64,000 nucleotides of DNA from Xiphophorus maculatus (taxonomy: Eukaryota > Chordata > Actinopteri > Cyprinodontiformes > Poeciliidae): assembly GCF_002775205.1 (NCBI RefSeq), contig NC_036443.1:19811266-19875265 (forward strand). Direction: 5' to 3'. Position 1 is the stretch's first letter. The number at the start of each line of letters is the position of its first letter. This document shows, in pieces, positions 1-64,000 of the stretch. Made by a program: the position numbers and the translations under genes. The notes under the pieces are model-generated. The model ran no database searches. It was not told the origin of the DNA and worked only from the letters and a program-made list of their open reading frames with translations.

Positions 1-701
1 TATTTAAGAAATTATTCTCATAAAAACATGAATGTCAGAAACAACATACTGTACTTCCAGTTTTTGCCTTAGATTAAAGTGTGATGTAATGCTGCCCTCT
101 TGTGGCAAAGATCATAGCACGTTGGCATGTCAAATTATGTTACTTCGTGGGGAAATTTGGGAAATGTCATCAATGATGTATTATCTTTTTTTTTTAATAA
201 TTGTTATCATAATTAAAGATAATACAAAATCCTACACAATACACATAAACATGTTTATGTGTGAACAAATGTAAGAAAACTGGGTAGCACAAAAGCACTT
301 GCTGGAGCAAGTCATTTCCCTCTGAACCAGTTAAAGGTTGCAGTTCCGATTGACGTATGGTGAATTCATGAATATTGGCAAATATCAGCTGATTTAGAAC
401 AGGATGAGTAAAAATGCATTTAATCTTTAATGCCCATCAATTGCATACCTATCTGCTTTTTCATCACCAGATTTGGACAGAAGACTGTTATTAATGTCCG
501 CTCAGCACCCATCAGACATGTGAGCTCAGAACCCATTAAAAGTGAGTGTGAGGGCATCATAATATTGCTGTACTTTTTGACCATTTTTGACCTCTGAAAA
601 CTTTCTGAAAAAATAAATAAATAAATAAACCCAAAGTCCCTCAAAGCAGCAGCAGTAAGTTATGTGTGTTTCACCTGTTTCAACATCCTCTTTCCTGGCA
701 G
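1..701. other. AT-rich non-coding stretch
   Basis: No gene, RNA or clear mobile element is recognised. Short open frames here are isolated, lack splice context and have no recognisable protein motif. The right end runs into a pyrimidine-rich tract and a TGGCAG acceptor at 696-701, so at least the last part is probably an intron of the gene whose possible terminal exon follows. Confidence 0.4.
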
Positions 702-775
702 CTAATCACCAGCGGCGGAGGTCAGGGCCGATTCTCATCAAAGTGGTAGAGACCCAGGACATCTCATACAGCTAA
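702..775 (+). CDS. possible terminal coding exon of an unidentified gene
   Basis: A pyrimidine-rich tract and an AG at 700-701 precede a frame of 23 codons (704-772, after two bases completing a split codon) that ends in TAA at 773-775. The peptide ends SGPILIKVVETQDISYS, which looks more protein-like than the surrounding AT-rich sequence. I do not recognise the protein. Upstream exons would lie left of the window or in 1-700, where none is evident. The call rests only on splice-site context, the stop and peptide composition. It could be a chance frame. Confidence 0.3.
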
Positions 776-1249
776 AGCAGAACAGACTGAAGCACACAGG
801 CCTCCTGGATCCCCAGTCTTCATAATCCACACTGATAATACAATCAGTGGAAAGAGTCGCCTGTATTTGTTTGTGTCTCATCTTGGGTCGAAACTCCTAT
901 CAAGCTTCACAGCCTTGAAAATAGTTCGCCCTGAATTTTCCGTCTTCAATAACAAAAGAATATTCAATGTTTTCATAAGTAAATCTGTTTTGTTGATTAA
1001 TCTTCAGCACATCTGAAGGTTACCCTAACCTAATAAATATAATAATTTCATTAGTTAGTGACAACTTGCCCATGATGAGGTCCACTCCCACTGTTTCCTT
1101 TTCAATGCTTACTGTGTGTTGAAAACATTAAACGAATTAAAAACATTTTTCTGTCTGGAGTAAATTGTTGTATTTTATTTGCTCAGTTCATCAAAAAGAA
1201 AATGAAGCAAACCAACTCAAATATTTAGTTTTTAGATGTTATTGTTGAA
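776..1249. other. AT-rich stretch, possibly a 3' untranslated region
   Basis: No coding signal is seen. If the 702-775 exon is real, this would be its 3' UTR; an ATTAAA-like signal near 1127 is compatible. It ends at the CTAG terminus of repeat copy A. Confidence 0.3.
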
Positions 1250-3814
1250 CTAGAAAATTTCGGAAGAAATTTAGCCGGGGCCTGCCAAGGCGCGCCCGTC
1301 GGGCATGGGCCCGGCGTCGTCGCGCCACAAATCGGCGTCGACGCCAAAGGACGCCGCGACGTGATCAGTGGCACGCGGAGAACCGCAAGAACGTTAAGCG
1401 AGGCGGACGTGCACCGTTCGGTACGATTTAAAATGTTGTCAAGGCTTTTATTTTGGAAGTTTTGTTAACCTTCATTTCAAAGGGCCAAACTAATCCCATG
1501 CGTAATAGTCCTTGGGTTAAAATAGTTATATAATGCTCAAAACACAAGTAGCTGATGTAAAAATATTCAAGGCTTTTATTTTGAAATTTTCAGTATGCTT
1601 CATTTCAAAGGGCCAAACTAATACCACGTGTAACAGTGCTTTGGATGAAAAAGTCAAATAAAGCCAAAAAGAGCAATTACGTCATGTAAAATTATTCAAG
1701 GCTTTTATTTTGAAATTTTCAGAATGCTTCATTTCAAAGGGCCAAACTAATACCACGTGTAACAGTGCTTTGGATGAAAAAGTCAAATAAAGCCAAAAAG
1801 AGCAATTACCTGATGTAAAAATATTCAAGGCTTTTATTTTGAAATTATTATTATGCTCCATTTTAAAGTTCCAAACTAATCCCATGTGTAACAGTGCTTT
1901 GGATGAAAAAGTCATATAAAGCCAAAAACAGCAATTACCTGATGTAAAAATATTCAAGGCTTTTATTTTGAAATTTTCAGTATGCTTCATTTCAAAGTTC
2001 CAAAGTAATCCCATGTGTAACAGTGCTTTGGATGAAAACGTCAAATAAAGCCAAAAACAGCAATTACCTGATGTAAAAATATTCAAGGCTTTTATTTTGA
2101 AATTATGATTATGCTCCATTTTAAAGTTCCGAACTAATCCCATGTGTAACATTGCTTTGGATGAAAAAGTCATATACGGCCAAAAAGAGCAATTACTTCA
2201 TGTAAAATATTCAAGGCTTTTATTTTGAAATTTTCAGTATGCTTCATTTGAAAGTTCTGAACTAATACCACGTGTAAGAGTGCTTTGGATGAAAAAGTCA
2301 AATAAAGCCAAAAAGAGCAATTACGTCATGTAAAAATATTCAAGGCTTTTATTTTGAAACTTTTGTTAAGCTTCATTTCAAAGGGCCAAACTAATACCAC
2401 GTGTAACAGTGCTTTGGATGAAAAAGTCAAATAAAGCCAAAAAGAGCAATTACATGATGTAAAAATATTCAAGGCTTTAATTTTGAAATTTTTGTTAATA
2501 TTCATTTCAAAGGGCCAAACTAATACCATGTGTAACAGTGCTTTGGATGAAAAAGTCAAATAAAGCCAAAAAGAGCAATTACGTCATGTAAAAATATTCA
2601 AGGCTTTTATTTTGAAATTTGCAGGATGCTTCATTTCAAAGGGCCAAACTAATCCCATGCGTAATAGTCCTTCGGTTAAAATAGTTATATAATGCTCAAA
2701 ACACAAGTAGCTGATGTAAAAATATTCAAGGCTTTTATTTTGAAATTTTTGTTAAGCTTCATTTTAAAGGGCCAAACTAATACCATGTGTAACAGTGCTT
2801 TGGATGAAAAAGTCAAATAAAGCCAAAAAAGAGCAATTACGTCATGTAAAAATATTCAGGGCTTTTATTGTGAAATTTTCAATATGCTTAATTTTAAAGT
2901 GTAAAACTAATCCCATGTGTAACAGTTACTGAGTTAAATCAGTTATATACAGCCCAAAGCAGCAAGTAGTTGTAAAGGCCAGTTCTCAGTCCTGATCTGT
3001 TTCAACTGAGGATAGATAGAACTACAACGATGCGTATTCGTAGTCCTAACCAGCAGCCAATAGCCTCTTGAGTTCCGTTGCTATGGCAAATAATGGTCTC
3101 AGCAGGTGTGAGCTCTGAGCTGTGAGCTCTCAAACACACAAGTGTGTTTGAGCAAACACACTTTACTGAAAAAAAGCATTGGAAACAAATCCTTCTTGTT
3201 CGGGAACCGTAATACATATTCGAAAAGCGTTTTAAGCGTATGACAGTTCAATGTGTCTTCTGCGATAGTCCCGAGATTCATATCTGTACCTCACTCAGAG
3301 CATTTACAGTGATGAGAGAAAGAAATGTTGTGCCCAGATATGAACCGAGGTCGGCTGTCACTCTAATATGAGCAAAAATGAGAAACTTTGGGTCGCTTAG
3401 AGGCAAATTGTGGACAAACCATAACTGGTATCGACGAGCCGTCTTCACTTTCGAAGAGATCACAGACGTATCTACAAAATGAAATTTGAATGGCATTTCT
3501 AGGTGAATTTGTGACGACACAGCAAATCCTCAAAAATAGGGTATTTCTAGGATTTTTCCCATTGAGTTATAATGGGGTTTTTTTCGTAGTTTTTTGCGAA
3601 TTATGTCGCCATGTTAATCCCGAATCCCACCAAAAGTAATAGCTGGAATGGCGTGAATTTTCTGCACGTTTTGATACCTCTTTTGTAGGTGTGCACGCAG
3701 CGGTATGAGCCGCATTAACGGTTACGGATGAAAAATAAAGAATAATAATAATAAAGAAACTTTTCTTGGGAGAATAGCAATAGGTTCCTGCCATTGCTTT
3801 GCATGGCAGGCCCC
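1250..3814 (-). mobile_element. composite element copy A: isolated, full-length, Helentron/HINE-like
   Basis: This is the only copy flanked by apparently ordinary sequence on both sides. Read on the minus strand it starts with GGGGCCTGCC and a hairpin (CCTGCCAT...ATGGCAGG). Next come a conserved 5' module (about 3760 down to 2960), about 12 monomers of a 129 bp repeat (about 2960 down to 1435), and a CpG-rich 3' module. The 3' module carries GGCAGGCCCC, then the hairpin AAATTTCTTCCGAAATTT, then CTAG at 1253-1250. On the plus strand the element lies between ..TTGAA and AATGAA.., which fits insertion between two T residues on its own strand. The 5' and subterminal 3' GGGGCCTGCC inverted repeats followed by a 3' hairpin resemble Helentron-type rolling-circle elements. 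No transposase is encoded. Monomer order in its array matches part of copy G, so the two are closely related. Confidence 0.75.
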
Positions 3815-3867
3815 AATGAAATACATCAACTCACCAAATCAACACTACAAATTCTGCATAGAATTAA

Positions 3868-4359
3868 CCCTTTCATGCATAGTGGTCACTACAGTGGACA
3901 GCTATCTAAAAGCCATTTTCTTGTGCTTCCTGTGGATTTTTATGTTATAAATGCACACAGACCAATGAAGTGGACACTAATGCATCATAAAATATACCAT
4001 CAACTACTGGCCATCAGCTGCAAATGCAAGGAATTATTTTTGTTAAATACAATATGGCCGACAGACAAAAAAGCATGAGAACCGACCCGGTCCCTCCTTC
4101 TACTGTAGACGACTCTTGCAAGTAAAAAAAATATTGTGACATCAGATAACCCCTAAGGAAAAATACTACTGATGTATTTTTCAAATAACAACTTTGTATT
4201 TGGACAAAATTACAATTGATCACATAAAAAAAAAAATAAAAAATAAAAAATTATTTTTACAAAAAAAAATTCCTACCTTTTTTATGCCTTAAGAAAAGAA
4301 TTTTAAAAAATGGAAAAAAAAATTCTGACACAAAGGGTCATAATTCATGCATGAGAGGG
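3868..4359. mobile_element. piggyBac-like MITE (492 bp)
   Basis: The element is bounded by TTAA at 3864-3867 and TTAA at 4360-4363, the target site of the piggyBac superfamily. Its ends are imperfect inverted repeats: CCCTTTCATGCAT on the left and ATGCATGAGAGGG on the right (12 of 13 match). The interior is AT-rich with A-runs and has no transposase frame, so it is non-autonomous. Confidence 0.75.
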
Positions 4360-5504
4360 TTAAAGCAGATCAGAAGCATTCCCTCCAAAATGGACTTCCC
4401 TTGAAAGCGTCCTCTGGGTCTTAAATTTCTGCAGACTCCACTCATCCTGAACATAATGCATTTATAGACTTTTCAGTAAGTTACTAAAACTTTAGCACCT
4501 CTCAAAATAAAAATCACAAATGCTTCAACAAACAAAACAATAAATACACAAAACAAATTTAAGCAAAAGGAGATTTAATATATATGTGTGTGTGTTTATA
4601 TTTTAACTATCCTAATTCAGAGCCAAGTCAAATTCCTGCTGATAAAGCTGATTCTGATTCTTCTACAAGTTGAAGTATGATATCAGTTTATTCAAATGAA
4701 TCCCACTTTGTTGCCCCCATCCGAAAGTAGTACTAAAACACACTTTTCTCTTTTTTTTTTTCTTTTGCGTTTCTTTTAGTCTAGATTAAGCTCAACTACT
4801 GAAATCGATTTTCGCGTTCCGGATCGTTTGTCCTTCTTCTCTTCCCTTAGCAACGGAAGGCTAATCACATGATCAGGTGGGGCTGCCGAGGCTGTTGGAG
4901 TCGAGCTGTGAAGAAAAATTCAACCTGTCAACAACACGTTCATTCTCGGACACATTTGTGATCATAAATGATCTCCCCCGGTGACTAACGGGTTAGTACG
5001 TGTTTATGTGCGAGTTGAAGTTGTTCGCTTTCGTGCCTCCAGCTGCGCTGTGGAAGAAACAAAAGCAAAGCAAAGGAATATTAGCCCTATTATGCTAACA
5101 TTTTACTGCTGTCTTTATATGATGATGAACATTAAAGTTAGACGCAACGCCAGATTGAAAAGGGACAAATGGGTTGTTTTAAAAGTGACTGAGATACCCA
5201 GGTATTATGTTGCATTAGTACACGCTAAAAGATACTGTTATCGCGAGGGATGAATAGTGATGGGGAGATAGAGCTACATTTAGCTAGCTGATAGGTGAAA
5301 ATACAATAAAAACTTCTGTCTTAAATACATGTATGCCTTTTTAAATTGGTGTCATTTTGAATAGAAGTTCATTTAAACTCTTAAACCTCATTCATGAAGC
5401 TGCTACTACATGATTTTACGGTTATACTTATCAGGAGACTTTAATTATGTTACATTTGAGACAGTTTTAAATCTGGACATTTTATTGTACTTTTATTTAG
5501 CAGA

Positions 5505-5850
5505 GGTGGGTAATTAGCTACGTTTACTTGATAAACCTTTTGGAAAAAGAAGTTTAATTGTAACTTGACACGTTCAATAAGATACAAAAGTACATACTGT
5601 ATATTTTTTATATCTGCGGAGCTCAAGCAAACATAAACAGAAGAGAAGAACAGAGTACCAATACTTACAGAAATGTAAGAATAGCACTACTTCATCATAT
5701 TTTTACTCAAGTAAAAGTAAAAAGTTATTCAAGAAATTACTCAAGTAAGAGTAAAAAAAGTGTTCTGTAAAAAGGTTACGTAAGTACTGAGTATCTGATC
5801 AGAACATCTGATTTCATATTTAAACATTATGTCATCAGACAGACAAGAAT
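5505..5850. repeat. dispersed teleost repeat with TACTCAAGTAA motifs
   Basis: The segment opens with GAGGTGGGTAATTAGCTACG and contains repeated blocks of the type TACTCAAGTAAAAGTAAAAAG and ATTACTCAAGTAAGAGT. I recognise this as a very common dispersed repeat in teleost genomes. No coding capacity is visible and the ends are approximate. Confidence 0.5.
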
Positions 5851-5867
5851 TATAAAATTCTGGTCTT

Positions 5868-6070
5868 TTAAAGGGGGGGATATTATGTAAAATTGACTTT
5901 TTACATGCTATGATATTATTCCTTCATCAAAAACATTCCTGGAGTGTTGCTTTGATTCTTTCATGCATGTTTGAGGAATCCCTGAATCTCATTTGGGGTG
6001 CCTAAAAACACTTGCCCTCGCAAAGCGCTGCCTATTTTCTCAAAATCTCAGACTGAACTTTTCAGGAAGT
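5868..6070. repeat. diverged dispersed repeat, second copy at 43475-43660
   Basis: The segment aligns by eye to 43475-43660. Both start with a G-run and TATTATG, then share ATCAAAAACAT, GAGTGTTGCTTTGA and TTCATGCATGTTTGA in the same order, and both run on into GTGCCTAAA. The copies are clearly diverged, so this is an old element. The class is not determined. Confidence 0.5.
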
Positions 6071-6288
6071 CAACACCTAATATTTTTCACCTGTAGGTGT
6101 TTCTGTTTGGCGCCTCAGTTTGCTTTGTTTCTCTGCAGCTTCTGGATTTTCTCCGCTAATGTCGTTCTCCTGCTTCAGGTGTTATGGAGCTAACTGAAGG
6201 TAGAGTACACACCCTGTGACATGTTGGCCCAAGCAGGATCATGGCACCTCGGACCTCCTCCTAAACGTCACAAGCTCCTACTGTCGTC

Positions 6289-9200
6289 ATGGCCTCCAGC
6301 TATGCACCGCCGTTTGAGGGCACAGGTGAAGTAAAGGAGGGCTTTCTCTGCCCTCTGTGCCTGAAGGACCTCCAGTCTTTCTACCAACTCCAGGGCCACT
6401 ATGAGGAGGAGCATTCAGGAGACGATCGGCATGTTCGAGGACAGCTCAAGAGTATGTACAATAGCAGAAAATCCTCCGAGTGGAACTGTATGAGTGAATG
6501 ATTTGGATTGTTTTAAGCTGAATTTGGATCAATTTAGATTCCACATAATTGTGAATTATCAGAACCAGTTTACCTTCAGACAGATTATATGAACGAAAAT
6601 GTAATTTATTGAAGCAAAGTAGTTGTTATATTAAAGCACAGCTATTGGTTCTATATGATTTTTCAGAAAAAGGAATCACTCTGGAAAGACTGGCGTAATA
6701 TCATTAGAAGAATACACCTGTAGAAAAGATTTATTTTTGTAACAGCTTAAGTATTTTAGAAATGCTAATCTAATCCAAATTAGACAGAAAGATCTGTGAA
6801 AACAAAGAGCAATTCACGTGTTTTTATTCACAGTAAGATTTCTATAATAATCAGCCTGCGCTGTCATTTCATTATAGTTTCGGGTCAGTTTGAATTTCAT
6901 TTATACTGATCTTGCTCTATTTTTCTCTGACAGCGATGCTTTTGAGTCCAGAATAATTTCAGTTGTTTTGTCTTTATTTTTGTTCTTTCTTTGCTGTTTT
7001 CTATACGACGAGGAGGTAAAAATGCTGAAATATGATCATTTCTGTCCCATTCAGATAGATTTTTTCTCCTTTCTTATTGTTATCTATTTAGATCTGGTTC
7101 AGAAGGCAAAGAAAGCCAAAGACAAACTGTTGAAGAGGGATGGAGACGACCGACCAGACACAGGCAGTTATGAGTCCTTCTACTACGGTGGGGTCGACCC
7201 ATACATGTGGGAACCTCAGGAACTGGGTAATACTCTACTTCTGTAATATTTAATATATAAAAGTGCAAGTAAAGCGAAAAATAAAGGAACAATACACAAT
7301 TGCTTCAATTTGTTATATTTATCAAGTTTTCCTGCTTACATTTTCCCACACAGGAGCAACTAGAAGTCACCTGGACCTGTTTAAGAAACACCGGGCAGCG
7401 CGCATTGATCATTATGTTATTGAAGTCAATAAGCTCATCATTAGACTGGAAAAGGTTTGCCCAATTAATATAGCAAATTGCATATTTTTCTTTTTGCTCT
7501 TTTCAATTTAATAATGCAACTATTAACCATACAAAATTATGTTTCAGTTGACGGCGTTTGACCGAGCCAACGCAGATGCTGCTAAAATTAGAGGTTTGTT
7601 TCTTTAATCCTCCAAAATGCTTTGGGCTTTCTGTCAGTCTGAACTTGTATAGCTAACAAAGGATTTTCCTCCCCTTCTGCAGCCATTGAGAAGTCCGTGG
7701 TGTCCTGGGTGAGTGACTCCGATGTCCCCTTCTGTCCCGATTGTGGAAACAAGTTCAACATCCGAAACAGACGCCACCATTGTCGGCTCTGTGGATCCAT
7801 TATGTGCAGGAGGTGCATGGAGTTCGTTCCCCTGCCTTTGGCCCGTACGTAGCAACACTTTGAAAATCTGAAGTCATGTCTTGATTCTTTGATTTTGCTA
7901 ATTTTCTTTACACATTTAAACAGAGAAGCTCATTAATGGCACTCGAGAAGCTCTGTGTGTGCCTGGAAGCCCCAGTCAGTCCCAGTCTCCACCAGCAGTG
8001 GGCGGAGGCAGTGGGATGGGCTCCAGGAGGGGCAGCATCACCAGCTTGAGCAGCGTAGCGTCCATTTTGGAAGAAAAGGATGATGAGAAGATCCGCTGCT
8101 GTCACCACTGCATGGACACTCTGCTGAAGAGGCAGCAGAAGTTAGAGGAGAAGGATCACATTCCAGATATAGTGAAACTTTATGAGGTAGGTGGAACGAC
8201 TGATTCTCTTTTGAGTTCCTTCCTGTCATTCATTGTTTTCCTTCGAGGCTTCCTGCTCACAAGCCTTGTTTTCCCGTCAGAGGCTGAGAATGTGCATGGA
8301 GAAGGTGGAGGAAAAGGCTCCGGAGTATATTCGAATGGCTGAATCCCTCAAGTAAGCATTAATAAAATAAATGTATATGAAAGAAATGTAGTCTCACTGA
8401 ATTCTCACCCTATGCAATTATTTGTGTATTTTTTCTTTTACTTTAAATTTTCCGGCAAAAATGTCGCCTGCGGAAATTCGTTAAAATTAATTATCAAATT
8501 CGTCTCAGTCAGAGGTGCAACTCTTAATCGCTACAGTAACCAGCTACCTGTTTGTCACATAATCAAAGTAGCATACGGTAATTTAATTGGATAAAAGCAG
8601 CTGGACTGATTGTTTTGGCTTGAGTCACTAAAAAAACACAGCATTTGAAGTCAAGTTTTTGATGGTGAATATCTGCAAACTAAATTGTTTCTGGTAAGTT
8701 TAAAGTACAAAAAAAAAATCACAAATTATGGCACAGGATAAACATTCTGTACCATTTACTTTTTCTTCCATACATTTGTGGCTTAATTTCATTCTGAAAT
8801 GACGATGATCTACTTCCTTATTTCAAAGCGCCGGAGAAACCACATACAATCTGGACACTGCTGGAGGACTGAGGCTGGAAGTGCAGAAATACTACGAACT
8901 CATTGATGCTCTAAGGTCCGTGCTGTTTATGACAGAAGGTTTTACAGGTGAAGGAACTGAGAGATCAAATGGAATTATTTTCTTCTCAGTAAGAAGATTT
9001 TAACACTGGGGGTGAAAAGTGAGCCGCAGCCACACCCGAAGGCACTCCAGCTGCAGAAGATGATACGCTACACAGCCACGCTGTTTGTCCAGGTGATCTA
9101 GGGTGGATTCACACCAGCTGTTTAGTAAACATGTGCATTCATACATGTTTACCTAGAACATGGGAATGCACAGTTGAACTCTGATGCGCCTACAAACATA

Positions 9201-10932
9201 GGTCTCTCTTCGGTTGAAGTGAACTCTGGTGCGGTTCAGATGCATATGCGAATGCCAAATGGAACCTTTTCCAAATGGAAAAGCAGGAAGCAAAGTACAG
9301 TACAGGGCATTCTGGGTAAATGTAACCTAAATAAACTTGCGTGTCTTGCTTTAGCGGGAGAATTGGCTTGTGGTTTTACCGATGACAAAAGAGAAATCCT
9401 AAAAGCTCAATTTTTGTTTACATTTCGTGAAGAAGGAAGTTCTTGCTTCACTTTCTTTAGAGGTTTCCTTCAGTGTTTTTTGGTGCAGACCCACCAAAGG
9501 CAAGGGGGGGGGGACAGATTTTTCAAAGGTTTTGGTTTGTTTGTTTGTTTTGGTCCCTAATTAAACAGTCTACCAGACTATCGCCATAGTGAAGACTCTT
9601 TATGAATTGAAAACATTCATTCATTTTCATTTTATCTTTTGGTTGTTGTTTTTCCAGGAGAAGCTTTTGGGGCTGATGTCTTTACCCACTAAGGACAAAT
9701 ATGAAGAGCTGAAAGAGAAGAGGAAACAGGACCAAGAGAGACGACTCCAACAAGAGAGACAGGTAAGATTCTCCATCCACACCTTTATTTTCTTTCTCTG
9801 GGATAACAAGTCGCTAAATATTAAATATCTCCCTGGACAACAGGCGGCCCAGGAGAGTCTGAAAAGGAGGCAGGAGTATGAGAAAAACCGCCCACCGGCC
9901 AATGGAGAGCTGCCACAGGCCTCCAGAGCCCCTCGCATGACCAAGGCTGGCGGGTGGCTGCCCTCTGCTGACTCTGCCCTCGCTCACAGCGAGCTGGAAG
10001 ATCCCCTCTTGCAGCAGATTGAAAACATCCAGTCATTCCTCCGTCAGGCGCGTGAAGCTCAACGGACAGATGAGGTCGCCATGTTGGAGGAGAACCTGCG
10101 TCAGCTGCAGGATGAATACGACCAGCAGCAAACCAGCATGGCCATCGCTCTCTCCCAAAAATTGGCGCAGGAGGAGAGCTTGCAGCAAGGGGAGCTGCAG
10201 CGCCTGGAGGCTCGGGAAAGGGAGGGAAGGGAGCAGTGGGGCTCCACTTTTGTCTCTACGCAGCCGTCCATCACCTGGGAGCCGTCTCTGGATATCAACC
10301 CAGCAGGAGATCACCAGGTGGAGTCGGGGGTGGAAACTACGGCAGAGATCCCGACTCTGAAAGCCGAGGCCAGTCCATCAGCCGTCAAAGCCCTCTCCTC
10401 GCTCACACCTCTAGAGGATTCTCCTCCAAGACTAAGGAGTTTAGGGGGGCACATAACCCCGCCTAGTGGTGAAGGACAGAGCAGCACCTCCCTTAACCCT
10501 TTCGAAGAGGAGGACTCCACTCCCATTGAGGAGGATCCATCCAATCCCTTCTTCGAGGACATCAAGAAGGAAGTTTCCAACGGGAAGAAGGAATACAACC
10601 CCTTTGATGAAGATGCAGACAGAGAGGACCAACAGGCTGAAACTGCATCAAGCAACCCGTTTGAGGGGGACAGCGCAGGTAACCCCTTTATGGACGCTGC
10701 TGGGAACTCGCCCGAGGTCTCCACCAACCCATTTGACGGGGACGTCGACAACGAAGCTCTGCCCGATGTGGACATGATAGAGGAAGAGCTTCTGCTCCAG
10801 CAGATTGACAACATCAGGGCGTACATCTTCGATGCCAAACTCAGCGGGCGGCTCGACGAGGTTGAGCTCTTGTCGGAGAATCTCAAAGAGCTACAGCACA
10901 CTCTGCAGGAGCAGAAGAAGAAGAGGCACTAA
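6289..10932 (+). CDS. rbsn: rabenosyn-5, FYVE-domain Rab4/Rab5 effector of early endosomes
   Basis: Coding exons: 6289-6451, 7092-7226, 7354-7454, 7548-7593, 7683-7844, 7924-8186, 8281-8351, 8829-8915, 8990-9092, 9658-9762, 9844-10932. All introns are GT-AG and the total is 2325 nt, an exact 774 codons plus stop (human protein about 784 aa). A C2H2 finger uses C21, C24, H37 and H42. A FYVE domain spans about 157-265, with WVSD at 157-160, the PI3P-binding RRHHCR at 178-183 and paired cysteines C166/C169, C182/C185, C190/C193, C262/C265. A coiled region follows. The last exon encodes six NPF motifs (about residues 630-709), which in this family bind EHD proteins. Two related helical segments, DPLLQQIENIQSFLRQ and ELLLQQIDNIRAYIFDAK, correspond to Rab-binding regions. 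The protein tethers and recycles early endosomal membranes. The start chosen is the first ATG of the exon beginning at 6179, right before the conserved finger. It converges on mrps25. Confidence 0.95.
9100..9575. repeat. dispersed repeat inside rbsn intron 10
   Basis: The intron between 9092 and 9658 holds GGTGGATTCACACCAGCTGT at its left and GAACTCTGGTGCGGTTC in the middle, phrases I recognise from a widely dispersed teleost repeat with host-like GC content. A run of ten G lies at about 9506. A 128-codon open frame here is inside the intron and has no protein resemblance I know. Ends are approximate. Confidence 0.4.
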
Positions 10933-13684
10933 CACACTCTGGCTCCAATCACCTGCTATTTACCAAGTTGTGCTAGGCTCACACACCTTAGGAATGGTCA
11001 ACCCAGGTTACTGCAGTTTGGATGAAGTCTGATCCATCACACATTAATTGAATGTGTACCTAGATTTACAGTCCTTAATTTTCTAACATCTTCTTAGATC
11101 ATTTAAAGTTGCATAGGGCTGAGCTCAAACCCATGCATGAGCTTAAAGCACAGAGTAAAAATTAATTTGTACAGGCACACTTACGAAGTTGTAACATTGC
11201 AAAAACGAACAAAGGAAGACAGCAGAATGTTATTTGAATGAATTGGATGATGTGGTTTAGTTCTTCAGTTGAAGGTGTGAACAAAGTCCAAAAGTTTTAA
11301 CTCTGCTCTGTGCATTTCTATCAGGGCAAAGAACAACACTGGGAGTGGAGGGTTAACTTTTAGGTCTGCAACTGTAAACATCTTAAAATTAAAATAACTT
11401 CTATAGCAGCAAATTAACTAATTGTTGATGTAAAACTATAGGTTTGTATAAAGAGTTAAAGGTGCATTACATAATAAAGTCATTTTTACATGTACATGCT
11501 AAGAAATTTAAGCTTAGAACTGTTTTTTTTCCCTACAATAACAGTGACAGAAATACTTGGACATTAATGCACTAATGATTTTTTTCTGTTAATCTAAACT
11601 TCAACTTTGTCTGAAAGTTTTGATCAAATGAATTAGATAAACTGTTTTTTATGCACTTCGCTTTGAGAAAAAAAAAATCATTTGTGATTCCACCAAAAGC
11701 CAACAGACAAAAAAAAATTCATGTGCTACTGTGACCGACAGGGTGAGGTGTTGTTTTGTTTTGTTTACGGTGAGCCTCGTGTGGCTCTTTGATGTTGACC
11801 TCGTGGCTGGACTCGTCTTCCCGTTCTCCTGGTGCATGTTATTATCGCTTTCAATCTTCAATCCAGAGTTTATCTGAACAGCTCACTCGTCCTGTGTGAA
11901 CTTAACACAACACTGTTTAGCAAGGAACACTGTAGACAGCCGTTAATGAAGCGTAGGATGCTCAAATCTGTGCATCTAGAAATGATGATTATAGAAAACT
12001 TAAAGACACTTGTTAGATGTATGCTAACACTACATGAATGCCAGCAGTATTATGATCCAGAGCTGCTATGTTTGCTCCAACTTGAATTTGTTGTTGTGCT
12101 TTCCGTCATTGTTTCCATTTTCTTCGAGTTTATCTGCTAATCTGTAACATCTGCAGATAGTCAGGAAACTGAGGCAGAGATATTTTTTGTGACATTGTGA
12201 ATTCCTTACATGTATGTAAGCAGTTGATTTAGTTTTGAGGTAATTGCAACATCCCTGCATTAAAACAAGGAACTGCACAATGATTCACAGCCATCACTTT
12301 AATAAGAGGAAGTTTCTTCAACACAAATAAATTCATCTGTAACAATATTTTGTGATGTTTTTTGTTCCTAACTTTGTTTCTAATCTCCTGGCAGGTATAA
12401 AAAATTTACATATGTAATTAATTGGAATTACATATGTAGGAGTTTTAAAATAGGTTTCAACATGAAACTGGTATAGACCCACACACACATACACAACCCA
12501 ACTTGTGTGTTTTAAACCTGCAATAACACAAGATTCATTCTCTTAAAACATAAATTGTTTACAAGCAATAAAAATCGAGAAATATTAAAGCTAACCCAAC
12601 CATGGGGATTCCAGTTGAAATGACCATTCAGTAAATAGACATCCTCCACGTTGCTGGAAAGTTGGGTGGAAGGTAAAAGTGTAGTAGAAGAACTTACACA
12701 GGAATAATTAAAGCCTTGAGAGAATTGTGATGTAAAGGAAATTCCAGAGTTGGGGAGATTGGAAAGGTGTGAAGTTCAGCTGGAGTCAGAGTCAGAGGTA
12801 CATCTGTCTTTGTGAAGTCACATCTGTACCAGAGAAATTGAGAAGACTGAGACTGAGAGTGGTATAAACTCCTCTTTAAACTTAAATTAAAAATCAAAGT
12901 CTAGAGAACAGATGGAGAGGCACAGAGTATCAAGTTGCCTGAGGTTCAGTGTGAAATTTCCAAACTTGGTGATGATTTCAGAATCATGTTGGTCCTTTGT
13001 GCTTTTTCTAGTCCAAAAACTAGAAAGTACCAGGAGATATTGCAAAGCTTCGTGCTTCCCTCTGCTGACGAGCTTTATGGAGACTCTGCAGGAACGTTTA
13101 GAAACACCAGAACCAACAATGCAGACCAGCTGAAGGCCTATACTGTAATTTGACACAAACTATATCAGCGTGTAGCGAACTTATTTGAATTAACGAAATA
13201 ATTTATCTTATATTATCCTAATTTACAAAGATGCACTTGTGTCAGCCACATTATGACTAGATTAGATTAGATTGAAGGAGTTCTCTTAGAGCAGTGGAAA
13301 AATAACTGACATCAATTAGTACAACAGAATAGCAAATGGGGGTTTCTTTGTTTCGAGGAATGGTATCATTTTGGCAGGATGAGTCAATATGGATTATGCA
13401 TGTTTTACACCATCACTTACATGCACGACACTGAGAATTTTTGAGTGTAAAACTTTATCCCAGCTGTAACTCAAGCATACATGAATTTCACATAGACGAG
13501 ACATTGAGAGTTGGATGTTAACATCTGCATTGATGAATGTTGAAAGTCTGGGTGAAAATGGTGGAGCAGACCATCATGTGTCAGTGCGATCCTGCAGCTT
13601 CTGGCTGGAGCATATGTCCTTTAATATAGCCATCACAGCCAGATAAATGTCAAGAGGAGATGAAAAAGTGAGCTGCTCGGCCTC
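10933..13684. other. rbsn 3' UTR and intergenic gap to mrps25
   Basis: The rbsn transcript continues after the stop. An AATAAA at 11473-11478 is the first well-placed polyadenylation signal, giving a 3' UTR of about 0.55 kb. The rest (about 11.5-13.6 kb) is AT-rich with no gene seen. On the mrps25 side a minus-strand ATTAAA (plus 13620-13625) lies about 60 nt beyond its stop. The two genes are tail to tail. Confidence 0.5.
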
Positions 13685-14804
<1,120 letters not shown>

Positions 14805-17800
14805 GTTTACCTATGTACAAATCAATCTTACTTGGAAGTCACACAAGTGCACATACGCGGTGCGTGACGCAATTTGATGACGTTTCGCTACGTCGGGTAA
14901 ACACCACCAGCTTGACGGTACTTGTAGTTTTAATAAATTCGCAGTTACGTTATTTACATCACTTATTTTCTCCCCTTTCTCCTGATTGTCACCTATTTTG
15001 CATCACTGTTCCAACGCACTCGAATCAAAATGCTAAATTGCCTCCTTAGCATATCAGCAGGTTTTGCACAAGTGTATTTGAAAAGGCAAGAATCTAAAGG
15101 TTGCAGGATGGTGGCATATGACTTAAGTTGCAGACTTCTGGCTTATGGAAACTTTTGCCAAATTATTCATATTTCTGGAACTTTCAATTAATACATTTTG
15201 CTGCAAACTTCAACATAGCAACTGCCATTTTCTGTGGCTGCCAAACACAAAATAAATGTGTGGTTTTAAGGGTTGTTTTTTTTTTTTACACAAAATCCTG
15301 ACAAAAACCCCTTTACTCTTATATCTCTAAATAAAACCCGATGTAAGATTGTTTATACTTACTCTTTTTTTAAAATATATATATATATAGATATTTTTAC
15401 TACATATAACTTCCACAGCTACAATCTCCTTTTGAAAAAATGTAAAAAAAAATTGGAAACACCCAGTCAGTCTAGATTAGCTCAATTTATATATTGTGGC
15501 TTTAATACTTGTGTCCATCTAAAATAGAAGGTGTAGATGTTTTTGTCACTGTGACAAAAAAAAAGCATCTTGAAAATCCGTAATAAAAAAAAAAAACAGA
15601 TAAAAAAAATACCATAAATCTCAAACTTCTTCATAGAATCTTTTCTCAAAGTAAAAAAAATCTAGTTCATGTTTAACCATTTAAACATTTTACATTTTCA
15701 ACTAGACCTGATTAAATGATTAGTCCTTAAAATGTAAAATATTACTTTAATTTTGCACCACATTAGAATATCAAACTTTATACCCACTTAGCAATATGCA
15801 GAAAGCTTACACAGACTGCTTTGTTGTATGCCTTTGAATCCCAACCTGGGTTCTTTCTGCATGCAAGGATTCTCCCAGTGGTACTCCAGCTTCCTCTCAC
15901 AGCCCAAAAATATTTATGTTAGGCTGAATGGTCTCTAAATTGCTCTTATTTGTGTCTGTGTGTGTGCGTGTGTGTATAGTTGTTTGTCCTGTGTGCCTCT
16001 GTGCTGTCCAGTGATGTCCTGTCCAGGGTGTTCCCTGTCTTTAGCAAATGACAGCTGAAATACACACCAGCAATCTGCAACTCATGCAGATATGAGGGTG
16101 CGCATACAAAGGCTTGCAACTTATCAAACTATTATACCACAATAAAGGTGGCAAGAGTCATGTTATTTTTTCCCCAACAAAATTTATAAGTAATTTTGTT
16201 TCCTACCTTGTTTCAGTCGAGCTTTTCAGACATTTCAGCTAATTCTCATCTGGATCATGAACAACATCAGACCTGTTACATTAAATGAATAGATGTTTAT
16301 TTTAGTTGAAATAAGGCGCATTGCTTCAGAGAAGCTAGCCTCCTACTGGAATGCAGAAACAAGAGTTCAGTTGTTAATACATTTGATTTATATCAGTGAG
16401 GTAGAAATGTAGGGTTGTAACCATCTTGGGAAATAAATGTTTAAAATTCATAATTCAAACTTCCGAAGACAGAAAAAAGAACAGAGTAGATTCACATAGT
16501 ATCAAAAAATGTTACCCAAATGATACCACAAAAGAGGATGATGTATGCGCCTGGAATAGCTGCTAAAGCTACAACATTTAAATCAATATTTCACATACTG
16601 CATTTATTAAAATGTGCTTAAGCAATTTCTTCATGCATGGCAATGCACTATAAAAATGACAACAATGCTCCTTATTAGGGCTCACAGAAAGATTATAAAA
16701 CCCTGTTTAAAAACAACATGCGCTCATTTTAATGTCCGTTACATGTACAAATGCCATTTCATCACCAGTGCCTTTTTAGAAAGAGTCTTTTCAGGTTTAA
16801 AACCAAAATATTACAATTGATGTTCATGAGACACAAACCTAGCTGACTTATGTACATCCCCGTTACCATTCATGTTGCTGTGGATGTTTATTTAAACATA
16901 TATACAAGAGGGTAAAGCCAATGCATATCTCAATGCTGTCCTCAAGACATGAATGCATTCAAGGCTGGCTTTACACAGAATCTCATTGTTTTTCAATCAG
17001 GGATACCTGCCCAAAAGTACTTTAAGTACACTTAGTATGCAACAAGCAAATTTGCTCAAAACAAACGAATGTTTTCAAAAAACATACAAAATATACAGTT
17101 TTAGTCAGCCTAAATGCAGTGGAACATCACAGGAGCTGATTAATGTGCAACAAAATACCAATGCAAACATAAAGTGTAGCATAGCTACACATTAGAACGA
17201 GTTTTAAACCCAAAGCTTTTAAATAATTGTCTTTACAACATTCTAAATTGATTGAAGACAAAGAAAGACTGTAAGTCTACAGAGCTGTAACACTGATGGG
17301 ACAGAAGAACAAAACATAACTGATTGTCAATAAGGAAAAAAAGTGGAGGAGGTGATTGCACAGATTTTAAAAGCCTAAGTGTACCTTAATAAATGCATCC
17401 ACATTAAAATACACCAAGAAATGTCCTTTATGGTAATAAAAAACAACAGTACTGCTCAGACGAAGGCCTTCTGCTAAGAAGCAGGTTCAAACACATTTTC
17501 TTTTAGAGGACCAGTTTAACTAAAAATAGATTTGAAGATTACATCTCTGTGACTAGGAAGCTTATTACCAACTCAGCAAGCCTGAGTGACCCAGGAAACA
17601 AAAGTATTAATATAAAACAGCTGGAGCTGTAATTAAAGAAGAAGAAGAAGAAGATGGAGAAAGGAAGGAAGGAAGCTGGCAAAAAAAAAAAAAAAACTAG
17701 GGATGTTCTGATTTGAACATTTGAGCTAATATCGAAATCCCATCTTAATATAGCTGTTATGGCTAATAACTCATATATTTGCAGATATTACATACATTAA

Positions 17801-19123
17801 ATAAATATATTTCACTATCCTTTCGACACCTTGAAAAAAATGACCACACCGCTGACTTCACCATAGCTTCTCTGCTGCAGGTAAACTCATCACAATCCTG
17901 CGCTGCATCGCCATCACTGTCACATGACAAAGTTCCTCCCCTCCTCCAGAAACAAATGGCAACAAGATTTATTTTCATCTTGTTGCCATTTTTTTGTTTG
18001 TTTTTTTTAATCGGATCAATGCTGATCAAATTCCTAATGTTGGCACATACCAATAATAGTACCTAAAAAAATCCCAAAACAATTGCTGGGAATGTGAAGA
18101 TTAGTGTTCATTTCAATCTCATATTCAAATGATCAAAGCATAATTTTGCTTATACAACAATGATGGAAAAAGAATCAGACCAATTAAAGAAATAATTGTA
18201 ATTTTCTCAGTATTCAGCAATAATATTGCTTTGTTTACTGTTTTTCTAATATTATGCTGCCCGAGTTTCTTCTATGAGTTCCCATGGTGATAGATCAAGG
18301 TAAGAAGTGAATCAACTTCATCTTAAACTGAACCTGAAACTAAATTTACCTTGTTAAACCATAGTTCAGGCCAACGGTATGGACATGGGTGATCTGGCTG
18401 TAAGTGTCATAAAATAAACAAAATAAGTTAAAGGCCTCCATTTAGATTATACGTAATAATTGTGAGGCTTGTTAATTAGCTTCTGTTAAAATATTTGGAC
18501 AAAAACATCAAAGGGAAAAAAAAAAACATACAAAGCCAGTTTATATATATTCTGATGTGAAAGTGATTTTAAATTTCTTGGCTATTAGAGACGTCCGTGT
18601 TTGAGTCTGAAACTTTTGCCACAAACATGAAACGTACCGACTGCAGAAGTGCTGGCAGCAGAAGAAACCAAAACAATATGATCCTCCTGTAGGTTTACAT
18701 AATCTGATGTTTACAATTCAGGCTGTGTTTGGTATTTTATTTGACATTTTTGGATCAAAGGCTAGTACTCAAAATTACATGTATTTGATTAACATCACAG
18801 AACGTAAGGCTTATTTAAACTTCAGACTATTTGACAATGAGGGTCAAAGTGCGCAATAAAATGTGAAGAAAATATTAAAAGAGATAGTTGAGAAGTTACA
18901 GCTGACTGAATATTTTTCCCCCATGTACTTAAGAGCGACTCACAGCATGAAGTGCAGAAAACATTCCTGGTCATCCTGGTTTTCCAATGCCATGTTACGC
19001 CAAATCCGGCAAGTAATGTTAGAAAACAAAGATTTGTAGTTCAACTACAGCCCTCTAGAGACCATGTACCTGAAAATGAGATTTACAAACTTAACTGACA
19101 CTTTTTAGGTCCTTGGTGTGTTG
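14805..19123. other. mrps25 upstream region and probable long nr2c2 3' UTR
   Basis: The mrps25 promoter must lie just right of 14804; no TATA box is obvious and CG-containing sequence continues to about 14930. From about 16.3 to 19.1 kb the sequence is AT-rich without coding signal and probably contains the nr2c2 3' UTR; a minus-strand AATAAA (plus 16296-16301) is one candidate end. Purine repeats (GAA)n/(GGAA)n occur at about 17636-17675. No RNA gene was recognised. Confidence 0.4.
15820..16100. repeat. dispersed teleost repeat (retroelement-like tail)
   Basis: The segment contains GGGTTCTTTCTGCATGCAAG, TACTCCAGCTTCCTCTCACA, AGGCTGAATGGTCTCTAAAT, TTGTCCTGTGTGCCTCTGTG, CTGTCCAGGGTGTTCCCTGT and AAATGACAGCTG in that order. 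I recognise this succession from an abundant dispersed repeat of fish genomes. The copy is diverged and has no coding capacity. I do not assign it to a named family. Confidence 0.5.
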
Positions 19124-22100
19124 TCATTCTGTCGAGTCCGAGTCCTGACTGTTATACTCCGCTGTCTCCATCTTGAGTATGTAGGGAATGATGCTGTCAA
19201 TAGAGACGTTGCCTATCAAACCAGTGAAGAAAAGTTCCTCTGTGATACTTGAGTTCATTAGACGAAGGGCAGGCAGACGTGTCAGGATGCGTGTTAGTCT
19301 GAGGGAAAAAGATTATTTTTGTCAGATTTTGTCCAAAATCATCCCTGATGACTTATTTCAGTCAAAAATACCTGAACAATTTCTGCTTATATTCATGAAA
19401 GTTTAGGTCAGAACCATACACAAGCATACATACACTACACCTGAAACCATGTCTGAGGTAACATTATTTATTCCCTCATGTTGACTCTCTTATTTTAAAA
19501 TGGGAGCAATAACAATGACTGTAGTGAGGCTTTTTTTTGTCATAGTTCTATATTTTATTTATTTATTTATTTGGAAGTTAAGGTATGAAGAAGCCAGTCT
19601 GGTTCTGATGAATGATTCTTGTTTGTTCTGAGTGACCAGATTCACTTTTAGTTTGTTTACCCTTGAAAGAATTCATGCCATGAATTAATAACATTAACTG
19701 ACCTGTATGTGTCTTCAGGATATGTTTTTTGCACATAGTCTTGCAGCTCCATGAGGGCTTTCTCTTGGAACTTCTCAACCTGGCCGCTGCTCTCCACACC
19801 TGGGTGATCTGATCATCAGAAAAAAAAAAAAAAAAAAACCCAACTGAAATTTATAAAAACTAACCTGATTGGGTAGGTTTTCATATTGAATGTAAAAATA
19901 TGACTTAGAATAAGTTTCTTGCATTAAAGATAATTCTCACCAGGACTGAACAACACAATAGCCTTTAGGTAGGCGTACTCATAGCTGTCAGTCTCCAACC
20001 GTGTCATGCTGTTACAAAACTCCTGGAACTTCCAGATGTGCTCCATCACCTGCTTCACCCTCTCTCCAGAAAGTTTGTCTGAAAAAAAAAGAAACTTCTA
20101 ACATTTCTGCATAGATCCCATGAAACAAATGTAGTCATGGAGTTCAGCAGGCTCCTGGGCTAGGATTTCTAGATTTAATCTTATAATGTAAGACTTTTGA
20201 TGAGCAAAAAATGAGATACACAGCTAAGCTTTTTGTATGAAGCCATGTTAAGTTGGACAATTATGTAGATTTTACAGAAATAGAAGGTCTAAATGACTTG
20301 ATTTTATACTTTAATATTCAGATAAATTTGACTTTTTTTTTTAAACTTCCCAAGTATAAACAAGCTGTCAAATATTTACAGAAATGGGTTTCTGGGGCTT
20401 CCTGCTTTCATCTGGAAATGGTCACCAAAATAAAAAATAAACAGATAAACACATCTGGTAGAAATGATTGCATTATCTCTTCAGCATAGTATCAACTTAA
20501 AAAGACCCCTGCTATTGACAAATGCAATTAAATAAGGCGTTCAGCAGCAGGGAAACATCTATAACATGCAGGACAGCAGGACCTGGGTTGGAGAGCAATT
20601 ACAGAAAATATTGCATCTTTCAGGCTTGTCATCACAGACAAACTTCCCTAAATATTAATGTTTTAAGCTGGCTGATAATCAGGGGCACACACCGTCATGT
20701 TCATACCTGGGGAATGGGGCACACCACACAACTCAGAGGCTAAGACATGCAATATGTTAGCATTTAGTGCAAGCAACAACAGCTACAAGCTAATAAAAAT
20801 GACATTTCTTTGCTCCTGTTTTCATGTTTGTGTCCTACTGTGAGATGATGACGGGGTCTTTGGTCCATACCGTCCTGGACGCTGCTTTGCAGATGGTTAA
20901 TGATGGCAGTCAGGATGGTTGACAGGTTCATCACGTGAGCGCACTGAGCAAGACCCAGAATGAACAGCTCGTTCCAGCAAGCTCGCACCAAGCTTGTGTT
21001 TGCCTCCTGACTGGGAAATACATAAACATGTAAGACATACCACAAACAAACAGGAAAAGGCAGCATTGCAACATGAAACTTTTGTTGTGCCGATTTCTTT
21101 TTCTCCCCCACCCAAGTACTGAGAAGGCAGGAATGGAGCGTGCCCAGTGCATGGAGAGGAAGAGGAGCCTGGACGCCGACTCACAGATGTAGTGTACATT
21201 CAGATACTCGGGCATGGGGCTGGGCATGGTCAGCTGGAGCCAACAGAAACAGGAACAAGAACATTACAACCTGAGTTATATTAAAATAACATAAAAAGTA
21301 TGGCTGCTTGATTATTTTTGCAATCAGTTATTCTGTTGATTATTTTGACGATCAATTGATTAATCATATTTTTAAAAATTGCCACATTCTGCAGATTTTT
21401 CATTAACCACTTAAGCCTTTTTTATGACATTTGTAATATGTTAAAAGATTATCGTAAAAATATTTACAGACAAAGAAGGGTCTATTATTATAAGGGCAAA
21501 ATTTATATATTTTTTGTACAGTTTTGACTTAAATCCTGCACTGAATATGTTGTTCTTTCAGCAAAAGATTTTTTCAGAGTCTTTACATTACAGTTAACAT
21601 TTAATTGATTACTAAATTAGTTAATGATTATCTCAGTAATCAATTTATTGCGACTGATCACTTCAGTCCTACTAAAAAGCGAAAAAATCTGTTTTTTTCT
21701 GATATGAACAATTAACCAATAAGAATAACTTCAAAAACCATGTATATGGTTTGACTCTTGCCAGGTGTCTATATCAGCAAAAAAAAAACACAACATTGCC
21801 AGCCCACAGAAGAACACATTTGATATAATCTCAGAGTTTATTAAAGATTTGCATCCATCCTCTTTTCTATCTCAGTGGCTTTAGAAGACTCCCTCCACTC
21901 ACCTTGAAACCAACATGGCTGTCGGTGAGCAGCGGTCCCTCCACCTCAATGATGGGCGTCTCTTGGTCCCGTCCAATCAGCTGGATGGTAGTCCCACTGA
22001 CACAATGCGACTTCTCAGCCAGGTTCTGTTCTCCCCCTGCTTCAGGTGGGTTGAAGACTTTGGCCAGAGTGTCAAAGGCACTGCATTGAAGTACATACAA

Positions 22101-25080
22101 ACACACACACACACATGCACGCCCGCCAGCGCGCACACACACCGACACTTTTAACTCAATTAAAAGCATAACCTATAGCAACAAATAAAAAATAAAAGAT
22201 TTCCCTCATTTTTAAACTACTTAATTTAATTACAACAAAACCATACAAATATTTCCTGAAGGACCTGAGATGAACGTGTAGCTGAAATACTTTCAATATG
22301 ACCAACTGACCGTGTTATCTCGCTTGCAGACTGCTCCTCCTGCTGGCTGTCTGAGGTATCACCATTATTCAGGCTTTCTTTCAGGGAATCACTCAGGTTG
22401 GCAAGTGATGTCACAACATTGGCAAGCGTCCCCAGGTTTCCGTGCTCAGAATCCATCTAAAGCAAACACATAATTCTCACATTATGGCCTCAACTTCAGC
22501 CAAAGATATTGATGCTAGAAGTTATTCAAAGAAGCAGAGAACAGAGTGAGGCAGCAGAGCACGGTGTGTCTTTATGATCAGATGTACCTTGGAGTCTGTT
22601 GCCAACAGCAACGTCCCATCAGCCTGAATAACCGGCTGCTGGATATTAACCAGCATTCCCTGGTCCAGCAGGCTGGATCTGTACAATAATACAATAATAA
22701 ACTGAGTAAATACAAAAAGCATTTTTCACATTATGACTGCATTTATTACAAAGAATCGCTAACAATATCTAAACCAACGTGGCTTTATGTAAAAAAGTAA
22801 TTGCATGGAGGATTTGGATAGCTTTTGTTTCCATAAAAATAGAATTATCTCTTAGGTTATCCTTGCCTGGAATTACTTATTGTTCAAACAAGACATAAAA
22901 AAGAGACATTGATAATTAACAAAATACTTGTTTACTGCGCTATACATGAACAGGTCTCATTTCTACTGACCTGGAACCATCTGTATCTGTATCAGAGATA
23001 AAGGTTGGTGTAGCGATGAGTGGGCTGTTGAGATCCTTGCGGATGTAGATCTTCTGGGTGGAGGCAGCACAGTTGGAGTGTCTTTCTCGGGGAACAACGT
23101 CGATGGGTTTCCTCTCACTCTGGACAGCTAAACAATTACGACAGGCAGAATGTTGTTACTATTATTTTGGAGTAATATAACAACTACTACTTCTAATAAT
23201 AATAATAATAACACATAAAAAGTCGAGAAGAAATTGGTATTTTCAAGGCATAAATAAAGTGAAGACAAGTAAAGATGAGGGAACAGTTTCACAGCTTTTG
23301 GTTGTTGTAGTATAGATATTTAGCCGGAGAACCAAATACCAGAGGCTTCAAGACACAAGGCCAGTTTCAAGTTGGTACTGATGGTTTCACAATATGTTAA
23401 GATCAACATCAGTATCAGCCACTGCATCACTACTGGTACCTGGCTTAATGTTTAGTAGTACTGAGAAATTATTGTGGCACATATAGTATAAATAATTTGA
23501 AAAGATCAGTGCCTCTTGTTTAACCAGAACTGTCTCCAAAAAAAGGGCAGACAAAACATTTCAAGCATTTTTTTCCAACTTTGAAATTGAAAATTTCAAT
23601 TTTTAGATCAAAATAAAACGCACAAAAAATTTGTCATTTAGTGCCAACAAAAAAGAAAGTTAGTGCTTTTATCGGCAAAATGGCAAAAAGACCTAATGGG
23701 CTCCTGCTTTAAAATGTCCTGGTCGTACCTTCACAACAAGGCATTTATTAGGGCAATACTTGTACAGTTTCAGAACCACTCTCTAAGAAAGTATAAGTCA
23801 AAGGAAAACATTGTTGTTCAGGCTTCTTTAATCCAACTAATTACATTTGTTTAACTGAAATGATATTTAAGGAATCAATTTGGATGCAAACTCACAATCA
23901 GTTTTCATCCCCATGTTAAGGCATTTTCTCAGCCGGCAGAACTGGCAGCGGTTGCGGTGATGTTTGTTGATGACACAGTCCTGCTTACTGCGACAACTGT
24001 AGGTGAGATTTTTCCTCACACTCCTCTTGAAGAAACCTTTGCATCCCTCACAGCTGACAGCTCCATAGTGACGCCCTGAAAGCACACAAAAGTGTTTGAG
24101 TCCTTTTGGGGATAGAGTGAAGCTGAACAGCTGAAAGGTAGAGTACCTGAAGCTTTGTCGCCACACACCACGCAATATTCCACTGGCTGAGATCGACTTA
24201 GATCTCCTGACTGTCCCAACAAACGCTCCATTGACACTGGATCTGTGACGATCTGAAAGGAAAAGGTAAAAGCAAACTCCCCTTTAAATGGTCCACATAA
24301 CGTCAAGGATATATTCAAAAAACAGTAAAAAATATTAAGCAGATTTCTAAACATTATGGAGCAGAAGGGTATATATTGGGACAAATGTACCTGTATCCTT
24401 CCTGGCATCAGGCTGTCTGCAGCTGTGAAGATGACCTGCTTCGAGTTGTGAGTCTCCGGTGAGGCCAGGATAACTTTGCTCGCCCCTGAGCTGTCAGCCG
24501 TTGTCAGGATGAACTGCTGCTTTGAAGCACTGGACGGGTTCATCGCTGTCACAATCTGGATCTTCTGACCCGTCTGCTGGTCGGTTACAATCTGAATAGT
24601 CCAGTTAGAAAAGAGGGAGACAAAAACATGTGTGATTATTAATGTAAATAAGTAATAAAAGCACAGAGATATGTTACATGCAGAATCTGCCTGGTTGATT
24701 GTTGATTCGATTACCTGTATTCGCTGTGGTGTTGTGGCAGGCTCTGCAGAGATGACCCGAAAGCGCTGGGGAGACTCATCCATCACTGGATCTGATGGAT
24801 CTGATGGAGAGCATGACCCCTAACCCAGTTAAGCACAAATAATTTTTGTCAGCAAGCAAACACAAAAATAGCTCTTAAATCTGGAATCCATAGAAACATT
24901 ATTTCTATGGAAGTATTATAAAAAGTATTATGGATTCATAATACTTTATGAATCCGTTAAAAGAATTTGACAGTGTGATGTGAAACAAAACAGGAAGAAA
25001 GCCTTTCTCTGCACACTGACCTCTGCATCATGCTCAGAGTCTGATTTCTGCTGAGAGAGCAGGTTCAGGTTGGTCGCCAT
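19124..25080 (-). CDS. nr2c2: nuclear receptor subfamily 2 group C member 2 (TR4)
   Basis: Coding exons in transcript order: 25080-25021, 24819-24715, 24591-24391, 24252-24147, 24075-23896, 23127-22971, 22678-22588, 22456-22311, 22080-21903, 21233-21112, 21010-20871, 20078-19941, 19808-19703, 19298-19124. All introns are GT-AG and the total is 1905 nt (634 codons plus stop). The N-terminal region has repeats of the type [11 protein letters not shown]. The DNA-binding domain begins at C149 ([12 protein letters not shown]), with P-box CEGCKG at 166-171 and [20 protein letters not shown]. The ligand-binding domain begins near 409 ([19 protein letters not shown]) and ends [18 protein letters not shown]. 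This is an orphan receptor that binds DR-type AGGTCA repeats in the nucleus. NR2C1 is the close alternative, but the mrps25 and rbsn neighbours favour NR2C2. An in-frame ATG at 25086 would add two residues. A non-coding first exon ends with a donor at 26640. Confidence 0.95.
21301..21680. repeat. dispersed repeat in an nr2c2 intron (GATTAATC-rich)
   Basis: Between the exons ending at 21233 and starting at 21903, both ends carry related AT-rich words. The left has GTTGATTATTTTGACGATCA and GATTAATCA; the right has TTAATTGATTACTAAATTAG and ATCAATTTATTGCGACTGAT. I recognise these as a common dispersed vertebrate/fish repeat. No coding capacity is seen. Confidence 0.45.
22093..22143. repeat. CA-rich microsatellite in an nr2c2 intron
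   Basis: A CA-rich tract (ACACACACACAC and interrupted CA/CG units) lies just upstream, in transcript sense, of the acceptor at 22081-22082. It contributes to a purine/pyrimidine-alternating intron end. Confidence 0.6.
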
Positions 25081-26640
25081 GATCATGTAGAGTCATTAGT
25101 GAGGTCTGCGGAGGAATGCAAGAGACTTTATTCATCAACAGGTTTATTTTATATATACCAAACTAAACTGGGGTGTGACATATGGGTGTTTTCTTTCATA
25201 ATGACTGATAATAGTTTTGTTTTGAACTTGTTTCTGAGAAATCACTTAGACTAAATTACACCAGCTATGAGTTCCCCTAAAAAAGGTCAAATGTGAAACT
25301 GCAGGTGTATTTTTAAAGATACTGCCCTGCTTTGTGGCTAATCTGAACACATTCAGTACTAAAGCTCAAGGTGGCCAGGTTTGATTCTATTGGATCATGA
25401 ATCTACAGCAATATCCCTCTGCATCAAGAGACCGATGACAGACATTTTGTTTTATTTTTTTACCCTCATAGGTCTTGGTATAAAGTGATGAAAATACAGA
25501 GTAACAAAGTAACCACTACTGCCTTTGCAAGCATTCCTGACGCTGCCTTTTAATATCAGGGGCCAATGGAAAAAAAACTCAAAGAATATCTTTGTGTAAT
25601 TCATTTTCATACCCCTTTTAATTTATCCTCATTTGGTCACATCACAACCTCAAAGTTGGGGGGGAAACCTGCATAGGATGCATGTCACCTAGAATAAATA
25701 CTCATATAGTTATTATTACAGAGAACATCTTACAAATGTTTGCAGATGACATGATCTGCAGAGAGAGCAGAGTGCAAGTAAAGGAAAAGCCATAGAGGTG
25801 GAAATATTTACTGAAGACTAGTTTTACTTAATCCTCAAAAATCAATGTAAGGTTCACAATGCATTTCCAGATCTTGTTAAGATCTGGAAATGCACATCTT
25901 AATAAATGTTCATTTGCGCTTTTCTGTAATCACATATTTTCATTTTTACACCTTTACATAACCTTTATTAGTCAGTGTTACTTTAACAAAGACCCCCAGC
26001 TGCAGCTGATTAAGGTACCTTCAGTAGTCCACAGGGAGGAGCGTGAGGCTTCATGTTGTTTACAGATTGGCTGAACAGTTTGTCTATCAGTAACTTCACT
26101 CCAAACACAAAACAGAACAAAATGGAGAATCTGGCGTTTGGCCAACATAACCGCAGACGGTTATGATAATTGGTATAATGAAACAATTTTCTTAATAGGC
26201 AGTGGAGTGGGTGACATCTAATATTCTGACTGGAGATGCAAAAAAAAATGCTTTTCCAAATAAATCTCTGACACAGACATTTCTATCCACTCGTGTCAGC
26301 TGGACGGCAAAGGTAAAAGGGTCGAGTTCATCCGGTGTTAGCTGTCGCTGCTAGCTAGACGCAAATAAACCTATGGTAGGCTATGGAGCAACAGCTAGCG
26401 GGTTCTGCCTCTAAGATTCACAATGCAGGGAGCACAACAAATCAACAGCGTTGTCATGTAGTTAATAATCAGCCAATGTGTCTGTGCCGACTGCCAGACT
26501 GCGCGCAGTCTGTTTCTGTTCATCCCCGGAGGTAAAGCACCCGCAGCCGGACAGGAAGCTAAGCAGCTAGCCGCTGTTTTGTGACCCAGAGCTGCTTCTT
26601 CATAGGGCTTTAATGCTTCCAGTCCAGGACTGACACTCAC
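25081..26640 (-). other. nr2c2 first intron and 5' UTR context
   Basis: The sequence between the first coding exon and the donor at 26640 has no further coding exon that I can support. A possible acceptor (CAG before ACCTC on the minus strand, near 25100) would place the start of the coding exon about 25 nt upstream of the ATG. The segment at about 25560-25690 resembles a degraded dispersed element. Confidence 0.4.
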
Positions 26641-26900
26641 CTCAGAGGGACGCCGCTCTCAGCTTTAAGGCGCTCGGTTGTTCCATAAAAAATAATAATT
26701 GTTATTTTCTTCTGTTAAAGGTCATAGTTCGTGACCCCCGCACCAACAGCGCATTGATGATGATGATGATGATGATGGTGTTTTTTTCCCCCTTCTTCTT
26801 CTTCCTCCTCCCTCTCTGTCCGCGTGCCTCAACCCCCCCCACTCCAAGCCTTGCGCGAGCCAGACAGCGTTGACGTCATAATGTCTGGGGACTTGTCAAA
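26641..26900 (-). promoter_or_regulatory. nr2c2 promoter and non-coding first exon, with CRE
   Basis: A minus-strand donor reads GAG|GTGAGTGTCAG at 26643-26630, marking the end of a 5' UTR exon. The region right of it is CpG-rich compared with its surroundings, as expected for a housekeeping promoter. A perfect CRE palindrome TGACGTCA lies at 26871-26878, and an ATG/GAT trinucleotide run at about 26755-26778. No coding frame is seen. Transcription start is not defined by sequence alone. Confidence 0.55.
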
Positions 26901-29641
26901 TTATGCGTATTAAAAAAATAACGAGATAAAAACAATTTCAGTTTAGGTATTATTTAGCTTTCTTCATAGGTTTCTGCGTGTCATTGTGTGCGTGAATAGT
27001 AATGACTGATTTCATTGTAAAGTGTCTCTGAGTGTCTTGATAAGCGCTATATAAATCTAATGACACTTAATTTGTTTTCTGTAAAATTTGTGTATTTCAC
27101 CCTGTCATGTTTTCTGGTTCTGATAAATTATGATTACATGAGTTATAGCTAATTATAATTTCTGTATTGTTTTGCACGCTTTAAAACTCAATCCGTGTTC
27201 CCTTAAGGGTTTAAGGACAATGGCCATCACAAAGCCCTGATGTTATTCCAGTGGAGACGTTGTTGGTAGATCTAAAAAGGTGTGTGGGACTAAGGCGGCC
27301 TATAAAGGTAACTGAGTTACACCAGCTCTGTCCAATGTTGCTCTGTCAGGAGGAATGCGCCAGAACTCCAGCAAAGTGTGAGAAGTTTGTGGAAGAAAAC
27401 CTGAAAGGTTTGACCCAAGTCATCCAGTTTAGAAGACAATCACTGGTACTAACCAGATTTGAAGAAGGTTACAAAACAATCTCTACAAAATGTTCCTGCT
27501 AGGTTTTCTAGCTGGCATTTAGCAAATAGAAATGATTAATGGTAATTCTAAACAACCTAAAACCAGAGGAATTTGTTCTCATTTAACTTCAAAATGTGTA
27601 TCTTTATATGGATTTTAACTGCATTCATCGTGATCAAATATACTCAGGGGTTTTTTTTCTTAAAATTTTGACTTCAGCTTCCCAAATGATTTAAATATTA
27701 CACCAGATCAGTAAGAAGTTCAGTAAGTATATACATCAGTAAGATCAGTAAGTATGTACATACTTACTTGGGGTTCCTTTTTGCATAGCTTTGTGAAATG
27801 CATCACAGAATGGAAGCAAACACTCTGTGGTTCTGCTGAAGTGTTAAGGAAGCTCATGTTACTTTGTTAATGGCTTTTAGCCCATCTGCATTGCTGAATC
27901 TGGTGTCTCTGATCTTCCGCTTAACAATGCTCCATATATTTTCTATGGGAGTTTGATCAGGTGATGTTGCTGGAAATAATGGTACTTTATAAAGTCTGGG
28001 CAGGTGTCAAGTTCTGCTGGAAAATGAAAATTGCATTTCTACAAAGCTTCTCAGTAGACACCAAAATTGTCAACTAGTTTACTAGGCTATTCTAACTTTG
28101 GACTGCATAAATACAGTGGCTTAAAACCAGCAGATCACATGACTCCTCAAATTAACAGACCAGAAACTTCATATACCTCAACCAGCATGAATTCTGAACC
28201 TCTCCACTCTTGCTACAGCCAAAGCAATGTTTGGACCACTGAGCACCGATTCAGTCCCATTTCTCCAAGGCGCCAGTGAAACACTGCTGATCATCATCTA
28301 ACTGGCTTAAAATAAAGAATGCAACAGAGACAGCCCATATTCTGCACACATCTGTCCAGGATATGACTGTGTGTTACTGTATGTTCTTGTAGGGGACCAC
28401 TACAACAATTTTCACAAGCAACGGGGAGGTCATTTGTGGAAAATGAGGACATTTCCTGGTCGTCATTTTTTATTTACTTACTTTTTTTCAATTGTACTTA
28501 GCTCTACCAGTAAGGTTTAGAGAGGTATGGTGTGCATAATGTTTAAGATTTAGGACTTGACTTAAAGTTTGGGAAAATGTGTAGGTTAGGTATAAAGTCT
28601 GTATTTATTTGTTTTATGTATCAGATGTGACGCAGCTGACATCAACCCATTTTTAGGGTGACATGGTTAGTTGCATTAATATTCAACGTGTGTTCTTTAC
28701 GTGTGTAGTGAAAGTTAAAAAGAAAAGATAAGAAGTAAGTTATAAAGCCTTACAGGCAGATTTAAAGATAAACATAAATGCTTACTTATTGAATAGAAAT
28801 TTAAATTTATATGTTTGTGTAATACAGCAAACATGATTCAGTACTTTTTTTCATAAAATGTTTTCTTTCAGAGTTAGAAATCAACCATGTATGCAGTTTT
28901 TACCAATGCAATTTAAGAGAACATCTTTTTTGTCTTATAATGTAAAAAGATTTTGTTTGTGTTGAATTTCAAACAATACAATGCAGTGGGTCCAACAAAG
29001 CTACAATGGCTGAGTCCCCAAAATATAAACACCACACAAAGGTTAGTTTATGGTTTTTAACTGCTTGGCTGCCATTAATTAATAGAAATAACCACATGGG
29101 ATGTGTCGCACTGTGTGCAATGGATCCTTAACCAGTTTTTTTTTAAATCAACTTTAATAATTTATTGGAATGGACGTGTAATCAAGGTTGACCTTGAAGG
29201 ATGTTTTGAAACAAGAAAAACAGACAACCAATCTCTATTTATCATACTCAAAAATAGCCAGTAGGTGTCGCACAAAGTTCAGGTGTAAGGATGACAATAG
29301 GCGTACGGAGCTTCAGCCACTTAACTCTTTATGAATAATATCCGCATACTTTTTCATCAATCCATTTTTTTTTCATCTTATCGTCGCTGTTTGATCCGCT
29401 TAATTTTAAGTGTTGTTTTTACTGGACTCCAACAACGACCAGCAAACGCTCGCTGCGGATATTCAGTAAACGATGGATGGACGTTTTCTGAACCTTCAGT
29501 AGATGATCGGATGGATATTTAAAAAATATCAAAAACTGGGTTGGTACGCCTCAGCAGGATATCGGACGTCCCATCAATTTGTGGATTTCTGAAGCCGTTA
29601 AATCAGAGGACCGGGGCACAGACCTGACCTCTTCGCAGCAA

Positions 29642-29672
<31 letters not shown>

Positions 29673-29928
29673 AGTAAAACCTGCTGCGAGCCGCTGTCAG
29701 ATCGACCGCTCCATTTGCGCAACTGCACATCCCTCCAAATCAAAGACAGAAGGCTGCAGCAGAAACGAAAAGCTGCCGGAGCTGCCGCAGAGAAAGGTGG
29801 AGGAGAGTGCAGCGGACCCAGAGGGATGCGTCTTCACTTGAAGCAACGATAGGAGTAGAGGGGGAAAAAAGCAGCGAGAAGACAGGGATATTCATTTGTT
29901 GTTGCTTGCATCAGCAGCAGACAAGGAG
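26901..29928. other. intergenic gap between nr2c2 and b3galt4, including b3galt4 5' UTR
   Basis: The two genes are divergent across this gap. An 83-codon open frame at 27251-27502 and the phrase CTCCATATATTTTCTATGGG near 27930 look like remnants of dispersed elements, but I cannot assign them. A run of 28 A lies at 29643-29670. The CpG-richer segment from about 29680 to 29928 is probably b3galt4 5' UTR. Confidence 0.4.
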
Positions 29929-31047
29929 ATGATGATGGTGATCATGGTCGGAAGGGGATGTTGCAAGCCCAGGATAGGAAAGCGCGGAAACAGGACGGGG
30001 ATCTTTCCGTCCCTGTGCGGGATCCTGGCGTGCGCCGCGGTGCTCGCGCTGCTCTTCCTGGACATCATTGAGACGTGGGTCACCTCGATGGGCATGAGCA
30101 GGGCGGTGGAGCCGCATGTCGCCATCGTCTCGCCCCAGAGCCTACCCCCCTCCAGACCTGAGGAGTTCCTGCTCATGCCCAGCCCGCTTGTGTGCCAGCG
30201 CGCCAAGCCTTTCCTCATCACCATAGTGACCTCAGCACCTGCCAATCAGCGGGCTCGCCAGGCCATCAGAGACACCTGGGGCGGACAGATGGAGGTACGG
30301 GGCCTGCGGGTCATGACCCTCTTCATGGTGGGCGTGGCCTCTGACCCCGGCCTGGGAAAGCTGCTGATAGAAGAAGCCAGGGAGAAAGGGGATCTGATTC
30401 AGGGCCGGTTCTTGGACTCCTACACCAACCTTACCCTGAAGACCCTGGCCATGCTGGGCTGGGCCCGTAGGTTCTGCTCTCAAGCTCACTTCATGGCCAA
30501 AGTGGATGATGACGTCTTCTTCAATCCCAGCGTTCTTCTGCATTTCCTAAACAAAAGCCAGAACCCTTACGAGCAAGGGGACTTGTACCTGGGTAGAGTC
30601 CATCTCCATGTGGCCCCAAACCGCGACCCAGACAGCAAGCACTACCTCCCATCAGGGGCCTACCCGTTGTCTGTGTTCCCCGACTATTGCAGTGGTACAG
30701 CCTACGTCTTTTCTCGCTCTGCATTGCTCAAAGTTGCCCTTGCAGCATCAGCATCGCCTCTGTCCACTCCTTTACCCCCCGAGGATGTGTTTGTCGGCCT
30801 CTGCGCCTACGCTGCTGGGGTGCGGCCCTCACATTGCCCTCTCTTCGCCGGGGGTCCACCTGTGCCATACGGACGCTGCTGCTATCAAGCTATGGTGTCC
30901 GTCCACCAAATCACACCCAAGGAGATGCTGGACTACTGGAAAGATGTCCATTCATCCCCCACCTGCTCCTGGCTGAATCAGCGAGCTTCTCTGGGGATGT
31001 GCAAAGTCAGGGCGATGCTGGGCTCAGCCCTGGGCCTGGAGAAATGA
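29929..31047 (+). CDS. b3galt4: beta-1,3-galactosyltransferase 4 (ganglioside GM1/GD1b synthase type)
   Basis: A single uninterrupted coding exon of 372 codons encodes a GT31 glycosyltransferase. A short basic cytosolic tail is followed by a signal-anchor at about 24-46 (GIFPSLCGILACAAVLALLF), giving a Golgi type II membrane protein. Family motifs follow: RQAIRDTWGG, RGLRVMTLF, a glycosylation sequon N167-L-T in SYTNLTLKTL, the metal-binding DDD at 193-195 in AKVDDDVFFNP, YLGRVH, and EDVFVG at 285-290. The C-terminal RCCYQ...CSWL region matches B3GALT4 best among the paralogues. The known B3GALT4 reaction adds galactose in beta-1,3 linkage to GalNAc of GM2/GD2 to form GM1/GD1b. The first of several in-frame ATGs (29929, 29932, 29935, 29944) is chosen; which is used is unclear. 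The gene is convergent with wdr46, as in the human extended MHC class II region. Confidence 0.88.
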   Translation: MMMVIMVGRGCCKPRIGKRGNRTGIFPSLCGILACAAVLALLFLDIIETWVTSMGMSRAVEPHVAIVSPQSLPPSRPEEFLLMPSPLVCQRAKPFLITIVTSAPANQRARQAIRDTWGGQMEVRGLRVMTLFMVGVASDPGLGKLLIEEAREKGDLIQGRFLDSYTNLTLKTLAMLGWARRFCSQAHFMAKVDDDVFFNPSVLLHFLNKSQNPYEQGDLYLGRVHLHVAPNRDPDSKHYLPSGAYPLSVFPDYCSGTAYVFSRSALLKVALAASASPLSTPLPPEDVFVGLCAYAAGVRPSHCPLFAGGPPVPYGRCCYQAMVSVHQITPKEMLDYWKDVHSSPTCSWLNQRASLGMCKVRAMLGSALGLEK

Positions 31048-31319
31048 CCGTGACTGCTATTAGGAGGTTATAGGACTCACTGGCGCTCTGCCTCGCACAA
31101 CTGTTCTACAAGCTGTGAATCTACCTGCACTGATAGCATTTAGGCTAATTGTCATCATTAGAGCTTTATTTTTATAAGAACGTTAATTTATTTATTCATT
31201 TTTTCCCCCCCTCAGAAAACAGGATAATTTCAGGTTTTCTAAGTCTTTGTCTCACAGCATCTAGCTTTGACAACATACAGCTGAGAAACAAATGTAAGCA
31301 TGCTGCTTATACAACTGCT
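31048..31319 (+). other. b3galt4 3' UTR, interrupted by a hAT insertion
   Basis: No AATAAA is seen in the first 270 nt after the stop. The next good signals lie inside the hAT element (AATAAA at about 31378) or beyond it (AATAAA at 32767-32772). Either the element supplies the polyadenylation signal or it lies inside the 3' UTR. Confidence 0.4.
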
Positions 31320-32241
31320 CAGTGGCGGCTGGCCAGTAGGGGGCGCTTGGGCGCCGCCCCCTTTAAATTGTTTAGATAATAAATGATTTCTATTCTGAAC
31401 TGCAAAATACTTAGAAATGTATTTATTCATACTGTGTGTCCAATAGACATGTTAGAATTTATTAAAATAGTAAATACATAATTCTAATTGCTCACATTGT
31501 GCACACTTCCTATGTGCAGGGCGCCGTCCTAATGAGTGTGTATGTAGGCGCATCAACTTTTGGCAAGCAGGTGATCTGAGGCTGACTTTTAATTGGTTGT
31601 TTAAGGTTTTCCACAGGGCGCAGCGCTCTGCGTCCCGGACACACCCATTTTGTTGTGTCATTACTGGTAGAGCGTCAGTACTGGCTAATTTTTTTTAAAA
31701 CATTGTGTGATTGGACAATCCCCGATTCGACTCATTAGCGCAGCTGCAGTTCGTTAGGTCGATTCACGTTTACGTTTGCATTAAGCAATGCATTTTACTG
31801 CTTTCCGTGTTTGCTATTTCAAAGTTCTGGCACGGAGGCAATGTGGACAACAACTGGGGTAAAAGACTTAAAACATCTTTCAGAAAAATGCAAACGGCAC
31901 GAAAACAGCCGCAGCCACCTAGACAATGCAATGAAGCTAAGTTTTTGGGGGAAACTTAGCATAGCTGAAAGGTGCTTTTCAACTCTGAAAAGCATCAAGA
32001 CTTTTCTGAGAAACTCAATGACTCAGGACAGGCTGAATGCATTGGCCATGTTGTCAATGGAGAAAAGACTAGTCACAGAGATGACTGACTTTAACAAGAA
32101 TGTAATTGAGAAATTTGCAGGGCAGAAGGAAAGGAGGGCAAAATTCATGTTCAAATAGTGCTATTTTTTAAGATTTGTTTTGTTTGTTTTTCATTTGTTT
32201 GTGTGCGCCCCCCTCAGTTTTTTTAGCACCAGCCGCTACTG
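31320..32241 (+). mobile_element. internally deleted hAT transposon (922 bp) with 8 bp target duplications
   Basis: Terminal inverted repeats read CAGTGGCGGCTGG at 31320-31332 and, reversed, CAGTAGCGGCTGG at the right end (12 of 13). The 8 bp sequence CAACTGCT occurs directly before (31312-31319) and directly after (32242-32249) the element, a perfect hAT-type target duplication. The interior retains the C-terminal dimerisation region of a hAT transposase, so the element is a deletion derivative of an autonomous one. Confidence 0.92.
31811..32158 (+). pseudogene. hAT transposase C-terminal fragment
   Basis: The frame ending TAG at 32156-32158 contains SIAERCFSTLKSIKTFLRNS and MTQDRLNALAMLSMEKRL, the hATC dimerisation motif shared by ZMYM/zinc-finger-type hAT transposases. 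The BED finger and catalytic DDE region are missing. The retained frame is intact to its natural-looking end (KERRAKFMFK), so the deletion removed the 5' part. Confidence 0.85.
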
Positions 32242-32249
32242 CAACTGCT

Positions 32250-33600
32250 CATGATGAATGCACATAGGAGAACTGCTTTCAGACTCCGACATCTGAGTCT
32301 GATATCAAAACGCCAAGACAAGCAGTCTGTTACAAGCTGCTTTAATTTAGAATTTAGTCTAAAAGCCTAAATGCATGTATTGCTAAAATAATACCATTAG
32401 ATTCAGTTCCATCAAACAACACAAATGAAGTTCACTGGAAAAATACTGCAAAATAGAAGTTTAATTTATAACCCTTATGACACTTAAATGGTGGCACTTA
32501 GCAGACTGATAAAAAGTGAGGTTTAAATGATCAGTTTCTGTGACTGAAAGTGATTAATCTAATAGCTATCTCACAAATGAAGAGCAGCACTATACTGTTA
32601 ACAGTGAAATAATTTCACTAAGGATGCGCTACAATTTTGGCGTGCCTTGTTAATAAAAATAAATGTTTATTATGAACTGTAATATGAACAGGATGTATAC
32701 AATTCCTGAGTGTTTTTCTGTCTTCTTTTTCTCACTCAGGAAATGTATGAATCAAATTCTGGCACCAATAAAGGATCACATGTGAGATAAAACTGGTCTG
32801 CGTATTTTCCTTTCAGTTTCTACAAATCAACAAGATCAAAGAATCCTGAGTGATTCTGAAAATCAAGCTCCAGTTAACACAACTTAACCGTGACCAGAGT
32901 ATGGATGGCATCAGTCAAGCTTAGAAATATTGCTTCAGGCTGCGTAATCCCATGATTAACCAAAGGCATTAACCCTTTTGTAAATAATTAGCTATAAATG
33001 CTAATTATTATAAATGCTATAAATGCTCTGAGCACTGTTTATTGTGCTCAGAATAAACAGTTCTTTATCAAACATTTTGTTGTGGTGAGGTAAGCTCTAC
33101 TAACTTTTTATTCATTTCGCGTCTTTCATGCAGTTGTGGTCAAAAGTTATATAAATAGATAAATATCAGTTTGGGCTTTTATTGATCTATTTCCTCTGCT
33201 TCTTTTTCTTGGATTACTTATTTTTTCCACATAGACCCAGGTTGATTTGGATAACTTTTCTCCACTGAAATGAAAGAAAGAAAGAAAGTCTTCTTCCTTG
33301 CATGTACACAAGTTATATCTCTCGGATTTCAAAGTTTATTTTATCATTCAAACCACTTCAGAGAATAAACAGAATAAACATGTAAAATCTGAAGAAAGCT
33401 TTTCTTAGCTCTGTATATTTCCAGGCATGTTTTTGAGAGAAAGCGGGGCTATAAAACTTAACACGGAGCCTACTGCCAAGCATGCTGGTGTAATGCTATC
33501 ACAGCATTACCCTGTGATAATCATTCACTTTCTCTTATTGCACTGTAGGGTACATGGAATATGAAAAGAGACAGATAAACACTAAACACACACATATATA
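32250..33600. other. AT-rich intergenic sequence
   Basis: No gene is recognised. An AATAAA at 32767-32772 may end the b3galt4 transcript. Short local duplications of ATAAATGCT occur at about 32990-33030. Confidence 0.4.
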
Positions 33601-33604
33601 CAGT

Positions 33605-33606
<2 letters not shown>

Positions 33607-33689
<83 letters not shown>
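33607..33689. repeat. (AT)n microsatellite, left tract
   Basis: A pure AT dinucleotide run of about 80 bp lies directly to the left of the Tc1 derivative. Its last TA (33688-33689) is the target duplication of that element. Confidence 0.95.
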
Positions 33690-33692
<3 letters not shown>

Positions 33693-34071
33693 TACAGACC
33701 AAAAGTTTGGACACACCTTTTAATTCAATGAGTTTCCTTTATTTTTATGACTATTGACATTGTAGATTCACACTGAAGGCATCAAAACTATGAATAACCC
33801 ATGTGGAAATATGCACTAAACAAAAAAGTGTAAAACAACTGAAAATACCCCTTATATTCTAGTTTCTTCAAAGTAGCAACCTTTTGCTGTGATTGCTGCT
33901 TTGCACACACTCTGCATTTTCTTGATGAGCTTCAAGAGGTAGTCACCTGAAATGGTTTTCATTTCATGTTGCCCTGTCAGGTTAATAAGTGGGATTTCTT
34001 GCCTTATAAATAGTCATGAAAATAAAGAAAAGCCATTAAATTAGAAGGTGTGTCCAAACTTTTGGTCTGTA

Positions 34072-34074
<3 letters not shown>
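33690..34074. mobile_element. Tc1-like deletion derivative (385 bp)
   Basis: The left end reads CAGTACAGACCAAAAGTTTG and the right end is its inverse (CTTTTGGTCTGTACTG), both flanked by TA, the Tc1/mariner target. Beyond the terminal repeats, subterminal inverted words CACACCTTTT and the phrases GATGAGCTTCAAGAGGTAGT and AAGTGGGATTTCTTGCCTTA match a Tc1 family common in fish. The transposase gene is lost, leaving both ends fused. Confidence 0.88.
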
Positions 34075-34156
<82 letters not shown>

Positions 34157-34158
34157 TA

Positions 34159-34224
<66 letters not shown>
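34075..34224. repeat. (AT)n-(GA)n-(AT)n compound microsatellite
   Basis: An AT run to about 34140 is followed by (GA)8 at 34141-34156, ATACTGT, and another AT run to 34224. The Tc1 derivative and the following inverted-repeat element both border this tract. Confidence 0.95.
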
Positions 34225-34227
<3 letters not shown>

Positions 34228-34563
34228 CAAGAAAATCCGAGCTCATCCCACTTCCCCATGCTGGAGATTTTAGTTTAACAGTAATAATAAATAAAGTTAT
34301 CTTTAAAATGAATCACTCAAGTGACATCAAGGCCCAACAGTAGACTTAAGTGTCAATAAAATAAATCTAGTTGTGTGTGTTGTTTTTGTCTCATGCAAAC
34401 TTTGCTTTAATTCTACTTTTTTCTATCTAATCATAAGAAATCATAGCCAGTCAGAGAGAGTCATTAAACAGGAAAAGCAGGTTTCCTGGAAAAAGAGGAA
34501 GTTTCCAGCCTGCAGATTTATAAAAATAGCCGAGACTATTCCTTATTTCAAAGCATGAAAGTT
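34225..34563 (+). repeat. left 339 bp inverted arm
   Basis: Reverse complement of 35824-36162. Differences seen: one in AAATCTAGTT against AAATCTGGTT, one in CATAGCCAG against CATAGTCAG, and one in GGAAAAGCAG against GGAAACGCAG. Near identity implies a recent origin or gene conversion. Confidence 0.85.
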
Positions 34564-35823
34564 TAAAGAATGAAATCTAAACATTTTGAGTAATTTCATA
34601 AGATTCAAAGTAAAATACTTATATTAATATTGGTTTACTTGTAATAATACTTACACTTACATTTGTGGGAACACTTACAAGAAAAACAAGTAACTGTAAC
34701 TTTGGTATTAAATAATTAGAATCATGGATTATTCTTGGTTTCTTTTCAGAAAAACACCTGTAATAACTCACATTAAGATTATAATAAGTATAATTAATAA
34801 GTTATGGTTATAAAATCATAAATGAATGCTAAATAAGAGAAGCTAAAGAAAATAAATGTGATATAAATGTGATTTTGACATTGAACTTGAAATGGTGTAA
34901 AAAGGTGTAACTGCAATTAAACATCACTGATATGTTGGAGGTAGATGGTAGGTGAAAGGTGAAAGGATAAGGGAAAAAGGGGAACTAACAGGAGAGCAGA
35001 GATGATCAGCGCCTTATTTAGAAACAGATTGAACAACGTAAACGTTTCAGGCAAGGGACATAGGAGGTTGAGCAACCCTGAGACATTAGCACAGACATCA
35101 GGACATAATGTCTGTAAGACAGTGATGGATATGAGATCATCTGTCTAAGCAGACAGCCAATGAAAACGCACCGGGGGGTGGATAAACCCTATAAAAGGTG
35201 GGTGCAAAAGAGGAACCTTTCGTTGGATCCTCCGGGCAGCTTCGAGCCAAGATCGAGATGGACAAAGAACTCTGCAGCTGAAGAAGAGCCGGGGCCACAG
35301 AGCTGAAGACTGTCCTGCTCATGGGGACCAACCCGTCAGCCCTACAACCTGTGGCTTCGAATCGCACTTCTCTCATCGGCTGGGTTCAGACCCCAAAGAC
35401 AAAGATGAAGACAAAGACAAAGGCAAAGACAAAGAAGAAGAACTGGTGCCTTTTTTCCTGCCAGCACCAAGTTCTGTGTGACCTCACCATCCATGCGGAG
35501 AAGAAGCTCATCAGACCTACAGAGATCCCTGCCTTCGCCGATCAACATCTTCCTCCTGCTGCAGCACCTTCTTCATCATCAGGCCAGGTCTGGGGTTCGA
35601 AACGCCAAACTCCGTCCGTCTCTCTCAAAGGTTCCCGTTTTTAGTTCTCAGTGTCAGCAGTAGGGAAAGATAGGGTTAGGGTTAGTGGACACCTGGATGT
35701 TGGCCGTCAGAAACCAGGCGAATCGTTTCTCGAAACCAGCTTAAACAGAGTTTACTTCAGTTCTGGACAGGGTAAATCCCAGCAGATTTAGAAAACTCAA
35801 TTAACCCGTTAGAAGGAGAGCTG

Positions 35824-36162
35824 AACTTTCATGCTTTGAAATAAGGAATAGTCTCGGCTATTTTTATAAATCTGCAGGCTGGAAACTTCCTCTTTTTCCA
35901 GGAAACCTGCGTTTCCTGTTTAATGACTCTCTCTGACTGACTATGATTTCTTATGATTAGATAGAAAAAAGTAGAATTAAAGCAAAGTTTGCATGAGACA
36001 AAAACAACACACACAACCAGATTTATTTTATTGACACTTAAGTCTACTGTTGGGCCTTGATGTCACTTGAGTGATTCATTTTAAAGATAACTTTATTTAT
36101 TATTACTGTTAAACTAAAATCTCCAGCATGGGGAAGTGGGATGAGCTCGGATTTTCTTGACA
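35824..36162 (-). repeat. right 339 bp inverted arm
   Basis: Pairs with 34225-34563. The arm ends in TTTTCTTGACA, and a second TCTTGACA occurs 176 bp further right at 36331-36338, so the outer terminus could be either of these. Confidence 0.85.
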
Positions 36163-36338
36163 CCCCCTCCACGAGGTCAGACCTTTCACATGCTGGGAGT
36201 CCATCCCCCTCCTGCAGTTCGCCGTCCTCATCCCCTGGAAAGAGAAGAAGTTCGTCTGGGATGTGAAGATGCAGATTCTTCATCCTCAGTTATCACAGAG
36301 GGCTCAGTGTAGTCATCAAAACTCCACTTCTCTTGACA

Positions 36339-37888
36339 ATATACAGTATATATATGTCAATGATTAAATGTGTCACAAGCGCCAGACAGACAATGTTATT
36401 TTAAGAGTTTCTTCCACCTTCAATTCCCCACTATGTTGAAACTGTCATGTGGTTTACCAGGACATACTTGTAGGTTTCAATGAGAGGAAGCATTTTATAT
36501 AAAAAAAAAAAAAATCAAAAAAAAATCAGCAACTCTCTAAAAGGGCAGAGATTATGAGAAACTACAATTTATACAACATAAGTTTGAAAGGTTTTCTTTC
36601 TATGAACTTGCAGGCGTGGTTCTGGTTCAGAACTGTACAGGAAAATACAACATGCAAAACTTGTTATGACTCCTCTGAGTCAGACAACAAACATGTATTC
36701 ATTTTCACTGATCCAAGCAGACAACTGTACAGCTTTTGCTTTCAAAGCATTTGAGCAAGGTGGTGAAACATGTTCGTTTACCTGTCAGAGATGCTTCAGT
36801 AATGAAAGCAACCAAAGTAACTTGCCCAGGGTTATTCATACCCCTGGCAGGTTTAGGTTAAAGTTCTCATAATTTAATTCTTCTCACTGGCAGTATTAAC
36901 ATTTTCGAGTGGCCCAGATAGAAATCATATCTGATGGAGAATCTGTGGAGGGAGCTTAAAATTAGCGTTATGGAAGGGAGACCTTCCAAACTAAAAAGAC
37001 TTGGAATTCATCACCATAGGCAGAAGTTCAACATACCAACATAGCCATGCAAAAACCATGTCAGCCGTTATAAGGTTTTGATTACTAAAGACAAAAAACG
37101 TTTTCAATTTGTCACTGATGAGGGTAGAAATGTTTTTTTGACATGCAATTTTTTTTTTTTTTTTAGCAAAATTTGAATAAAAACAGCTATGCTATTTTGA
37201 TACTGCCTACTTCAGAAGTTTAAAGTCTTTTAACATGCCTGTCTCATTTCCTAACAGATACAAAGTTCTTCTAAATCTTCCAGAAGTTTGAATCATGTTG
37301 GACTTAACTGAAGAAGCTTACAATTTGATAATTTTCTGTCAAAAATCTAAAGGAAGTCTTAGGTGCCTGTTTTATAATATTGAAACAGAATCCAAAAGAC
37401 ATTTGTGAATTTAAATGGATTTACAGTATCATTTCCTTGAACGTCGTTATTTTCTTGCATTTATCCTTTTAAGTTATTATGACGTAACACTGCACAACAG
37501 TATGCTCATTTTTTTTCTATAAAAATATGAAACAAATTATCTCAGCAAAAGAATTGACAAGGTCAAACATGCAGGGAAAGTTTTTATTAGTACTAAAAGA
37601 AGAATATGGGTGACTGCTGTCATCCACTACATGATCACAAACAGGATCTGCTTCAGGCTACAGTCAATAAGTGGAACAGACCAACCGGTGCTCTCAACAT
37701 TGATTTTATGAACTGTTTCCCCTCAGAACCCAGGCAGGATGTTCCACCCTGTAGCTGTCCACAACAAGAACTTCTGCTTTCGATGTCCCGGCAGACCACT
37801 GAGTCATAAAAAAAAAAGTTTCAACATGAAGGTCAAAGATCCCGCCCACTGAACGTCACTGCGTTTGAGTTGCACAAAGAGTCCTTTT
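36339..37888. other. intergenic gap and wdr46 3' UTR
   Basis: No gene is recognised. A minus-strand AATAAA (plus 37583-37588) lies about 300 nt beyond the wdr46 stop and is the likely polyadenylation signal. The rest is AT-rich with A and T runs. Confidence 0.5.
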
Positions 37889-40800
37889 CTATTTTTTGAA
37901 TCTGTCCAGAGCAGATCTTTTTCCAGACAGTGCTGCTTTCTTCTCCTTCATCCTGTTTCGATCTTCCTCCAGTTTCATTCTGTCCTCCACAGTTTTTCTG
38001 ATAACGTCCTGCAACAGCCAGCAAGCATAAAGGATTATACACACTCTGGAGGTGGTTTGAATGACATGAACAACATCTACAAAAAAAGGTGATCACAAAA
38101 ATTATCCTTTGATAATGAATCAGAAACATAATATTGTTTGAAGGGTCCGGTTAGATTAAGAGGAATAAACCTTTTAATCAGACTAAAATTCCCATACTTC
38201 AGCTCCCATATCTAAGGTCGTTGACAAAGAAACAGATGTGAGGCCTTTCTTTAACACAATGTAACACAGTAAAAAAGGACTTGGGACACATCTAGATACA
38301 GCAGCTTTAAAAATATACCCACCTCTTAAAGTTTTTCTACATTTGTTGAATTACAATCACAAATTTTAATGTCTTTCACTGTGATCAACACAAAGTAGTG
38401 CATAATTGTGAAGTGGTATATAAAAATCTGAAACATGTGGCATGCATTTGTATTCTCCCCCTTTACTCCTACACCCCACAATTAAAAGTAGGTGCAACCA
38501 GCTGCAGTCAGAAGTTGACTTGCAGGTCATTTAAATCTAGCTATTCTGGGAAAGTCTCAATAAAAACTTTCCACACTGTTTCAGACTCTGTTTTCCACTG
38601 TTTGACGATTTATGTACATAGGTTGATGTTAAAAGTATAAAATACCAGTAACTGTAAAGGGAGGAGAGAGACAATAAACAATGGAACAATATATTGAACA
38701 ATAACTGTGAAAAATGAGGAAATGTTACAGGGTCAACTTTAAGGAACTGCTTACCCTCTGGTCCTCATGGCCAACTTGCCTCTTCCGCCTTTCAATACCA
38801 GCAGCAGAACTGCGACCTTTTTTCTTATGTTTCGGAACAAATTTCTCTTTGCCAAGAGGATCAAAGCCCTGAAAGAAAAGGCTTATGCTTTAACAAACTG
38901 CACATTATACACCTTCAGTGCAGTAAATCATATCAAGAGTTGCATCTAAAAAAAAGTCTACCAACTGACCAGAGCTTCGACTCTGTCTTGATGCCTCTGC
39001 TCAAAGGTAGCACGATCAACATGACCCAGCTCTGAGGGGTCCAGCGTAATGAGTTCAGGCTGAATCTTCTCCAGCAGAGCCTTGACCTCCCACTCCTGCC
39101 TCTGCTTTGCACTGCGGTATGGATTTGCATCCAGGCCATCAAAGTTAGGCTCCCCAGCCCCTGCGATCGTAAAAAGGGCAAAAGCACAGTAAACAAACAA
39201 CTTTAGGAAAGTTTTTAAAATAAAATAGAACAATATTTCTATTTATATCCAAAGTAAATTAACTACGATGCTATTGGTAAAACATTATAGAGTTATTTTG
39301 TGCTGCAACAGACCAAATAAGCAAAGAAACTAGTGCAAAGTTTGGTCTTTACATTTTCTTATTGATATTGAAACTTTATACTAGAAAAAACTGAAGGATA
39401 TACTAGAAAACTATATATTTTTCTAGGATGGAAGGCAAACATGCATCCTTGCTCACAAGAACGTAGAAGCATGGGCAATAATGTTTTTGTCGTTTGATCA
39501 CAGAGATTATGCAAAACCCCATTGCAATGCTACCAATACCCTTCCAAAAACAGATTTTAGGATTCAAATGCTTTCTGGTCAAAAGTTTTAATGCTTCCTG
39601 AGGCCTTCAGAGTATTTGTGCTTAATAGCTCAGACACCGCAGAGGTTATGTTTAACTGAAAGCTACAAAGATGAGCTGACCTGGTACGAGCATGCTGGTG
39701 AAACCCTCGCCATGTCCAACTCCAAGGACATCCTCAAAGGGACAAAAGCCAAGTCCCCAAACTGATCCTCGCACCCGGTGAGCCATGTAGGGTTTAGTGA
39801 CTGGTGTGCTCCACACATCCCTGTAAACCTGGAGGGAGAGACTAAAAAAGTTACCAACATTCACTGAAAGGATTTATAGATTACTTTCTAAAACAAAAGA
39901 AAATTCAAGTTCTGAAAATGTCTTGCTAAATAATCCTGCTCCTCTAACAGGAAACAGAAATATTTAAATCAACTCCACCAACTGTGATGAGGAATCCTCA
40001 GATATCTAGCAAAATTATCCCAGGAGATTAATGATTACTATAACAGTGCAGTTGTCCTGCAACATGTAAAGAGATAAATAAACCAAGAGGAGGTATGTAT
40101 AATATTAACCAGGTGTGGAACAGAAAGAAAAGCCATACAAAAATTAAAACTTGTACACCAAATTCTTGTTTTAAGAAATTAATATAGCAGTTTGGAAAAA
40201 AGATTTTAATTCTGTAAAAACATTTACAAGGCATCAATAAAGAATAAAAGAACCCTCCTCTTGGCTTTTATTGGTTGTGTGGTTGCCATCTGCAATGTAT
40301 TTCTGCGGATGGCAGTAGGAGCACTTGGAGAAGGCAAAGGAGCGTCATTTATTCACAGATCATCTGTCTCATTCTATGCTGTCACAACACAGTGACGGTG
40401 GCGGTTTTGACAAATATTTGAAAGCATATCTCTTATAAAAATTACACACTGCAGCTTTCACAGACCACTTCTTAAAACGCCGCAGTTTCCGACCCACATC
40501 AAGATAGTGAAGGCCCATTTCCTTGCAATCAGATCGCTATCTCTGCGGTAGGTGATTTGCAAACAGTCACCTGAACAATGTCCCCTGTGGCTGCAGACAG
40601 CAGTCCTCTCTGGCTCAGAGACAAACATGAAGCTCCAGTAGGAAGGAAGTAAGACCTGAGGGGCTTGAAAGCTCTGATGTCAAAGACTTTCATTTTTTTA
40701 TCCATTCCCGATGTAATCATGTATCTGCCGGAAGACACAAAAAAAAGCCCTGAAAGTCATCATGAAAGGTTGCTTTCTGAACAGTTACCAAATTACAATG

Positions 40801-41322
40801 CAGATTAACATGCTGATGGTGTGTTGACTGTCATCTCAGTTTTTTGTGTTTTTGCTGAACAATTTTCACATCAAATCGTTGGAGGCAATAAAGGCAAAGC
40901 AAAATACTTCTTTTTCTGTAAAGAGAGCTGTTAAATATAAATGACGAAGGAATAAACACGACAAGTATTAAACACAAAAAGAAGGCATTAAATGCCATTT
41001 CTACTGCAGCTATTGTTACAAGCATTTACAAACTTTTAATTCAAAATTTTTTCGATAAGAAATCTATCAACTTGCATGTGACTCACGTGCCAGTTTTGTC
41101 CACAGTAACTGAACGGACGCCACCCTGGTGACAGAGCATTTTGACCAGGGCTTCTTTCTGATTGGGTGACCAAAGCGTAACTGTGCCGTTGGAGTGGCCG
41201 AGGTGGATGACAGCGTTGTGAGGGTTCTGGCACATCACATCAAGCCGGCCGGTCTTGGTACAGATGGCTGCCACCTCCTTTCCAACGGACACATCCAAGT
41301 ACTGGAGGAAGCCCGTTGCACT
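37889..41322 (-). CDS. wdr46: WD repeat protein 46 (BING4/UTP7-type), C-terminal half only
   Basis: Exons in transcript order: 41322-41087, 40724-40571, 39828-39681, 39160-38970, 38868-38755, 38008-37889. All introns are GT-AG. The total is 963 nt, phase 0, encoding 320 residues and a stop; the human protein is about 610 aa, so roughly the first 290 are missing. Visible blocks: [72 protein letters not shown], then [20 protein letters not shown] and a basic C-terminal tail ending SALDRFKK. These are WD40 blades and the BING4 C-terminal region. The protein is a nucleolar small-subunit processome component in 18S rRNA maturation. The first exon shown has a normal acceptor (CTGCAG), so more exons are expected upstream, but none is found from 41323 to the window end. 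Convergent with b3galt4. Confidence 0.93.
38310..38620. repeat. degraded Tc1-type MITE in the last wdr46 intron
   Basis: The segment contains GAATTACAATCACAAATTTT, ATCAACACAAAGTAGTGCAT and CATAATTGTGAAGTGG, then TCTGAAACATGTGGCATGCA and TTTGTATTCTCCCCCTTTA. I recognise these phrases in this order from an abundant fish MITE. The ends are eroded. Confidence 0.55.
40335..40455. repeat. dispersed repeat, copy 1 of 3 (wdr46 intron)
   Basis: Contains CACAGATCATCTGTCTCATT, CTGTCACAACACAGTGACGG, GCGGTTTTGACAAATATTTG and TAAAAATTACACACTGCAG. The same order of words recurs at 42905-43125 and 43265-43475. Confidence 0.5.
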
Positions 41323-42900
41323 CTGCAGGCAAGAATGAGCAAACTAGAATAATTTGGGGATAAATGTGTTCTAACCAATAAAAACATCCATTAGAGACCA
41401 ATTCTGGTATAATAGGGGATGCATAATGTGTCATCATGCATCCCCTACACAAGAGAAAATTAATGTGAAGAATCACCTTAAAGGCAAGGTATTATGTATT
41501 TTCCAGACATACTGTGCCATTTTACAGCACAATCAAATAACTATGTTAATTTTATAAAATTGATTGATCAAGTATGACTTAAAAGAAATTTGACTTCGTA
41601 ATTTGACGTCACTTTACAAGTTCTAAGCATGACGTTTGTTGTGATTTAGCGCAACAACACGTTTCTAAGCTGAATGTGAGAAAGTTGAAGAGGACATGAA
41701 TAGGCTTACTATGTGTTGCACATTTGGGACGATAAGTAATGTCAAGTATGAGTAATCTACTGCAGGGAAGCTCCACAGCGCATGAATAAACATGCTGCAT
41801 GTTCACAGAAAATATTTCTCCCTACACTTGGGACAGGCTATTTGGACAAGCATCTGGCCAAACATCTGGTCAGACACAGCCCCCGGACACAGCAACGCCA
41901 CAATTACATTTTTGAGCTGCTGCAAACTCTGGCTGTCAGAGACAAAGCAGTGAGATTAATCTTATTATCACTTTTATCACAATCTCAAATCATGGGACGA
42001 GCAAACAAAATTACCAAGACGAAGAAGTTCAGTTGCTCATAAAATAGAACAGCAGGAATGGGAGGATTTATGGGATTTAACGCCACACCATTTTCTTGTT
42101 TGCCACTATGAATCCATATCAGGTTAACAATTATCACTGTTAACAATACTGATATACTGTATCTCTTGATGCTGTTTATGTTTGGAGTAGATCTATGTCT
42201 TAGCCTAGTCATACATCACAAATGAGAACTGGGTGTCTATATTTAAAATGTAAACTTCTTGAAAATATAGTCTTAGTTCAGGCTACACAAATTGTTGAAT
42301 GTAGGCTTACTAATTTGTATTCCAGTGTTTTTCACCACTTGTACATACTTGTCAAGGCTATTGAAATATATTTCTTAACCATACTAGACAAACTTGTTTT
42401 GTGCTCCCATGATTACACTAAGTAGTTTATCAAACTTCTGCCTAGCGCATCAAGCAGGCATAATTTCCTGGAGGGTTGACATGTGGGTGTTTAATCACCC
42501 GAAATTTTATCAAATCAGAATGTTCCGAATGCGTGGTGCTCACAAAAGACTGTCACTGTGATTGCATGCACAATACACTCTCCTGCTTCTCTTGTCTGTG
42601 GCAGAAAACACCAATTTTGACAAAAGTTCAACAAAAACAGATCGATATCTTTCATCAAATCAGAATATCCCTTGTAAACACCGCATTCGTTTTATTCGGC
42701 ATAAGTTTGACTTCGGTTCTGGCATCTGATGTGAGTCTAGCCCGTAGACTGAAATTCAATTATTATTATTTAAAACAAAAAGAAAAACAAAAAAAGCCCT
42801 ATCTTCTTTTATTAAATACATTTGTACTTGTTCTAATTTTCGTGCATGTGTTGCTATGGATACACTAATTTTTTCTCTAACGTGTATATGTGGTGTATGA
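41323..42900. other. AT-rich sequence upstream of the visible wdr46 exons
   Basis: By position this should be a wdr46 intron or the 5' flank. No WD40 coding exon is seen on the minus strand. A local inverted pair (AATAGGGGATGCATAATG and CATCATGCATCCCCTA) lies at about 41411-41450. Open frames here have no recognisable motif. Confidence 0.4.
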
Positions 42901-42904
42901 GTAG

Positions 42905-43125
42905 TGCATACACAAGCATGATTGACAGAGGCTAAGACTCTCCTCCTGGCTGATTGGTTGTTTCTGATCAAGTGTTGCACTTCTGCAGTTATCACCGGGA
43001 GATGCCAGAAGAGCTAGATTTTTTTCACTAATTATCTGCTTTATATGATACTGTCACGACATAATGACAGTTTTAGCAAATATGTCAAAACATATTTTTA
43101 ATAAAAGTTACTCTTTGCTTATGCT
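42905..43125. repeat. dispersed repeat, copy 2 of 3
   Basis: Shares CTCCTCCTGGCTGATTGGTT, TTTTTTTCAC-like T runs, ATTATCTG, ATACTGTCACGACATAATGA, CAGTTTTAGCAAATATG and a TAAAAGTTACTC tail with the copies at 40335-40455 and 43265-43475. No coding capacity. Confidence 0.5.
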
Positions 43126-43264
43126 AAAGCTGGTTCACCACAATTTAGTCAGCCACAAAAGCTAAGGCTACCTAGCAAGGCCACCGATGACAGCGGAAAA
43201 AAGTTTTTCTAATGTAAAGGTAAGTTGTGTCTCCACCATTAGCAAATTTAGAAGCGGGTACACG

Positions 43265-43475
43265 AAGTTGATTGACAAAACTAACACACTCCTCCTGGCT
43301 GTGATTGATTGTTTTTGACTGGGTGCTTTTTTTTGTAGACTACAATAGTAGCAGTGGGAGGAGATAGATTTTTTTTCACAGATTATCTGTCTCATACCAT
43401 ACTGTCATGACATGGTGGCAGTTTTATTAAATATGGAAGAAACATATTTTGTAAAAACTACGTACTGCACTTGTA
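43265..43475. repeat. dispersed repeat, copy 3 of 3
   Basis: Shares CTCCTCCTGGCTGTGATTGA, ATTATCTGTCTCATACCATA, CTGTCATGACATGGTGGCAG and TTTATTAAATATGG with the two other copies. It lies about 360 bp from copy 2 in the same orientation. Confidence 0.5.
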
Positions 43476-43660
43476 AGGAGGGGGAGGGGTATTATGCAAA
43501 ATCAACTTTTTTAAGCTTCATGTTGTAATGTTATTGCATCATCAAAAACATACCAAGAGTGTTGCTTTGAATCATTCATGCATGTTTGATAAAGCCTTGA
43601 ACCTCCCATGGCAGCCATTTGGGTGTGCCTAAATGCTTGTAGATAGGAAGCACTTATTCT
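43475..43660. repeat. diverged dispersed repeat, second copy of 5868-6070
   Basis: Same order of words as the copy in the rbsn upstream region: a G-run, TATTATG, ATCAAAAACAT, GAGTGTTGCTTTGA, TTCATGCATGTTTGA and GTGCCTAAA. It directly follows copy 3 of the other repeat, so the two may belong to one larger element. Confidence 0.5.
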
Positions 43661-44052
43661 CAGTCCTCATCAGACCTCCAGCTCCACAGAGCAGCCCTCC
43701 CCCACATAGCGCCACCAGACTACTGTCAGCAGCAATTTGCAAGCACCTGGTGGAACAGCGTGTTTGTTGAGCCTATACAAACTATAATCCCCCTAAAGGA
43801 TGTACAGCATTATGGGGAATATTGTGGTGATGACGTGCTGAAGGGCTAGTGTAAGAAAAGGGCAGGACGTTCCTAAAGAGATAGAAAATTTCAAGGCAAC
43901 CATTCATCCTTTTGCTGTCACTTTACTGATAAGGTCTTTGTTTTATACTGTATCACTACGTCACTACACTTGTTCTGTAATCCCATTTCTCCGCTGTCCT
44001 TTCATGGTTTATGTGGCTCTGTAACTACCCACAAGATGGATAAAAGATGTAA

Positions 44053-44150
44053 CTAGAAAATTTCTGAAGAAATTTAGCCGGGGCCTGCCAAAGCTTGCCC
44101 GTCGGTTTGGGCCCGGCGTTGTCATGCTACAAATTAGCATCGATGCTAAA
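44053..44150 (-). mobile_element. composite element 3' end, solo and CpG-decayed
   Basis: CTAG at 44053-44056, hairpin AAATTTCTGAAGAAATTT, then GCCGGGGCCTGCC and a version of the 3' module. Many CpG sites of other copies are TpG or CpA here (for example TTAGCATCGATGCTAA where others read TGGCGTCGACGCCAA). It is followed by different sequence (44150-44930) that has an inverted counterpart at 52600-53460. Confidence 0.7.
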
Positions 44151-44935
44151 GAACGCTTCAATGTAATCAATAACTGGCTTTCACGAAAGCCAGTTAGCAA
44201 ATTGCTAACATGTGAACAAATTGTGATTCCGGTTTTTGTCGTAGAAAAAATATTCCATCAAGGTAGCAGCTACGCTATCAGAGCCACAACAAAATATCCC
44301 ACAGCAGTCAAACTTTTAAAATCAATCACATTTCTTAAAGAACACATTACATTTAACAACTGTAAGCAGTTCTAATAATATAGTAATTAAATTAAATAGT
44401 ATATTTTATGGACAGAACACAAACACTTCTTACCTTAACCAAGCAGAGTCGGAAGCAGAAAGCTTCTTCTGCTTCTTTGTGATTTTAGCGGCGGGTGACA
44501 TCTAACGTTAATATGTATTATCGCCATCTACTGTGCTGGAGTGTGTACGACAGCATCTCCCCCAATCTAAATTCTTACATATAATCCTGTTACCTTCAAA
44601 AATGTAATAACCGCTTTATTTATTTTGTGTTTAATTAATATCTTATTAAGTTTAAATGTCTCTATATCATATTTCCTAATTTATTGTTTTAGCTTCTCTC
44701 TACTTGCTTTATATTTTCCACAATTAATTATTACATGTTCTACTGTTTCCATATCCATACCACACTCACATCTACCTGTTGGATGTTTACCAATCAAATT
44801 TAAAGTTTTGTTTAATCCAGTATATCCAAGGCACAATCTTTTTTTTTTTTCATACTTGCTCTTTTCGCTTTTCAGACTTACAATACTTCATTTGAGCCAG
44901 CTGGGGGAGACAATTCTCTGTTTTAGCCAGTAGGG
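44150..44935 (-). repeat. left arm of chimeric inverted segment
   Basis: On the minus strand this segment repeats blocks found at 52600-53460 in the same order. They are the LINE-like fragment, AGGATTATATGTAAG, CAGTAGATGGCGATAATAC, AGAAGCTTTCTGC, TTGGTTAAGGTAAGAAGTGT, TGACTGCTGTGGGATATTTT and AACTGGCTTTCGTGAAA. The arms are clearly diverged in places (indels of 30 bp and more), so they are not a recent duplication. Confidence 0.7.
44590..44870 (-). pseudogene. LINE ORF2 C-terminal fragment, left arm
   Basis: Minus-strand counterpart of 52664-52880; it reads LGYTGLNKTLNLIGKHPTG and then CECGMDMETVEHVI, a C-x-C...H...C tail typical of some non-LTR retrotransposon ORF2 proteins. No reverse transcriptase domain is present. 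Confidence 0.6.
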
Positions 44936-45150
44936 TATTAGGGTTTTCAATGGATTTTCCCCATTGACTTATAATGGGGTTTTTTTCGTAGTTTTTTGCG
45001 AATTATGTCGCCATGTTCATCCCGAATCCCACCAAAAGTAATAGCTGGAATGGCGTGAATTTTCTGCAGGTTTTGATACCTCTTTTGTAGGTGTGCACGC
45101 AGCGGTATGAGCCGCATTAACGGTTACGGATGAAAAATAAAGAATTATAA
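44936..45150 (-). mobile_element. composite element 5' module, truncated
   Basis: Matches the first 215 bp of the 5' module (GTAACCGTTAATGCGGCTCA to ATTATAAGTCAATGGGG) and abuts the 3' end of copy B at 45151. Its inner border with the chimeric segment is the same as that of 52364-52600, so truncation came before the inversion or duplication. Confidence 0.75.
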
Positions 45151-46925
45151 CTAGAAAAACAAAATTTCTGAAGAAATTTAGCCGGGGCCTGCCAAGGCGC
45201 GCCCGTCGGGCTTGGGCCCGGCGTCGTCACGCCACAAATTGGCGTCGACGCTAAAGAACGCCGCAACGTAATCAGTGGCACGCGGAGAACCACAAGAACG
45301 TTAAGCGAGGCGGACGTGCACCATTCAGTACGATTTAAAATGTTGTCAAGGCTTTTATTTTGGAAGTTTTGTTAAACTTCATTTCAAAGGGCCAAACTAA
45401 TCCCATGCGTAATAGTCCTTGGGTTAAAATAGTTATATAATGCTCAAAACACAAGTAGCTGATGTAAAAATATTCAAGGCTTTTATTTTGAAATTTTCAG
45501 TATGCTCCATTTTAAAGTTCCGAACTAATCCCATGTGTAACAGTGCTTTGGATGAAAAAGTCATATACGGCCAAAAAAAGCAATTACGTCATGTAAAATA
45601 TTCAAGGCTTTTATTTTGAAATTTTCAGTATGCTTAATTTTAAAGTTCCAAACTAATCCCATGTGTAACAGTGCTTTGGATGAAAAAGTCACATAAAGCC
45701 AAAAAGAGCAATTACGTCATGTAAAATATTCAAGGCTTTTATTTTGAAATTTTCAGTATGCTTAATTTTAAAGTTCCAAAATAATCCCATGTGTAACAGT
45801 TACTGAGTTAAATCAGTTATATACAGCCCATAGCAGCGGGTAGTTCTAAAGGCCAGTTCTCAGTCCTGATCTGTTTCAACTGAGGATAGATAGAACTACA
45901 GCGATGCGTATTTGTAGTCCAAATCAGCAGCCAATAGCCTCTTGAGATCCGTTGCTATGGCAAATAATGGTCTCAGCAGGTGTGAGCTGTGAGTCATACA
46001 TGCTCAAACACACAATTGTGTGTTTGAGCCAACACGGTTTACTGAAAAAAAGCATTGGAAACAAATCCTTCTTGTTCGGGAACCGTAATACATATTCGAA
46101 AAGCGTTTCGAGCGTATGAGAGGCCTATGTGTCTTCTGCGATAGTCCCGAGATTCATATCTGTACCTCACTCAGAACATTTACAGTGATGAGAGAAAGAA
46201 ATGTTGTGCCCAGATCTGAAATTCTATTCAAATACATGGGAGAGAGCCTCAGACAGCCTCAGAAAATCCTGTCGCATGACTTTGCTCTGAAGCACCGTGA
46301 CAGAAAACCGTACGGTCTAGATAAATTTCGAAAACATTTTACCGGAGCAGACAGGCGTATCAATGTCAGGACCGATTGTGATACTAATCGTGCGATATTT
46401 GTGGGCGTGATGGCGATTTCAAAAATGATTTGGGCTGAAAAAGTTGTCTTCATCTCTCACTCTAAGCAGCCAGAGACGCACTCTAACTTTAGGAAAAATG
46501 AGAAACTTTGGGTCGCTTAGAGGCAAATTGTGGACAAACCGTAACTGGTATCGACGAGCCGTCTTCACTTTCGAAGAGATCACAGACGTATCTACAAAAT
46601 GAAATTTGAATGGCATTTCTAGGTGAATTTGTGACGACACAGAAAATCCTCAAAAATATTGTATTTCTAGGATTTTTCCCATTGACTTATAATGGGGTTT
46701 TTTTCGTAGTTTTTTGCGAATTATGTCGCCACGTTAAGCCCAAATCCCACCAGAAGTAATAGCTGGAATGGCGTGAATTTTCTGCACGTTTTGATACCTC
46801 ATTTGTAGGTGTGCACCAAGCGGTATGAGCCGCATTAACGGTTACGGAAGAAAAATAAAGAATAAAGAAACACTTTCTCCGACAATAGCAATAGGTTCCT
46901 GCCATTGCTTTGCATGGCAGGCCCC
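45151..46925 (-). mobile_element. composite element copy B (long 5' module subtype)
   Basis: On the minus strand it runs from GGGGCCTGCC at 46925, through the hairpin, 5' module and about four 129 bp monomers (45790-45340), to the hairpin and CTAG at 45154-45151. Its 5' module has a 280 bp block (about 46218-46497) that copies A, C, D, F, G and H replace with about 36 bp. Only copy I shares it. The block is antisense-open over 46116-46520 (134 codons), without a recognised domain. Confidence 0.75.
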
Positions 46926-47180
46926 AATAATAATAATAATAAAGAAACTTTTCTTGGGAGAATAGCAATAGGTTCCTGCCATTGCTTTGCATGGCAGGCC
47001 CCAAAAATGGTGGTTCAACTTCAACCACACCATTTAGTGGTAGAACCAATCAGCTTAAGCCATAAAGAACACGTGCATGAACATATGAAGTACACACTCA
47101 AAAGCCAGAAGGAGGCTTCTGACCACAAATGCTGCTTTGAGTTAATGAAACTCTTCGGTCAATATTCGAGGACTCTGATT
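46926..47180. other. extra 5' hairpin unit and unique spacer at the centre of the inverted structure
   Basis: A second 5' hairpin unit (minus strand) ends at 47002. Positions 47003-47180 are unique in the window and separate the minus-strand copies from the plus-strand copies. The spacer is open in one plus frame (around EHVHEHMKYTLKSQKEASD), with no domain that I recognise. Confidence 0.5.
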
Positions 47181-47740
47181 GGGGCCTGCCATGCAAAGCA
47201 ATGGCAGGAACCTATTGCTATTCTCCCAAGAAAAGTTTCTTTATTATTATTGGGGCCTGCCATGCAAAGCAATGGCAGGAACCTATTACTATTGTCGGAG
47301 AGAAGCGTCTCTTTAATATTATTATTGGGGCCTGCCATGCAAAGCAATGGCAGGAACCTATTACTATTGTCGGAGAGAAGCGTCTCTTTAATATTATTGG
47401 GGCCTGCCATGCAAAGCAATGGCAGGAACCTATTACTATTGTCGGAGAGAAGCGTCTCTTTAATATTATTATTGGGGCCTGCCATGCAAAGCAATGGCAG
47501 GAACCTATTACTATTGTCGGAGAGAAGCGTCTCTTTAATATTATTGGGGCCTGCCATGCAAAGCAATGGCAGGAACCTATTACTATTGTCGGAGAGAAGC
47601 GTCTCTTTAAGTATTATTGGGGCCTGCCATGCAAAGCAATGGCAGGAACCTATTGCTATTCTCCCAAGAAAAGTTTCTTTATTATTATTGGGGCCTGCCA
47701 TGCAAAGCAATGGCAGGAACCTATTGCTATTGTCGGAGAA
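47181..47740 (+). repeat. tandem array of eight hairpin-bearing 5' end units
   Basis: About eight units of 70-77 bp each begin GGGGCCTGCCATGCAAAGC and contain the hairpin arms CCTGCCAT and ATGGCAGG, followed by AACCTATT(G/A)CTATT. Two tail types occur: CTCCCAAGAAAAGTTTC (first and seventh units) and GTCGGAGAGAAGCGTCTC (second to sixth). The eighth has GTCGGAGAAAGTGTTTC and continues directly into copy C. Units are joined by ATTATTATT runs of variable length. This is a multimer of the 5' terminus of the composite element. Confidence 0.9.
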
Positions 47741-50129
47741 AGTGTTTCTTTATTCTTTATTTTTCTTCCGTAACCGTTAATGCGGCTCATACCGCTTGGT
47801 GCACACCTACAAATGAGGTATCAAAACCTGCAGAAAATTCACGCCATTCCAGCTATTACTTCTGGTGGGATTTGGGCTTAACGTGGCGACATAATTCGCA
47901 AAAAACTACGAAAAAAAACCCATTATAACTCAATGGGAAAAATCCTAGAAATACCCTATTTTTGAGGATTTGCTGTGTCGTCACAAATTCACCTAGAAAT
48001 GCCATTCAAATTTCATTTTGTAGATACGTCTGTGATCTCTTCGAAAGTGAAGACGGCTCGTCGATACCAGTTACGGTTTGTCCACAATTTGCCTCTAAGC
48101 GACCCAAAGTTTCTCATTTTTCTTCACATTAGAGTGACAGCCCATCTCGGTTCATATCTGGGCACAACATTTCTTTCTCTCATCACTGTAAATGCTCTGA
48201 GTGAGGTACAGATATGAATCTCGGGACTATCGCAGAAGACACATTGAACTGTCATACGCTTAAAACGCTTTTCGAATATGTATTACGGTTCCCGAACAAG
48301 AAGGATTTGTTTCCAATGCTTTTTTTCAGTAAAGTGTGTTTGCTCAAACACACTTGTGTGTTTGACAGCTCAGAGCTCAGAGCTCACACCTGCTGAGACC
48401 ATTATTTGCCATAGCAACGGAACTCAAGAGGCTATTGGCTGCTGGTTAGGACTACGAATACGCATCACTGTAGTTCTATCTATAGTGGAATACTCAGTTG
48501 AAACAGATCAGGACTGAACTGGCCTTTACAACTAATTGCTGCTTTGGGCTGTATATAACTGATTTAACTCAGTAACTGTTACACATGGGATTAGTTTTAC
48601 ACTTTAAAATTAAGCATATTGAAAATTTCACAATAAAAGCCCTGAATATTTTTACATGACGTAATTGCTCTTTTTTGGCTTTATTTGACTTTTTCATCCA
48701 AAGCACTGTTACACATGGTATTAGTTTGGCCCTTTAAAATGAAGCTTAACAAAAATTTCAAAATAAAAGCCTTGAATATTTTTACATGACATAATTGCTC
48801 TTTTTGGCTTTATTTGACTTTTTCATCCAAAGCACTGTTACACATGGTATTAGTTCAGAACTTTAAAATGAAGCATACTGAAAATTTCAAAATAAAAGCC
48901 TTGAATATTTTTACATCATGTAATTGCTCTTTTTGGCTTTATATGACTTTTTCATCCAAAGCACTGTTACACATGGGATTAGTTTGGAACTTTAAAATGA
49001 AGCATACTGAAAATTTCAAAATAAAAGCCTTGAATATTTTTACATCATGTAATTGCTCTTTTTGGCTTTATTTGACTTTTTCATCCAAAGCACTGTTACA
49101 CATGGTATTAGTTTGGAACTTTAAAATGGAGCATAATAATAATTTCAAAATAAAAGCCTTGAATATTTTTACATCATGTAATTGCTGTTTTTGGCTTTGT
49201 ATGACTTTTTCATCCAAAGCACTGTTACACATGGGATTAGTTCGGAACTTTAAAATGAAACATACTGAAAATTTCAAAATAAAAGCCTTGAATATTTTTA
49301 CATCATGTAATTGCTCTTTTTGGCTTTATTTGACTTTTTCATCCAAAGCACTGTTACACATGGGATTAGTTTGGCCCTTTGAAATGAAGCATACTGAAAA
49401 TTTTAAAATAAAAGCCTTGAATATTTTTACATGACGTAATTGCTGTTTGTGGCTTTATGTGACTTTTTCATCCAAAGCACTGTTACACATGGGATTAGTT
49501 TGGCCCTTTGAAATGAAGCATACTGAAAATTTTAAAATAAAAGCCTTGAATATTTTTACATGACGTAATTGCTCTTTTTGGCTTTATTTTACTTTTCCAT
49601 CCAAAGCACTGTTACACATGGGATTAGTTTGGAACTTTAAAATTAAGCATACTGAAAATTTCAAAATAAAAGCCTTGAATATTTTACATGACGTAATTGC
49701 TTTTTTTGGCCGTATATGACTTTTTCATCCAAAGCACTGTTACACATGGGATTAGTTCGGAACTTTAAAATGGAGCATACTGAAAATTTCAAAATAAAAG
49801 CCTTGAATATTTTTACGTCAGCTACTTGTGTTTTGAGCATTATATAACTATTTTAACCCAAGGACTATTACGCATGGGATTAGTTTGGCCCTTTGAAATG
49901 AAGTTTAACAAAACTTCCAAAATAAAAGCCTTGACAACATTTTAAATCGTACCGAATGGTGCACGTCCGCCTCGCTTAACGTTCTTGCGGTTCTCCGCGT
50001 GCCACTGGTTACGTTGCGGCGTTCTTTGGCGTCGACGCCGATTTGTGGCGTGACGACGCCGGGCCCAAGCCCGACGGGCGCGCCTTGGCAGGCCCCGGCT
50101 AAATTTCTTCAGAAATTTTGTTTTTCTAG
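47690..50129 (+). mobile_element. composite element copy C
   Basis: Starts GGGGCCTGCC, followed by the 5' module (to about 48580), about 11 monomers of 129 bp, and the 3' module with GGCGTCGACGCC and GGCAGGCCCC, ending hairpin-TTTTGTTTTTCTAG. Its 5' module contains the hairpin arms CTCAAACACAC and GTGTGTTTGAG (about 48342-48365). The next copy begins one base after CTAG. Confidence 0.85.
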
Positions 50130-50130
50130 T

Positions 50131-52363
50131 TATTCTTTATTTTTCATCCGTAACCGTTAATGCGGCTCATACCGCTGCGTGCACACCTACAAAAGAGGTA
50201 TCAAAACGTGCAGAAAATTCACGCCATTCCAGCTATTACTTTTGGTGGGATTCGGGATTAACATGGCGACATAATTCGCAAAAAACTACGAAAAAAACCC
50301 CATTATAACTCAATGGGAAAAATCCTAGAAATACCCTATTTTTGAGGATTTGCTGTGTCGTCACAAATTCACCTAGAAATGCCATTCAAATTTCATTTTG
50401 TAGATACGTCTGTGATCTCTTCGAAAGTGAAGACGGCTCGTCGATACCAGTTATGGTTTGTCCACAATTTGCCTCTAAGCGACCCAAAGTTTCTCATTTT
50501 TGCTCATATTAGAGTGACAGCCGACCTCGGTTCATATCTGGGCACAACATTTCTTTCTCTCATCACTGTAAATGCTCTGAGTGAGGTACAGATATGAATC
50601 TCGGGACTATCGCAGAAGACACATTGAACTGTCATACGCTTAAAACGCTTTTCGAATATGTATTACGGTTCCCGAACAAGAAGGATTTGTTTCCAATGCT
50701 TTTTTTCAGTAAAGTGTGTTTGCTCAAACACACTTGTGTGTTTGAGAGCTCACAGCTCAGAGCTCACACCTGCTGAGACCATTATTTGCCATAGCAACGG
50801 AACTCAAGAGGCTATTGGCTGCTGGTTAGGACTACGAATACGCATCGTTGTAGTTCTATCTATCCTCAGTTGAAACAGATCAGGACTGAGAACTGGCCTT
50901 TACAACTACTTGCTGCTTTGGGCTGTATATAACTGATTTAACTCAGTAACTGTTACACATGGGATTAGTTTTACACTTTAAAATTAAGCATATTGAAAAT
51001 TTCACAATAAAAGCCCTGAATATTTTTACATGACGTAATTGCTCTTTTTTGGCTTTATTTGACTTTTTCATCCAAAGCACTGTTACACATGGTATTAGTT
51101 TGGCCCTTTAAAATGAAGCTTAACAAAAATTTCAAAATAAAAGCCTTGAATATTTTTACATCAGCTACTTGTGTTTTGAGCATTATATAACTATTTTAAC
51201 CGAAGGACTATTACGCATGGGATTAGTTTGGCCCTTTGAAATGAAGCATCCTGCAAATTTCAAAATAAAAGCCTTGAATATTTTTACATGACATAATTGC
51301 TCTTTTTGGCTTTATTTGACTTTTTCATCCAAAGCACTGTTACACATGGTATTAGTTCAGAACTTTAAAATGAAGCATACTGAAAATTTCAAAATAAAAG
51401 CCTTGAATATTTTTACATCATGTAATTGCTCTTTTTGGCTTTATTTGACTTTTTCATCCAAAGCACTGTTACACATGGTATTAGTTTGGAACTTTAAAAT
51501 GGAGCATAATAATAATTTCAAAATAAAAGCCTTGAATATTTTTACATCATGTAATTGCTGTTTTTGGCTTTGTATGACTTTTTCATCCAAAGCACTGTTA
51601 CACATGGGATTAGTTCGGAACTTTAAAATGAAACATACTGAAAATTTCAAAATAAAAGCCTTGAATATTTTTACATCATGTAATTGCTCTTTTTGGCTTT
51701 ATTTGACTTTTTCATCCAAAGCACTGTTACACATGGGATTAGTTTGGCCCTTTGAAATGAAGCATACTGAAAATTTTAAAATAAAAGCCTTGAATATTTT
51801 TACATGACGTAATTGCTGTTTGTGGCTTTATGTGACTTTTTCATCCAAAGCACTGTTACACATGGGATTAGTTTGGAACTTTAAAATTAAGCATACTGAA
51901 AATTTCAAAATAAAAGCCTTGAAGATTTTACATGACGTAATTGCTTTTTTTGGCCGTATATGACTTTTTCATGCAAAGCACTGTTACACATGGGATTAGT
52001 TCGGAACTTTAAAATGGAGCATACTGAAAATTTCAAAATAAAAGCCTTGAATATTTTTACATCAGCTACTTGTGTTTTCAGCATTATATAACTATTTTAA
52101 CCCAAGGACTATTACGCATGGGATTAGTTTGGCCCTTTGAAATGAAGTTTAACAAAACTTCCAAAATAAAAGCCTTGACAACATTTTAAATCGTACTGAA
52201 TGGTGCACGTCCGCCTCGCTTAACGTTCTTGCGGTTCTCCGCGTGCCACTGATTACGTTGCGGCGTTCTTTAGCGTCGACGCCGATTTGTGGCGTGACGA
52301 CGCCGGGCCCAAGCCCGACGGGCGCGCCTTGGCAGGCCCCGGCTAAATTTCTTCAGAAATTTT
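50131..52363 (+). mobile_element. composite element copy D
   Basis: Head to tail with copy C and lacking the GGGGCCTGCC start; it begins TATTCTTTATTTTTC. The array has about 10 monomers. Much of the array is identical by eye to copy C in monomer order, with deletion of some units and one extra monomer of the CAGCTACTTGTGTTTTGAGC type. It ends CTAG at 52360-52363. Confidence 0.85.
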
Positions 52364-52600
52364 GTTTTTCTAGTTATAATTCTTTATTTTTCATCCGTAA
52401 CCGTTAATGCGGCTCATACCGCTGCGTGCACACCTACAAAAGAGGTATCAAAACCTGCAGAAAATTCACGCCATTCCAGCTATTACTTTTGGTGGGATTC
52501 GGGATGAACATGGCGACATAATTCGCAAAAAACTACGAAAAAAACCCCATTATAAGTCAATGGGGAAAATCCATTGAAAACCCTAATACCCTACTGGCTA
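52364..52600 (+). mobile_element. composite element 5' module, truncated (copy E left part)
   Basis: Follows copy D's CTAG directly, carries the first 215-235 bp of the 5' module and then switches at AAAATCCATTGAAAACCC to the chimeric segment. It is the inverted counterpart of 44936-45150. Confidence 0.75.
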
Positions 52601-53997
52601 AAACAGAGAATTGTCTCCCCCAGCTGGCTCAAATGAAGTATTGTAAGTCTGAAAAGCGAAAAGAGCAAGTATGAAAAAAAAAAGATTGTGCCTTGGATAT
52701 ACTGGATTAAACAAAACTTTAAATTTGATTGGTAAACATCCAACAGGTAGATGTGAGTGTGGTATGGATATGGAAACAGTAGAACATGTAATAATTAATT
52801 GTGGAAAATATAAAGCAAGTACAATAAATTAGGAAATATGATATAGAGACATTTAAACTTAATAAGATATTAATTAAACACAAAATAAATAAAGCGGTTA
52901 TTACATGTTTGAAGGTAACAGGATTATATGTAAGACTTTAGATTGGGGAGCGGTTAACTGAAACGTGGGGCGTGCTAACCCCCTGCGCCACCACAGCACG
53001 CCCCATGAATATTTATGTTATTTCATAAAATTTCTTAAGAAAACTAAACTGATAGAAAGGATTTAGTGTTTTTTTTTTTAAGTTGCGCCCTGATCCACAC
53101 TCCATACCAGTAGGTGGCGGTAATGCACACCATTAAGTTGCTTGCCAACCGCCATTAAAAACAAAAAGAAGAAGAAGAGCTTTCTGCTTCCGACTGCTTG
53201 GTTAAGGTAAGAAGTGTTTGTGTTCTGTCCATAAAATATACTATTTAATTTCATTACTATATTATTAGAACTGCTTACAGTTGTTAAATGTAATGTGTTC
53301 TTTAAGAAATGTGATCGATTTTAAAAGTTTGACTGCTGTGGGATATTTTGTTGTGGCTCTGATAGCGTAGCTGCTAGCTTGATGGAACCACAATTTGTTC
53401 ACATGTTAGCACTTTGCTAACTGGCTTTCGTGAAACCTGTTAGGCTACAAAATCTCTGTTAACATCAATCTGATCAGCTGAAATAAGGCAATTTTGTTTT
53501 ACCTCAACCTAGAGCTATTGTGACTTGCAGAAATTGCCACAAATAACCGGAACTAGCATATTAAGCTACTTCACTGAATCAGTTGCTTCGGATACAGATA
53601 CTCTCAGCTGCCGTCTTGTGCCGACAGTGAAAAACAGCAGAACTACATAATATTAGCTTGGTATGATGTAAATTATAATTTTTGTTTGAATTACATAAAA
53701 TAACTTCATGATCTGAGTTTTTTTTCGTTATGCTTGGCCTATCAATAATTTCAAATAATAAAACATAAAATATCTGGGTTTATTTTGTTCATCCGAACCA
53801 GAACCTCCAGGTTCTCCGTTGTAGAGTTTTACTGAAAATCAGCGGAGAAATATCTGTAGCGCAGCAGCTGCGGTACAGTCTGCCCACTAGAGTAGAACTG
53901 AACCGAACCAAACATGAACGTATTTCATCGCCTAACGAAAGACAAGGAAGCAAAGAGATTTCGGCTAAAGAAATCTGAACTTGATTACATTGCAGCA
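52600..53997 (+). repeat. right arm of chimeric inverted segment
   Basis: Contains in order a LINE C-terminal fragment, GGATTATATGTAAG, a GTAGGTGGCGGTAATGCAC repeat with an AGAAGAAGAAG tail, CTTTCTGCTTCCGACTGC, a donor-like TTAAGGTAAGAAG, and GCTAACTGGCTTTCGTGAAA. From about 53460 to 53997 it has about 540 bp that the left arm lacks. No intact gene is seen. Confidence 0.65.
52664..52880 (+). pseudogene. LINE ORF2 C-terminal fragment, right arm
   Basis: The frame reads LGYTGLNKTLNLIGKHPTG and then CECGMDMETVEHVI...NCGKY, the cysteine/histidine tail of a non-LTR retrotransposon ORF2. Upstream reverse transcriptase sequence is absent, so it is a 3' fragment carried inside the chimeric unit. Confidence 0.6.
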
Positions 53998-54105
53998 TCC
54001 TTTAGCGTCGATGCCAATTTGTAGCGTGACGACGCCGGGCACAAACCAGACGGGCGCGCCTTGGCAGGCCCCGGCTAAATTTCTTCAGAAATTTTGTTTT
54101 TCTAG
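53998..54105 (+). mobile_element. composite element 3' end (copy E right part)
   Basis: Starts TTTAGCGTCGATGCC and ends GGCAGGCCCCGGCTAAATTT, hairpin, CTAG at 54102-54105. It is partly CpG-decayed like its inverted counterpart at 44053-44150, though less so. Confidence 0.75.
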
Positions 54106-56082
54106 TTATTCTTTATTTTTCTTCCGTAACCGTTAATGCGGCTCATACCGCTGGGTGCACACCTACAAATGAGGTATCAAAACGTGCAGAAAATTCACGC
54201 CATTGGAGCTATTACTTCTGGTGGGATTTGGGCTTAACGTGGCGACATAATTCGCAAAAAACTACGAAAAAAACCCCATTATAACTCAATGGGAAAAATC
54301 CTAGAAATACCCTATTTTTGAGGATTTGCTGTGTCGTCACAAATTCACCTAGAAATGCCATTCAAATTTCATTTTGTAGATACGTCTGTGATCTCTTCGA
54401 AAGTGAAGACGGCTCGTCGATACCAGTTACGGTTTGTCCACAATTTGCCTCTAAGCGACCCAAACTTTCTCATTTTTGCTGAAATTACAGTGACAGCCCA
54501 TCTCGGTTCATATCTGGGCACAACATTTCTTTCTCTCATCGCTGTAAATGCTCTGAGTGAGGTACAGATATGAATCTCGGGACTATCGCAGAAGACACAT
54601 TGAACTGTCATACGCTCGAAACGCTTTTCGAATATGTATTACGGTTCCCGAACAAGAAGGATTTGTTTCCAATGCTTTTTTTCAGTAAAGTGTGTTTGCT
54701 CAAACACACTTGTGTGTTTGAGAGCTCACAGCTCAGAGCTCACACCTGCTGAGACCATTATTTGCCATAGCAACGGAACTCAAGAGGCTATTGGCTGCTG
54801 ATTTGGACTACGAATACGCATCGCTGTAGTTCTATCTATCCTCAGTTGAAACAGATCAGGACTGAGAACTGGCCTTTAGAACTACTGCTGCTATGGGCTG
54901 TATATAACTGATTTAACTCAGTAACTGTTACACATGGGATTAGTTTGGAACTTTAAAATGGAGCATAATAATAATTTCAAAATAAAAGCCTTGAATAGTT
55001 TTACATCAGGTAATTGCTGTTTTTGGCTTTATTTGACGTTTTCATCCAAAGCACTGTTACACATGGGATTACTTTGGAACTTTAAAATGGAGAATAATAA
55101 TAATTTCAAAATAAAAGCCTTGAATATTTTTACATCAGGTAATTGCTTTTTTTGGCCGTATATGACTTTTTCATCCAAAGCAATGTTACACATGGGATTA
55201 GTTTGGAACTTTAAAATGGAGAATAATAATTTCAAAATAAAAGCCTTGAATATTTTTACATCAGGTAATTGCTCTTTTTGGCTTTATTTGACGTTTTCAT
55301 CCAAAGCAATGTTACACATGGGATTACTTTGGAACTTTAAAATGGAGAATAATAATAATTTCAAAATAAAAGCCTTGAATATTTTTACATCAGGTAATTG
55401 CTGTTTTTGGCTTTATATGACTTTTTCATCCAAAGCACTGCTACACATGGGATTAGTTTGGAACTTTAAAATGGAGCATAATAATAATTTCAAAATAAAA
55501 GCCTTGAATATTTTTACATCAGGTAATTGCTCTTTTTGGCTTTATTTGACTTTTTCATCCAAAGCACTGTTACACGTGGTATTAGTTTGGCCCTTTGAAA
55601 TGAAGCATTCTGAAAATTTCAAAATAAAAGCCGTGAATAATTTTACATGACGTAATTGCTCTTTTTGGCTTTATTTGACTTTTTCATCCAAAGCACTGTT
55701 ACACGTGGTATTAGTTTGGCCCTTTGAAATGAAGCATACTGAAAATTTCAAAATAAAAGCCTTGAATATTTTTACATCAGCTACTTGTGTTTTGAGCATT
55801 ATATAACTATTTTAACCCAAGGACTATTACGCATGGGATTAGTTTGGCCCTTTGAAATGAAGTTTAACAAAACTTCCAAAATAAAAGCCTCGACAACATT
55901 TTAAATCGTACCGAACGGTGCACGTCCGCCTCGCTTAACGTTCTTGCGGTTCTCCGCGTGCCACTGCTTACGTCGCGGCGTTCTTTGGCGTCGACGCCGA
56001 TTTGTGGCGCGACGACGCCGGGCCCGAACCCCACGGCCGCGCCTTGGCAGGCCCCGGCTAAATTTCTTCCGAAATTTTCTAG
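54106..56082 (+). mobile_element. composite element copy F
   Basis: Begins TTATTCTTTATTTTTCTTCC directly after CTAG. It has a short-type 5' module and about eight monomers, including 126 bp versions with one AAT fewer. The 3' module ends AAATTTCTTCCGAAATTTT and CTAG at 56079-56082, without the GTTTTT insertion seen in copies C, D and E. Confidence 0.85.
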
Positions 56083-59000
56083 TTATTATTATTATTATTA
56101 TAGAACTTTATTTTTCTTCCGTAACCGTTAATGCGGCTCATACCGCTGGGTGCACACCTACAAATGAGGTATCAAAACGTGCAGAAAATTCACGCCATTG
56201 GAGCTATTACTTCTGGTGGGATTTGGGCTTAACGTGGCGACATAATTCGCAAAAAACTACGAAAAAAACCCCATTATAACTCAATGGGAAAAATCCTAGA
56301 AATACCCTATTTTTGAGGATTTGCTGTGTCGTCACAAATTCACCTAGAAATGCCATTCAAATTTCATTTTGTAGATACGTCTGTGATCTCTTCGAAAGTG
56401 AAGACGGCTCGTCGATACCAGTTATGGTTTGTCCACAATTTGCCTCTAAGCGACCCAAAGTTTCTCATTTTTGCTCATATTAGAGTGACAGCCGACCTCG
56501 GATCAGATATGGGCACAACATTTCTTTCTCTCATCGCTGTAAATGCTCTGAGTGAGGTACAGATATGAATCTCGGGACTATCGCAGAAGACACATTGAAC
56601 TGTCATACGCTCGAAACGCTTTTCGAATATGTATTACGGTTCCCGAACAAGAAGGATTTGTTTCCAATGCTTTTTTTCAGTAAAGTGTGTTTGCTCAAAC
56701 ACACTTGTGTGTTTGAGAGCTCACAGCTCAGAGCTCACACCTGCTGAGACCATTATTTGCCATAGCAACGGAACTCAAGAGGCTATTGGCTGCTGGTTAG
56801 GACTACGAATACGCATCACTGTAGTTCTATCTATCCTCAGTTGAAACAGATCAGGACTGAGAACTGGCCTTTAGAACTACTGCTGCTATGGGCTGTATAT
56901 AACTGATTTAACTCAGTAACTGTTACACATGGGATTAGTTTGGAACTTTAAAATGGAGCATAATAATAATTTCAAAATAAAAGCCTTGAATATTTTTACA
57001 TCAGGTAATTGCTGTTTTTGGCTTTATTTGACGTTTTCATCCAAAGCACTGTTACACATGGGATTACTTTGGAACTTTAAAATGGAGAATAATAATTTCA
57101 AAATAAAAGCCTTGAATATTTTCACATCAGGTAATTGCTTTTTTTGGCCGTATATGACTTTTTCATCCAAAGCAATGTTACACATGGGATTAGTTTGGAA
57201 CTTTAAAATGGAGAATAATAATTTCAAAATAAAAGCCTTGAATATTTTTACATCAGGTAATTGCTGTTTTTGGCTTTATTTGACGTTTTCATCCAAATCA
57301 CTGTTACACATGGGATTACTTTGGAACTTTAAAATGGAGAATAATAATAATTTCAAAATAAAAGCCTTGAATATTTTTACATCAGGTAATTGCTTTTTTT
57401 GGCCGTATATGACTTTTTCATCCAAAGCAATGTTACACATGGGATTAGTTTGGAACTTTAAAATGGAGAATAATAATAATTTCAAAATAAAAGCCTTGAA
57501 TATTTTTACATCAGGTAATTGCTGTTTTTGGCTTTATATGACTTTTTCATCCAAAGCACTGTTACACATGGGATTAGTTTGGAACTTTAAAATGGAGCAT
57601 AATAATAATTTCAAAATAAAAGCCTTGAATATTTTTACATCAGGTAATTGCTCTTTTTGGCTTTATTTGACTTTTTCATCCAAAGCACTGTTACACGTGG
57701 TATTAGTTTGGCCCTTTGAAATGAAGCATACTGAAAATTTCAAAATAAAAGCCTTGAATAATTTTACATCAGGTAATTGCTGTTTTTGGCTTTATATGAC
57801 TTTTTCATCCAAAGCACTGTTACACATGGGATTAGTTTGGAACTTTAAAATGGAGCATAATAATAATTTCAAAATAAAAGCCTTGAATATTTTTACATCA
57901 GGTAATTGCTCTTTTTGGCTTTATTTGACTTTTTCATCCAAAGCACTGTTACACGTGGTATTAGTTTGGCCCTTTGAAATGAAGCATACTGAAAATTTCA
58001 AAATAAAAGCCTTGAATAATTTTACATGACGTAATTGCTCTTTTTGGCTTTATTTGACTTTTTCATCCAAAGCACTGTTACACGTGGTATTAGTTTGGCC
58101 CTTTGAAATGAAGCTTAACAAAAGTTTCAAAATAAAAGCCTTGAATATTTTTACATGACGTAATTGCTCTTTTTGGCTTTATTTGACTTTTTCATCCAAA
58201 GCACTGTTACACATGGTATTAGTTTGGCCCTTTGAAATGAATATTAACAAAAATTTCAAAATAAAAGCCTTGAATATTTTTACATCATGTAATTGCTCTT
58301 TTTGGCTTTATTTGACTTTTTCATCCAAAGCACTGTTACACGTGGTATTAGTTTGGCCCTTTGAAATGAAGCTTAACAAAAGTTTCAAAATAAAAGCCTT
58401 GAATATTTTTACATGACGTAATTGCTCTTTTTGGCTTTATTTGACTTTTTCATCCAAAGCACTCTTACACGTGGTATTAGTTCAGAACTTTAAAATGAAG
58501 CATACTGAAAATTTCAAAATAAAAGCCTTGAATATTTTACATGAAGTAATTGCTCTTTTTGGCCGTATATGACTTTTTCATCCAAAGCAATGTTACACAT
58601 GGGATTAGTTCGGAACTTTAAAATGGAGCATAATAATAATTTCAAAATAAAAGCCTTGAATATTTTTACATCAGGTAATTGCTGTTTTTGGCTTTATTTG
58701 ACGTTTTCATCCAAAGCACTGTTACACATGGGATTACTTTGGAACTTTAAAATGGAGAATAATAATAATTTCAAAATAAAAGCCTTGAATATTTTTACAT
58801 GACGTAATTGCTCTTTTTGGCTTTATTTGACTTTTTCATCCAAAGCACTGTTACACATGGTATTAGTTTGGCCCTTTGAAATGAATATTAACAAAAATTT
58901 CAAAATAAAAGCCTTGAATATTTTTACATCATGTAATTGCTCTTTTTGGCTTTATTTGACTTTTTCATCCAAAGCACTGTTACACGTGGTATTAGTTTGG

Positions 59001-60136
59001 CCCTTTGAAATGAAGCTTAACAAAAGTTTCAAAATAAAAGCCTTGAATATTTTTACATGACGTAATTGCTCTTTTTGGCTTTATTTGACTTTTTCATCCA
59101 AAGCACTCTTACACGTGGTATTAGTTCAGAACTTTAAAATGAAGCATACTGAAAATTTCAAAATAAAAGCCTTGAATATTTTACATGAAGTAATTGCTCT
59201 TTTTGGCCGTATATGACTTTTTCATCCAAAGCAATGTTACACATGGGATTAGTTCGGAACTTTAAAATGGAGCATAATAATAATTTCAAAATAAAAGCCT
59301 TGAATATTTTTACATCAGGTAATTGCTGTTTTTGGCTTTATTTGACGTTTTCATCCAAAGCACTGTTACACATGGGATTACTTTGGAACTTTAAAATGGA
59401 GAATAATAATAATTTCAAAATAAAAGCCTTGAATATTTTTACATCAGGTAATTGCTGTTTTTGGCTTTATATGACTTTTTCATCCAAAGCACTGTTACAC
59501 ATGGGATTAGTTTGGAACTTTAAAATGGAGCATAATAATAATTTCAAAATAAAAGCCTTGAATATTTTTACATCAGGTAATTGCTCTTTTTGGCTTTATT
59601 TGACTTTTTCATCCAAAGCACTGTTACACGTGGTATTAGTTTGGCCCTTTGAAATGAAGCATTCTGAAAATTTCAAAATAAAAGCCTTGAATAATTTTAC
59701 ATGACGTAATTGCTCTTTTTGGCTTTATTTGACTTTTTCATCCAAAGCACTGTTACACGTGGTATTAGTTTGGCCCTTTGAAATGAAGCATACTGAAAAT
59801 TTCAAAATAAAAGCCTTGAATATTTTTACATCAGCTACTTGTGTTTTGAGCATTATATAACTATTTTAACCCAAGGACTATTACGCATGGGATTAGTTTG
59901 GCCCTTTGAAATGAAGGTTCACAAAACTTCCAAAATAAAAGCCTTGACAACATTTTAAATCGTACCGAACGGTGCACGTCCGCCTCGCTTAACGTTCTTG
60001 CGGTTCTCCGCGTGCCACTGATCACGTCGCGGCGTCCTTTGGCGTCGACGCCGATTTGTGGCGCGACGACGCCGGGACCATGCCCGACGGGCGCGCCTTG
60101 GCAGGCCCCGGCTAAATTTCTTCCGAAATTTTCTAG
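56083..60136 (+). mobile_element. composite element copy G (largest array)
   Basis: Joined to copy F through a TTATTATTATTATTATTATA junction. It has a short-type 5' module and about 24 monomers (about 56925-59950). Within the array a block of five monomers (644 bp) is duplicated. One frame stays open from 56929 to 58029 (366 codons). It ends CTAG at 60133-60136. Its right half matches copy A in monomer order. Confidence 0.88.
58183..59470 (+). repeat. 644 bp higher-order duplication within copy G
   Basis: Features at 58183, 58441 and 58569 recur at 58827, 59085 and 59213, a constant offset of 644 bp. That is five 129 bp monomers less one base (the ATATTTTACATGAAG monomer lacks one T). The two blocks look identical by eye over most of their length. 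Confidence 0.85.
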
Positions 60137-62257
60137 TTATTATTATTATTATAGAACTTTATTTTTCTTCCGTAACCGTTAATGCGGCTCGTACCGCTGG
60201 GTGCACACCTACAAATGAGGTATCAAATCGTGCAGAAAATTCACGCCATTGGAGCTATTACTTCTGGTGGGATTTGGGGTAAACGTGGCGACATAATTCG
60301 CAAAAAACTACGAAAAAAACCCCATTATAACTCAATGGGAAAAATCCTAGAAATACCCTATTTTTGAGGATTTGCTGTGTCGTCACAAATTCACCTAGAA
60401 ATGCCATTCAAATTTCATTTTGTAGATACGTCTGTGATCTCTTCGAAAGTGAAGACGGCTCGTCGATACCAGTTATGGTTTGTCCACAATTTGCCTCTAA
60501 GCGACCCAAAGTTTCTCATTTTTGCTCATATTAGAGTGACAGCCGACCTCGGATCAGATATGGGCACAACATTTCTTTCTCTCATCACTGTAAATGCTCT
60601 GAGTGAGGTACAGATATGAATCTCGGGACTATCGCAGAAGACACATTGAACTGTCATACGCTTAAAACGCTTTTCGAATATGTATTACGGTTCCCGAACA
60701 AGAAGGATTTGTTTCCAATGCTTTTTTTCAGTAAAGTGTGTTTGCTCAAACACACTTGTGTGTTTGAGAGCTCACAGCTCAGAGCTCACACCTGCTGAGA
60801 CCATTATTTGCCATAGCAACGGAACTCAAGAGGCTATTGGCTGCTGGTTAGGACTACGAATACGCATCACTGTAGTTCTATCTATCCTCAGTTGAAACAG
60901 ATCAGGACTGAGAACTGGCCTTTAGAACTACTGCTGCTATGGGCTGTATATAACTGATTTAACTCAGTAACTGTTACACATGGGATTAGTTTGGAACTTT
61001 AAAATGGAGCATAATAATAATTTCAAAATAAAAGCCTTGAATATTTTTACATCAGGTAATTGCTGTTTTTGGCTTTATTTGACGTTTTCATCCAAAGCAC
61101 TGTTACACATGGGATTACTTTGGAACTTTAAAATGGAGAATAATAATAATTTCAAAATAAAAGCCTTGAATATTTTTACATCAGGTAATTGCTTTTTTTG
61201 GCCGTATATGACTTTTTCATCCAAAGCAATGTTACACATGGGATTAGTTTGGAACTTTAAAATGGAGAATAATAATTTCAAAATAAAAGCCTTGAATAGT
61301 TTTACATCAGGTAATTGCTGTTTTTGGCTTTATTTGACGTTTTCATCCAAAGCACTGTTACACATGGGATTACTTTGGAACTTTAAAATGGAGAATAATA
61401 ATAATTTCAAAATAAAAGCCTTGAATATTTTTACATCAGGTAATTGCTGTTTTTGGCTTTATATGACTTTTTCATCCAAAGCACTGTTACACATGGGATT
61501 AGTTTGGAACTTTAAAATGGAGCATAATAATAACTTCAAAATAAAAGCCTTGAATATTTTTACATCAGGTAATTGCTGTTTTTGGCTTTATATGACTTTT
61601 TCATCCAAAGCACTGTTACACATGGGATTAGTTTGGAACTTTAAAATGGAGCATAATAATAATTTCAAAATAAAAGCCTTGAATATTTTTACATCAGGTA
61701 ATTGCTCTTTTTGGCTTTATTTGACTTTTTCATCCAAAGCACTGTTACACGTGGTATTAGTTTGGCCCTTTGAAATGAAGCATTCTGAAAATTTCAAAAT
61801 AAAAGCCTTGAATAATTTTACATGACGTAATTGCTCTTTTTGGCTTTATTTGACTTTTTCATCCAAAGCACTGTTACACGTGGTATTAGTTTGGCCCTTT
61901 GAAATGAAGCATACTGAAAATTTCAAAATAAAAGCCTTGAATACTTTTACATCAGCTACTTGTGTTTTGAGCATTATATAACTATTTTAACCCAAGGACT
62001 ATTACGCATGGGATTAGTTTGGCCCTTTGAAATGAAGCATACTGAAACTTCCAAAATAAAAGCCTTGACAACATTTTAAATCGTACCGAAAGGTGCACGT
62101 CCGCCTCGCTTAACGTTCTTGCGGTTCTCCGCGTGCCACTGGTGACGTCGCGGCGTTCTTTGGCGTCGACGCCGATTTGTGGCGCGACGACGCCGGGCCC
62201 GAACCCCACGGGCGCGCCTTGGCAGGCCCCGGCTAAATTTCTTCCGAAATTTTCTAG
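60137..62257 (+). mobile_element. composite element copy H
   Basis: Head to tail with copy G through TTATTATTATTATTATAGAAC. It has a short-type 5' module and about nine monomers, and the 3' module ends CTAG at 62254-62257. One frame is open over 60980-61825 (281 codons) for the same reason as in copy G. Confidence 0.86.
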
Positions 62258-64000
62258 TTCTTCTTTATTTTTCTTCCGTAACCGTTAATGCGGCTCATAC
62301 CGCTTGGTGCACACCTACAAATGAGGTATCAAAACCTGCAGAAAATTCACGCCATTCCAGCTATTACTTCTGGTGGGATTTGGGCTTGACGTGGCGACAT
62401 AATTCGCAAAAAACTACGAAAAAAACCCCATTATAAGTCAATGGGAAAAATCCTAGAAATACCCTATTTTTGAGGATTTTCTGTGTCGTCACAAATTCAC
62501 CTAGAAATGCCATTCAAATTTCATTTTGTAGATACGTCTGTGATCTCTTCGAAAGTGAAGACGGCTCGTCGATACCAGTTACGGTTTGTCCACAATTTGC
62601 CTCTAAGCGACCCAAAGTTTCTCATTTTTCCTAAAGTTAGAGTGCGTCTCTGGCTGCTTAGAGTGAGAGATGAAGACAACTTTTTCAGCCCAAATCATTT
62701 TTGAAATCGCCATCACGCCCACAAATATCGCACGATTAGTATCAAAATCGGTCCTGACATTGATACGCCTGTCTGCTCCGGTAAAATGTTTTCGAAATTT
62801 ATCTAGACCGTACGGTTTTCTGTCACGGTGCTTCAGAGCAAAGTCATGCGACAGGATTTTCTGAGGCTGTCTCAGGCTCTCTCCCATGTATTTGAATAGA
62901 ATTTCAGATCTGGGCACAACATTTCTTTCTCTCATCGCTGTAAATGTTCTGAGTGAGGTACAGATATGAATCTCGGGACTATCGCAGAAGACACATAGCC
63001 CTCTCATACGCTCGAAACGCTTTTCGAATATGTATTACGGTTCCCGAACAAGAAGGATTTGTTTCCAATGCTTTTTTGTCAGTAAAACGTGTTTGCTCAA
63101 ACACACAATTGTGTGTTTGAGAGCTCAGAACTCAGAGCTCACACCCTGCTGAGACCATTATTTGCCATAGCAACGGATCTCAAGAGGCTATTGGCTGCTG
63201 GTTTGGACTACGAATACGCATCGCTGTAGTTCTATCTATCCTCAGTTGAAACAGATCAGGACTGAACTGGCCTTTAGAACTACCTGCTGCTATGGGCTGT
63301 ATATAACTGATTTAACTCAGTAACTGTTACACATGGGATTAGTTTTGAACTTTAAAATGAAGCTTAACAAAAATTTCACAATAAAAGCCTTGAATATTTT
63401 TACATGACGTAATTGCTCTTTTTGGCTTTATATGACTTTTTCATCCAAAGCACTGTTACACATGGGATTACTTCGGAACTTTAAAATGGAGCATAATAAT
63501 AATTTCAAAATAAAAGCCTAGAATATTTTTACATCAGGTAATTGCGCTTTTTGGCTTTATGTGACTTTTTTATCCAAAGCACTGTTACACAATGGAATAG
63601 TTTGGCCCTCTGAAATGAATCATACTGAAAATGTCAAAATAAAAGCCTTGAATATTTTTACATCATGTAATTGCTCTTTTTGGCCGTATATGACTTTTTC
63701 ATCCAAAGCACTGTTACACATGGGATTACTTCGGAACTTTAAAATGGAGCATAATAATAATTTCAAAATAAAAGCCTTGAATATTTTTACATCATGTAAT
63801 TGCTCTTTTTGGCCGCATATGACTTTTTCATCCAAAGCACTGTTACGCATGGGATTAGTTCGGAACTTTAAAATGGAGCATAATAATAATTTCAAAATAA
63901 AAGCCTTGAATATTTTTACATCATGTAATTGCTCTTTTTGGCCGCATATGACTTTTTCATCCAAAGCACTGTTACACATGGGATTCGTTCGGAACTTTTA
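62258..64000 (+). mobile_element. composite element copy I (long 5' module subtype, cut by window end)
   Basis: Begins TTCTTCTTTATTTTTCTTCC directly after copy H. It carries the 280 bp block (62630-62909) shared only with copy B. About five to six monomers are visible before the window ends, with no 3' end. The array therefore extends beyond the window. Confidence 0.82.

Follow-up and report, generated by a model that had tools for sequence, protein, structure and literature searches.

The element clusters in the 64,000-bp stretch of platyfish DNA analysed here (the window) were probably built by nested self-insertion of a non-coding, HINE-like family at TT within the (ATT)n run near its own 5′ end. 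The interval 44,053–64,000, which the original prediction had read as full copies, consists of stacks of 5′ ends (71–77 bp spacing) followed by stacks of bodies, each of which restarts just inside the 5′ end and terminates at CTAG; except in the innermost copy of each nest, 5′ ends are detached from bodies (Table 1). The cluster extends past the window to window coordinate 74,925.

Table 1 Positions of copy A and of the components of arrays I and II (window coordinates).
Feature	Position	Strand	Details
Copy A, single intact element	1250..3814	-	2565 bp; 5′ end 3814, 3′ CTAG 1250
Copy A, 3′ end	1250..1289	-	CTTGGCAGGCCCCGGCT, hairpin AAATTTC-TTCC-GAAATTT (first bases overlap), TCTAG
Copy A, minisatellite core	1439..2926	-	129-bp, 11.6 units (TRF)
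Copy A, 5′ end	3783..3814	-	GGGGCCTGCCATGCAAAGCAATGGCAGGAACC, hairpin CCTGCCAT/ATGGCAGG
Array I, outer interrupted body	44053..45150	-	a-type; resumes at TTATAATTC; no minisatellite by TRF
Array I, inner intact copy	45151..46925	-	c-type; sits in 5′ site of outer copy
Array I, 5′ end of outer copy	46926..47002	-	a-type
Array II, eight tandem 5′ ends	47181..47752 (array 47178-47752)	+	a,b,b,b,b,b,a,c; 71-75 bp apart
Array II, innermost intact copy (body 1)	47690..50129	+	c-type
Array II, body 2	50130..52373	+	a-type; resumes at TTATTC
Array II, body 3	52374..54105	+	a-type start; 1723-bp subfamily; minisatellite not found by TRF; carries unrelated sequence
Array II, body 4	54106..56082	+	
Array II, body 5	56083..60136	+	23.6-unit minisatellite, longest in window
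Array II, body 6	60137..62257	+	
Array II, body 7	62258..64000	+	runs to 64,492, outside window
Array II, four more bodies past window	ends 66612, 68920, 73317, 74925	+	

Anatomy and classification of the family

Copy A displays the family layout, from the 5′ hairpin (GGGGCCTGCC...ATGGCAGG) through GGCAGGCCCC and the palindrome AAATTTC-TTCC-GAAATTT to CTAG. Reading of the sequence confirmed that the termini named in the original prediction (GGCAGGCCCC, hairpin, CTAG) are real, and TT was found at both borders of copy A, which had been placed between Ts. The tandem core, also predicted, was recovered by TRF as eight arrays in the window, with a period of 129 bp in seven and 128 bp in one; the interior further contains an (ATT)n microsatellite behind the 5′ hairpin. 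The inverted repeats are asymmetric: GGGGCCTGCCA is terminal at the 5′ end, while TGGCAGGCCCC is subterminal, ahead of the 3′ hairpin. The 5′ repeat is itself palindromic, with a predicted hairpin between CCTGCCAT and ATGGCAGG (z −1.62 for a-type and −2.92 for b-type against shuffles), and the 3′ palindrome is followed by TCTAG or TGTTTTTCTAG, with ordinary folding energy for this end (z −0.59 against shuffles).

Across the 704-Mb genome GGGGCCTGCC has 2351+2314 occurrences, which cannot be attributed to chance as this far exceeds the 86+92 found for the same pattern read backwards. A motif scan of the window located GGGGCCTGCC at the 3′ ends of minus-strand copies (1277, 44,080 and 45,184) and eight times within 47,181–47,690, its reverse complement at 3805, 46,916, 46,993, 50,087, 52,331, 54,063, 56,046, 60,100 and 62,221, and AAATTTCTTCCGAAATTT at 56,060, 60,114 and 62,235 (reversed at 1255). 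No Pfam match was obtained for the two array ORFs scanned (44,571–44,933 and 46,089–46,520), and Rep/helicase was not noticed during an unsystematic look at the fetched regions. Body-specific stretches (cut-off: 120 bp, with fewer than four other bodies covering them) are present in three of 51 bodies, one in each (189–259 bp), and say nothing about coding.

Assignment to canonical Helitrons (Helitron1) was rejected, as there is no 5′-TC/A-T insertion and the element starts with GGGG after TT and inserts at TT; the 3′ CTAG is compatible with the canonical Helitron CTRR. The Helentron/HINE-like character originally proposed was upheld, now with a palindromic 5′ repeat, subterminal 3′ repeat, 3′ hairpin, microsatellite, tandem core and TT target, and by these tested structural features the family is HINE-like, i.e. 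of the non-autonomous Helentron form. Bodies at different loci are 99.9–100% identical over 2490 bp, and activity has therefore been recent; body 3 of array II, for example, shares 99.9% identity with a body at 2260k. All sampled bodies of the TATAGAAC type (8/8) and of the 1723-bp type (7/7) are interrupted, which nesting explains only partly.

Probable nested self-insertion in the sampled regions

Ends were counted in 22 regions, comprising the window plus 21.7 kb downstream and 21 C1 regions that cover every place listed in the genome motif search; 20 of the 22 had recognised ends. A 5′ end was scored when TT lay upstream and the hairpin downstream, so that TT in the left flank is not evidence, and motif places without one or the other (e.g. 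one at 105k and those at 2713k and 7210k) are uncounted. Of 62 3′ ends, 29 lead into a body of the same family that resumes at the 5′ site, 8 adjoin a further 5′ end directly, 1 is followed by resumption within a body, and 24 lead elsewhere. Among 61 5′ ends, 31 lie within a further 5′ unit, either of the family or of closely related elements (spacing 63–84 bp in 30 and 124 bp in one), 8 lie immediately behind a CTAG of their own family, 1 is in a body and 21 are elsewhere. Own-body resumptions place 29 of 30 resolved interruptions at the 5′ site.

Bracket order and matching of host types

Loci were written in bracket notation (O, 5′ end; C, 3′ end), with array I and copy A joined in the minus-strand word of the window, and bracket order was tested on words of at least four tokens with 100,000 token shuffles. 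Words include OOCC, at four loci, and OOOOCOCOCCCC. The summed prefix violation over eight words was −2, a value reached in 2/100,000 shuffles; the 559k(-) word OCC, below the four-token cut, was omitted, and its inclusion would add one violation. Open-close adjacencies numbered 18, a figure equalled or undercut in 922/100,000 shuffles.

In intact copies the letter at the body start tracks the 5′ type (CATCC in 5/5 a-type copies; CTTCC in 18/18 of types b, c and d). Nesting is directly visible in the shallow loci: in four two-copy nests of O-O-C-C order, an a-type host is interrupted by an insert of type b, c or d and the type of the resumed body equals that of the outer 5′ end (4/4). Numbers of 5′ and 3′ ends are unequal in array II (9/11) and at 4257k (20/17), 447k (7/5) and 559k(-) (1/2). 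Under strict pairing, resumed types agree in 6/7 definable cases at balanced loci and, in deep nests, in 5/7 (array II), 1/1 (447k) and 5/9 (4257k), giving 17/24 definable cases overall and four further undefinable ones; with two classes only, agreement in the deep nests does not clearly exceed chance. A model of strict one-to-one brackets was rejected, since it fits shallow nests only, deep nests being unbalanced and pairings agreeing in 17/24. For the deep clusters, we infer nesting as the origin.

Target site and empty sites

At 4583k the host without its insert matches intact copy A over 199 bp except for an additional TT, and the host of the 4257k sub-nest matches the intact site over 198 bp except for an additional TT and seven mismatches. 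Comparisons at 311k and array I show differences beyond TT, because the ATT run varies. The net gain of TT at the two clean empty sites fits either Ts belonging to the element or a 2-bp duplication; flanking Ts of Helentrons vary in number, according to passages of PMC4067079. Where 3′ ends lead elsewhere, CTAG is followed by TT in 18/21 usable cases (3/24 were dropped as having no clean CTAG), the background of TT in the window being 0.113. A second hairpin just upstream of the insertion site is not proposed as a determinant, as it folds in a-, b- and c-type sequences and fails in one d form. In the other of the two d forms this hairpin folds differently.

Alternative explanations

Unequal crossing-over, by which 5′ stubs and bodies would have expanded separately as ordinary satellites, could account for the near-identity of tandem 5′ stubs, the unequal counts in deep nests and the close mutual relationship of several adjacent 1723-type bodies in the 4257k sub-nest, and very likely acts as a secondary process. 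However, many adjacent bodies differ in subfamily and resemble copies at other loci more closely (body 3 of array II is one example), two-copy nests have an a-type host split by an insert of another type, and there are two clean empty sites, making it an unlikely origin for the clusters. Still less probable are rolling-circle concatemers, in which the end signal is missed and tandem copies are made in one event. Plant arrays with multiple 5′ ends and a single 3′ end are described in part of PMC12628747, but concatemers predict either complete copies joined head to tail (OCOC) or a single 3′ end for many 5′ ends. Neither pattern was found here: bodies retain the 3′ end and lack ~70 bp at their start, the corresponding 5′ ends form a stack further upstream, and consecutive bodies of array II come from different subfamilies. 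Body structure, the mixture of subfamilies and the empty sites thus led to rejection of concatemers and simple unequal crossing-over as main cause.

Nested self-insertion is compatible with a passive form of self-targeting, in which the element simply favours TT or ATT runs and insertions into its own copies survive because they are harmless. This is plausible, if less likely than not, and ATT runs have also received some insertions outside the family's own copies (flanks at 4583k and 559k). However, only 14 of the 395 TT dinucleotides in copy A (2565 bp) lie at 56–83, yet 29/30 resolved interruptions fall there; because of this concentration at one site, tolerance alone fails to explain site choice, while a preference for ATT runs could do so. 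A different class of element, a MITE-like cut-and-paste element producing 2-bp TT duplications, would formally fit the TT gain at the two empty sites. Cut-and-paste MITEs have symmetric terminal inverted repeats at both termini. Such repeats are absent here, the 3′ repeat being internal to the hairpin-CTAG end. The asymmetry resembles that of Helitron2/Helentron ends in passages of PMC5148889 and PMC4067079, and the right flank is not TT in 3/21 cases, leaving a MITE-like origin very unlikely.

Proposed mechanism and significance

Nested self-insertion would probably proceed by mobilisation in trans by a Rep/helicase, through rolling-circle copy-and-paste with insertion at TT, the favoured target in the sample being the family itself. 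The main landing site would be the TT-rich (ATT)n run, mostly 63–84 bp inside a resident 5′ end, and a second the TT directly behind a resident CTAG. With each insertion the new copy would come to lie between the two parts of the resident one, a 5′ stub of ~70 bp and a body, and after repeated rounds the 5′ stubs would be stacked first and the bodies after them, giving the bracket structure. Some composite elements, in which one body carries several 5′ ends, have probably then moved as single units, as suggested by a recurring b-a joint that stands right after CTAG, and loss or exchange among near-identical 5′ stubs would blur bracket matching.

More speculatively, and on balance doubtfully, the 5′-proximal microsatellite of HINE/DINE-type elements may be a landing pad for the element itself, with the complex held by the resident 5′ hairpin, or by the 3′ hairpin beside CTAG|TT, and the incoming single-stranded circle steered to the adjacent TT. 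If so, host genes would be spared, copies would be stacked into minisatellite-rich blocks, composite elements with many 5′ ends would arise and the order of insertions could be read from the nests as from a fossil record. HINE-type elements are very numerous in certain animal genomes, and the present clusters bear on the question of how such elements group together and give rise to satellite-like blocks. The clusters can be read as insertions that followed one another, with a defined host site, a net sequence gain and near-identical copies left by recent activity. The way in which a Helentron-type machine chooses its target thereby becomes testable, and a reason is suggested why a microsatellite is kept beside the 5′ end.

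Comparison with known systems

A literature search gave no match to five terminal sequences of the family, and none of five terminus terms is present in a paper on platyfish Helitrons (PMC4021074). The reference systems for non-autonomous Helentron-type elements are HINE/DINE-1 (PMC4067079) and Cg_HINE of oyster (PMC7492417), which, in the passages concerned, share with the platyfish family a 5′ subterminal repeat with a nearby complement, a matching 3′ repeat, a 3′ palindrome, a microsatellite in the left module, a tandem core in some families, a T-rich or TT target and flanking Ts. A palindromic 5′ repeat is reported there for mite and Culex HINEs, not DINE-1 (PMC4067079). Stacks of 5′ ends and bodies, and self-targeting of the microsatellite, are not among the features described in these passages.

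Published precedent for 5′ ends duplicated by self-insertion is found in the Helitron2 elements (FoHeli) of Fusarium oxysporum, for which part of PMC5148889 reports that the initial 73 or 85 nt are present in duplicate (in other elements, 31 or 65). The explanation given is that an element inserted into itself close to the 5′ end and that the segment reaching from the outer 5′ end as far as the first 3′ end then transposed. The 73/85 nt are comparable to the spacing of mostly 63–84 bp in the platyfish family. However, the fungal copies described have multiple 5′ ends and a single 3′ end, with nesting of a non-autonomous copy inside a putative autonomous one in a single case and, in Metarhizium, a single tandem of three copies, whereas platyfish nests keep many 3′ ends, stand deep and in place (at 4257k, about 40 kb contain 17 3′ ends) and contain about half of the sampled ends. 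Centromeric plant Helitron arrays also consist of tandem pieces with several 5′ ends (PMC12628747, on Xiong et al. 2016); as described in that section, many have multiple 5′ ends, one 3′ end and truncated copies, in contrast to the 62 3′ and 61 5′ ends in platyfish.

Structure of the element and layout of its arrays

Copy A, the intact reference copy of the HINE-like family (HINE: non-autonomous form of Helentrons), starts with GGGGCCTGCCATGCAAAGCAATGGCAGGAACC and carries an (ATT)n stretch near the 5′ end, around position 60–75, followed by a 0.8-kb module, 11.6 units of a 129-bp minisatellite, a short 3′ module, GGCAGGCCCC, a hairpin and CTAG, confirming the predicted discrete termini and tandem core. 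A count over the whole 704-Mb genome (101 contigs) gives 2351 and 2314 occurrences of the 10-base end motif, one figure per strand, and 86 and 92 for a control pattern (the motif read backwards). The window corresponds to C1:19811266-19875265; its gene fragments resemble rabenosyn-5, a galactosyltransferase and a nuclear receptor, which would fit a vertebrate.

Copy A and the two arrays in the window
Feature	Coordinates	Strand	Description
Copy A	1250-3814	-	Clean single element, 2565 bp
Array I	44053-47002	-	Two adjacent 5′ ends, then two bodies
Array II	47181 onward	+	Eight tandem 5′ ends (spacing 71-75 bp), then seven bodies up to window end

Rather than a row of full copies, 44053–64000 consists of stacked 5′ ends, then bodies (the remainder of a copy down to the 3′ CTAG) that resume inside the 5′ end. 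Beyond the window, array II reaches a total of eight 3′ ends, then a ninth 5′ end immediately after CTAGTT and three further 3′ ends, the final one at 74,925, before other sequence. Every later body begins ‘CTAG|TT...TTTATTTTTC[A/T]TCCG’, where TTTATTTTTC[A/T]TCCG is the point at which an intact copy goes on past its ATT stretch. The bodies therefore do not start at random truncation points; by its sequence, each has the look of a copy resuming behind an inserted one. A second hairpin is predicted directly upstream of the insertion site (5′ units, e.g. window 47252–47326) in 5′-end types a, b and c, with stem sequences differing among them; it is absent from the predicted fold of one type d form, and the other d form folds differently.

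Insertion sites and TT target

Twenty-one regions of contig C1 (23,573–7,212,086, the start of one contig), which take in every match listed for the end motif, were analysed with the window stretch, and 20 of these 22 regions contain recognised ends. A 5′ end was defined as the exact motif following TT, so diverged copies are missed. Among the matches listed, 31 of 61 5′ ends sit within a further 5′ unit belonging to the family or to close kin (spacing 63–84 bp, one 124), eight immediately behind the family's own CTAG, one within a body and 21 elsewhere. Of 62 3′ ends, likewise among the matches listed, 29 resume an own-family body at the 5′ site, eight are followed by a 5′ end, one resumes within a body and 24 lead into other sequence (‘elsewhere’), including two (both in region 447k) that look like diverged own-family joints outside the scoring rule. 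As several 5′ ends can travel together, their count overstates independent events, and the 3′-end count is the better measure. Copy A contains 395 TT dinucleotides, only 14 of them at positions 56–83, so TT alone does not explain the single insertion site.

Of the 24 ‘elsewhere’ 3′ ends, 21 have a clean CTAG and could be used; in 18 of these CTAG is followed by TT, but not at 22k, at 151k or at one end in 447k. TT makes up 0.113 of window dinucleotides. Empty-site comparison within the genome reveals a net gain of TT at two sites. Without its d-type insert, the 4583k host agrees with intact copy A along 199 bp, the sole difference being the added TT; the 4257k sub-nest host, interrupted within its body at GTAG-TT-CTATC (intact in 32/51 bodies), matches an intact 105k copy over 198 bp save the added TT and seven mismatches. 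At 311k and array I more bases differ, since the ATT run varies.

Nesting

In a bracket test (5′ end, opening, O; 3′ end, closing, C; eight words of at least four tokens, the window minus-strand word merging array I with copy A), closings never exceed openings in 7/8 words. The summed violation of -2 was reached in 2 of 100,000 shuffles, and the 18 open–close adjacencies were equalled or undercut in 922 of 100,000. The 559k minus-strand word OCC (three tokens, below the cut) is a further violation. At 559k two oppositely oriented copies (L019-L020) have an identical 16-base 5′ flank, which suggests an inverted duplication.

The body-start letter tracks 5′ type in intact copies (CATCC in 5/5 a-type, CTTCC in 18/18 of other types). 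In two-copy nests (array I, 77k, 311k, 4583k) the outer 5′ type equals that of the body resumed past the insert (4/4). Agreement is 2/3 in the balanced 2260k nest (six 5′ and six 3′ ends) and 5/7, 1/1 and 5/9 in the unbalanced deep nests (array II, 447k and 4257k); with two classes, these last figures do not clearly exceed chance. Nesting is thus clear in shallow loci; deep nests seem to have lost or exchanged 5′ stubs, or to have gained them as composites. A composite b-a joint (TTTAAGTATTATTGGGG) is found repeatedly, in array II and 4257k, standing in the latter immediately behind CTAGTT, the arrangement that would result from joint movement of two 5′ ends on a single element.

Subfamilies and age of activity

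Three copies (copy A, 4583k and one from 4257k) have 2490-bp bodies that are 99.9–100% identical from end to end, and another 4257k copy is 99.1–99.2% identical to these. Seven 1723-bp-type bodies from three loci share 99.5–99.9% (listed best matches). Such near-identity at separate loci indicates that the family moved recently.

All seven 1723-bp-type bodies (array II, 2260k and 4257k; bodies 2, 29, 33, 34, 35, 37 and 47 in the set of 51) are near-identical, yet every one is interrupted at the 5′ site, as are 8/8 TATAGAAC-type bodies among the matches listed; no intact copy of either type was found among the matches listed in the 22 sampled regions. In the window, the body of the 1723-bp subfamily (52590–53980) and array I's outer body (44190–44930) lack the minisatellite and contain unrelated sequence, possibly captured foreign DNA. 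A 59-aa frame (52653–52832) looks like the zinc-knuckle C-terminus of a non-LTR retrotransposon. The same end motifs occur on elements with different insides, a few hundred bp to ~1.4 kb long, in L034 (758k), L037 (5469k), L021 (844k) and L033 (151k). Several of these have a lengthened 5′ hairpin (GGGGCCTGCCCATAGCAATGC...), and the common ends point to a wider clan of non-autonomous elements. In the region of the short 151k element, a 391-aa open frame (L033 2548–3720, minus strand) looks like a non-LTR reverse transcriptase.

Proposed mechanism and comparison with known systems

To the observed end structure, insertion site, net gain and shallow nesting, a mechanism would add a Rep/helicase acting in trans, a circle formed from the 5′ end through CTAG, and its joining to the target at TT. 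In the sampled regions, about 290 kb counting overlaps, no autonomous partner was noticed by eye. The family's own 5′ end may be chosen either through plain preference for ATT runs or through tethering of the complex to the hairpins of a resident copy.

Features described for HINE elements in PMC4067079 and PMC7492417 recur in the platyfish family, namely a palindromic 5′ repeat, a microsatellite, a tandem core, a repeat and a palindrome at the 3′ end, and a TT target. By these it is a HINE-like element; the predicted Helentron/HINE-like identity holds for end structure, microsatellite, tandem core and TT target, while its rolling-circle Rep/helicase route is the part we infer. A literature search covering few subscription journals turned up no account of such HINE nests. 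Plant arrays with many 5′ ends and one 3′ end, as outlined in PMC12628747, differ from the platyfish arrays, where that layout is not seen. The closest published behaviour found is in Fusarium, where PMC5148889 reports Helitron2 elements whose first 73 or 85 nt are duplicated and proposes self-insertion and then transposition starting at the outer 5′ end.
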